From the IMG/VR virus record IMGVR_UViG_3300010354_000298, positions 1 through 34,004 of that record: a DNA stretch of 34,004 nt; one strand, given 5' to 3'. Below, in pieces: positions 1 to 34,004 of this stretch. The DNA is from a virus. The notes beneath the pieces are model-generated. The model ran no database searches. It was not told the DNA's origin and saw only the letters and a list, made by a program, of their open reading frames with translations. The stretch's first letter is position 1, and every line of letters begins with the position of its first letter. Position numbers and translations under genes: made by a program.

Positions 1-1509
1 TAAAATAAGTCTGTTTCGTTCTCCACGACTTAAATTATCAAAGTCTAGATCCTGGCCAAGTTGGGTAATAACCACAGTGAGATCATTTTGGAATTCAACG
101 ATGTGCGGGAGACCAATTTTATCTAGATAATAAGTAAGTCTTTGATTTAGATAAGCTAAATTTTGATCAATAATTCTCTTGCGAATAAAACTATCCTTAT
201 TTGTTAATAGTTTGTTTAAGAACTCTTGATGATCTTTTAGCTTAACTAGATTGTTTACATGTGCAAAGTCAATTTCCTGAACAGCGGTATTTTTTAACTC
301 ATCTATTTGTTCGTTATAGGGATTGGTTTCTGCTAGTTTAACTTCTAAATCTCGTTCCAAACCCGATAGAGTGTTTTTATGATTTAGGGCTTGTTCTAAT
401 GAATCATACTCTACTTGAGGACAATCTCCTAGATCTCCAAGTTGTTGTAAAGACTCGCCTAGTTCGATTAGGGTATTTGTAATTGATGCTACTCTTTTTA
501 GAGTTTCGGCTTTTTCTTTATGCTTGCTTTCTAAAAGTTTGATCTGTTTGTCGTCGTGGAAGGGATTTCCACAGGTATTACAGGTATGATTTTCCAAACT
601 TTCAATATCACGTTTAAGTTGATCTAGAGTTTTTTCTTCTCTAGCAACATCTAACTCTTCTCTTTTTATTTGAGAATTTAAATCATTAATCGATTTGCGT
701 TTAGTATTGTATGCTTCTAATGCCCTGTGTGCGGCAATTTCTGTTTCAATATCAATTTCCAGCAATTTTTCGATAGCTTTGGCAATGTTTTCAACGCCGC
801 TTTCATTTTGATCCGCCCATAACTTTGCTTTACGTTCTAGCGATTCAATGCTTGTTTGTATACGATCGTTACTTGCTTTGATAGTTTCTAACCTAGTATT
901 TTCAGTTGAGATACTGTCTTTACTTTGTTTAATTTGTTCTTTTAGGGCTTCTGCTTTTTCGCTGAGTAGAGTAATGCCAAGTAACTGCTCAATAATTGCA
1001 CGTTGATCAGCCGCCTTCATGCTTAAAAAAGGTTCAGTATAGGTGTTCAAGGCTACTAAATGCTTGAACATGTCATGACTCATACCAAAAATATCTTCAA
1101 TATATTTCTGTGTTTCTCTGCTGTCTCCTTGACTTTCGTCTTGATCAGCAGTTTCATGCTCCTGGCCGTTGACAGTAAACTTTAAGACATTGGGTTTACG
1201 TCCTCTTTCAATATGAAATTCTTGACCATCCTTTTCAAAACTACAGGTAACTAACATGCCCTTGTTGTTAATTTTATTAACAAGGTTATCTTTTTTAATG
1301 TTAGTTAGAGCTTGACCGTAGATAGCATAGCTTAGTCCGTTGATGATTGTTGTTTTGCCCGTACCGTTGCGAGCTCCAGAGTCATCACCTCCTAGATCTA
1401 GATTTTCACCAAGCACTAAGGTTAGCTGTCCACGGTCAAAGTCGATAGCCTGGGTCTGATTGCCCACGCTCATAAAATTCTTGACTGTTAAGTTTTTAAT
1501 CTTAATCAT
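1..1509 (-). CDS. 46: gp46-like recombination endonuclease subunit (Rad50/SbcC family), 3'-truncated by window
   Basis: ATPase subunit of the Rad50/Mre11-like complex that, with gp47, resects DNA ends for recombination-dependent replication and host DNA breakdown. 503 residues are visible. The N-terminal ABC half has a P-loop ARNGTGKTT (residues 46-54, Lys52), preceded by a Gly/Asp-rich stretch from G34. A long charged, probably coiled-coil middle holds the zinc hook C310-N-T-C313 (bases 571-582). The ABC signature appears as LSRGE (residues 493-497) just before the window edge. Walker B and the end, probably about 60 residues by comparison with T4 gp46, lie outside. The start is the ATG at 1509, with AAGGA a few bases before it. 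It overlaps the gene 47 stop by 4 bases (ATGA), suggesting translational coupling. The motifs are seen directly; the function is from family knowledge. Confidence 0.93.
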   Translation of the reverse strand, partial: MIKIKNLTVKNFMSVGNQTQAIDFDRGQLTLVLGENLDLGGDDSGARNGTGKTTIINGLSYAIYGQALTNIKKDNLVNKINNKGMLVTCSFEKDGQEFHIERGRKPNVLKFTVNGQEHETADQDESQGDSRETQKYIEDIFGMSHDMFKHLVALNTYTEPFLSMKAADQRAIIEQLLGITLLSEKAEALKEQIKQSKDSISTENTRLETIKASNDRIQTSIESLERKAKLWADQNESGVENIAKAIEKLLEIDIETEIAAHRALEAYNTKRKSINDLNSQIKREELDVAREEKTLDQLKRDIESLENHTCNTCGNPFHDDKQIKLLESKHKEKAETLKRVASITNTLIELGESLQQLGDLGDCPQVEYDSLEQALNHKNTLSGLERDLEVKLAETNPYNEQIDELKNTAVQEIDFAHVNNLVKLKDHQEFLNKLLTNKDSFIRKRIIDQNLAYLNQRLTYYLDKIGLPHIVEFQNDLTVVITQLGQDLDFDNLSRGERNRLIL

Positions 1510-2516
1510 AAATCCTTATAAATGTCCAACAGCATATTTTTGTCATAGGTATTGACATCGAGTGCATTAATTTGGTTTATTACAATTGTATCAACGCTTT
1601 CAAAATTAATGTCAATGGGCGCAGAATTTGCGTCTACTTCTACTTTTTCAGGAATCAACATTAGTTCTCGCAATTTGTATTGGGGAATAAATTGTTCCTT
1701 AATAAAATTGGCTTCTTCAAAACTAATTGGCAGATCAATAGTCACACGACAATGCATCTTTTCGCGTAACAGATTATCGGGATTATCAATGATTTGACTT
1801 AGCCTATAAGATCTGTATACAGGTTGCCCAGGCCAAGTTCGATACTCGGGCTTACTACCCCATTCAAGCAACATCATACCACGGTCGTCGTCTCCGGCAT
1901 CTGCATAGTTGTGCGGGAATGCATTACCAATATAAACAATGTTACGTTTATTTTGACGTTTGTGAAAGTGCCCACTAAACACATATTCTTGATTAACAAA
2001 ATGATCGCCTTGTAATTGTCCGTGATCGGGCATTTGCACCATAGCATTCATCATAAACAAAGGCAATTCAAAGTGACCAAACACATAACGGTTTTGCCAC
2101 TTAGGTACATTTTTCCATTCTTCACCTACTAACCAGGGACAGATAGTAACACCGTGATCATGTAGTGTTTCGTTGACCAGTACAATATTTGGAAACAGTC
2201 GAGCAAATTCTAAACTATGAATTTCTCTTTTGTCTTTATAGTATTCGTCGTGATTACCAAGAATTATAAAAACTTTTTCAAATGAATTATTCAATCTTTC
2301 TAAATTTGAGACGGTATAGTTCATTGTGCTTACGTCTGTGGTATTACGATTGTGATGCCAGTCACCTAGAAAGATGCAGGTTTCTGCACCTTCGGCCTGA
2401 GCGGTATCACAGAACCACTTTACAAATTCTTCACAATCTCCGTTGTGAGTACGACTGCCGCTTTTGAGACCAAAGTGTATGTCTGTAAAACAGGCAACTT
2501 TCTTGAATAGATTCAT
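1506..2516 (-). CDS. 47: gp47-like recombination endonuclease subunit (Mre11/SbcD metallophosphoesterase)
   Basis: Nuclease partner of gp46. At 336 residues it is close to T4 gp47. All the metallophosphoesterase motifs are in order: D12-I-H14, G51-D52 with H54/H55, G87-N-H-D90, F146-G-H148, and G182-H-F-H185. The two-metal active site therefore looks intact. The C-terminal part (about 230-336) is the capping and gp46-contact region by family analogy. It lies 34 bases downstream of gene 55 and overlaps the gene 46 start, so 55-47-46 probably form one leftward operon. No Shine-Dalgarno is obvious before the ATG at 2516; the upstream sequence is nearly pure A/T. The complex acts in the host cytoplasm on phage and host DNA ends. 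Confidence 0.95.
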   Translation of the reverse strand: MNLFKKVACFTDIHFGLKSGSRTHNGDCEEFVKWFCDTAQAEGAETCIFLGDWHHNRNTTDVSTMNYTVSNLERLNNSFEKVFIILGNHDEYYKDKREIHSLEFARLFPNIVLVNETLHDHGVTICPWLVGEEWKNVPKWQNRYVFGHFELPLFMMNAMVQMPDHGQLQGDHFVNQEYVFSGHFHKRQNKRNIVYIGNAFPHNYADAGDDDRGMMLLEWGSKPEYRTWPGQPVYRSYRLSQIIDNPDNLLREKMHCRVTIDLPISFEEANFIKEQFIPQYKLRELMLIPEKVEVDANSAPIDINFESVDTIVINQINALDVNTYDKNMLLDIYKDL

Positions 2517-2550
2517 AATAATATAATTTTAGCTGTAAAACAAATACTTG

Positions 2551-3414
2551 TCAATCCCAATGGTCGTCGCCTCCGCCACCGCCAACATTGCGTTCGATGG
2601 TCATACCATTGTTGCCACCACTATTTTGACGTGTCCAACTTGGATTCATGCCGTTCATTTCTAGTATATCATCTCGAATGTTTTGATTACGTTTTTCGAT
2701 GTTGATGATACGCACGAAGGAATTTGTAACAGCAGCAGTATAATAAGCAAATGGATTATCGGATTTACTCTCATCAAATTGCAGCCCAATCTGCGTAAGT
2801 TGCAGAATAGCCTGTCCTCTCATTTCGTCATTATAAGTATAACCTCTTACGTTACCGCGTGTTGCATAACGTTCGCATAGTTTTAAGAACATGCGAGCAA
2901 GGTTGTCAGTCATTCGTCCGTGATCTTTGTTGAACTTGCCTTCGTGTAAATCGCCTTTCCAATGGCTCTTACCTACACAAATTAAATTGTCGTTCTCATC
3001 AAATTTCCAATGTTGGAACGGGGGGAAATTTACTTTGTCATGACTGTCTGCACGATTTTTAACAGTCTTTTTTCTACCCGGAGCTAGTGGTATATGATCA
3101 AAGGTCATTACCCTGAATACCACATCTTGTTTGCCAACTTTCTTATAATCTACTTCATAGTCCTTTGCAGATACTTTCTTACCCCCTGCAATGACCGCAG
3201 CTTCATGTGCTTGTTTTGAAAGTTTTGCAGCCCTATTTCTTTTGGCTTCGGCTATGGTTCGTATATTGATTTTTTCTAAGCTAGAAATTATTAGATCATA
3301 TTCTGAATACAGTTTGTCTGTAAATGTACAGTATGTATTTTTGCTTAGATGTATTTCTCTTAATAAGTCCTTGTTTGTTAGATATTTTATTTTTGGTGGT
3401 TGCGTTACAGTCAT
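2551..3414 (-). CDS. 55: gp55-like late-transcription sigma factor
   Basis: Phage sigma subunit that directs host RNA polymerase to late promoters. At 287 residues it is about 100 longer than T4 gp55 (185). A short N-terminal stretch (PPKIKYLTNKDLL, residues 6-18) resembles the T4 start. The sigma-region-2-like core is at about residues 168-255 and contains RGYTYNDEMRGQ, FDESKSDNPFAYYT and a following basic helix with EKRNQNIRDD. Between these lies an extra segment of about 130 residues rich in Lys/His/Asp (WKFDENDN, SHWKGDLHEG). The C-terminus is Gly-rich and ends in DDHWD, an acidic/aromatic tail in the place where T4 gp55 carries its sliding-clamp-binding tail. The start at 3414 has AAGGA about 11 bases upstream. 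Late-promoter-like boxes occur downstream of its divergent start, which supports the assignment. Confidence 0.88.
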   Translation of the reverse strand: MTVTQPPKIKYLTNKDLLREIHLSKNTYCTFTDKLYSEYDLIISSLEKINIRTIAEAKRNRAAKLSKQAHEAAVIAGGKKVSAKDYEVDYKKVGKQDVVFRVMTFDHIPLAPGRKKTVKNRADSHDKVNFPPFQHWKFDENDNLICVGKSHWKGDLHEGKFNKDHGRMTDNLARMFLKLCERYATRGNVRGYTYNDEMRGQAILQLTQIGLQFDESKSDNPFAYYTAAVTNSFVRIINIEKRNQNIRDDILEMNGMNPSWTRQNSGGNNGMTIERNVGGGGGDDHWD

Positions 3415-3436
3415 CTGTTATTGATTCCTTTTAACA

Positions 3437-3459
3437 ATTATAATAGCATATTTTGTCAA
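3437..3459 (-). promoter_or_regulatory. Candidate leftward host-type promoter for 55-47-46
   Basis: On the minus strand, reading toward gene 55, the 73-base divergent gap holds TTGACA (3454-3459) and the extended -10-like TGCTATTAT (3440-3448), overlapping a TATAAT (3437-3442). The spacer between TTGACA and TATAAT is only 11 bases, so a classical -35/-10 pair is not satisfied. The extended -10 is the more credible element. Such a promoter would express the DNA-metabolism genes before gp55 is made. Confidence 0.4.
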
Positions 3460-3460
3460 G

Positions 3461-3468
3461 AATAAATA
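3461..3468 (+). promoter_or_regulatory. Late promoter candidate (AATAAATA) for the tail-tube/baseplate hub operon
   Basis: AATAAATA differs from the T4 late box TATAAATA only at the first base. By T4 geometry, transcription would start near 3474. That leaves a leader of about 14 bases before the ATG at 3488, containing CGGA (3476-3479) as a weak ribosome-binding site. It faces away from gene 55 and precedes an uninterrupted series of five virion genes. Confidence 0.7.
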
Positions 3469-3487
3469 GCTAAAACGGACAAAATTT

Positions 3488-4516
3488 ATGGCCTTATCAC
3501 TTAATCCATCTATTGTATCAGCTGCTAATAACATAAGTGCAAAGTTAGCATCGGTGGCAAATCAGACTGGCGGTAATCTAGGATTACCAAATACCAACGT
3601 GCAGAAAGCTTCGTTAGATGCTCTAGTCGCTGATAAAAGTGGTGCAATAGGTAGTGCTTTGAATGGTGTGACAGGCAAGTTGAATTCAACTTCTTTTAGT
3701 AATTTATCTTCTACTGTGCAATCTAACGTGCAGTCTGGCGCTATAAGTTCATTGGGAGGTCTAGCATCTGCGGGCTTTAATAATTTGAAGTCCGGAGTTG
3801 AAGGTATAGCCAAAAGTATACCTGGACTAGCTACCGGACTAATCACAGGCGCATTGCAGAAATCAGCAGCTCAGGGTAATATATTAGCCGGAGTTGCTAA
3901 CGACTTAATTTCAGCAGCAAGATCAAAAAATCTTCCTAGTTCGGCAGTTTTAGGTCTAGGACAACCAGGAGCTATTGTTGCAGTTTATCCAGCGCCATCT
4001 GGCGATTGGAGAATTAGACTACAGTCCCTAGCAGGACAAATTGTTTTTCCTACTACGCCAACTTTTACATTATCAAACAAAGCTAACTACGACAATAAAA
4101 ATTTAGTACATTCTAATTTTCCACATCCAGTTTATGTCAACTCTGTATCAGACGATATCCAAATTAGCTGTGAGTGGCCTGTTGAAGCACCAGACGAAGC
4201 AGCCGAGTGGATTAGAATCACTAGATTAGGCCGCGGACTAACAAAAATGTTTTTTGGAGCAAGTTCAAATTTAGGTTGTCCCCCACCTATCTGTACCTTA
4301 TATGGATATATGAATACTCTACAAAGGATTCCTGTGGTTGTAAAAGAATTCAAAGTTGATTTTAAAGATGACGTACACTACATTGAGTATAACGGGTCTA
4401 TGGTTCCAAGATTAAGTTCAATCAGTATAACATTACAACCAGTTTACAGTAAATCAGCACAGAGAAGATTTGATTGGGATGCTTATGCTCAAGGAGCAGG
4501 CTCAATACCATTTTAA
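3488..4516 (+). CDS. Baseplate tail-tube protein (gp48/gp54-like)
   Basis: 342 residues. Residues 1-170 are Ala/Ser/Gly/Asn-rich, low-complexity and probably flexible. Residues 175-335 form a compact domain beginning SGDWRIRLQSLAGQ, with alternating beta-strand-like segments and a closing strand SSISITLQPVY. That pattern fits the tail-tube fold of the gp48/gp54 family, which caps the hub and starts tube polymerisation. The location fits too: first gene of a late operon, followed by gp53, a hub protein, gp5 and gp25. I cannot decide between a gp48 and a gp54 equivalent, and only one such gene is present here; its partner may lie elsewhere. The start is the first ATG after the late box. Confidence 0.62.
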   Translation: MALSLNPSIVSAANNISAKLASVANQTGGNLGLPNTNVQKASLDALVADKSGAIGSALNGVTGKLNSTSFSNLSSTVQSNVQSGAISSLGGLASAGFNNLKSGVEGIAKSIPGLATGLITGALQKSAAQGNILAGVANDLISAARSKNLPSSAVLGLGQPGAIVAVYPAPSGDWRIRLQSLAGQIVFPTTPTFTLSNKANYDNKNLVHSNFPHPVYVNSVSDDIQISCEWPVEAPDEAAEWIRITRLGRGLTKMFFGASSNLGCPPPICTLYGYMNTLQRIPVVVKEFKVDFKDDVHYIEYNGSMVPRLSSISITLQPVYSKSAQRRFDWDAYAQGAGSIPF

Positions 4517-4519
4517 ACT

Positions 4520-4831
4520 ATGGCCACTTATAAAAAAACATCTCCGTATTTTACAACGCCTATGAACAATCTTTATCTTGAGTTATTAAACTTAAGACCT
4601 GTTGTTCTTGACAAAGATGATGTAGAATACATTATTGAAAACCAGTATAAGTTTAGACCTGACCTATTGGCTTTTGATCTTTATAACGATCCAAAAGTTT
4701 GGTGGGTATTTGTACTTAGAAATCGATCTGTATTAAAAGATCCTATTTTTGATTTCGTTCCAGGAACTAAAATTTTTATTCCCAAAGCTGAAAACGTTAA
4801 TAATACGTTGGCTACTCAACCAGGTGTGTAA
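4520..4831 (+). CDS. 53: gp53-like baseplate wedge subunit
   Basis: A 103-residue protein related to the T4 wedge component gp53, which locks neighbouring wedges around the hub. The recognisable core is YKFRPDLLAFDLYNDPKVWW (about residues 46-65), followed by VLRNRSVLKDPIFDFVPG and the LysM-like end TKIFIP. T4 gp53 is about 196 residues, so this is a short version retaining the N-terminal and LysM-like parts. It starts 3 bases after the preceding stop, and its own stop abuts the next ATG. There is no close Shine-Dalgarno, so translation is probably coupled to the upstream gene. Confidence 0.85.
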   Translation: MATYKKTSPYFTTPMNNLYLELLNLRPVVLDKDDVEYIIENQYKFRPDLLAFDLYNDPKVWWVFVLRNRSVLKDPIFDFVPGTKIFIPKAENVNNTLATQPGV

Positions 4832-6739
4832 ATGGCAGAAAGAAATGTCCTTGAACAATTTGCAACTTTCAACAGTCTTTTTACTTTAAGTTGTGCTACT
4901 CCCGGCGAACTTAATTCTCAATCTTATAGATCTGCGAATCCGTTGCCTAGAATTATAATGTCCTCTGCAGGAAGATTTGATGGTCAACGAGTGCAAACTG
5001 CCTACGGAGCTCCAGAGTACTATATTGACAATGTATCAATAGATTGTTCAATAGCACCAACACCTACAAAAGGAAACGGCCCGTGGTCAAAACTTAGTTT
5101 TGATGTATACGAACCCTACAGTATGGGATTATTTTTACAGTCTTGTCAAGCAGCGGCATTAGAAGCCGGCTACAAAAGTTATTTGGACAACGCAGCCTAT
5201 GTGTTTAGATTAGAATTCAAAGGCTGGGCAGGACCCAATCAGCCTTTGTCTTTTGGTCCTTATAATTGGTTAGTTAGATTAAAGAAAATTGATTTTACAG
5301 TAAACGAAGCTGGCAGTACATACAAAGTTGAATGTTTTCCTTACAACCACATAGCTTTGTCGGATCAAATGAATTTAATAATGAATGATGTTAGATTAGT
5401 TGGTAAAACAGCCAATGAGGTTCTAATAGATCATCCAGATTACAGTTTAGTACAGTTTTTAAACAATAGAGAATTACAACTTGTGGCAGATGGTAAGAAA
5501 ACTTATCCTGACGTGTTTAAAATTGAATTTGCGGGAGATAATCCTTTTGGTAGATCACCAGGCAATGATTTAGAATTTAAACCAGATAGTCAAGGTGGTA
5601 TGAGTGTACAAAAACGCGAAGGTGATGTTAGAGAAGGAGACAAAGTCATTCGCGGCAAAATGTCTATTAATCCTAAGGAAAAAACTTTACAGTTTAGCCA
5701 AGGAATGAGTATTACCAACATGATTGATAGTATTGTATTAAGCACAAGGGAAGCTAGAGAAAATGCTACCGACGAAAGTAAATTAGACGCAGAAGGTAGA
5801 GTCACGTGGTGGAAGTTAGACATTGATGTTAAGTTATTAGAACCATTAGATCCTAAAACCAAAGACTTTCCTAAGGAAGTTACATATAGGATACAGGTAT
5901 TTAAAGTTCACCATAGTGCATATCTTCACCCTGAAGGAGCATCAAGAGGTATTGCTCTGTGTAAGTCAAAAGCACAAAAAGAATACAACTATATCTATAC
6001 CGGAAAAAACGTTGACATTCTAAAATTTAATATTGAAATTAAAAATATGATGTTTACGGCTATTGATCCTAATAAGGCAGAAGACACGCAGGTACAGGCC
6101 GCAGCAGGCATAAATCGTAGAGTTGATTCTCAACCAGATGTTTCTAAGCAACAATCGGGTGCTGTACAACCTTCCACAGGTGGTAACGCCGTATCTGCAA
6201 AACAAGATTTACGAGTTGGTAATTTGCCGTTCAAAGGCGGATCAGGCGACCTAACAACAAAACAAAAAATTGCCAACGAGTTTTACATGGCCTATCTCAA
6301 TAGCGTGGGTAACCAGATAAATCTTGATATTGAAATATTAGGCGATCCTTTTTGGTTACCAGAATTAGGTTACAGTAATTTCCATGCTGACGGTGACGAT
6401 CAGGCAGCGGGCAACGGAACAATGAACCACGAATCAACGGATATTTACTGTGTGGTAAATTTTAGGACCCCAGTAGATCCTGATTCTGGTGGCGCTGCTA
6501 ATAGAGAAAAAGGGCTATACTATTTTCCAGAAGGAGATGCACCAAGTCCTTTTAGCGGATTGTTTAAAGTTATAAAAACAGAAAGTAATTGGAAAAATGG
6601 AATGTTTAGCCAAACCTTAAGAGGTTTTAGATTCCCTGCACAAGATGTTGCAGGTGGCCCAGCCTTTGCAACGGAACCTGGCCAGCCAGAAGTGGCCACA
6701 GGCGAGATATACGATTTACCAGGAATTGAAGGTCCATAA
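4832..6739 (+). CDS. Baseplate hub protein (gp27-like)
   Basis: 635 residues, encoded immediately before the gp5 spike. The N-terminal half has tube-domain-like beta segments (LSFDVYEPYSMGLFLQSC, YVFRLEFKGW, WLVRLKKIDFTV). The C-terminal part has LDIEILGDPFWLPE and GLFKVIKTESNWKNGMF, a strand pair typical of hub proteins that set the tube-domain rim. Between them, around residues 425-465, is a Gln/Ser/Gly-rich linker. T4 gp27 is 391 residues, so this would be an enlarged hub. A good RBS (AGGTG) sits at 4822-4826. The stop codon overlaps the gp5 start by one base (TAATG). The gp27 name rests on position plus these segments, not on an alignment. Confidence 0.6.
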   Translation: MAERNVLEQFATFNSLFTLSCATPGELNSQSYRSANPLPRIIMSSAGRFDGQRVQTAYGAPEYYIDNVSIDCSIAPTPTKGNGPWSKLSFDVYEPYSMGLFLQSCQAAALEAGYKSYLDNAAYVFRLEFKGWAGPNQPLSFGPYNWLVRLKKIDFTVNEAGSTYKVECFPYNHIALSDQMNLIMNDVRLVGKTANEVLIDHPDYSLVQFLNNRELQLVADGKKTYPDVFKIEFAGDNPFGRSPGNDLEFKPDSQGGMSVQKREGDVREGDKVIRGKMSINPKEKTLQFSQGMSITNMIDSIVLSTREARENATDESKLDAEGRVTWWKLDIDVKLLEPLDPKTKDFPKEVTYRIQVFKVHHSAYLHPEGASRGIALCKSKAQKEYNYIYTGKNVDILKFNIEIKNMMFTAIDPNKAEDTQVQAAAGINRRVDSQPDVSKQQSGAVQPSTGGNAVSAKQDLRVGNLPFKGGSGDLTTKQKIANEFYMAYLNSVGNQINLDIEILGDPFWLPELGYSNFHADGDDQAAGNGTMNHESTDIYCVVNFRTPVDPDSGGAANREKGLYYFPEGDAPSPFSGLFKVIKTESNWKNGMFSQTLRGFRFPAQDVAGGPAFATEPGQPEVATGEIYDLPGIEGP

Positions 6740-8811
6740 TGTCAACTGAAGAAAAACGATCGTCGGCGCGGGAAAAATCAAAAGGTTCGTTAACCGGTGC
6801 GCCATACCTAGCTAGAATAATTGGCCACCTTGATGAAAATTATCAAGGTGCAGTAGAAGTTACCTTGCTAAGAGAGAGTGGTAACCAAACTGGTGACGAA
6901 ACACAAACCTACACAGTAAGATATTCAAGTCCTTTTTACGGATCAACTGCTTATGAATTTGTAGGAAAAAATTTAACCTATGACGATTCACAACAGTCCT
7001 ATGGATTTTGGGGTATACCTCCTGATGTAGGTGTTACTGGTATCGTAGTGTTCATCAACGGGCAACCAGATTCGGGATATTGGTTATGCTGTGTTCAGGA
7101 TATCTTTCAAAATCACATGATACCTGCTATAGCAGGAACAAAGAATTATAAAACAGATGAAGATTACGATCAGGGAGAACATCCGTTACCTGTGGTAGAA
7201 CACAACAGAAAAGCCAATGAAATGTCTAAGAATTTAGAGATAGACAAAATTGAAAGAGCAGTTCACCCATTTGCTAAAAGGCTTAAAGAAGAAGGATTAA
7301 TTAGAGACGAATTTAGAGGCACGTCGACTAGTACAACAAGACGAGATGTACCTAATATGGTATTTGGTATGAGCAGTCCTGGACCTTTAAATAGGGGATC
7401 TAAAAAGAAATTTTTAGGAAATAGACAAAGTCCAACCGCCGACCCCCAACCAGTAAATCGTTGGGGCGGCACGCAATTTGTAATGGACGACGGAGACGAT
7501 CGATATTTTAGAGAAGGTAAGCCATCGGACGTTCCTCCAACCTATGTAAAAAATCCTGAAGGCGATAAAGAAATACCCTATAACGAACACTTTAGAATTC
7601 GAACCAGAACCGGTCATCAGATCTTGTTACATAATTCAGAAGATTTAATTTACATAGGTAATTCACGTGGCACCGCTTGGATTGAATTAACCAGCGACGG
7701 AAAGATAGATATTTTCAGTGCAGACAGTATAAGTGTGAGAACTAAACAAGACTTTAATTTTAGATGTGATAGAGATTTTAATCTTGAAGTAGGACGTAAT
7801 TTTACAACTAAGGTATTTGGTGAAATGTATACCAATGTTGTTAAAGATAGTGTTTTAGTAGTTGATAGAGATCAAAAAATTCATATCAAACGTCGTAAAG
7901 ATGAAACAGTTGATGAACAGTACCGCCAGACAGTAAACGATGATGTTAAAAAATATTATGCTAAAGATTTTACACATAATATTGACGGTAGATTTGATCT
8001 AAGAGTAAGCAAGGGTATGAGTTTTTCAATGGGATCAGGAGCTTCTGGCCCAAGTTTTGCTCCTGCTGCGGCACCGAGTAACGATCCAGCCGATCCTTGC
8101 TCTAATGATGATGTTGCATCAGCACCAGTACAAGATGTCAACGGACCTACCCCAGACAGACTAGATATTAAGATTTATAAAGATGCACGTATTGAACACA
8201 TTGGAGTCAATGTGGATCATACCATTAGAGGATATCTAAAGACTAAAATTACAGGCGACGTTGATCTTCACACCGATGGCACTTATGAACACTACACAGC
8301 CGGAAATATTGACATTAAAACAGACGGTCATCTATTTCAGCAATCTGCAAGCGATTTTGAAGTTAAGGCCGGCGGCCACATTTATAATACATCCGGCGGA
8401 ACCAATGAAACAAAAGCCGGCGGGAATATAGTTGAAACAGCTCCGCAAATTCATATGAACGGACCGGGTGCTGCCACTGCCGCAGGTGCAAGCACAGCAC
8501 AAATAGCAGTACTTCCAGAAGAAGCTAGAATTAGCGCCAAGGGAACAATTCCAAGTCCAGTGAGAACACATAATTTACCAGATGTAGTTGCACCAAGTGC
8601 AGTAGATGATCCAGTAGATTTAGACACTATATTACGGCGTGTTCCAACATTTGAACCTTGGCCGCACCATGAAAATTTAGATCCACAAACTTTCAAACCA
8701 GAAAATTTAGATAGGGATGTATCTAACAGATACAAAGAACAGTCTGAGGATTTGCGTACTCCTCCGGAGGATTGGAAGAAGTATAAAAAACCTAGTGATA
8801 ATCCTTTCTAA
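6739..8811 (+). CDS. 5: gp5-like baseplate central spike, without lysozyme domain
   Basis: Membrane-piercing spike at the tail tip, 690 residues. An N-terminal OB-fold domain lies at about residues 22-125 (PYLARIIGHLDENYQGAVEV, ending SGYWLCCVQD). VgrG/gp5C-like repeated beta-strands follow at about 270-430 (RTGHQILLHNSEDLIYIGN, then WIELTSDGKIDIF). An Ala/Pro/Ser linker is at 432-456, and a second beta-helix stretch at about 474-584 has GDVDLHTDG, GNIDIKTDGH and KAGGHIYNTSGG rungs. The charged tail contains PTFEPWPHHENLDP. T4 gp5 has a lysozyme domain between the OB fold and the helix; here residues 125-270 are polar and short with no lysozyme-like core. The start overlaps the hub gene stop. 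It is expected to sit as a trimer on the hub. Confidence 0.86.
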   Translation: MSTEEKRSSAREKSKGSLTGAPYLARIIGHLDENYQGAVEVTLLRESGNQTGDETQTYTVRYSSPFYGSTAYEFVGKNLTYDDSQQSYGFWGIPPDVGVTGIVVFINGQPDSGYWLCCVQDIFQNHMIPAIAGTKNYKTDEDYDQGEHPLPVVEHNRKANEMSKNLEIDKIERAVHPFAKRLKEEGLIRDEFRGTSTSTTRRDVPNMVFGMSSPGPLNRGSKKKFLGNRQSPTADPQPVNRWGGTQFVMDDGDDRYFREGKPSDVPPTYVKNPEGDKEIPYNEHFRIRTRTGHQILLHNSEDLIYIGNSRGTAWIELTSDGKIDIFSADSISVRTKQDFNFRCDRDFNLEVGRNFTTKVFGEMYTNVVKDSVLVVDRDQKIHIKRRKDETVDEQYRQTVNDDVKKYYAKDFTHNIDGRFDLRVSKGMSFSMGSGASGPSFAPAAAPSNDPADPCSNDDVASAPVQDVNGPTPDRLDIKIYKDARIEHIGVNVDHTIRGYLKTKITGDVDLHTDGTYEHYTAGNIDIKTDGHLFQQSASDFEVKAGGHIYNTSGGTNETKAGGNIVETAPQIHMNGPGAATAAGASTAQIAVLPEEARISAKGTIPSPVRTHNLPDVVAPSAVDDPVDLDTILRRVPTFEPWPHHENLDPQTFKPENLDRDVSNRYKEQSEDLRTPPEDWKKYKKPSDNPF

Positions 8812-8815
8812 GGAG
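8811..8815 (+). promoter_or_regulatory. Strong RBS of gene 25 overlapping gene 5 stop
   Basis: AGGAG begins on the last base of the gene 5 stop codon and lies 5 bases before the gene 25 ATG. It is one of the best ribosome-binding sites in the block and fixes the start at 8821. Confidence 0.75.
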
Positions 8816-8820
8816 CGTAT

Positions 8821-9255
8821 ATGACAAAATTATATTCAAATAAAGTGATAGCTAAAGGCAAAGTAAGCCTTGGAAATCAAAATACAACTACCTTTAGGTA
8901 TAAAGGGTTTAGCTCTAAAGAATTTAAGAAGAATTTTAAACTATATGATTTTGAACTTGTAAAACAAGATATCCTAAATCATTTTTATATTCGTAAGGGC
9001 GAGAAACTAGAAAATCCTAAATTTGGGACTATAATTTGGGACATACTATTTGAAAACTTTACACCAGAAGTTAAAGAAGCCATTGCTAAGGACGTAGAAG
9101 AAATTATCAATTATGACATCCGTGTAAAGGTCAATTCTGTTAGCGTAGACAGTACAGATCAGGGTATAAGGATTGAAGCAGAGCTGGTCTACCTGCCATT
9201 AAATTTGGTGGATACACTTAGTTTGAACTTTGACAGAGAAAGCAATGAAGTATAA
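8821..9255 (+). CDS. 25: gp25-like baseplate wedge/sheath-initiator protein
   Basis: 144 residues, close to T4 gp25 (132). It has the family core FYIRKGEKLENPKFGTIIWD (about residues 57-76), followed by LFENFTPEVKEAI, the conserved acidic loop, and a C-terminal beta-hairpin ending LVDTLSLNFDRE. gp25 joins gp6 and gp53 in the wedge core and resembles the sheath subunit fold, nucleating sheath assembly. It is the last gene of the first late operon; its stop codon lies inside an 18-bp palindrome. Confidence 0.92.
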   Translation: MTKLYSNKVIAKGKVSLGNQNTTTFRYKGFSSKEFKKNFKLYDFELVKQDILNHFYIRKGEKLENPKFGTIIWDILFENFTPEVKEAIAKDVEEIINYDIRVKVNSVSVDSTDQGIRIEAELVYLPLNLVDTLSLNFDRESNEV

Positions 9256-9269
9256 ACCACGTGGTTTAT
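9252..9269. terminator. 18-bp perfect palindrome, possible terminator after gene 25
   Basis: ATAAACCACGTGGTTTAT is a perfect inverted repeat. As RNA it can fold with a 7-bp stem and an ACGT loop, followed by TTTAC, giving a weak intrinsic-terminator profile on the plus strand. It overlaps the gene 25 stop codon and lies just before the next late box. The loopless form could equally be a binding site for a dimeric protein. Confidence 0.42.
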
Positions 9270-9275
9270 TTTACA

Positions 9276-9283
9276 AATAAATA
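9276..9283 (+). promoter_or_regulatory. Late promoter candidate (AATAAATA) for gene 6 and the giant gene
   Basis: It has the same eight bases as the box at 3461. The expected start near 9289 leaves a 14-base leader with AGGG (9292-9295) 7 bases before the gene 6 ATG. It sits in a 47-base gap, one of the few gaps in the virion block. Confidence 0.72.
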
Positions 9284-9302
9284 TTGAAAATAGGGCGTTT
9301 AG

Positions 9303-12300
9303 ATGACAACCACATCAAGACAAAATAATTTAATTCTTAATCAAGATTGGAAAAGGATCTATCAGACATTTAAAAATGCTGATTTTAAATCTTATGATTT
9401 TGAAAATCTACGCAGGGTAATAGTAAATTACCTAAAGGAAAACTTTCCTGAAGATTTCAATGACTATATCGAAAGCAGCGAATATGTAGCCCTCATTGAC
9501 GCTATTGCATTCATGGGTCAAAGTCTAGCATTTAGAACTGATCTAGCTAGTAGAGAAAACTTTTTAGAACTGGCAGAAACTAAAGAATCAGTCATACGTC
9601 TAGCACGTTTAGTATCATATAATCCTAGACGTAATATTCCTGCAAGTGGATTACTAAAATTTGATACAATTACAACCACAGAGGGTGTATTAGACAGTAA
9701 CGGTGTTAATTTAGCAGGACAAACTATTATTTGGAACGACCCCACAAATCAAAATTGGTTTGAACATTTTCAATTAGTTTTAAATTCTGCAATGAGCGAT
9801 AACGTAGAATTTGGACGTAGTCAAGGAACCTCAACTATACAGGGAATAAAAGCTGATCAATATAGATTTAGATCAACTTTTGCAGATGTGCCTATTTTCA
9901 GTTTTGATAAAGTTGTAGCAGGTCGCCGTAGTTTTTTTGAAGTTGTAAGCACTAGCTTTTTAGCACAAGAAGATTTTTACGAAGAACCGCCAATACCAAA
10001 CGCTGAAATAGGATTCGTATATAGACAAGACGGCAAAGGAGCTGCCAGCGCCAATACTGGATTTTTCATGCTGCTCAAACAAGGTAGCTTAGAGCTTACA
10101 GATTTTTCTATAGATGTCCCAACCACTAATGAGATAGTTACAGTTGATGTTGGTGGTATCAACGATTCTGATGTTTGGTTGTTTTCTGTTAATTCAGACG
10201 GAACACAAGGTACACAATGGACTAAAGTTTCAAGTCTAATTGGGACAAACATTGCCTATAACAGTATTAATTCAGATATTAGAAACATCTATAATGTAAT
10301 ATCAAAAGATCAAGATAAAATTGATCTAGTGTTTGCTGATGGGGTATACGGAAATTTACCACAAGGTGCATTCAAAGTTTACTATAGAGTAAGTAGCGGT
10401 TTAAAATATAATGTTGCTCCTGCTGAAATGCGTGGAATCAATATTGCTATTCCTTATATTAATAAACAAGGGGTTGCTCACGAACTGTTAATAAGTTTAA
10501 GTTTAAAATATACAATTACCAATGCCTCTACAAGTGAAGACATTGATAGTATTAAGGCTAGAGCTCCAGCAATATTTTATTCGCAAAACAGAATGATTAC
10601 AGGTGAAGATTATAATCTTGCACCCTTAGCCAGCAGTCAAGATATCTTAAAAGTCAAAGCAATTAATAGAACATCTAGTGGTGTAAGCCGTAACTTTGAC
10701 ATTATTGACGCTAGCGGAAAATATTCTAATGTAAATGTATTTGCAGACGATGGTGTATTGTATAAACAAGAAACAGAAACTACATTAGGATTCAAATTTA
10801 CCAATAGAATTGATATTATTAATTTTATAAGAAATAGTATAGAACCCGTTTTTACAAATACAGATGTCTACAATTTTTATTTGACAAAGTTTAACAAGAT
10901 TCAATTTTCTGAAAACAATGTGATTTGGACACAGATCACAAAAGATATCAATCAGTCAACTGGATACTTTATTAACTCTATTGACAGTAGTCTATTAAAA
11001 GTAGGAACATATACAACTAATAACTTAAAATATTTCTTTACCGGAGCACTAATAAAATTTGTTCCACCAACAGGTAAGGCATTTAAAAAAGGTCAGCTTG
11101 TTGATTTAGATGTTAATGATTCTGAACAAGTTACTAGATTATGGACCAAGGTAATTAAGGTTACTGGAGATGGAACCAATGCAGGTAGAGGCGTTCTCAA
11201 CACAGGCTTTGGACCAATTATTTTTAACGATATAGTGCCAACAGGAGCCATTGCATCACGAATTTTGCCGCGTTTTGTTAACAATCTTCCAACAGCTCTA
11301 GAAAGCGAATTGGCAAATTTAATTTCATTGAATGTAAATTTTGGGCTACGTTATGATCAAACAAACAGTGAATGGAAAATTGTAACTGCGGCCAACCTTG
11401 ATTTATTAAGTGATTTTAGTCTTGGTCGTACAGGTGATACAACTAACAGTAATTTAGATAGTAGTTGGATTCTTGCATTTATTAAACAGCCTGACAGCTA
11501 CATTGTTAGAATTAGAAGTTTAGAATATATCTTTAGAAGTTTAGAACAAAACAGATTCTATTTTGACAATAATCAAAAAACATTGAACAGAAGCACAGGA
11601 AAGGTTGTTAAAGATACTGTGAAAATTTTAGGTATTAATCCTGATAAGGATTTAATTAATCCTTTGAAAACAGAATTTGTATTTGAAGTTTCTGATGGTA
11701 TTAAATTTGAAGATGGATATCAGAGTACTGACGAAATTAAACTTGCATTTGCAGATAGTGATGACGATGGAGTGATCGACGATCCAGAGTCATTTGAGCA
11801 GGTTGTAGGTGTTGATTTAGATTTGAAGTATCTGTTCTTTAAGAGAGAATTAGATCTCACCGGTAATACTGTCTACACTTATATTGACAATAGTAATGAT
11901 ACTGTATTAATTCAACAAACAGAAGTTGGAATAGATGTTACAGATTATACAGATGGACAATTAATTTATTTTTACAGTTCTACTGAAGATAGAGTTAAAA
12001 GAATTGATAGAGCAACAAATACATTGATTGTTGATCCAACTTATAAAGCAGTAATTGGCAGACCAAAGTTGAAGTTTCAATATTTTCATACAGCTAACAT
12101 TGATCGAAGAATAGATCCAAGCTCTAGCAACATTATGGACGTTTATCTGTTAGTAAGAAATTATGATACAGAATTTAGAAGATACCTAGCAGGTATTATT
12201 ACTACCGAACCAGATGTTCCCTCAAGTGATAGTTTAAGAGTTACATTTGGTGGAGAACTGAATCTTATCAAATCAATCAGTGATGAAATCATTTATCATC

Positions 12301-12707
12301 CTGTGAATTATAAGGTGTTATTTGGTTCTAAGGCAGCTCCAAAATTACAGGCGCAATTTAAAGTTGTAAAAAATCCTACAAAAACTATCAACGATAATGA
12401 TCTTAAAGTAAGAATCGTTAGCGCCATAGAAACTTTCTTTGATATAAACAACTGGGATTTTGGAGACAGATTCTATGTAGGCGAATTAATAACTTATGTA
12501 ACAAACCAAGTAGCACCAGATGTTAGTAACATGGTTATAGTTCCTGTACAGCCTGACCAAGCATTTGGTAGTTTATTTGAAATTCAAAGTCAACCAGAGG
12601 AAATTTTTATTAACGGCGCAACAGTAGATGATGTCATTATTGTTTCTGCAATTACAGCCACAGAAATTAAAGCTGATGTCAATAGTATAGTAAACACAAC
12701 GGTATAA
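9303..12707 (+). CDS. 6: gp6-like baseplate wedge protein, enlarged
   Basis: Central wedge protein whose dimers form the ring of the baseplate. 1134 residues compared with 660 in T4. The N-terminal domain is characteristic: DFENLRRVIVNYLKENFPED, then YVALIDAIAFMGQSLAFRTD and LVSYNPRR (about residues 36-120). The C-terminal gp6/J-like domain is at about 1015-1134 (IVSAIETFFDINNWDFGDRF, ELITYVTNQVAPDVSNMV). The extra length is a central beta-rich insertion of about 500 residues. That insertion includes an EF-hand-type loop at residues 818-829. The gene is separated by 3 bases from the giant gene, with which it is presumably co-transcribed from the late box at 9276. Confidence 0.9.
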   Translation: MTTTSRQNNLILNQDWKRIYQTFKNADFKSYDFENLRRVIVNYLKENFPEDFNDYIESSEYVALIDAIAFMGQSLAFRTDLASRENFLELAETKESVIRLARLVSYNPRRNIPASGLLKFDTITTTEGVLDSNGVNLAGQTIIWNDPTNQNWFEHFQLVLNSAMSDNVEFGRSQGTSTIQGIKADQYRFRSTFADVPIFSFDKVVAGRRSFFEVVSTSFLAQEDFYEEPPIPNAEIGFVYRQDGKGAASANTGFFMLLKQGSLELTDFSIDVPTTNEIVTVDVGGINDSDVWLFSVNSDGTQGTQWTKVSSLIGTNIAYNSINSDIRNIYNVISKDQDKIDLVFADGVYGNLPQGAFKVYYRVSSGLKYNVAPAEMRGINIAIPYINKQGVAHELLISLSLKYTITNASTSEDIDSIKARAPAIFYSQNRMITGEDYNLAPLASSQDILKVKAINRTSSGVSRNFDIIDASGKYSNVNVFADDGVLYKQETETTLGFKFTNRIDIINFIRNSIEPVFTNTDVYNFYLTKFNKIQFSENNVIWTQITKDINQSTGYFINSIDSSLLKVGTYTTNNLKYFFTGALIKFVPPTGKAFKKGQLVDLDVNDSEQVTRLWTKVIKVTGDGTNAGRGVLNTGFGPIIFNDIVPTGAIASRILPRFVNNLPTALESELANLISLNVNFGLRYDQTNSEWKIVTAANLDLLSDFSLGRTGDTTNSNLDSSWILAFIKQPDSYIVRIRSLEYIFRSLEQNRFYFDNNQKTLNRSTGKVVKDTVKILGINPDKDLINPLKTEFVFEVSDGIKFEDGYQSTDEIKLAFADSDDDGVIDDPESFEQVVGVDLDLKYLFFKRELDLTGNTVYTYIDNSNDTVLIQQTEVGIDVTDYTDGQLIYFYSSTEDRVKRIDRATNTLIVDPTYKAVIGRPKLKFQYFHTANIDRRIDPSSSNIMDVYLLVRNYDTEFRRYLAGIITTEPDVPSSDSLRVTFGGELNLIKSISDEIIYHPVNYKVLFGSKAAPKLQAQFKVVKNPTKTINDNDLKVRIVSAIETFFDINNWDFGDRFYVGELITYVTNQVAPDVSNMVIVPVQPDQAFGSLFEIQSQPEEIFINGATVDDVIIVSAITATEIKADVNSIVNTTV
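11754..11789 (+). other. EF-hand-type calcium loop encoded within gene 6
   Basis: Residues 818-829 read DSDDDGVIDDPE. Asp at loop positions 1, 3 and 5, Gly at 6, Ile at 8 and Glu at 12 match the canonical 12-residue EF-hand loop. No flanking helices are evident, so this is more like the isolated loops of dockerin or thrombospondin-type proteins. Confidence 0.6.
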
Positions 12708-12710
12708 GAT

Positions 12711-15700
12711 ATGGAAAGAGAAACATACCCAAAAAGCGGAATTCCAATTAGAAGAACGGTAGATCTTTTACCTCAAAATTTTAAGACTGAAGCTAATTCT
12801 AAATTTTTTGCTGGAACGTTTGATCCACTAATACAACCAGGTAGTCTTGAAAAAATAGTAGGCTACTACGGACGCAGGTTTGGAAGAACCTACGCTAGTA
12901 AAGATGTTTATTTAGATACTGATCAAACATTGCGAAGTAGGTATCAACTTGAACCAGGTGTTGTTGTAAGAAACAATTTGCAAAAAGTTGAAAATTTCTA
13001 TGATTACATAGATTTTAAAAATCAATTAAAGTTTTTTAATAACACCTTAGAAAGAGATGATCTTATCACAGATCAAGATCACTACAGTTGGGACCCTCCC
13101 ATTGACTGGGATAAGTTTGCTAACTTTAGAGAATATTACTGGATTCCAGATGGTCCTCCTCCTATTACTATTACAGGACAAAGACAAAGCATTACTAGTA
13201 CCTATAGAGTTAGACTTGGTGTTACATCAACATGGATCTTCTTTCCAGACGGATTAACTAATAATCCTACAATTACATTGTACAGAGGACAAACCTATAA
13301 GTTTCAAGTTAATGCTCCTAATGAAGGATTTGTAATTAGAACAAATTACGATACAGGTAGTTTATTATACAAACCTTATTTGCCTTACAGCAAGGGTCAA
13401 TTAGCAGTTTATGATGGTAAACTATGGAGAGCTAAAACAGATATAGGTATTGCTGATCAGAGCACGATTAACGAATTCAGTCAAGATTGGGAATATCTAG
13501 AAGCTGCAAGTCAGGCAACATCCCTAGATTATAAAAAAGGTATCACTAATAACGGTGTGCAAAACGGTACACTTACATTTACTGTTCCATTAGATGCACC
13601 TGATGTCTTGTTCTATCAAAGTGCAACAGACATTAATCGATTTGGTAGATTCCTCATTGGCGATGTTGAAGATAATACTAAGATTGATGTAGAAAAAGAA
13701 ATCATAGGAAAAGCAACATATACAAGTAGTAATAGTATTTCATTTTCTAACGGCATGAAAGTTCGTTTTGAAGGTCAGGTATTACCTGAAAAATACAGTA
13801 GAGATACCTGGATAGTAGAAGGAGTTGGAGAATCTATTCAGTTGATTAGATTCCAGGATCTTGTACCTCCTGTACTATCTACAAACAGTTTAGAAATATT
13901 GTTTGACAATGGGGGTTTTGATTCTGAACCCTTTGATGATGCAACAACTTATCCAGAAGCTAAAGATTATGTAACCATCAATAGATCTAGTAGAGATGGC
14001 AATCCTTGGTCACGATATAATAGATGGTTTCACAAATCTGTATTAGAATTAGCACACAAATTATCGGACAGTGACTTTGATGCGCCGGAAACATCGAGGG
14101 CCAAGCGACCAATTATAGAATTTCAGCCACACTTAAAATTGTTTAATCATGGTGCTGTAGCAAAACAACCAGTTGACTTTGTAGATACATTTACCACTGA
14201 TGTGTTTTCTGTGATAGAAGGCAGTTTAGGTTACAATGTTGACGGAGAAGAACTGTTCAATGGTGCTAGACTACTAGTTGTTGCCGATACAGATAGTTTA
14301 GCTAATAATAAAATTTATACTGTAAACTTCATTCGTCATAACAACAGACGCCAAATTAATCTTATTCCTGCTGATGATGCAACATCAATTTTGGGAGAGG
14401 GTGTTTTTGTTCGAAGAGGAAATGTCAACAGAGGAACTATGTTCCATTTTGACGGTACAAATTGGACATCAAGTCAAAAGAAAACCGCAATTAATCAGAG
14501 TCCATTATTTGACGTATTTGATGAGAATGCAGTTAGCTTTGGTAATCAAGCTACCTATCCAGTAAGTACATTTATTGGTAGTAAAATATTAAGTTATAAA
14601 GTTGGCAATAGCGTCAACGACTCAGAACTAGGTTTTAGTTTAAGTTATCTAAACATTGATAATGTTGGTGACATACAGTTCAACTTTGATTGGGACGTTC
14701 AAACTTTTGAATATCAAGTTAATAAAGTAATTTTGAATAAAACTGTTCGAACAGGTTATTACTTTTTTACAGATGATGAAACATATGGTAATAATTGGAT
14801 AAAAATTGATCGTGATTTTTTACAACCAATTATTGATTCAACATTAATATCAGATACAACATTTTCTTTTGAAAACAATGCCCTTAAATGGGATTCCGTT
14901 CAAGACCAAAACATATTCAAAGTCTTGATTTATATTAACGGTAACAAATACAGAGGAACTTATACACGAGATAGAAATGTTTTTACCATTTCAACAGAAC
15001 TAGTCAAAGGCGACGTTGTAGTTTTAAAAGTTTATACATCAGAAGATCCTCATCTAGGTTACTACGAAATACCATTGGGTTTAGAAAAGAATCCTCTGAA
15101 TCAAGAAATTAAAACATTTACACTTGGCCAAGCTGTGGATCATGTGTCTACTGCTTTAGATTTATATGAAAATTTTCAAGGTGATTATCCTGGCACAAGT
15201 AATTTGAGAGATATTACAGGTTTTCAAAATCTTGGCAAGAGATTTTTAAAACATTCTGGAATCACACCGACTGTAATATCTTTATTGTGTGACAAAAATA
15301 TTAACATTGTAAAGGCTTTGCAATTTGGTAAAAAATCTTACAACGATTTTAAAAACAATTTTATTCGTATAGCAGAAACATTAGATTATGATGGTGATGT
15401 AGTAAACTTTGTTGATAGTATTTTAGAAGAACTTAATAAAGTTAAAACTAATGCAGATCCCTTTGCTGACAGCGACATGGTAGGCACAGGTGCCTTTACT
15501 TCTAAAGACTACATTGTTGAAGACGTTGGCATAAAAACTTTTGCTCTGAACGAAATTTTTACCCTAGATACCTTAAGTAGAAAAGCTGTCTATCTATATC
15601 TAAATGATGTACAACTATTACACAAGTACGATTATAACTTTAACACAACATTTGGTTTCGTTGAATTAACAGACCAAGTTGTTTTAAGTGAAGGTGATCG

Positions 15701-18700
15701 ACTACAGATAAGAGAATATCTATCAACAAGTTCATGTTTTATACCAGCTACTCCTACAAAATTAGGTTTGTATAAAAAATGGATTCCTAGAAAATACCTA
15801 GATACAAGTTATATAGATCCAGTAGAGGTCATACAAGGACATGACGGTAGTATCACGGTCACCTATGAAGATTTTAGAGATGACGTATTGCTTGAACTTG
15901 AAAAAAGAATTTTCAATAATATTAAACAGCAATACGACGAATCTGTATTTGATATAGATAATATTGTTGGTAGTTATTACTATGAACCTTTTTATACCAA
16001 ATCGCAGTTTGATGAAGTAATTTTTTATGATTTCTTAAAATGGATTCAAGATACTAACATTGATTATCTGACAAATCCGTACTTTGATTCAGAAAACAGC
16101 TTCACCTATACCTACAATCAAATGGCAGATCCAACTGGTCTAATTAATCTTCCAGGATGGTGGAGAGGTGTTTATAAATGGTTCTACGATACAGATAGAC
16201 CTCAGGTATGTCCATGGGAGATGTTAGGATTTACTGAAAAACCAGATTGGTGGGAAGCTGAATACGGACCTGCTCCTTATACAAAAAACAATTTAATTTT
16301 GTGGGAAGATCTTTCTAATGGAATTATTAGGCAAGGACCAAAAGCAGGAGTTCATCCTAGATACAAACGTGCTACATTATTGGACCATATCCCAGTCGAC
16401 GGCGATGGTAATCTATTAAGTCCTTTTGATAGCGGCCTAGCAAGAAACTTTGTTTTATTGAATAACAAAGGCGAATTTAAATTTGGCGATTTTAGTCCGG
16501 TTGAAAGTGCATGGAGATCTAGCAGTGAATATCCGTTCAGTGTTATCACTGCTATGTGTGTTTTACGACCTTATGAATTTATCATTGAAAGTTTAGACAG
16601 GTCAAGAATTAAGATTAATCGTATTGGACAAACAGTTCATTCTGATACCGGATTGTTCACTAAAAACGAAGACATTGTTTATCCTGTAGTAGGTGGGGAT
16701 CAGACTTCAGGTTTAATTAACTACATCGTAGATTTTGTTAAGAAAACTGGATTTGATTATACTTTAGTTAAAAATAAAATTGATCAAATAGACGTTAACC
16801 TTTCTGTTAGAATGAGCGGCTTTGTAGATCAACCTCAACAAAAGTTCTTGTTGGACAGTAAGAATCCTAGGTCAACTACAAGTAGTATTTTTATTCCGCC
16901 TGAAAATTATGACATTATTTTTAATGTTAGCTCACCAATTCGCAGTCCTAGCTACAGCGGTATGATCGTAGAAAAGGTAGAGACTGGTTGGAAAATTTAT
17001 GGTTATGATTTTTACGAACCTTATTTTACAGTATATGATCCACTAAAGAGCGAAAGTGATCCATTGATTAGTGTAGGCGGTATCAGCGAAAATTTTATCG
17101 ATTGGAAACCAAATCTTGTTATTACTAACGGAACAATAGTTAGATACAACGACACTTTTTATAGAGCATTACGTTCACATACTTCTACAGATACCTTTGA
17201 AATCTCATTATGGCAAAGATTGCCAAAACTACCTCTGGTAGGAGCACTTGAAGTTTTCCGTAGAAAAAATTGGCAATTTGCATCTAGACGAATTGCCTAT
17301 GGAACAGTTTTCAAAACACTTCAAGAAGTAGCTGATGTAATGTTGGGCTACGAAGAACATTTAATGAGGCAAGGTTTTGTTTTTAATGATTATGACACAA
17401 CCTTAGAAACACCTAAAAATTGGACCACGTCAGTTAAAGAATTTTTATACTGGACTAGACATAAATGGGCATTAGGATCTATTATCACATTAAGTCCTCT
17501 AGCTTCAAGAATAAAAATTAATCTTGAAGTAGGAGTGGTAGATAGCCTATTAGATAGTTTTTATGATTATAATATTTTAACTGATAATGGCAATGTATTA
17601 CCTGCTGATTTTATCAACGTCACTAGAGATTTTAGAGAAATCACAGTTGATACTACTAACACAGATGATGGTATATATTTCTTCAAGTGTTATCTTGTAC
17701 TAAAAGAACATGTTACAATTTTTTCTGATCGTACTGTTTTCAACGATGTAATGTACGATAAACCTACAGGATATAGACAAGACAGAGTAAAATGTCGAGG
17801 TTTTAGAACAGTAGATTGGGATGGTGATTACACAAGTCCTGGTTTTGTTTTTGACGAAGTTGATATTCAAGTTTGGCAACCTTTCACAGATTACAAATTA
17901 GGAGACATTGTAAATTACAAGTCTTATAATTGGGTAAGTCTTGTCAACCAGTCGGGGGTAGAATCCTTTGACGATACCAAATGGTCAAAATTAGATACTG
18001 TACCAACAAAGGGTTTAGTAAGAAATTTTGATTACAATGTAAATTTATTTGAAGATTTTTATAGTGTTGATGCAGACGGATCCGGAGCTAGCCAGCGAGA
18101 ATTAGCTAGACATCTAATTGGATATCAAACTCGTGATTACCTACAAAATCTAGCTGAAGATGCTGTAACACAATTTAAATTGTATCAAGGATTTATAAGA
18201 GAAAAAGGAACTTTAAATTCTGTAGTAAAAGTTTTTGATAAACTATCAAGGGTAAGCGCAGATAGTATCGTTCTTAATGAAGAATGGGCAATCCAAACTG
18301 GCAGATTAGGTGGCATTGATCAAACACAAGAAGTTGAGTTCAATATTTACAAACGAGATTTGTTGGTTAATCCACAGCCTGTGTTAATTACTGCCGGGCC
18401 AAAACCTACAGATAATCTAGACAAATACCTAAGAGTAAATCAGACAGATTTTAACAGATCATACTTGCCCTACACTACGAATATTAATCCTGTGATCAAG
18501 TATACTGATATCACAAGAGATGCAGGATATGTAAAAACAAATCAAGTTGACGTAATTGTAAAAAATGAAGATGAATTATTGTCTTTAGACGCTGCGTCAA
18601 TTGTTGAAAATAGTCACATATGGCTAACCTTTGACAAGAACACTTGGAATGTTTACAGATACAATCTATCTAAGTCTTTGATAATTCTTGGCATAGATGA

Positions 18701-21700
18701 AGTCACTTCCAACAAGACACTAGTTATTACCTATAATCAACCTTTGCAATTTCAAATTGATGAAATAATTGGCATTGTTGGTCTAGGCAAGTTAGATGGA
18801 TTTCACAGAATAATATCTGTTGAAGGTGTTACATTAACAATAGCACAACCCGCAGTTTATGCGGCACCAGAACTACCAGATACAAGTTCATTACAATATA
18901 ATACCTACACATTAACATCTGCAAGATATAATAATTATCAAGATGTTGAACAACAAAGTGCATCTTTATTAAAAGCAGGATCAAAAATATTTGTTGATAA
19001 TAAAGAAGAAAACACTGAAGATTGGGAAGTTATTGAAAAAACAAAATTGTTCAATTCTGAATCTCTAAGCGAATACGGATCAACTGATCCAAGAAACGTA
19101 GGCAGAGATGTAGAATATATCCCGTCATTGAATGCAGTTGTTTCTGGCGTGCCAAACAGCAACATAGCAGTGATGTATAAGGAATCCGGTACAGGATTAA
19201 AAGTTCAACAGATTATATTTCCAGAATCCGGATACGAAAATTATCTAAACAAGAGCTTTGGTGATGCTGTGGCAGCAAGCCCAGACGGACAATGGTTAGC
19301 CATTGGAGCCCCATTAGCTTCGGGTGTTCCAAATAGATTTAAGGGTTATTTTGCTGCCAATGAAATTTACATGGCCGGCGATCTTGTTTTGTTTAATGGA
19401 CAATTGTGGGAATCTCTAAGCGAACAAAATACTATTGGATTTGACCCTCAAGATGACGGAAGTACTGATACACTATTAGCTACATCTAGTAAATTTAGAG
19501 ATTTAGATTGGAAGTTAGCTACTATAGTAAATGCTAATTTAACCGGAACACAAGGACCAACTAATCAAGGTGCAGTATTTCTTTACAAGTATACAAATAA
19601 TCTATGGAACTTAGAGGAAATTTTATTAAGCCCAAGAATAGCTGAAAATGAAAAATTTGGACATAAAATTTCTATTGCTGTAAGTGGCAACAATTATTAT
19701 ATGAGCGTCTCTGCTCCAGGATCATTAGACAATCTAGGCAGGGTGTATCTTTATAAATTTATAGGTAGCGGAGCAAGAACTACCCAGCAAGTATTGACCA
19801 TTGCTGGTAATGTTGCGGTTAATTTCACTACTAACGTAATCACATTTAATAGAAATCACAATTATGTTACTGGACAGTTGTTACGTTATATTAACGGAAC
19901 CTATGGCGGAGAAGATAAATCAACAGCCACATCTCCACCACCTCCAGAGGATTATACTATTCTTTATGCTATCAGAGTTGATGCAACAAGAATACAACTA
20001 GCATTAAACATTGAAGATGCAGCATCTGGTAGTGCAATAAATTTAAGAGACTTTGGCATCGATGATTCAAGTAGTCATACATTTATCAATCAATTCATCA
20101 CAGGATGGCAACATTTAGATAATGTAAATTATAGAGGCATTTACGATACTACAGGAACTGCTTTATATGCCGTGGATTCTATTGTATGGTATAACGGTAG
20201 ACTTTATCAAGCTCTACAAGAAACTCTAGGCAATGTTACGCCGTTAGATCAGAACAATGATTGGCAGTTGTTAGATAATGCTGCCACGCAAAATTCTTTA
20301 CCGTCAAATATTTCTTTAGAAGATACTCCAACTGATGGTTCGTCAACTGACAGTAGTATGGAAGTTGGTTCAGTTTATCCGGTAGTTGCAGTCAATCAAA
20401 TTATTGTAGGTGAAGTTTATACTATTGAAAATTTTGGCACCACTGATTTTACATCAATTGGTTATAATCCTGCTGCAAGTAATTTAACTTTTAAGGCAAC
20501 AGCAGTGGGAGTTGGCACAGGTACCGTAAGATGGAACTCCTATCAGTTCGCTGAACTTGTAAATTCAGGTGATTTATTTGGTTCTGCAATGTCAATGAAT
20601 AGGGACGGCAGCATATTAGTTGTTGGAGCACCAGAATCAAATGGACAATACTTCAGTAATTTTAGAGGCATCTGGACAAGTTATCAAGAATATTTTGAAG
20701 ATGATGTTGTAAAATACAACGGAAGTTACTACAGATTAAGGGATACTGTATTAGATTCTGCACTCGATAGTACACAAATTTTAACCAGCGTAAATCAAAT
20801 ACCAACCAACGGTGATCCTTGGTATATTGTTGATTCTTCAGATAATGTGTCATCTGGTAAAATATTTGTTTACAGACGTTCGTCTAATGATGTATACGAA
20901 TTAACACAGTCAATCAGCAACGATAATTTAGACATTGTGTCAGATCTTAGTATCTCGGAAGATATCAAATCTGGTGACAACTTTGGCACAGCAGTAGATA
21001 TTGATTACACAGGCACAACAATTATTGCAAGTAGCCCAAAGGCTGATAACAATTTCACAGATCAAGGCGCTGTGTATGTGTTTAAGACAACTGATGTGTC
21101 TAGTGGATCATATAGACTAAAACAGAAATTAATTAGCCATGAATCTTACGCTAATGAATTTTTTGGTAGCGATATTGCTATCAGTAGTGCTACTGAACGT
21201 ATCGTAGTTGGTGCTAGAAATGCTACATTTAAGTTACCTGTAACATTTGATAGTAATTCAACATCCTTTGATAATACAAATACTAGGTTCTTTAACGAAG
21301 AAGGTAATACTGGGCAAGCCTACGTATTTGATAGAAAAGACCAAACTTATTTCCTTACAGAAAAACTTGAAGCAGATAATTTTCAAGATTGGGAATCTTT
21401 TGGTTATAGTGTTGATTGTTATGGAAGTGTAATAGCCGTAGGGTCACCATCGTTCAGAAATAATTTTTACAGGAAATTAAATGGAGTTGTACCAACAGGA
21501 GGTACAGGCGTAGATCTAGTTATAAATCTTACAGTTCTTAATGGATCAATCGTTGCAATTGAAATTGATGATCCTGGAGCTGGATATGTGGTCAGTGACT
21601 TTAATAACGATCTAGATGTATTGACCATTCCAGGTTCTACTAGCATGGACAATGCTACATTTAAAATTGCCACAGTCAATGGTACTGGCGGTGTACTAAC

Positions 21701-24700
21701 AACATTTATTAACTATAATGGAAGCTCTTATGCTACTCCAGCCGAGACGTTAGAAACTGGCAATGTAAGATTATTTAGAAAAGATACAACAAAGACATCT
21801 TGGAATACCATAGCTACTAGAAATGATCTAGTAGATATCAGTATGTTTAATAGTATCAGTGTATATGATGATATTAATAAAATTAAACTAGCCGATGTTG
21901 AGATTGTTGATCATTATAAGTTGAAAATTTTAGGTGAAGCAGATCAAGAAATTAAATTTAAAACAATGTACGATCCTGCTGTATACACCAACGGTACTGA
22001 ACTACAGGAAGTTGATGAAAATCAAGCATGGTTTGAAAAGCATGTAGGTCAGCTATGGTGGGATATCAGCAAGGTTAAATTCTTAAATTATGAACAAGGC
22101 GATATCGATTATAGAGTTGGTAATTGGAATCAGCAGGCCTACGGATCAAATATAGATGTATATGAATGGGTAGAGACAAAGTTAACACCAACTCGATGGG
22201 CTGCTCTTGCCGATACCAATGAGGGATTAGCTCAAGGTATTTCAGGTCAACCATTGTATGCAGACAATTCTGTATATAGTGTAAGAGTGCTAACCAATCC
22301 TAACACAGGTGAAGATACTGAAACCAAATACTACTACTGGGTTAAAAATTCAACTATTATTCCAAAAAATGTAATAGGACGCAGATTATCTGCAGCCGCA
22401 GTGGCAACCTATATTGATAATCCAATTTCCACTGGTATTCAATTTTTAAGCCCAATAGCAGCTGATAAATTTTTAGCTTTTAACTTTGACAGCTTAATCT
22501 CTACAGATTACGCTTTGATAAACATTCAGTACAAAAACGACAACAGTATGTTGAATCCTGTACACAGTGAATATCAATTAATAACAGAAGGGGTAGCAGA
22601 TAGTCTGCCTAATGAAGCATTAGAGAATAAATGGATTGACAGTTTAGTAGGTTATGACAGATCTGGTAAAACAGTTCCAGATGATACAATTCCTATTAAA
22701 CAGCGTTACGGTTTGTCTGTAAGACCTCGTCAGTCTATGTTTGTAGATAGATTTTCTATTCTGCGTAGAACTTTAGATAATGTCAATACTGTACTACAAA
22801 CACGTGCCTTTGCAGATACAATTAATTATATTAATTTGAATCTAGTTGAAAACGTGCCAAATGAAATTTTAAATGAATACGATCAAGCAGTTGATACTCT
22901 AATTGATTTAGAACAGGTCGGAACTACAAGGGTAAGGAAAGCTGTATTACAGGCAAATATTGTTGATGGTCAAGTTGATACTATAGATATTCTTGACAGC
23001 GGATTTGGATATAAAAATACTCCATTTATTACTATAGAAGGTGATGGTACAGGTGCCCTAGCAACAATCACCACAGACGGCCAAGGCAAGGTTAATTCTG
23101 TAACAGTAACTTCTAAAGGAAGGAATTATACAACTGCTATTGTTCAAATAAGGTACTTCTCTGTACTAGTACGAAATGATGATTCAATTAAAAATTATTG
23201 GAGTATCTATGCCTGGGATGACATTAGAAGCACATTCTTTAGATCAAAATCTCAAGCCTATGATACGACAAAATATTGGACATTTGCAGACTTTTGGGCA
23301 GAGGGATACGGACCCACATCTCGTATCGTAAAAGAAATTTTAGACATATATCAAGAGCCAAGTTTAGAATTACAAGTTGGCGATCTAGTGCAGGTAAAAG
23401 AATTTGCCAATGGCGGATGGGCAGTATTAGAGAAAACAGAATCTGGTTTAGGTAATCTCTTAGACAATTATAATCTTGTTGGACGTAATAACGGTACTAT
23501 TCAATTATTAGTCAATGAATTAGCACCTGATCCCGGAGTTGGTTATGATAGAAGATCTAGCTTTGATGCTGATCTATATGATATAAACCCTACAAGAGAA
23601 TTACGTAATATTCTAAATGCTGTCAAACAAGATATTTTCATCGACGACCTTAGAGTAGAATGGAATAAATTATTCTTCACAGGGTTACGTTATGTGTTTG
23701 TTGAACAAAAATATGTGGACTGGGCATTCAAAACAAGTTTTGTAAATGCTACTCATAATGTTGGTGACTTAGAACAAAAAGTAAGTTATAAGAACGATAA
23801 TCTCGATAGTTTCTTTCAATATATCGAAGAAGTAAAACCATACAAAACTACTGTAAGAGAATATGTAAGCAAGTATACAGATATAGATCGAGTAGGTAGT
23901 GCAACTACTGATTTTGATTTGCCAGCATATTACGACACAGTTGAGAAAAAGATTTTACCAATCAAATCAGATTCTTCATTGTTAAACACTTATCCTTACA
24001 AGTGGTGGACAGATAATAACGGATATTCAGTTGTTGAAATATCTGTGTCAAATGGTGGGACAGATTATACTGATCCTCCTACAGTAGTAATTGAAGGAAA
24101 CGGTGCCGGTGTGACAGCACAAGCATACATTAGTAACGGATCTGTAACAGCCATTAAGGTATTATCAGAAGGTTTTGGTTATACAAAAACACCAACTATT
24201 CTTTTGGTCGGTGGTAACGGATCCTCACAAAACAAGGCCAAAGCGGCTGCTATTTTAGGTAAAACACCAGTTAGAAATATTAATCTTACTGTTAAGTTTG
24301 ATAGAATAGCCAAGCAAGGATATTTTCAAGAATATAATGTAGCTGAAACATTTACAGCTACAGGTTTAACTGCGGTATTCAATTTGAAATATGCTCCTAA
24401 TCGTGACAAGAGCAAGATTACTGTGTCAAAGAACGGTGATATAGTTTTAAGCACAGATTATACATTAAGTCTTTATTATAACGAGATAAATGGCTACAAT
24501 CTTCTAAGTGGCAAATTAACATTCAAATCTACACCTGCAAACGGAGATTTGATCACAGTGAGCTATGAAAAAAATATAGGCTTATTTGATAGTCTTAATA
24601 GAATTGATAGGCATTATAATCCTGTGTCAGGAATGAAGGGCAAAGAACCAGCACAGTTGATGACCGGTATAGATTTTGGTGGTGTACAGATTCAAGGAAC

Positions 24701-27359
24701 TACATTTGATGTAACCGGTGGTTGGGACGCATTACCTTGGTTTACTGATAGTTGGGACAGCGTTGAATCAAACAGCGACTACTATTACATAGCAGACGGC
24801 AGTACAATTTCTGTAACCTTGCCATTTGTGCCAGCAGTTGGTGAACAAATTTCTATATACTGGAAACCTGCAGGAAACAGAATTCCTGCTAATATTGATA
24901 CCCTTGGTCCTAATACTGCACCACAAGTAATTTTACTGCCAGAAACTTCTGAGCCAAGAACTATAAGAGTTGACGATCCAAATTGGGTTGAAAACTGGGA
25001 TTCAAGTAACACAACAAATCCAAATGCTCAAATGCCAACATTTGTTGGGGATGGTTCAACTACCGTTGTAGAAATAGGACAGTACATAAGTGTTCAGGCT
25101 GGTGATACATTAATATTCCGTAAGTTAGACAGCGACGGATCTGTAACAATTACAGACGTTAACTTATTAGATACTTTGATTACAGGTGGATCTTTGTCTA
25201 ATATTTCAGGTGCGTATGTAACAGCCACAGGAGCTACCCCAGAAGAAATTGTTATTGACGGCGATAAATTTATAAGCCCAGATCAAGTACCGGCACCAGA
25301 AGAAAACATTCCTGGTCAAGTTCTTGAAAGTGTATCTATAAAAGTTTATCAAACAAATAAAACTGGAGCTGCACCTTTACAAAATAGAGTTATCTATGCA
25401 GACGGTGCTACTAGAAGATTTGCCATCGGATTAGAAATTACTGAAGATCGTTCAATTCTAGTATACTTGAACAAAGTCAAACAAGAAAAGATTCAAGTTG
25501 ATTCTAGTTTAGACTATGACATTGATTATGTAGCTAATGAGATTATTTTTACTAATATCCCACCGTTGGGGGCTATAGTTGAAATTATAGCTTTTGGTTT
25601 AGGCGGTATATCTTTACTAGATTACCAAGAATTTGTTGCTGATGGCGAAACACGTTTGTTTTTAACCAAAGCAGTTTATAGTCAAACTGAATCTGTGTTG
25701 GTAACAGTTGATGGTGTTGCATTTGATACTGGATTCAGTAATAGTTCAGAGTTTACAGATACTCAAAATAGAGTTATTGTACAATTTGGTTTTGCCCCAG
25801 CGGACGGCACAATGGTTAAGGTAGTAAGTTTAGGAGCTGCATTAGATACAGATTCTTCTCAACAAAGCATAGTAAGAGTCAATCAACAGGTATTCTATCA
25901 TGATGGTAGTTCAACATCCTATGAATTAGATAGATTTGTTAACTTATCTCGTGCATCCGCTGAATCAAGTATTTTAGTAACATTGAATGGCGCTCAACTT
26001 AAGGGTCCTGAAAACACTCTGGTTGTCTATGACGGCAGTAATAATCAAATAGCAGTAGGAACAGATCCTTTAAGATTTCCAGGCTCGATTACATACCTAA
26101 CAATTAAGGTTTTAATTAACAATACTCTAGCCACTGCCGTAGTAGATTGGACTTTAAATTCTACAACCAATGTGATTACCGTAAGGCAGGATCTATTAGA
26201 ACTTAACGACGAAATTAGAGTTGTTATTGATGCATTTGCTGATTATACCCTATCGGGTGACACCTTAACTTTATCGAGTGCTATTCTAAACACAATGAAT
26301 AACAATGATGATAGTACTCAAAAGGACACCTTAGAAGTTACTTGGTTTAGTGAATATCCAAGTATGGATATTGTCACAGATCAATATGCCGGTGGAAAAG
26401 TTAATTATAAGTTATCAAGAATTCCAGTAAATGAAAGATATGTTTGGGTGTACCTAAACGGAACAAGATTAACACTCAACCAAGATTATAAAGTAAGTAT
26501 TCAAAGAGGCGTGGTATATTTAAATGTGGATTCAACATTAACAGATGAATTAAAAATTGTTGAATTTGGAAATGATATCTACAAATTTCCAAGCGCCTAT
26601 GAAATTTACAAAGATATGCTTAATCGTTATCAGTTTAAACGATATAGTAGAAATGAAGTGAAGTTAACCACGGCTCTGAATTACTACGACACCACTATAA
26701 TTGTGAACGACGGAACGCAATTATACGATCCAACTGGTCGTTCTGCACCCGGAGTTGTTTATATTAACAATGAAAAAATTGAATATTTGCAGAAAAATGG
26801 AAATATACTGTCTCAACTTAGAAGAGGTAGTTTAGGAACCGCTATACCTGAAGTACATCCTGTTGATAGTTTTGTATCAGATAGCGGCCCATCTGAAATA
26901 ATTCCTTATAACGAAACACAACACAGACTTGATTTTGTCAGCGACGGCAGCACACTTCTAGTAGGACCTTTAGATTTTACTCCTTTACAAGGTACTAGAA
27001 GTTCTTGGTACAAAGAAACTATTCCTACAGAATACGGCCCATGCGACCAAGTTGAAGTTTTTGTTGCAGGAACACGCTTAAGGAAAAATCCTATGGACGT
27101 ATGGGACGAAGAACTAGGTGCATACAGCCCTTCAGGCGACAAACAAGTAGAGGCGGAATTTAGCGTTGACGGAGCAAGTCCATACATTAGATTAACCAAA
27201 GCTGTGGCCGCCGGCACACGTATTACGATAATTAGAAGAACAGGTAAAACCTGGTATGATAGAGGCACGACCACTGCAACAACGGGTAAAACAATGAACG
27301 AAAATAGCACAGCTATTACACGTTTTATTTTACAAAAGACAACTATTATACCAGAATAA
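12711..27359 (+). CDS. Giant 4882-residue baseplate/fibre protein (gp7 position), mosaic of adhesin-like modules
   Basis: One uninterrupted frame of 14.6 kb, right after gene 6 where T4 has gene 7 (about 1030 residues). The N-terminal part (about 20-150) is a phage-type conserved start (KIVGYYGRRFGR, YDYIDFKNQLKFF, PPIDWDKFANFREYYW). Residues 1142-1201 are a Trp-rich core. Residues 1767-1848 hold an acidic helical stretch ending GFIREKGTLNSVVKVFDKL, loosely like a T4 gp7 segment. Residues 2128-3037 form an FG-GAP-like propeller with inserts. Six CBM5/12-like modules, three GxGY modules and a C-terminal run of beta-sandwich repeats (about 3879-4866) follow the sequence coordinates listed separately. 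There is no signal peptide or membrane segment. The likely role is wedge assembly plus fibre or receptor platform. The gp7 equivalence is inferred from position; I did not see a full-length match. Start: ATG at 12711, 3 bases after gene 6, weak RBS. Confidence 0.8.
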   Translation: MERETYPKSGIPIRRTVDLLPQNFKTEANSKFFAGTFDPLIQPGSLEKIVGYYGRRFGRTYASKDVYLDTDQTLRSRYQLEPGVVVRNNLQKVENFYDYIDFKNQLKFFNNTLERDDLITDQDHYSWDPPIDWDKFANFREYYWIPDGPPPITITGQRQSITSTYRVRLGVTSTWIFFPDGLTNNPTITLYRGQTYKFQVNAPNEGFVIRTNYDTGSLLYKPYLPYSKGQLAVYDGKLWRAKTDIGIADQSTINEFSQDWEYLEAASQATSLDYKKGITNNGVQNGTLTFTVPLDAPDVLFYQSATDINRFGRFLIGDVEDNTKIDVEKEIIGKATYTSSNSISFSNGMKVRFEGQVLPEKYSRDTWIVEGVGESIQLIRFQDLVPPVLSTNSLEILFDNGGFDSEPFDDATTYPEAKDYVTINRSSRDGNPWSRYNRWFHKSVLELAHKLSDSDFDAPETSRAKRPIIEFQPHLKLFNHGAVAKQPVDFVDTFTTDVFSVIEGSLGYNVDGEELFNGARLLVVADTDSLANNKIYTVNFIRHNNRRQINLIPADDATSILGEGVFVRRGNVNRGTMFHFDGTNWTSSQKKTAINQSPLFDVFDENAVSFGNQATYPVSTFIGSKILSYKVGNSVNDSELGFSLSYLNIDNVGDIQFNFDWDVQTFEYQVNKVILNKTVRTGYYFFTDDETYGNNWIKIDRDFLQPIIDSTLISDTTFSFENNALKWDSVQDQNIFKVLIYINGNKYRGTYTRDRNVFTISTELVKGDVVVLKVYTSEDPHLGYYEIPLGLEKNPLNQEIKTFTLGQAVDHVSTALDLYENFQGDYPGTSNLRDITGFQNLGKRFLKHSGITPTVISLLCDKNINIVKALQFGKKSYNDFKNNFIRIAETLDYDGDVVNFVDSILEELNKVKTNADPFADSDMVGTGAFTSKDYIVEDVGIKTFALNEIFTLDTLSRKAVYLYLNDVQLLHKYDYNFNTTFGFVELTDQVVLSEGDRLQIREYLSTSSCFIPATPTKLGLYKKWIPRKYLDTSYIDPVEVIQGHDGSITVTYEDFRDDVLLELEKRIFNNIKQQYDESVFDIDNIVGSYYYEPFYTKSQFDEVIFYDFLKWIQDTNIDYLTNPYFDSENSFTYTYNQMADPTGLINLPGWWRGVYKWFYDTDRPQVCPWEMLGFTEKPDWWEAEYGPAPYTKNNLILWEDLSNGIIRQGPKAGVHPRYKRATLLDHIPVDGDGNLLSPFDSGLARNFVLLNNKGEFKFGDFSPVESAWRSSSEYPFSVITAMCVLRPYEFIIESLDRSRIKINRIGQTVHSDTGLFTKNEDIVYPVVGGDQTSGLINYIVDFVKKTGFDYTLVKNKIDQIDVNLSVRMSGFVDQPQQKFLLDSKNPRSTTSSIFIPPENYDIIFNVSSPIRSPSYSGMIVEKVETGWKIYGYDFYEPYFTVYDPLKSESDPLISVGGISENFIDWKPNLVITNGTIVRYNDTFYRALRSHTSTDTFEISLWQRLPKLPLVGALEVFRRKNWQFASRRIAYGTVFKTLQEVADVMLGYEEHLMRQGFVFNDYDTTLETPKNWTTSVKEFLYWTRHKWALGSIITLSPLASRIKINLEVGVVDSLLDSFYDYNILTDNGNVLPADFINVTRDFREITVDTTNTDDGIYFFKCYLVLKEHVTIFSDRTVFNDVMYDKPTGYRQDRVKCRGFRTVDWDGDYTSPGFVFDEVDIQVWQPFTDYKLGDIVNYKSYNWVSLVNQSGVESFDDTKWSKLDTVPTKGLVRNFDYNVNLFEDFYSVDADGSGASQRELARHLIGYQTRDYLQNLAEDAVTQFKLYQGFIREKGTLNSVVKVFDKLSRVSADSIVLNEEWAIQTGRLGGIDQTQEVEFNIYKRDLLVNPQPVLITAGPKPTDNLDKYLRVNQTDFNRSYLPYTTNINPVIKYTDITRDAGYVKTNQVDVIVKNEDELLSLDAASIVENSHIWLTFDKNTWNVYRYNLSKSLIILGIDEVTSNKTLVITYNQPLQFQIDEIIGIVGLGKLDGFHRIISVEGVTLTIAQPAVYAAPELPDTSSLQYNTYTLTSARYNNYQDVEQQSASLLKAGSKIFVDNKEENTEDWEVIEKTKLFNSESLSEYGSTDPRNVGRDVEYIPSLNAVVSGVPNSNIAVMYKESGTGLKVQQIIFPESGYENYLNKSFGDAVAASPDGQWLAIGAPLASGVPNRFKGYFAANEIYMAGDLVLFNGQLWESLSEQNTIGFDPQDDGSTDTLLATSSKFRDLDWKLATIVNANLTGTQGPTNQGAVFLYKYTNNLWNLEEILLSPRIAENEKFGHKISIAVSGNNYYMSVSAPGSLDNLGRVYLYKFIGSGARTTQQVLTIAGNVAVNFTTNVITFNRNHNYVTGQLLRYINGTYGGEDKSTATSPPPPEDYTILYAIRVDATRIQLALNIEDAASGSAINLRDFGIDDSSSHTFINQFITGWQHLDNVNYRGIYDTTGTALYAVDSIVWYNGRLYQALQETLGNVTPLDQNNDWQLLDNAATQNSLPSNISLEDTPTDGSSTDSSMEVGSVYPVVAVNQIIVGEVYTIENFGTTDFTSIGYNPAASNLTFKATAVGVGTGTVRWNSYQFAELVNSGDLFGSAMSMNRDGSILVVGAPESNGQYFSNFRGIWTSYQEYFEDDVVKYNGSYYRLRDTVLDSALDSTQILTSVNQIPTNGDPWYIVDSSDNVSSGKIFVYRRSSNDVYELTQSISNDNLDIVSDLSISEDIKSGDNFGTAVDIDYTGTTIIASSPKADNNFTDQGAVYVFKTTDVSSGSYRLKQKLISHESYANEFFGSDIAISSATERIVVGARNATFKLPVTFDSNSTSFDNTNTRFFNEEGNTGQAYVFDRKDQTYFLTEKLEADNFQDWESFGYSVDCYGSVIAVGSPSFRNNFYRKLNGVVPTGGTGVDLVINLTVLNGSIVAIEIDDPGAGYVVSDFNNDLDVLTIPGSTSMDNATFKIATVNGTGGVLTTFINYNGSSYATPAETLETGNVRLFRKDTTKTSWNTIATRNDLVDISMFNSISVYDDINKIKLADVEIVDHYKLKILGEADQEIKFKTMYDPAVYTNGTELQEVDENQAWFEKHVGQLWWDISKVKFLNYEQGDIDYRVGNWNQQAYGSNIDVYEWVETKLTPTRWAALADTNEGLAQGISGQPLYADNSVYSVRVLTNPNTGEDTETKYYYWVKNSTIIPKNVIGRRLSAAAVATYIDNPISTGIQFLSPIAADKFLAFNFDSLISTDYALINIQYKNDNSMLNPVHSEYQLITEGVADSLPNEALENKWIDSLVGYDRSGKTVPDDTIPIKQRYGLSVRPRQSMFVDRFSILRRTLDNVNTVLQTRAFADTINYINLNLVENVPNEILNEYDQAVDTLIDLEQVGTTRVRKAVLQANIVDGQVDTIDILDSGFGYKNTPFITIEGDGTGALATITTDGQGKVNSVTVTSKGRNYTTAIVQIRYFSVLVRNDDSIKNYWSIYAWDDIRSTFFRSKSQAYDTTKYWTFADFWAEGYGPTSRIVKEILDIYQEPSLELQVGDLVQVKEFANGGWAVLEKTESGLGNLLDNYNLVGRNNGTIQLLVNELAPDPGVGYDRRSSFDADLYDINPTRELRNILNAVKQDIFIDDLRVEWNKLFFTGLRYVFVEQKYVDWAFKTSFVNATHNVGDLEQKVSYKNDNLDSFFQYIEEVKPYKTTVREYVSKYTDIDRVGSATTDFDLPAYYDTVEKKILPIKSDSSLLNTYPYKWWTDNNGYSVVEISVSNGGTDYTDPPTVVIEGNGAGVTAQAYISNGSVTAIKVLSEGFGYTKTPTILLVGGNGSSQNKAKAAAILGKTPVRNINLTVKFDRIAKQGYFQEYNVAETFTATGLTAVFNLKYAPNRDKSKITVSKNGDIVLSTDYTLSLYYNEINGYNLLSGKLTFKSTPANGDLITVSYEKNIGLFDSLNRIDRHYNPVSGMKGKEPAQLMTGIDFGGVQIQGTTFDVTGGWDALPWFTDSWDSVESNSDYYYIADGSTISVTLPFVPAVGEQISIYWKPAGNRIPANIDTLGPNTAPQVILLPETSEPRTIRVDDPNWVENWDSSNTTNPNAQMPTFVGDGSTTVVEIGQYISVQAGDTLIFRKLDSDGSVTITDVNLLDTLITGGSLSNISGAYVTATGATPEEIVIDGDKFISPDQVPAPEENIPGQVLESVSIKVYQTNKTGAAPLQNRVIYADGATRRFAIGLEITEDRSILVYLNKVKQEKIQVDSSLDYDIDYVANEIIFTNIPPLGAIVEIIAFGLGGISLLDYQEFVADGETRLFLTKAVYSQTESVLVTVDGVAFDTGFSNSSEFTDTQNRVIVQFGFAPADGTMVKVVSLGAALDTDSSQQSIVRVNQQVFYHDGSSTSYELDRFVNLSRASAESSILVTLNGAQLKGPENTLVVYDGSNNQIAVGTDPLRFPGSITYLTIKVLINNTLATAVVDWTLNSTTNVITVRQDLLELNDEIRVVIDAFADYTLSGDTLTLSSAILNTMNNNDDSTQKDTLEVTWFSEYPSMDIVTDQYAGGKVNYKLSRIPVNERYVWVYLNGTRLTLNQDYKVSIQRGVVYLNVDSTLTDELKIVEFGNDIYKFPSAYEIYKDMLNRYQFKRYSRNEVKLTTALNYYDTTIIVNDGTQLYDPTGRSAPGVVYINNEKIEYLQKNGNILSQLRRGSLGTAIPEVHPVDSFVSDSGPSEIIPYNETQHRLDFVSDGSTLLVGPLDFTPLQGTRSSWYKETIPTEYGPCDQVEVFVAGTRLRKNPMDVWDEELGAYSPSGDKQVEAEFSVDGASPYIRLTKAVAAGTRITIIRRTGKTWYDRGTTTATTGKTMNENSTAITRFILQKTTIIPE
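13371..13505 (+). repeat. CBM5/12-like module 1 in the giant gene
   Basis: Residues 221-265: KPYLPYSKGQLAVYDGKLWR followed by a closing W-E-Y-L. It matches the pattern aromatic-x(n)-G-D/Q-x-V-x-Y-x-G-x-x-W/Y-x-A...W-x-x-L of short chitin/cellulose-binding modules. It stands apart from the other five, in the N-terminal region. Confidence 0.55.
16134..16313 (+). other. Trp-rich conserved-looking core of the giant protein
   Basis: Residues 1142-1201 contain eight Trp, in NLPGWWRGVYKWFYDTDRP, CPWEMLGF, KPDWWEAEYGPAPY and NLILWEDL. The density of Trp, Pro and Tyr is far above the rest of the protein and suggests a buried structural core or a surface-binding patch. I do not recognise the fold. Confidence 0.5.
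17100..17222 (+). repeat. CBM5/12-like module 2 in the giant gene
   Basis: Residues 1464-1504: DWKPNLVITNGTIVRYNDTF followed by YRAL and a closing LWQRL. It has the same strand-loop pattern as the other copies. Confidence 0.5.
17874..17993 (+). repeat. CBM5/12-like module 3 in the giant gene
   Basis: Residues 1722-1761: WQPFTDYKLGDIVNYKSYNW, then VSL and the closing TKWSKL. It is the best match to the Y-x-x-G-D-x-V-x-Y pattern among the six. Confidence 0.6.
18006..18257 (+). other. Helical segment of the giant protein, weakly gp7-like
   Basis: Residues 1766-1849 contain NLFEDFYSVDADGSGASQRE, ARHLIGYQTRDYLQNLAEDA and GFIREKGTLNSVVKVFDKL. An acidic helical stretch followed by K-G-x-x-x-S-x-x-x-x-F recalls the C-terminal half of T4 gp7, but only from memory and over a short span. 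Confidence 0.35.
19344..19520 (+). repeat. CBM5/12-like module 4, inserted in propeller blade 2
   Basis: Residues 2212-2270: YFAANEIYMAGDLVLFNGQL, then WESL and a closing LDWKLA, with a Gly/Asp loop between. It lies between the inner strand (LAIGAP) and outer strand (GAVFLYKY) of blade 2. Confidence 0.58.
20136..20273 (+). repeat. CBM5/12-like module 5, inserted in propeller blade 3
   Basis: Residues 2476-2521: YAVDSIVWYNGRLYQAL and a closing NDWQLL. It is part of the long insert after blade 3. Confidence 0.58.
20397..20534 (+). repeat. GTTDFTxIG module in the giant gene
   Basis: Residues 2563-2608: VGEVYTIENFGTTDFTSIG, then FKATAVGVGTGTV. This short module recurs widely in phage and bacterial surface proteins (pattern G-x-x-Y-x-I-x-x-x-G-T-T-D-F-T-x-I-G...F-x-A-T...G-T-G-T). 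Its function is unknown to me. Confidence 0.6.
20667..20831 (+). repeat. CBM5/12-like module 6, inserted in propeller blade 4
   Basis: Residues 2653-2707: GIWTSYQEYFEDDVVKYNGS, then YYRL and a closing DPWYIV, with a longer loop than the other copies. It sits between VVGAP and the outer strand GKIFVYRR. Confidence 0.58.
21513..21638 (+). repeat. GxGY module 1, inserted in propeller blade 7
   Basis: Residues 2935-2976: LNGSIVAIEIDDPGAGYV followed by LTIPGS. It matches the recurring pattern G-x-(I/V)-x-x-I-x-(I/V)-x-x-x-G-x-G-Y of phage structural proteins, though only half of the module is clear. Confidence 0.5.
22944..23150 (+). repeat. GxGY module 2 in the giant gene
   Basis: Residues 3412-3480: VDTIDILDSGFGYKNTPFIT, then EGDGTGALATITTDGQGK and VNSVTVTSKGRNYTTAIV. 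This is a full two-half copy of the module. Confidence 0.65.
24030..24221 (+). repeat. GxGY module 3 in the giant gene
   Basis: Residues 3774-3837: VSNGGTDYTDPPTVVIEGNG, then VTAIKVLSEGFGYTKTPTIL. It is the closest relative of module 2 within the gene, with both halves present. Confidence 0.68.
24345..27310 (+). repeat. C-terminal run of beta-sandwich-like repeats in the giant gene
   Basis: Residues about 3879-4866 hold at least six divergent units of the form (A/V)DG-x-T-x-x-F-x-L...V-x-V-x-(L/V)-N/D-G...Y-x-(V/I)...V-x-F...P-x-x-G-x-x-(V/I)-x-V. They begin near 24345, 24783, 25390, 25630, 25891 and 26385. Examples are YADGATRRFAIG, VADGETRLFLTK and YHDGSSTSYELD, with strands ILVYLNKVKQ, VLVTVDGVAF, ILVTLNGAQL and VWVYLNGTRL. 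A separate PGVVYINNEKIEY...LRRGSLGT motif at about 26750-26850 and a final conserved-looking VEVFVAGTRLRKNP segment end the protein. Confidence 0.6.
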
Positions 27360-27362
27360 ATA
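27355..27362 (+). promoter_or_regulatory. Late promoter candidate (AATAAATA) overlapping the giant gene's stop
   Basis: AATAAATA includes the TAA stop (27357-27359) of the giant gene. The expected start is near 27368, one base inside the first possible ATG (27367) of the next gene. It would drive the 223-residue gene and the first fibre genes. Confidence 0.68.
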
Positions 27363-27366
27363 CACT

Positions 27367-28038
27367 ATGAATGAAAACCAAGAGCCAAACATGCTAAAAA
27401 ATAACACTCTAGAACAAAAAGTTCCTGAAAAACACCCCGATGAAAACGGTGGTTTTCATGTTGAAGGGCATATAAAGATTTTTGATCCCCAAACAAAAGA
27501 AGTCTTTATTGATAAAAGAAACGCTATTCATTATGAAAATATGAGTGTAGCTATGGTTAATTCTCTGTCAAATCAAGGACAAGGATGGATTTACCAGATG
27601 GTTTTTGGTAATGGAGGTACAACTGTTGATCCTACAGGATTAATAAGCTATCTAACACCTAATACTGTTGGAGTGAACACAAGTTTGTATAATCAAACAT
27701 ATGCAAAAGTTGTAGATCAAAATGCAGCAGAAAATTTGGATCCTATAAGAAACAAAATGGAAGTACGTCATATAAGTGGCGCTACATACAGCGACATTAT
27801 TATTAGCTGTCTATTAGATTACGGCGAACCAGATGGTCAAGAAGCTTTTGATAATAGTCAGGATATGAGCGGTAATTTTGTATTTGATGAATTGGGTTTA
27901 CGTTCTTACAGCGATAGCGGCACTGGTAAACTTTTAACTCACGTAATTTTTCACCCTGTACAAAAATCATTGAATAGACTACTTCAAATTGATTACACAA
28001 TTCGTGTACAGAGCTTAACTGGATTTACAGAGGTGTAA
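27367..28038 (+). CDS. Conserved-looking virion structural protein of unknown role
   Basis: 223 residues. The polar N-terminus (1-35) leads into VEGHIKIFDPQTKEVFIDKR and NAIHYENMSVAMVNSLSN (about 32-70). Gly/Thr-rich FGNGGTTVDPTG follows, then a compact C-terminal part with FVFDELGLRSY and THVIFHPVQKSLNRLLQIDY. There is no membrane segment, signal peptide or catalytic motif. Placed between the giant baseplate gene and the fibre cluster, it is probably a baseplate or fibre-connecting protein; whether it equals a T4 gp8-gp11 function is not visible. Two starts compete: ATG 27367 has no RBS and would be missed by a transcript from the overlapping late box. ATG 27391 (Met9) would lie 23 bases inside that transcript. 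Confidence 0.75.
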   Translation: MNENQEPNMLKNNTLEQKVPEKHPDENGGFHVEGHIKIFDPQTKEVFIDKRNAIHYENMSVAMVNSLSNQGQGWIYQMVFGNGGTTVDPTGLISYLTPNTVGVNTSLYNQTYAKVVDQNAAENLDPIRNKMEVRHISGATYSDIIISCLLDYGEPDGQEAFDNSQDMSGNFVFDELGLRSYSDSGTGKLLTHVIFHPVQKSLNRLLQIDYTIRVQSLTGFTEV

Positions 28039-28042
28039 TTAA

Positions 28043-30130
28043 ATGCCATATATTGTTAATTTTACAGACAAAGAGAATAAAGTACCAATTACGGTATATG
28101 ATAATACCTCTAATACAGATACTAGTTTAACTTTCCCTGGCCGAAACGTAACTGGCTACGGTCAAACAGTTGCTGAAAACTTTTTAGCACTATTAGAAAA
28201 TTTTGCCGGACCAAATCAACCAGCGAATCCAGTTGAAGGTCAAATATGGTTTGATACTACGTCTAGAACATTATTGCTCTATGACGGTGTAGATTGGAAA
28301 GCGGCCAGCGATATTCAAAAGAGTGTGGTTGCTCCTGGAGTTGAACAAAGCAAAGTTGGAGAACTTTGGGTAGATACTGTCAATCAACAATTGTATGTTT
28401 TTTCTGGCACAGACTGGATTTTAGTTGGCCCAAATTTTTCATCTGGAACACAAAGTGGACCCCTAGTTGAAGCTATTGTAGACACTGAGAATAATACACA
28501 AACAGTATTATCGTTTTATGTAGACGATGCTCCAATAGCGATTGTCAGTAAAAATAGTTTCACGCCAAAGAATACTATTACTGGTTTTACCAGCATCAAG
28601 ACAGGCATTAATTTAACCACTAATACAACAGTTGGCCTTGGTGGTTTTGGTCCGAAGTTATACGGTACAGCAACATCAGCAGATAGCCTAAACATTGGCG
28701 GCGTATCCATCGACAGTGGCAAGTTCATGCGAACAGACACCGTAAACGTTACTGATTACGGTATTAATATCAGAAATAATTCGGGTATTACAATTGGTGT
28801 TGACAGTACTTTTAGTTTTAGCAATAGCACAACTGCTGCTAAAATTTACAATGCATCTGCAGGTTCAAGTTTAGACCTACAGTTAAACACTGACGGTTTG
28901 CCAGCAACAATATTAAGAGTAATTGATGGAAAAGTTGGTATACAAAATTTAGCACCAACAGAAGTTTTAGATGTTGTGGGTAATGTCAAAACAACCGGGC
29001 AACTTATTGTTACAAACACTACAGCTACAACTAATCTCAGTAACGGTTCTATTAGAACTGCTGGTGGTTTAGCAGTAACAAAAAATGTAATTATTGGCCA
29101 AACACTTGATGTTCAGGGTACTACAACAACTAGAAACTTAGAACCAATAGCCAATGAAGTATATGAATTAGGAAGTGCAGTTCGTCGTTGGAAAACTCTA
29201 CACGTTGACACAGTTATTGCTGAAACAGTTGAAGGTGTTCTAGGTGGAGATATTAGCGGAAATGCTGTAACAGCGACAAGTTTGCAAAATGTTACTTCAT
29301 TCAATATCACAGGAGACGTAACTTCTACAGCTCCGGTAACATTTAACGGTACTACTGGTGGTTACACAAAAACATTTACTACTAGCTTGTCGTCTTCAAT
29401 TATCAGCGGCAAAGCTGAACCATCACCAAATAGATCAAAATCAGATGATTACGTTTTAGTCTTTAGGTCAAGCACCAGCGGACTTTTGAAACAATCAAGA
29501 GATGTATTTGTAGGCGACTTGGGTGTTCCTATTGGTACAATATTTCCATACGCTGGATCCATAGCACCTTACGGATATTTGCTTTGTGACGGCAGTGAAG
29601 TTGAAAGAGCCAAATATGGTTCTTTATACGACATTATAGGAACAACATACAATGGTGCTACTGCACTTACTGGTGTTAACACATTTAGATTACCAGACCT
29701 GAGAGGTCGATTTGCTCTTGGCCGTGATAATATGGATAATGGTGGTACTGTACCTAATGTTTTGGGAACATATGTTGATGCTGGCGGCGGAGTTGTTGGA
29801 AGGGTTCCTGGAACCGAACCGCAGAATATTGGACAGTCTAGTGGACAGTCTACATCAACTCTAACTGTAAATAATTTACCACAGCACAGTCATAATATGA
29901 TTGGTAGCGCGGGCGAACAATATCATGCAGTGAAATTAGACACCGCTTTGCCAACCGACTTTGGTGCATTCTTAGATGCCGGACCAACAGCAGCTGGTAG
30001 ATTTAACTATCTTCCAAACTCTGGAAACATTAATGTTCCATCTGGTACAACATTAAATCAACCTTTCTCTGTAATGAACCCGTATTTGACACTGAACTAT
30101 ATTATAAGATCTGGACCACCAGCGTTCTAA
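28043..30130 (+). CDS. Fibre-like protein 1 with C-terminal tail-collar domain
   Basis: 695 residues. The N-terminal 190 residues belong to the domain shared by all four fibre-like genes here (RNVTGYGQTVAENF, LLENFAGPNQP, VEGQIWFD, then ELWVDTVNQQLYVF). The middle is repetitive fibre sequence (GNVKTTGQLIVTNT, IIGQTLDVQGTTTTRN, ELGSAVRRWKTLHVD). From residue 495 there is a phage tail-collar domain: VPIGTIFPYAGSIAPYGYLL, CDGSEV, FRLPDLRGRFALG. Further on, PQHSHN (613-618) has an H-x-H pair like the metal-binding pair of T4 short tail fibre gp12. It therefore probably acts as a trimeric adhesin or short-fibre equivalent at the baseplate. Start: GAGGTG RBS overlapping the upstream stop region. 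Confidence 0.82.
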   Translation: MPYIVNFTDKENKVPITVYDNTSNTDTSLTFPGRNVTGYGQTVAENFLALLENFAGPNQPANPVEGQIWFDTTSRTLLLYDGVDWKAASDIQKSVVAPGVEQSKVGELWVDTVNQQLYVFSGTDWILVGPNFSSGTQSGPLVEAIVDTENNTQTVLSFYVDDAPIAIVSKNSFTPKNTITGFTSIKTGINLTTNTTVGLGGFGPKLYGTATSADSLNIGGVSIDSGKFMRTDTVNVTDYGINIRNNSGITIGVDSTFSFSNSTTAAKIYNASAGSSLDLQLNTDGLPATILRVIDGKVGIQNLAPTEVLDVVGNVKTTGQLIVTNTTATTNLSNGSIRTAGGLAVTKNVIIGQTLDVQGTTTTRNLEPIANEVYELGSAVRRWKTLHVDTVIAETVEGVLGGDISGNAVTATSLQNVTSFNITGDVTSTAPVTFNGTTGGYTKTFTTSLSSSIISGKAEPSPNRSKSDDYVLVFRSSTSGLLKQSRDVFVGDLGVPIGTIFPYAGSIAPYGYLLCDGSEVERAKYGSLYDIIGTTYNGATALTGVNTFRLPDLRGRFALGRDNMDNGGTVPNVLGTYVDAGGGVVGRVPGTEPQNIGQSSGQSTSTLTVNNLPQHSHNMIGSAGEQYHAVKLDTALPTDFGAFLDAGPTAAGRFNYLPNSGNINVPSGTTLNQPFSVMNPYLTLNYIIRSGPPAF

Positions 30131-30142
30131 TAGGAAATAACA

Positions 30143-32062
30143 ATGGCGTATTCGATTAATAAAACTGATGGAACACTACTAGCTACTGTAGCTGATGGAC
30201 AGATAGATGATTTATCTACTGACATAACATTAATAGGTAAAAATTACAGTGGCTTTGGCGAAGCATTAAACGAAAATTTTATCAAATTGTTAGAAAATTT
30301 TGCCGGAACTAATAGGCCTGAAAGACCTATTAGAGGACAAATTTGGTTTGATAGTTCAGAATTAAAATTAAAAGTATATACTGGCACAGGATTTGTTCCT
30401 GTAAGCTCAGCAACTATTTCCAATAGCCAACCTGGAGATCCTGGTGCAGGAGACCTATGGTTTAATAATATTGCCAAACAATTATATTTTTATGACGGTG
30501 TAGATTTTATCCTATTAGGACCTGCATATAGTCAAGCACAAGCCTTGAGTGGATTCAAAGTTGAAACGGTATTAGACAACTTAAATTCTAGTCGTGTTAT
30601 TACTTTATTGTATGATAACGGTGTACTACTTGGTATTTTTTCCAAGGATTCGTTTACCCCTAAAATTCCAATAACAGGTTTTAGTGGCGATATTATTCCC
30701 GGATTCAACGCCGGTACGTTGACAGGAATTAAATTTAATGTTACAGCTACAAATGCTGACAAGCTAAACAATGTACTAGCAGCCAGTTATGCAAGACGTG
30801 ACCAGGCTAATAATTTTAGTCAACCTGTGATTATTACAGATAATTCTGGAATAACAGTTGGTGCTGGTACAGAAGGTGCCTTTAACGTTCTTGGTGGCAA
30901 TGTAAAAATTTATAACACGGCCTCAAACAAAAATTTCACTATTGGTGTACAAAAGGGTGTGGTGAACGAAAATGCCATTAACATCCTTGCCTCAACTAGA
31001 GAAGTTAAAATTTATGATACGTACTTAGACAGCATAACAACAGTTGGTGGCAGTCTTATTATAAATGGAGACTTAACTGTCCAAGGCAATACAACTACAG
31101 TCAACACTTCAGTCGTTACTATTGAAGATAAAAATATTGTTTTAGCTAGTCTCGGTGATAGCTCTGCTAATACAGACGAGTATGCCGATGGTGGTGGAAT
31201 GATACTTAAAGGTGCTAGCGACCACGAATTTACATGGGATCGCGCCGGTACCAAGTGGTATTCAACCGAACATATTGATCTAGCTACTGGTAAGGCTTAC
31301 AAAATTGATGGAGTCACAGTTTTAACTAAAACAAGCCTAGGACCAACTGTAACAAGTATTCCAGGTGTAACCAGTTTTGGTACTCAGATTCAAATCAATT
31401 CTGGACCTGTGATTGCGCCGGCGACCACTCCAACAGAACATTTACGAATTGAGTCTATACAAAATGGAAGTGGAACATATGTTCCAGCAATTACAACTCT
31501 TAGTCCTACATATCCTGATCTAAGATTAGCACCAGTTACTGGAGGAAGAGTGTTGCTTGGATATCCGGACGAAGCATCACCTTCTTATCGTAAGGTAGTT
31601 GGATTATCAACGACTAACGATATTGCACCATCACAGACTGCTGAATCAGTAAATCTTGGTGCTACTACATTGTCAACATTGGAACAAACTGAAGCTACAA
31701 ATAAAAGATATGTTACTAATTTGGTTAGAACTAGACCATTGGTATTCAGTTTAGATATTTCAGACTTTTTAACAGACGGAGATATTGGTTTGATTTTAGC
31801 AAGCCTAGCTCCAGTAAATGAATACGAAAACGGTACACTAGCAAGAATTTTATGTTCAAGATTAACTAACTCAGAAGCAACGGCTACTACCTCATTAGCA
31901 GCACCCGGTACTGCTGAGTTTGTTACACCAACAGGTACATCTTTTGCTATTACCAGTCAAGCAATTAATTCGCCTATAACAGTTCCTGCTCAAACATTAA
32001 GTGTGTTCAGAGTAGTTAAAACTTATCAAATAGTAGCCGGTGCTTGGCAATTCATCGCGTAA
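30143..32062 (+). CDS. Fibre-like protein 2
   Basis: 639 residues. It has the shared N-terminal domain (GKNYSGFGEALNENF, LLENFAGTNRP, IRGQIWFD, DLWFNNIAKQLYFY, then KDSFTPKIPITGF). Mid-protein, the fibre motif LTVQGNTTTVNTSVVTIEDK followed by NIVLASL and DGGGMILKG is widespread in phage fibres. The C-terminus, from TNKRYVTNLVRTRPLVFSLD (about residue 525) to the end, is a distinct domain with no collar, chaperone or catalytic motif that I recognise. RBS AGGA lies 8 bases before the ATG. It probably forms a trimeric fibre or tip attached through the same N-terminal socket as its neighbours. Confidence 0.78.
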   Translation: MAYSINKTDGTLLATVADGQIDDLSTDITLIGKNYSGFGEALNENFIKLLENFAGTNRPERPIRGQIWFDSSELKLKVYTGTGFVPVSSATISNSQPGDPGAGDLWFNNIAKQLYFYDGVDFILLGPAYSQAQALSGFKVETVLDNLNSSRVITLLYDNGVLLGIFSKDSFTPKIPITGFSGDIIPGFNAGTLTGIKFNVTATNADKLNNVLAASYARRDQANNFSQPVIITDNSGITVGAGTEGAFNVLGGNVKIYNTASNKNFTIGVQKGVVNENAINILASTREVKIYDTYLDSITTVGGSLIINGDLTVQGNTTTVNTSVVTIEDKNIVLASLGDSSANTDEYADGGGMILKGASDHEFTWDRAGTKWYSTEHIDLATGKAYKIDGVTVLTKTSLGPTVTSIPGVTSFGTQIQINSGPVIAPATTPTEHLRIESIQNGSGTYVPAITTLSPTYPDLRLAPVTGGRVLLGYPDEASPSYRKVVGLSTTNDIAPSQTAESVNLGATTLSTLEQTEATNKRYVTNLVRTRPLVFSLDISDFLTDGDIGLILASLAPVNEYENGTLARILCSRLTNSEATATTSLAAPGTAEFVTPTGTSFAITSQAINSPITVPAQTLSVFRVVKTYQIVAGAWQFIA

Positions 32063-32081
32063 TAGTTAACGGAGCGATTAC

Positions 32082-33890
32082 ATGCCATACATAGTAAACA
32101 AATATAACGGGGAAGAATTAGTAGTTCTTCAAGATGGTACTTTAGATACAACTACCAGCATAGGTCTGTTAGGAAAAAATTATGTAGGTTACGGTGAAGT
32201 ACAAAATGAAAATTTTGTCTACCTGATGGAAAACTTTGCAGGTATTAATCCGCCTGCTAAACCTATCTCAGGACAAACCTGGTACGATAGTCAAAATAAA
32301 AAACTAAATGCCTACGACGGAACAAATTGGATAGCTGTAGGAGCAGCAGAAACTAGTGAAACTGCTCCAGAAGGCCCTGCTGTCGGTGCATTATGGTTAA
32401 AGACCACTACGAAACAATTATATATTTTTACCACAGAGGGATGGACACTAATAGCTCCCGAGGGTGATGACAGGTTTGGTCAAACAAGAATTAGGTCAGT
32501 GGTACTACGCGATCTAAGTTTAATAAACCATATTGTTCTCATTGCATACGTCAACGGAATAGCACAGTCTATTATAGCATCCGAAACATTTACTATACAT
32601 CCTTTAGATTTGATAGCAGGTTTTGATGATCTAGTACCCGGCATCAACATGCGTAACATAAGCTTCTTTGCAGGCAATCTCCAAGGAAATGCAGATACGG
32701 CTAGTAGATTAGAAACTCCTAGAACAATTAATGGTGTATTGTTTGATGGAAGCAGTAACATTACAATCACTTCAACAACAACTGGTGTATTGTCTAGAGG
32801 AAATTATATTACAGGAAATAATTTCAATGGAAGTTCTAGTACAACTTGGTCAGTTGATGCTACATCAGAAAATATTATAGGTAAAATTGTTGTTAGAGAT
32901 AGTACAGGAAGTTTTATTGCAGGCGAAATTACAGCAGATGAATTTATAGGACCATTGTCAGGCAATGTAACAGTAAATTACGGTCAAAGTACTTTTGAAA
33001 AAATTATTTGTAATAATATTGAAGGATTTACATTCAGCGGAACAGCCGCAAAGGCATTAGAATTAGATCCTGGTCGATATATCAACGAAGTTTATTTTGA
33101 CGGATCTCAAGACATCACTGTACCTGCACAAGCAGGAACACTAATAGGTAATACACTTTCAGCCAATGTTGTAAATACTTCTATCACATCATTAGGTTTA
33201 TTGACTAATCTAAGTGTCGCTGACACTGGTATTACAGTTGGTTTATCTGGACAGATTAGAATTTTAGTTGATTCTAATAGACCAACACTTGCTGTTACTA
33301 ACGGTACAGGTTTTAGAATAAAAATTAATGATGCTAATCAGGCAGGCGGTCAAGCTGATTTTGAGTTTATGTCAAGTGATACCGCTTTATCCTTAGGCGG
33401 GGACAATGATCCAGCCTTTGTAGGAGATCAAAGCAGCACATGTAATATTGGGTTACCAACTCGTCCATTTGGTAAAGCATACATTGACACAATGTATGGT
33501 ACGGCAACAGCCGCACAATATGCTGACCTAGCTGAAAATTATCAAGCCGATGATTACTATGAGCCAGGTACTGTGTTAGAATTTGGTGGAAAAGTAGAAG
33601 TTACTCTTGCACAGGACGGAACACGCAGGGTAGCAGGTGTAGTAACATCAAATCCAGCATATCTAATGAATACAAAATTAAGTGGTGAAAATGTAGTTGC
33701 TATTGCTCTACAGGGTCGCGTTCCTTGTAAAGTTAGAGGACACATAAGAAAAGGTGATATGTTACAGGCAGCTAGCGGAGGTTATGCTCGCCCAGCACAT
33801 GAGCCTAAAATAGGCACTATTATTGGTAAAGCTCTTGAAGATTTTGAGGGAATAGAGGGCATTATTGAAGTTGCAGTGGGCAGATTGTAA
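32082..33890 (+). CDS. Fibre-like protein 3 with C-terminal YADLAE...VGRL domain
   Basis: 602 residues. It has the shared N-terminal domain (GKNYVGYGEVQNENF, LMENFAGINPP, ISGQTWYD, ALWLKTTTKQLYIF). The middle is a repetitive fibre (TASRLETPRTINGVLFDGSS). The last 130 residues, from about 474, form a compact beta-rich domain: AQYADLAENYQADDYYEPGT, RRVAGVVTSNPAYLMN, VAIALQGRVPCKVRGHIRKG, IGTIIGKALED, ending EVAVGRL. This end domain recurs in phage fibre proteins and resembles peptidase_G2-type chaperone ends; autocleavage here is not established. RBS GGAG lies before the ATG. 44 bases separate it from the next fibre gene. Confidence 0.8.
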   Translation: MPYIVNKYNGEELVVLQDGTLDTTTSIGLLGKNYVGYGEVQNENFVYLMENFAGINPPAKPISGQTWYDSQNKKLNAYDGTNWIAVGAAETSETAPEGPAVGALWLKTTTKQLYIFTTEGWTLIAPEGDDRFGQTRIRSVVLRDLSLINHIVLIAYVNGIAQSIIASETFTIHPLDLIAGFDDLVPGINMRNISFFAGNLQGNADTASRLETPRTINGVLFDGSSNITITSTTTGVLSRGNYITGNNFNGSSSTTWSVDATSENIIGKIVVRDSTGSFIAGEITADEFIGPLSGNVTVNYGQSTFEKIICNNIEGFTFSGTAAKALELDPGRYINEVYFDGSQDITVPAQAGTLIGNTLSANVVNTSITSLGLLTNLSVADTGITVGLSGQIRILVDSNRPTLAVTNGTGFRIKINDANQAGGQADFEFMSSDTALSLGGDNDPAFVGDQSSTCNIGLPTRPFGKAYIDTMYGTATAAQYADLAENYQADDYYEPGTVLEFGGKVEVTLAQDGTRRVAGVVTSNPAYLMNTKLSGENVVAIALQGRVPCKVRGHIRKGDMLQAASGGYARPAHEPKIGTIIGKALEDFEGIEGIIEVAVGRL

Positions 33891-33902
33891 AAAATAATAG
33901 CT

Positions 33903-33910
33903 GATAAATA
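33903..33910 (+). promoter_or_regulatory. Late promoter candidate (GATAAATA) for the fourth fibre-like gene
   Basis: It differs from the T4 late box only at the first base. The expected start near 33916 leaves a 19-base leader with GGAG (33924-33927) before the ATG at 33935. Confidence 0.62.
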
Positions 33911-33934
33911 CTAGAATAAATTTGGAGTGTATTG

Positions 33935-34004
33935 ATGGCATATCAAGTAGACAGATATAATGGAACATTTTTAGTCTCAGTAGAAGACGGTACCATTGAT
34001 ACTA
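33935..34004 (+). CDS. Fibre-like protein 4, 5' end only
   Basis: 23 codons are visible: MAYQVDRYNGTFLVSVEDG then TIDT. They align with the starts of fibre-like proteins 2 and 3 (M-x-Y-x-x-N/D-x-x-x-G-x-x-L-x-x-x-x-D-G), so this is a fourth member of the tandem family. It has a good GGAG site 7 bases upstream and its own late box. The rest lies beyond the window. Confidence 0.78.
   Translation, partial: MAYQVDRYNGTFLVSVEDGTIDT

Follow-up and report, generated by a model that had tools for sequence, protein, structure and literature searches.

The giant gene of the window (the whole stretch of DNA analysed, an IMG/VR record of 34,004 bases) belongs, as a typical representative and not an oddity, to PHROG 10938, a protein family that is known but little studied. 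Its product is likely to serve as baseplate wedge protein in the gp7 slot of an aquatic myovirus of the jumbo type, with an inserted module of propeller and CBM domains that is probably surface-binding. The reading frame begins with ATG at position 12711 and ends at 27359 on the plus strand. It comprises 4,882 codons with no internal stops, making this an intact gene with exactly the limits and the 4882-residue product given in an earlier note on this DNA. Stop-free runs reached at most 279 codons when the window was shuffled 100 times. Compared with relatives at 65% amino-acid identity, the gene differs at frequencies of 0.28, 0.20, and 0.53 at the three codon positions (approximately 4,860 codons). 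As the differences fall mainly at the third position, the full frame is under purifying selection.

Gene order and family

The giant gene directly follows gp6 in a gp25-gp6 cluster, as do homologues of PHROG 10938 in jumbo phages; T4 gp7 also comes directly after gp6. The genes at the centre of the cluster are:

8821..9255 (+), gp25-type baseplate wedge gene
9303..12707 (+), gp6-type baseplate wedge gene encoding 1134 aa, immediately upstream of the giant gene (phrog_10646, E 8.8e-282)
12711..27359 (+), giant baseplate-region gene encoding 4882 aa, PHROG 10938 family
27367..28038 (+), gene encoding 223 aa directly after the giant gene, kept in five jumbo phages (37-56% identity)

On the plus strand the full order is a phrog_12050 virion structural protein, gp53, a phrog_11190 virion structural protein, a gp5-type hub/lysozyme, gp25, gp6, and the giant gene. 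The minus strand encodes SbcC- and SbcD-type recombination subunits (gp46/gp47 type) and a late sigma factor. Downstream of the giant gene, the 223-aa gene is followed by three separate fibre-type genes with paralogous N-termini. These three lie in tandem at 28043-33890; they have in common an N-terminal region of approximately 200 residues (35-37% identity) and differ in their C-termini, and the first encodes a phage tail collar domain. The arrangement gp25-gp6-giant is also found in phi30-2, Atu_ph07, Escherichia phage UB, Vibrio phage 2.275.O, Phosso, RaK2, and CBB.

PHROG 10938, annotated as 'virion structural protein' and 3,324 positions long, matches the giant protein in three stretches (E 4e-301), and the match was recovered again in three separate pieces of the protein. 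Homologues are encoded by the jumbo phages UB (3,323 aa), RaK2 (3,326 aa), CBB (3,340 aa), Vibrio phage 2.275.O (3,771 aa), SCTP-2 (3,807 aa), phi30-2 (3,857 aa), Atu_ph07 (4,449 aa), and Phosso (4,555 aa). The conserved core of the protein, scanned against IMG/VR, returned at least 594 stretches encoding relatives, typically of 4.5-5.1 kaa. The reading frame is complete in 42 of 80 loci, where it encodes 3,127-5,068 aa (4,459-5,068 aa in 39 of the 42), and two incomplete copies among the 80 exceed 5,190 aa. Ranked by rising length, the giant gene is 33rd of 40 aligned copies, the median of which is 4,645 aa.

Giants also occupy the same slot in Kyanoviridae, at 4,156 aa in S-SM2, 4,225 aa in ACG-2014f, 5,422 aa in S-CREM1, 6,737 aa in S-WAM1, and 7,312 aa in P-SSM4 (lengths computed from listed coordinates). 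Their annotations read gp7, baseplate wedge subunit, or baseplate wedge initiator, and PHROG holds a further 'baseplate wedge subunit' family, phrog_2885, of 4,179 positions. Judged by the lengths of the PHROG 10938 relatives, the Kyanoviridae genes, and phrog_2885, giant size is ordinary at the gp7 position, and the earlier description of it as exceptional does not hold. Nor does the idea of a compact genome with 43% taken by a single gene: that share reflects the fact that the window is only a fragment, 34 kb long. The contigs that carry relatives, up to 199 kb and without end repeats, are often fragments too.

Orthologues of the giant protein are known from virions, in agreement with its earlier placement as a virion protein of the tail or baseplate region in the gp7 slot. 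CBB_236, the 3,340-aa homologue, was found in CBB virions by mass spectrometry with 21 peptides and 7.7% coverage (PMC5259590). The same method detected 17 unique peptides of phAPEC6 gp245 (382 kDa; 7.6% coverage) in virions, and its gene lies directly after the baseplate wedge gene gp244 (PMC7247149). From this gene order and the mass, we infer that gp245 is an orthologue of the giant protein. Together with RaK2 ORF070 and the PA5oct-type, Atu_ph07, and Phosso proteins, CBB_236 and gp245 belong to one family of giants encoded after gp6, of which those of CBB and, judged by position, phAPEC6 are associated with virions. The present protein differs from those of the isolates in being longer (4,882 aa against 3,323-4,555 aa) and in carrying an FG-GAP propeller, which Pfam does not find in the six isolate homologues scanned.

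A near-constant scaffold with one variable segment

Conserved blocks of the giant protein were defined by blastp and an alignment of 40 sequences. With the modules found within and between them, they are:

12750..15515 (+), conserved scaffold block 1, residues 14-935, common to jumbo-phage homologues (22-37% identity)
15723..18395 (+), conserved scaffold core, residues 1005-1895, defined by blastp and alignment and modelled with AlphaFold2
17094..17228 (+), CBM5/12-like module, residues 1462-1506 (Pfam CBM_5_12; VIA-align Z of about 7 to chitin-binding modules, 45 residues aligned, rmsd 1.2)
17859..17996 (+), second CBM5/12-like module, residues 1717-1762, in aquatic relatives and absent from eight jumbo isolates
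18024..18605 (+), helical region with KGT at residues 1832-1834, a weak candidate for a gp7-type core
18555..21803 (+), variable segment, residues 1949-3031, an FG-GAP propeller with CBM5/12-like insertions
21801..24020 (+), conserved scaffold block 3, residues 3031-3770
22908..23165 (+), GxGY-type beta repeats, residues 3400-3485 approximately
24018..24305 (+), GxGY-type beta repeats, residues 3770-3865 approximately
24306..27356 (+), C-terminal part, residues 3866-4882 (1,017 residues), conserved in aquatic relatives

Across the 40 aligned copies, the segment equivalent to residues 1949-3031 is 662 aa long at its shortest and 1,341 aa at its longest, against 3,725-4,048 aa for the remainder of the chain. 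This one segment carries 95% of the variance in total length, with which it correlates at 0.95, against 0.15 for the rest. The protein therefore consists of a near-constant scaffold of approximately 3,800 aa and a single variable propeller/CBM segment. That length change is concentrated here makes the segment a concrete, testable site of host adaptation inside a baseplate protein.

The propeller, CBM-like, and GxGY modules described in the earlier note all exist. Both Pfam domains exceed their curated cut-offs, FG-GAP_2 at 7.6e-21 (74.5 bits against 23) and CBM_5_12 at 8.3e-13 (48.6 bits against 26.2), and the GxGY-type repeats match several baseplate-wedge PHROGs. In aquatic copies, the variable segment contains FG-GAP_2 in 40 of 40 and CBM_5_12 in 37 of 40. 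By contrast, Pfam detected no FG-GAP repeat in the six isolate homologues scanned, five of which gave weak single CBM matches, all below the cut-off. Because the propeller and the extra CBM are present in the aquatic copies and were not detected in the isolates compared, they are probably features of the aquatic group that were added later onto an older scaffold. The C-terminal part (residues 3866-4882) is matched by no PHROG and by no Pfam domain above the cut-off, and its similarity to isolates is limited to short matches, with phi30-2 at 4621-4712 and with Phosso at 3950-4028. Pfam Tail_P2_I was absent from a permissive scan of 24 family members.

The presence of propeller, CBM, and beta-repeat modules in a single chain had been read as a fusion of the wedge scaffold with surface-binding tail fibres. 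The modules are indeed in one chain; nothing found here at the sequence level supports the fusion itself. Tail-fibre and connector PHROGs match the giant protein only over short stretches, and the three fibre-type paralogues persist as separate genes downstream. Moreover, related phages already possess a 3.3-kaa version in which no propeller is detected, so insertion of a module fits better. The propeller/CBM segment has the look of a piece inserted into a fixed scaffold, not of a fused fibre, and we regard an origin by fusion of wedge and fibre genes as improbable.

An AlphaFold2 model of residues 1005-1960 reached a pLDDT of 75 and a pTM of 0.57, with most of the first 660 or so residues confident. 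In the PDB only its CBM modules are matched, over 45 residues each time (VIA-align), by 3wx7, the chitin-binding module of a chitin oligosaccharide deacetylase (Z 7.4, 1.2 A), and by one Milano baseplate receptor-complex chain (Z 8.2, 1.1 A). Against BFVD viral predictions, the best matches of the core model were Atu_ph07 and uncultured phage proteins. In the PDB, Foldseek returned nothing at E 0.001 or below. Searches there with phmmer and profiles likewise gave no match to the whole protein and, for the core, only that of the CBM to chitinase A1. Nothing solved thus matched the scaffold, although a model this long could hide single-domain matches. Giants in the gp7 slot are abundant in aquatic phages, yet their conserved scaffold is without any solved-structure match here.

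The model also bears on the possibility that the gene encodes a tape measure or an enzyme such as a polymerase, both mentioned in the earlier note, and lies beside baseplate genes by chance. Extreme length would suit such a protein. The core model (residues 1005-1960), however, is mixed alpha/beta and not a long helical rod, Pfam detects no enzyme domain in the giant protein, and both PHROG and gene order group it with baseplate wedge genes. This explanation is therefore strongly disfavoured, and we consider it very improbable indeed.

Relationship to gp7

T4 gp7 occupies the same gene position as the giant gene and has a weak helix-KGI/KGT-helix motif in common with it. The T4 protein is approximately one fifth of the giant's length, and the two show no significant direct match in sequence or fold. 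In pelagimyophages and cyanomyophages, T4 gp7 has been reported absent and apparently replaced by another protein, VrlC (PMC7029224). T4 gp7 and cyanophage gp7 have a helix-KGI/KGT-helix region in common, which hhalign aligns at a probability of 96.6%. The Kyanoviridae gp7 giants (P-SSM4, S-WAM1, S-CREM1, and S-SM2) resemble the present protein in their slot after gp25 and gp6, their giant size, their GxGY repeats, and a KGT motif, but significant similarity is confined to the GxGY repeats, the KGT region matching weakly. A match to S-CREM1 was dropped as evidence of homology on the same ground, being limited to those repeats.

When the giant family was scanned against cyanophage gp7 in 32 profile windows, the top two were overlapping windows at the KGT (residue 1832), with weak scores (E 0.004-0.008, probability 5-8%). 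A profile comparison focused on the KGT region also gave a weak match (score 24.3, E 0.0041). With the T4 row placed at another KGI, the comparison scored 25.5 (E 0.0025, probability 12%), the best of 60 column shuffles scoring 19.4. Profile comparison did not match the N-terminal block to the helix at the N-terminus of cyanophage or T4 gp7. A model of the KGT region was poor (pLDDT 66, pTM 0.35), as would be expected if the region needs partner chains, and had no meaningful PDB match. Among the PDB matches listed for the core model and for the low-confidence KGT-region model, T4 gp7 does not occur. The weak helix-KGT-helix motif suggests homology to T4 gp7; we propose that the giant protein probably works as gp7 does, but we stop short of counting it among the proven T4 gp7 proteins.

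A different reading of these results is that the giant protein is a baseplate or tail-tip adhesin, or part of a fibre network, mounted on the wedge, with gp7 function residing elsewhere or lost. It would account for the failure of T4 gp7 to match significantly in sequence or fold and for the abundance of adhesin-like modules. Yet the giant lies directly downstream of gp6 in homologues from many phages, conservation extends over the whole of its scaffold of approximately 3,800 aa, and the window shows no further candidate for gp7. We judge this reading unlikely, though less so than a fibre fusion.

Proposed role in the baseplate

As a gp7-slot wedge protein, the giant scaffold would assemble with gp6 and gp25 into the baseplate wedge, the helical KGT region being the part that may pack against gp6. 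If the protein is indeed a wedge component, six copies would be present per virion. From the type of module, the FG-GAP propeller and the CBM5/12-like modules are predicted to project outward and to contact glycans of the cell surface reversibly in the vicinity of the baseplate. Specific recognition would then fall to the separate fibre proteins encoded at 28043-33890. By analogy with T4, contraction would be triggered by the wedge.

More tentatively, aquatic jumbo-type phages might carry the propeller and CBM domains as a swappable adhesion cassette inside the fixed wedge scaffold. The wedge could in this way join host adsorption and take part in changes of host range, a proposal that we think possible rather than probable.

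The cluster of the Salicola phage SCTP-2 contains a second giant. A gene encoding 3,096 aa (4662-13952 of stretch L004), which has no match to gp6 by blastp, occupies the gp6 position there, directly upstream of the giant homologue.

Follow-up and report, generated by a model that had tools for sequence, protein, structure and literature searches.

The DNA stretch analysed here (IMGVR_UViG_3300010354_000298, 34 kb; its full 34,004 nt are called the window) is a baseplate cluster of an uncultivated T4-like jumbo-type phage, which infects bacteria. Its genes encode, in this order, a late sigma factor, a gp53-like protein, a gp5-like hub, gp25-like and gp6-like proteins, a giant open reading frame and tail-fibre proteins. 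Given its homologous frame, its match score (Table 1) and its place after gp6, the giant protein belongs to phrog_10938; this synteny is common to PA5oct, Phosso, Atu_ph07, RaK2, PBECO4, GAP32, CBB and others. The virion status of the family is documented twice, as the record of the PA5oct homologue carries an ESI-MS/MS note and the CBB homologue, CBB_236, which also adjoins gp6, is in the list of CBB virion proteins. On comparison of the frame with T4 gp7 using hhalign (nine giants against five gp7 proteins) a probability of only 0.1 was obtained; the place after gp6 agrees with gp7. As this comparison gave no sequence signal of homology, the gp7 label was set aside. C-terminal PHROG matches named "baseplate wedge" and "head closure" (residues 3403-3482) correspond to a GxGY module and were discounted as family evidence.

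Elsewhere in the cluster, the gp5-like hub (6739-8811) has the gp5 trimerisation region while no lysozyme domain was detected in it (Pfam, E 0.01). One of the tail-fibre genes 3' of the giant encodes a Phage Tail Collar domain, and three successive tail-fibre-type proteins at 28043-33890 have common N-terminal matches (phrog_14394, phrog_15511, phrog_8309), as if triplicated, with differing distal parts.

In the middle of the giant protein lie seven FG...GAP-like signatures, at residues 2130, 2183, 2316, 2623, 2758, 2818 and 2897, in agreement with the count in a preliminary description made from the letters alone. The regular expression returns eight matches, one of them overlapping and spurious, compared with 0.35 ± 0.63 in shuffled sequences, and none of 5000 shuffles reaches eight. 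Furthermore, the region is a member of Pfam FG-GAP_2 (PF14312; E 2.4e-26, 92.1 bits against a cut-off of 23). The integrin calcium loop DxDxDG, described earlier as missing, was indeed not found in residues 2100-3040, nor was its relaxed form [DN]x[DN]x[DN]G. No blade matched the strict Cage motif as defined in PMC3192720 (regular expression search), whereas a relaxed FG..P is present in most blades, its P-to-G spacing being interrupted by inserts. A search of PDB sequences with the propeller gave insignificant matches only.

In order to examine the fold, an AlphaFold model of residues 1926-3075 was built with 73 clade sequences. Its mean pLDDT is 77.5, with values above 90 across much of the ring, and some of the inserts are predicted with low confidence, with block means of 24-58 in the D3-A4 linker and the GTTDF region and mostly 49-63 in the B7-C7 module. 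With VIA-align, model residues 187-1103 cover the whole integrin alphaL head (Z 38.5, rmsd 2.8 Å, 357 residues), and all 50 of the matches listed are integrin chains. TM-scores from Foldseek are low for the full model, of whose length the inserts make up a large share. In integrins the N-terminal segment supplies the outermost strand that closes the ring; since integrin residue 1 is aligned with model residue 187 (residue 2112), the closing outer strand was assigned to residues 2114-2119. Hence the predicted models, and these only, display the seven four-stranded blades and the N-terminal closing strand that characterise an integrin-type propeller (PMC3192720). Residues 2112-3029 are thus predicted to form a closed seven-bladed integrin-like propeller, which starts at nt 19044 and not at 19092 as first described. 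By fold it is integrin-like and by sequence an FG-GAP_2 member, but it falls outside the human-integrin type of propeller when the strict Cage motif and the calcium loop are required.

Table 1. Features of the giant protein and its propeller region (window positions; residues are those of the giant protein)
Feature	Position	Strand	Basis and remarks
gp6-like baseplate wedge protein	9303..12707	+	phrog_10646 baseplate wedge subunit, E 9e-282; its position places the giant protein
Giant virion protein, 4882 aa, directly 3' of gp6	12711..27359	+	phrog_10938 virion structural protein, E 4e-301
Frame strand DWEVIEKT, left of insertion point, residues 2104-2111	19020..19043	+	alignment to propeller-less relatives; model strand 181-185
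Predicted integrin-like seven-bladed propeller with all inserts, residues 2112-3029	19044..21797	+	integrin alpha match over model residues 187-1103; FG-GAP_2
Blade 7 putative closing outer strand, from the N-terminal side	19050..19067	+	model strand 189-194; role by integrin analogy
Blade 1, degenerate FG (NVGRDV)	19098..19217	+	regular expression, model strands
Blade 2	19257..19628	+	B2-C2 insert 19314-19565, CBM5/12-like, Pfam 18.6 bits alone, below cut-off
Blade 3, strands A-C	19656..19766	+	model strands
C3-D3 insert, ~110-aa beta module, residues 2353-2464	19767..20102	+	loop 0-193 aa in relatives
Strand D3, GWQHLDNV	20103..20126	+	model strand 540-543; directly after C3 in relatives without the C3-D3 module
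D3-A4 insert part 1, CBM5/12-like	20127..20276	+	Pfam 18.3 bits; phrog_5073 tail fiber, E 6e-4
D3-A4 insert part 2, GTTDFTxIG module	20361..20537	+	own HMM, E 8e-20, window copy among the HMM seeds
Blade 4	20574..20918	+	B4-C4 insert 20634-20852, CBM5/12-like; loop 5-130 aa in relatives
Blade 5, insert-free	20979..21134	+	best FG-GAP_2 stretch
Blade 6	21156..21368	+	B6-C6 29-residue hairpin 21222-21308; loop 3-57 aa in relatives
Blade 7	21399..21782	+	B7-C7 insert 21450-21755, GxGY module
Frame strand SWNTIAT, right of insertion point, residues 3030-3036	21798..21818	+	aligns to DDWNTIRE of Atu_ph07

The preliminary description had placed whole modules between the inner and outer strands of blades 2, 3, 4 and 7. 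This is the case for blades 2, 4 and 7, but blade 3 has instead two inserts, one in C3-D3 and one in D3-A4. An assignment of all blade 3 inserts to the C-D loop was also considered and dropped, as both the model and the relatives put D3 at GWQHLDNV; indeed, in relatives without extra modules blade 3 reads C3, short turn, xWxxxEN (D3), CBM-like module, A4. The three CBM5/12-like modules, the GTTDFTxIG module and the GxGY module listed at the outset are all present, while the C3-D3 module and the B6-C6 hairpin had been overlooked, and GNVRLFRK, then taken for the last outer strand, is according to the model strand order C7, the third strand of blade 7. Together the three CBM_5_12-like modules (PF02839) reach 39.8 bits against a cut-off of 26.2, with about 18 bits each singly, and they resemble the modules of tail-fibre families (phrog_5073). 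For the C3-D3 module, PHROG gave weak matches (E 3e-4) to parts of other giant baseplate proteins. Further copies of the CBM-like and GxGY modules occur elsewhere in the giant protein, which may reflect a general surface decoration. One more CBM5/12-like module was noted inside the conserved frame (17103-17186, residues 1465-1492), where the frame profile weakly matches the chitinase A1 chitin-binding domain (E 0.0035).

Neither exact peptide patterns (viral contigs) nor tblastn (isolates) recovered a near relative of the propeller, and relatives were therefore gathered by scanning IMG/VR with the conserved frame. A blade HMM built from the window found three to seven repeats at the same place in 99 of 99 near-clade members, window included. 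The eight cultured relatives that share the gene order gave no blade match, and all blades detected in a wider sample lay at this site. In a tree built from the frame (81 rows), the propeller label takes two changes, one of which comes from a long-branched row within the propeller clade (L188) whose 717-aa stretch has a single detectable blade and could be a replacement or else a propeller that has diverged strongly. When the flanks of the ring are joined, the frame is continuous with PA5oct, Atu_ph07 and Phosso around an empty site, and where the ring is absent the two flanks come together at a frame hairpin; the right flank contributes most of the score, and the junction is accordingly located only approximately. 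The propeller is an insertion in the frame of the giant protein, and these data fit a single acquisition in the ancestor of an uncultivated clade. At the same site Atu_ph07 and Phosso have a stretch of some 1.4-1.5 thousand residues in which several repeats of the GxGY type occur. In one further relative (L160) the reading frame of the giant gene is not kept from one frame block to the other (85 stops when read through), through faulty assembly or because the gene is disrupted.

Loop lengths were then compared in 98 relatives, which are mutually related, with loop borders taken from one MAFFT alignment and an insert counted when a loop was at least 25 aa above its minimum. Inserts are borne by 93 relatives in B2-C2, 92 in D3-A4, 93 in B6-C6 (a short hairpin), 77 in B4-C4 and 19 in C3-D3, and more rarely in B7-C7 (6), B1-C1 (3), D4-A5 (3), D1-A2 (2) and C2-D2 (1), while the A-B loops have none in any of the 98. 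The B2-C2 loop spans 12 to 787 aa and the blades remain constant. At its longest, about 787 aa in two relatives (L088 and L065), it holds a CBM-like module apparently split by several hundred residues, and the splitting sequence recurs in several relatives. GTTDF-type modules were found in four different loops; some relatives carry one within a CBM-like module, so that nesting there reaches four levels (frame, ring, CBM-like, GTTDF). At the other extreme, the model of a nearly insert-free relative (L166; 673 aa, pLDDT 81.3, pTM 0.82) matches the same integrin heads with Z 39.7 and rmsd 2.9 over 358 residues, hence the ring is predicted to fold without its modules. The model, the series from naked to loaded relatives and the site-specific variation together back the original description of a ring carrying whole modules in its loops.

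In the integrin topology, the BC and DA loops lie on the ligand-binding face and the AB and CD loops on the other. With faces assigned in this manner from strand topology, eight of the ten loops that bear inserts belong to the BC/DA type. On the frame tree at least 29 insert changes are spread over eight loops, 21 in BC/DA-type loops compared with 8 in C3-D3 alone, and the bias is weaker when counted as tree changes than as loops. Emergence of the inserts on one face, as initially proposed, is therefore true of most sites but incomplete, given that C3-D3, on the opposite face by topology, has changed at least eight times. Furthermore, identity to the four closest relatives decreases from the frame (0.72-0.77) to the blades (0.66) and the modules (0.51-0.52). 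Such an order may be expected if the modules face a changing partner, but also if they are just less constrained.

Among known systems, the closest in fold is the integrin alpha subunit with an alphaI domain inserted between blades 2 and 3 (PMC3192720), which has in common with the phage ring the seven FG-GAP blades, their count and order, the N-terminal closing strand and a ligand-binding domain in a ring loop. In contrast, the phage ring is devoid of calcium loops and of the strict Cage motif, has several modules in several loops and is part of a virion protein with no beta subunit. The SU10 nozzle protein is likewise a seven-bladed phage tail propeller itself inserted in another domain, with Ig-like domains between blades 2 and 3 and a docking loop on blade 1 (PMC9509320). 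It differs in that it belongs to a short-tailed phage and lines the DNA channel, whereas the ring described here is of the FG-GAP type, lies in a baseplate cluster and uses many loops. Baseplate propellers with proposed receptor binding are phi11 Gp45, which has five blades (PMC4901313), and phiKZ gp131C, which is seven-bladed and peripheral (cited in the same paper); both are separate fibre-type proteins, and the accessible part of that source reports no module inserts in their loops. The giants of the RaK2, PA5oct and Atu_ph07 type (phrog_10938) have the homologous frame and the place after gp6, but in place of an FG-GAP propeller they carry a different sequence of 205-1531 aa. A predicted fold match to the propeller was observed for the stand-alone Atu_ph07 "Hemagglutinin" A0A2L0UZX4 and for S-TIM5 H6WG31, which are separate, shorter proteins, not within a baseplate protein. 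A literature search joining FG-GAP, phage and baseplate found no paper in the collection searched.

From these elements we infer that the propeller and its modules probably constitute an adhesion platform at the tail base, with the ring as a receptor platform. The conserved frame of the giant protein was apparently broken once, in the clade ancestor, when an integrin-like FG-GAP ring entered a frame hairpin at its turn. The predicted ring would serve as a rigid carrier; whole small domains have been taken up by C3-D3 and by loops of the BC and DA type, most of which lie on the integrin ligand face, and the blades are left undisturbed. The domains taken up are CBM5/12-like, GTTDFTxIG, GxGY and others, some of them interrupted in turn. 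Exposed on the virion and present in several copies around the baseplate, such rings could offer several weak sugar-binding modules to surface glycans and contribute to adsorption, the avidity being gained before the tail-collar fibres encoded downstream come into action or jointly with them. More tentatively, the ring might be a general display device, gained once, with unrelated binding modules that are plugged into it, shifted from loop to loop and placed one within another, so that the adhesive face would change and the tail machine stay untouched; we hold this wider reading to be rather less than an even prospect.

The foremost alternative, which we regard as unlikely though worth weighing, is that propeller and modules are an assembly part that docks tail fibres or ties neighbouring wedges with no host contact. 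The SU10 propeller with its fibre-docking loop and Ig-like domains (PMC9509320), the gp7-like part of AlgoCIS reported to bind fibres (PMC8894135) and the fibre genes downstream of the giant are in line with such a role, but the modules evolve faster than the blades and the frame and their content varies, which would be unusual for a docking surface with conserved partners. Another explanation is that the inserts are near-neutral, the loops tolerating mobile beta modules, dispersed among large phages by recombination and of little consequence for function. Indeed, some modules are sporadic, with GxGY (B7-C7) in 4 and the GTTDF region in 5 of the 98 relatives, one module type occurs in several loops and nearly naked relatives exist. 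However, the CBM-like inserts are kept in B2-C2, D3-A4 and B4-C4 (93, 92 and 77 of 98), and the B2-C2 insert shows one change only on the frame tree, which points to a retained use; near-neutrality thus appears distinctly improbable. That the stretch is a string of separate small beta domains, as the large inserts between repeats and the low Foldseek scores could suggest, is hardly credible given that two independent models, one nearly insert-free, match integrin heads from first to last residue with Z of 38-40. The outcomes that the preliminary description named as refuting, an open ring or separate domains, were looked for in the model of residues 1926-3075 and not found.

Tail propellers in phages and a single ligand-binding domain inserted in an integrin propeller were already known. 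The phage baseplate protein described here joins both themes. Its novelty lies in an integrin-like ring that is part of a giant baseplate protein and offers many sockets, whose contents are exchangeable and nested; naturally occurring relatives cover the whole range from nearly bare rings to fully loaded ones. With regard to the adhesion platform, if the modules bind hosts, these phages would combine a constant carrier with adhesive parts that can be swapped, and the table of loops, by indicating which sites tolerate whole domains, would provide a testable rule for the evolution of phage host-binding surfaces.
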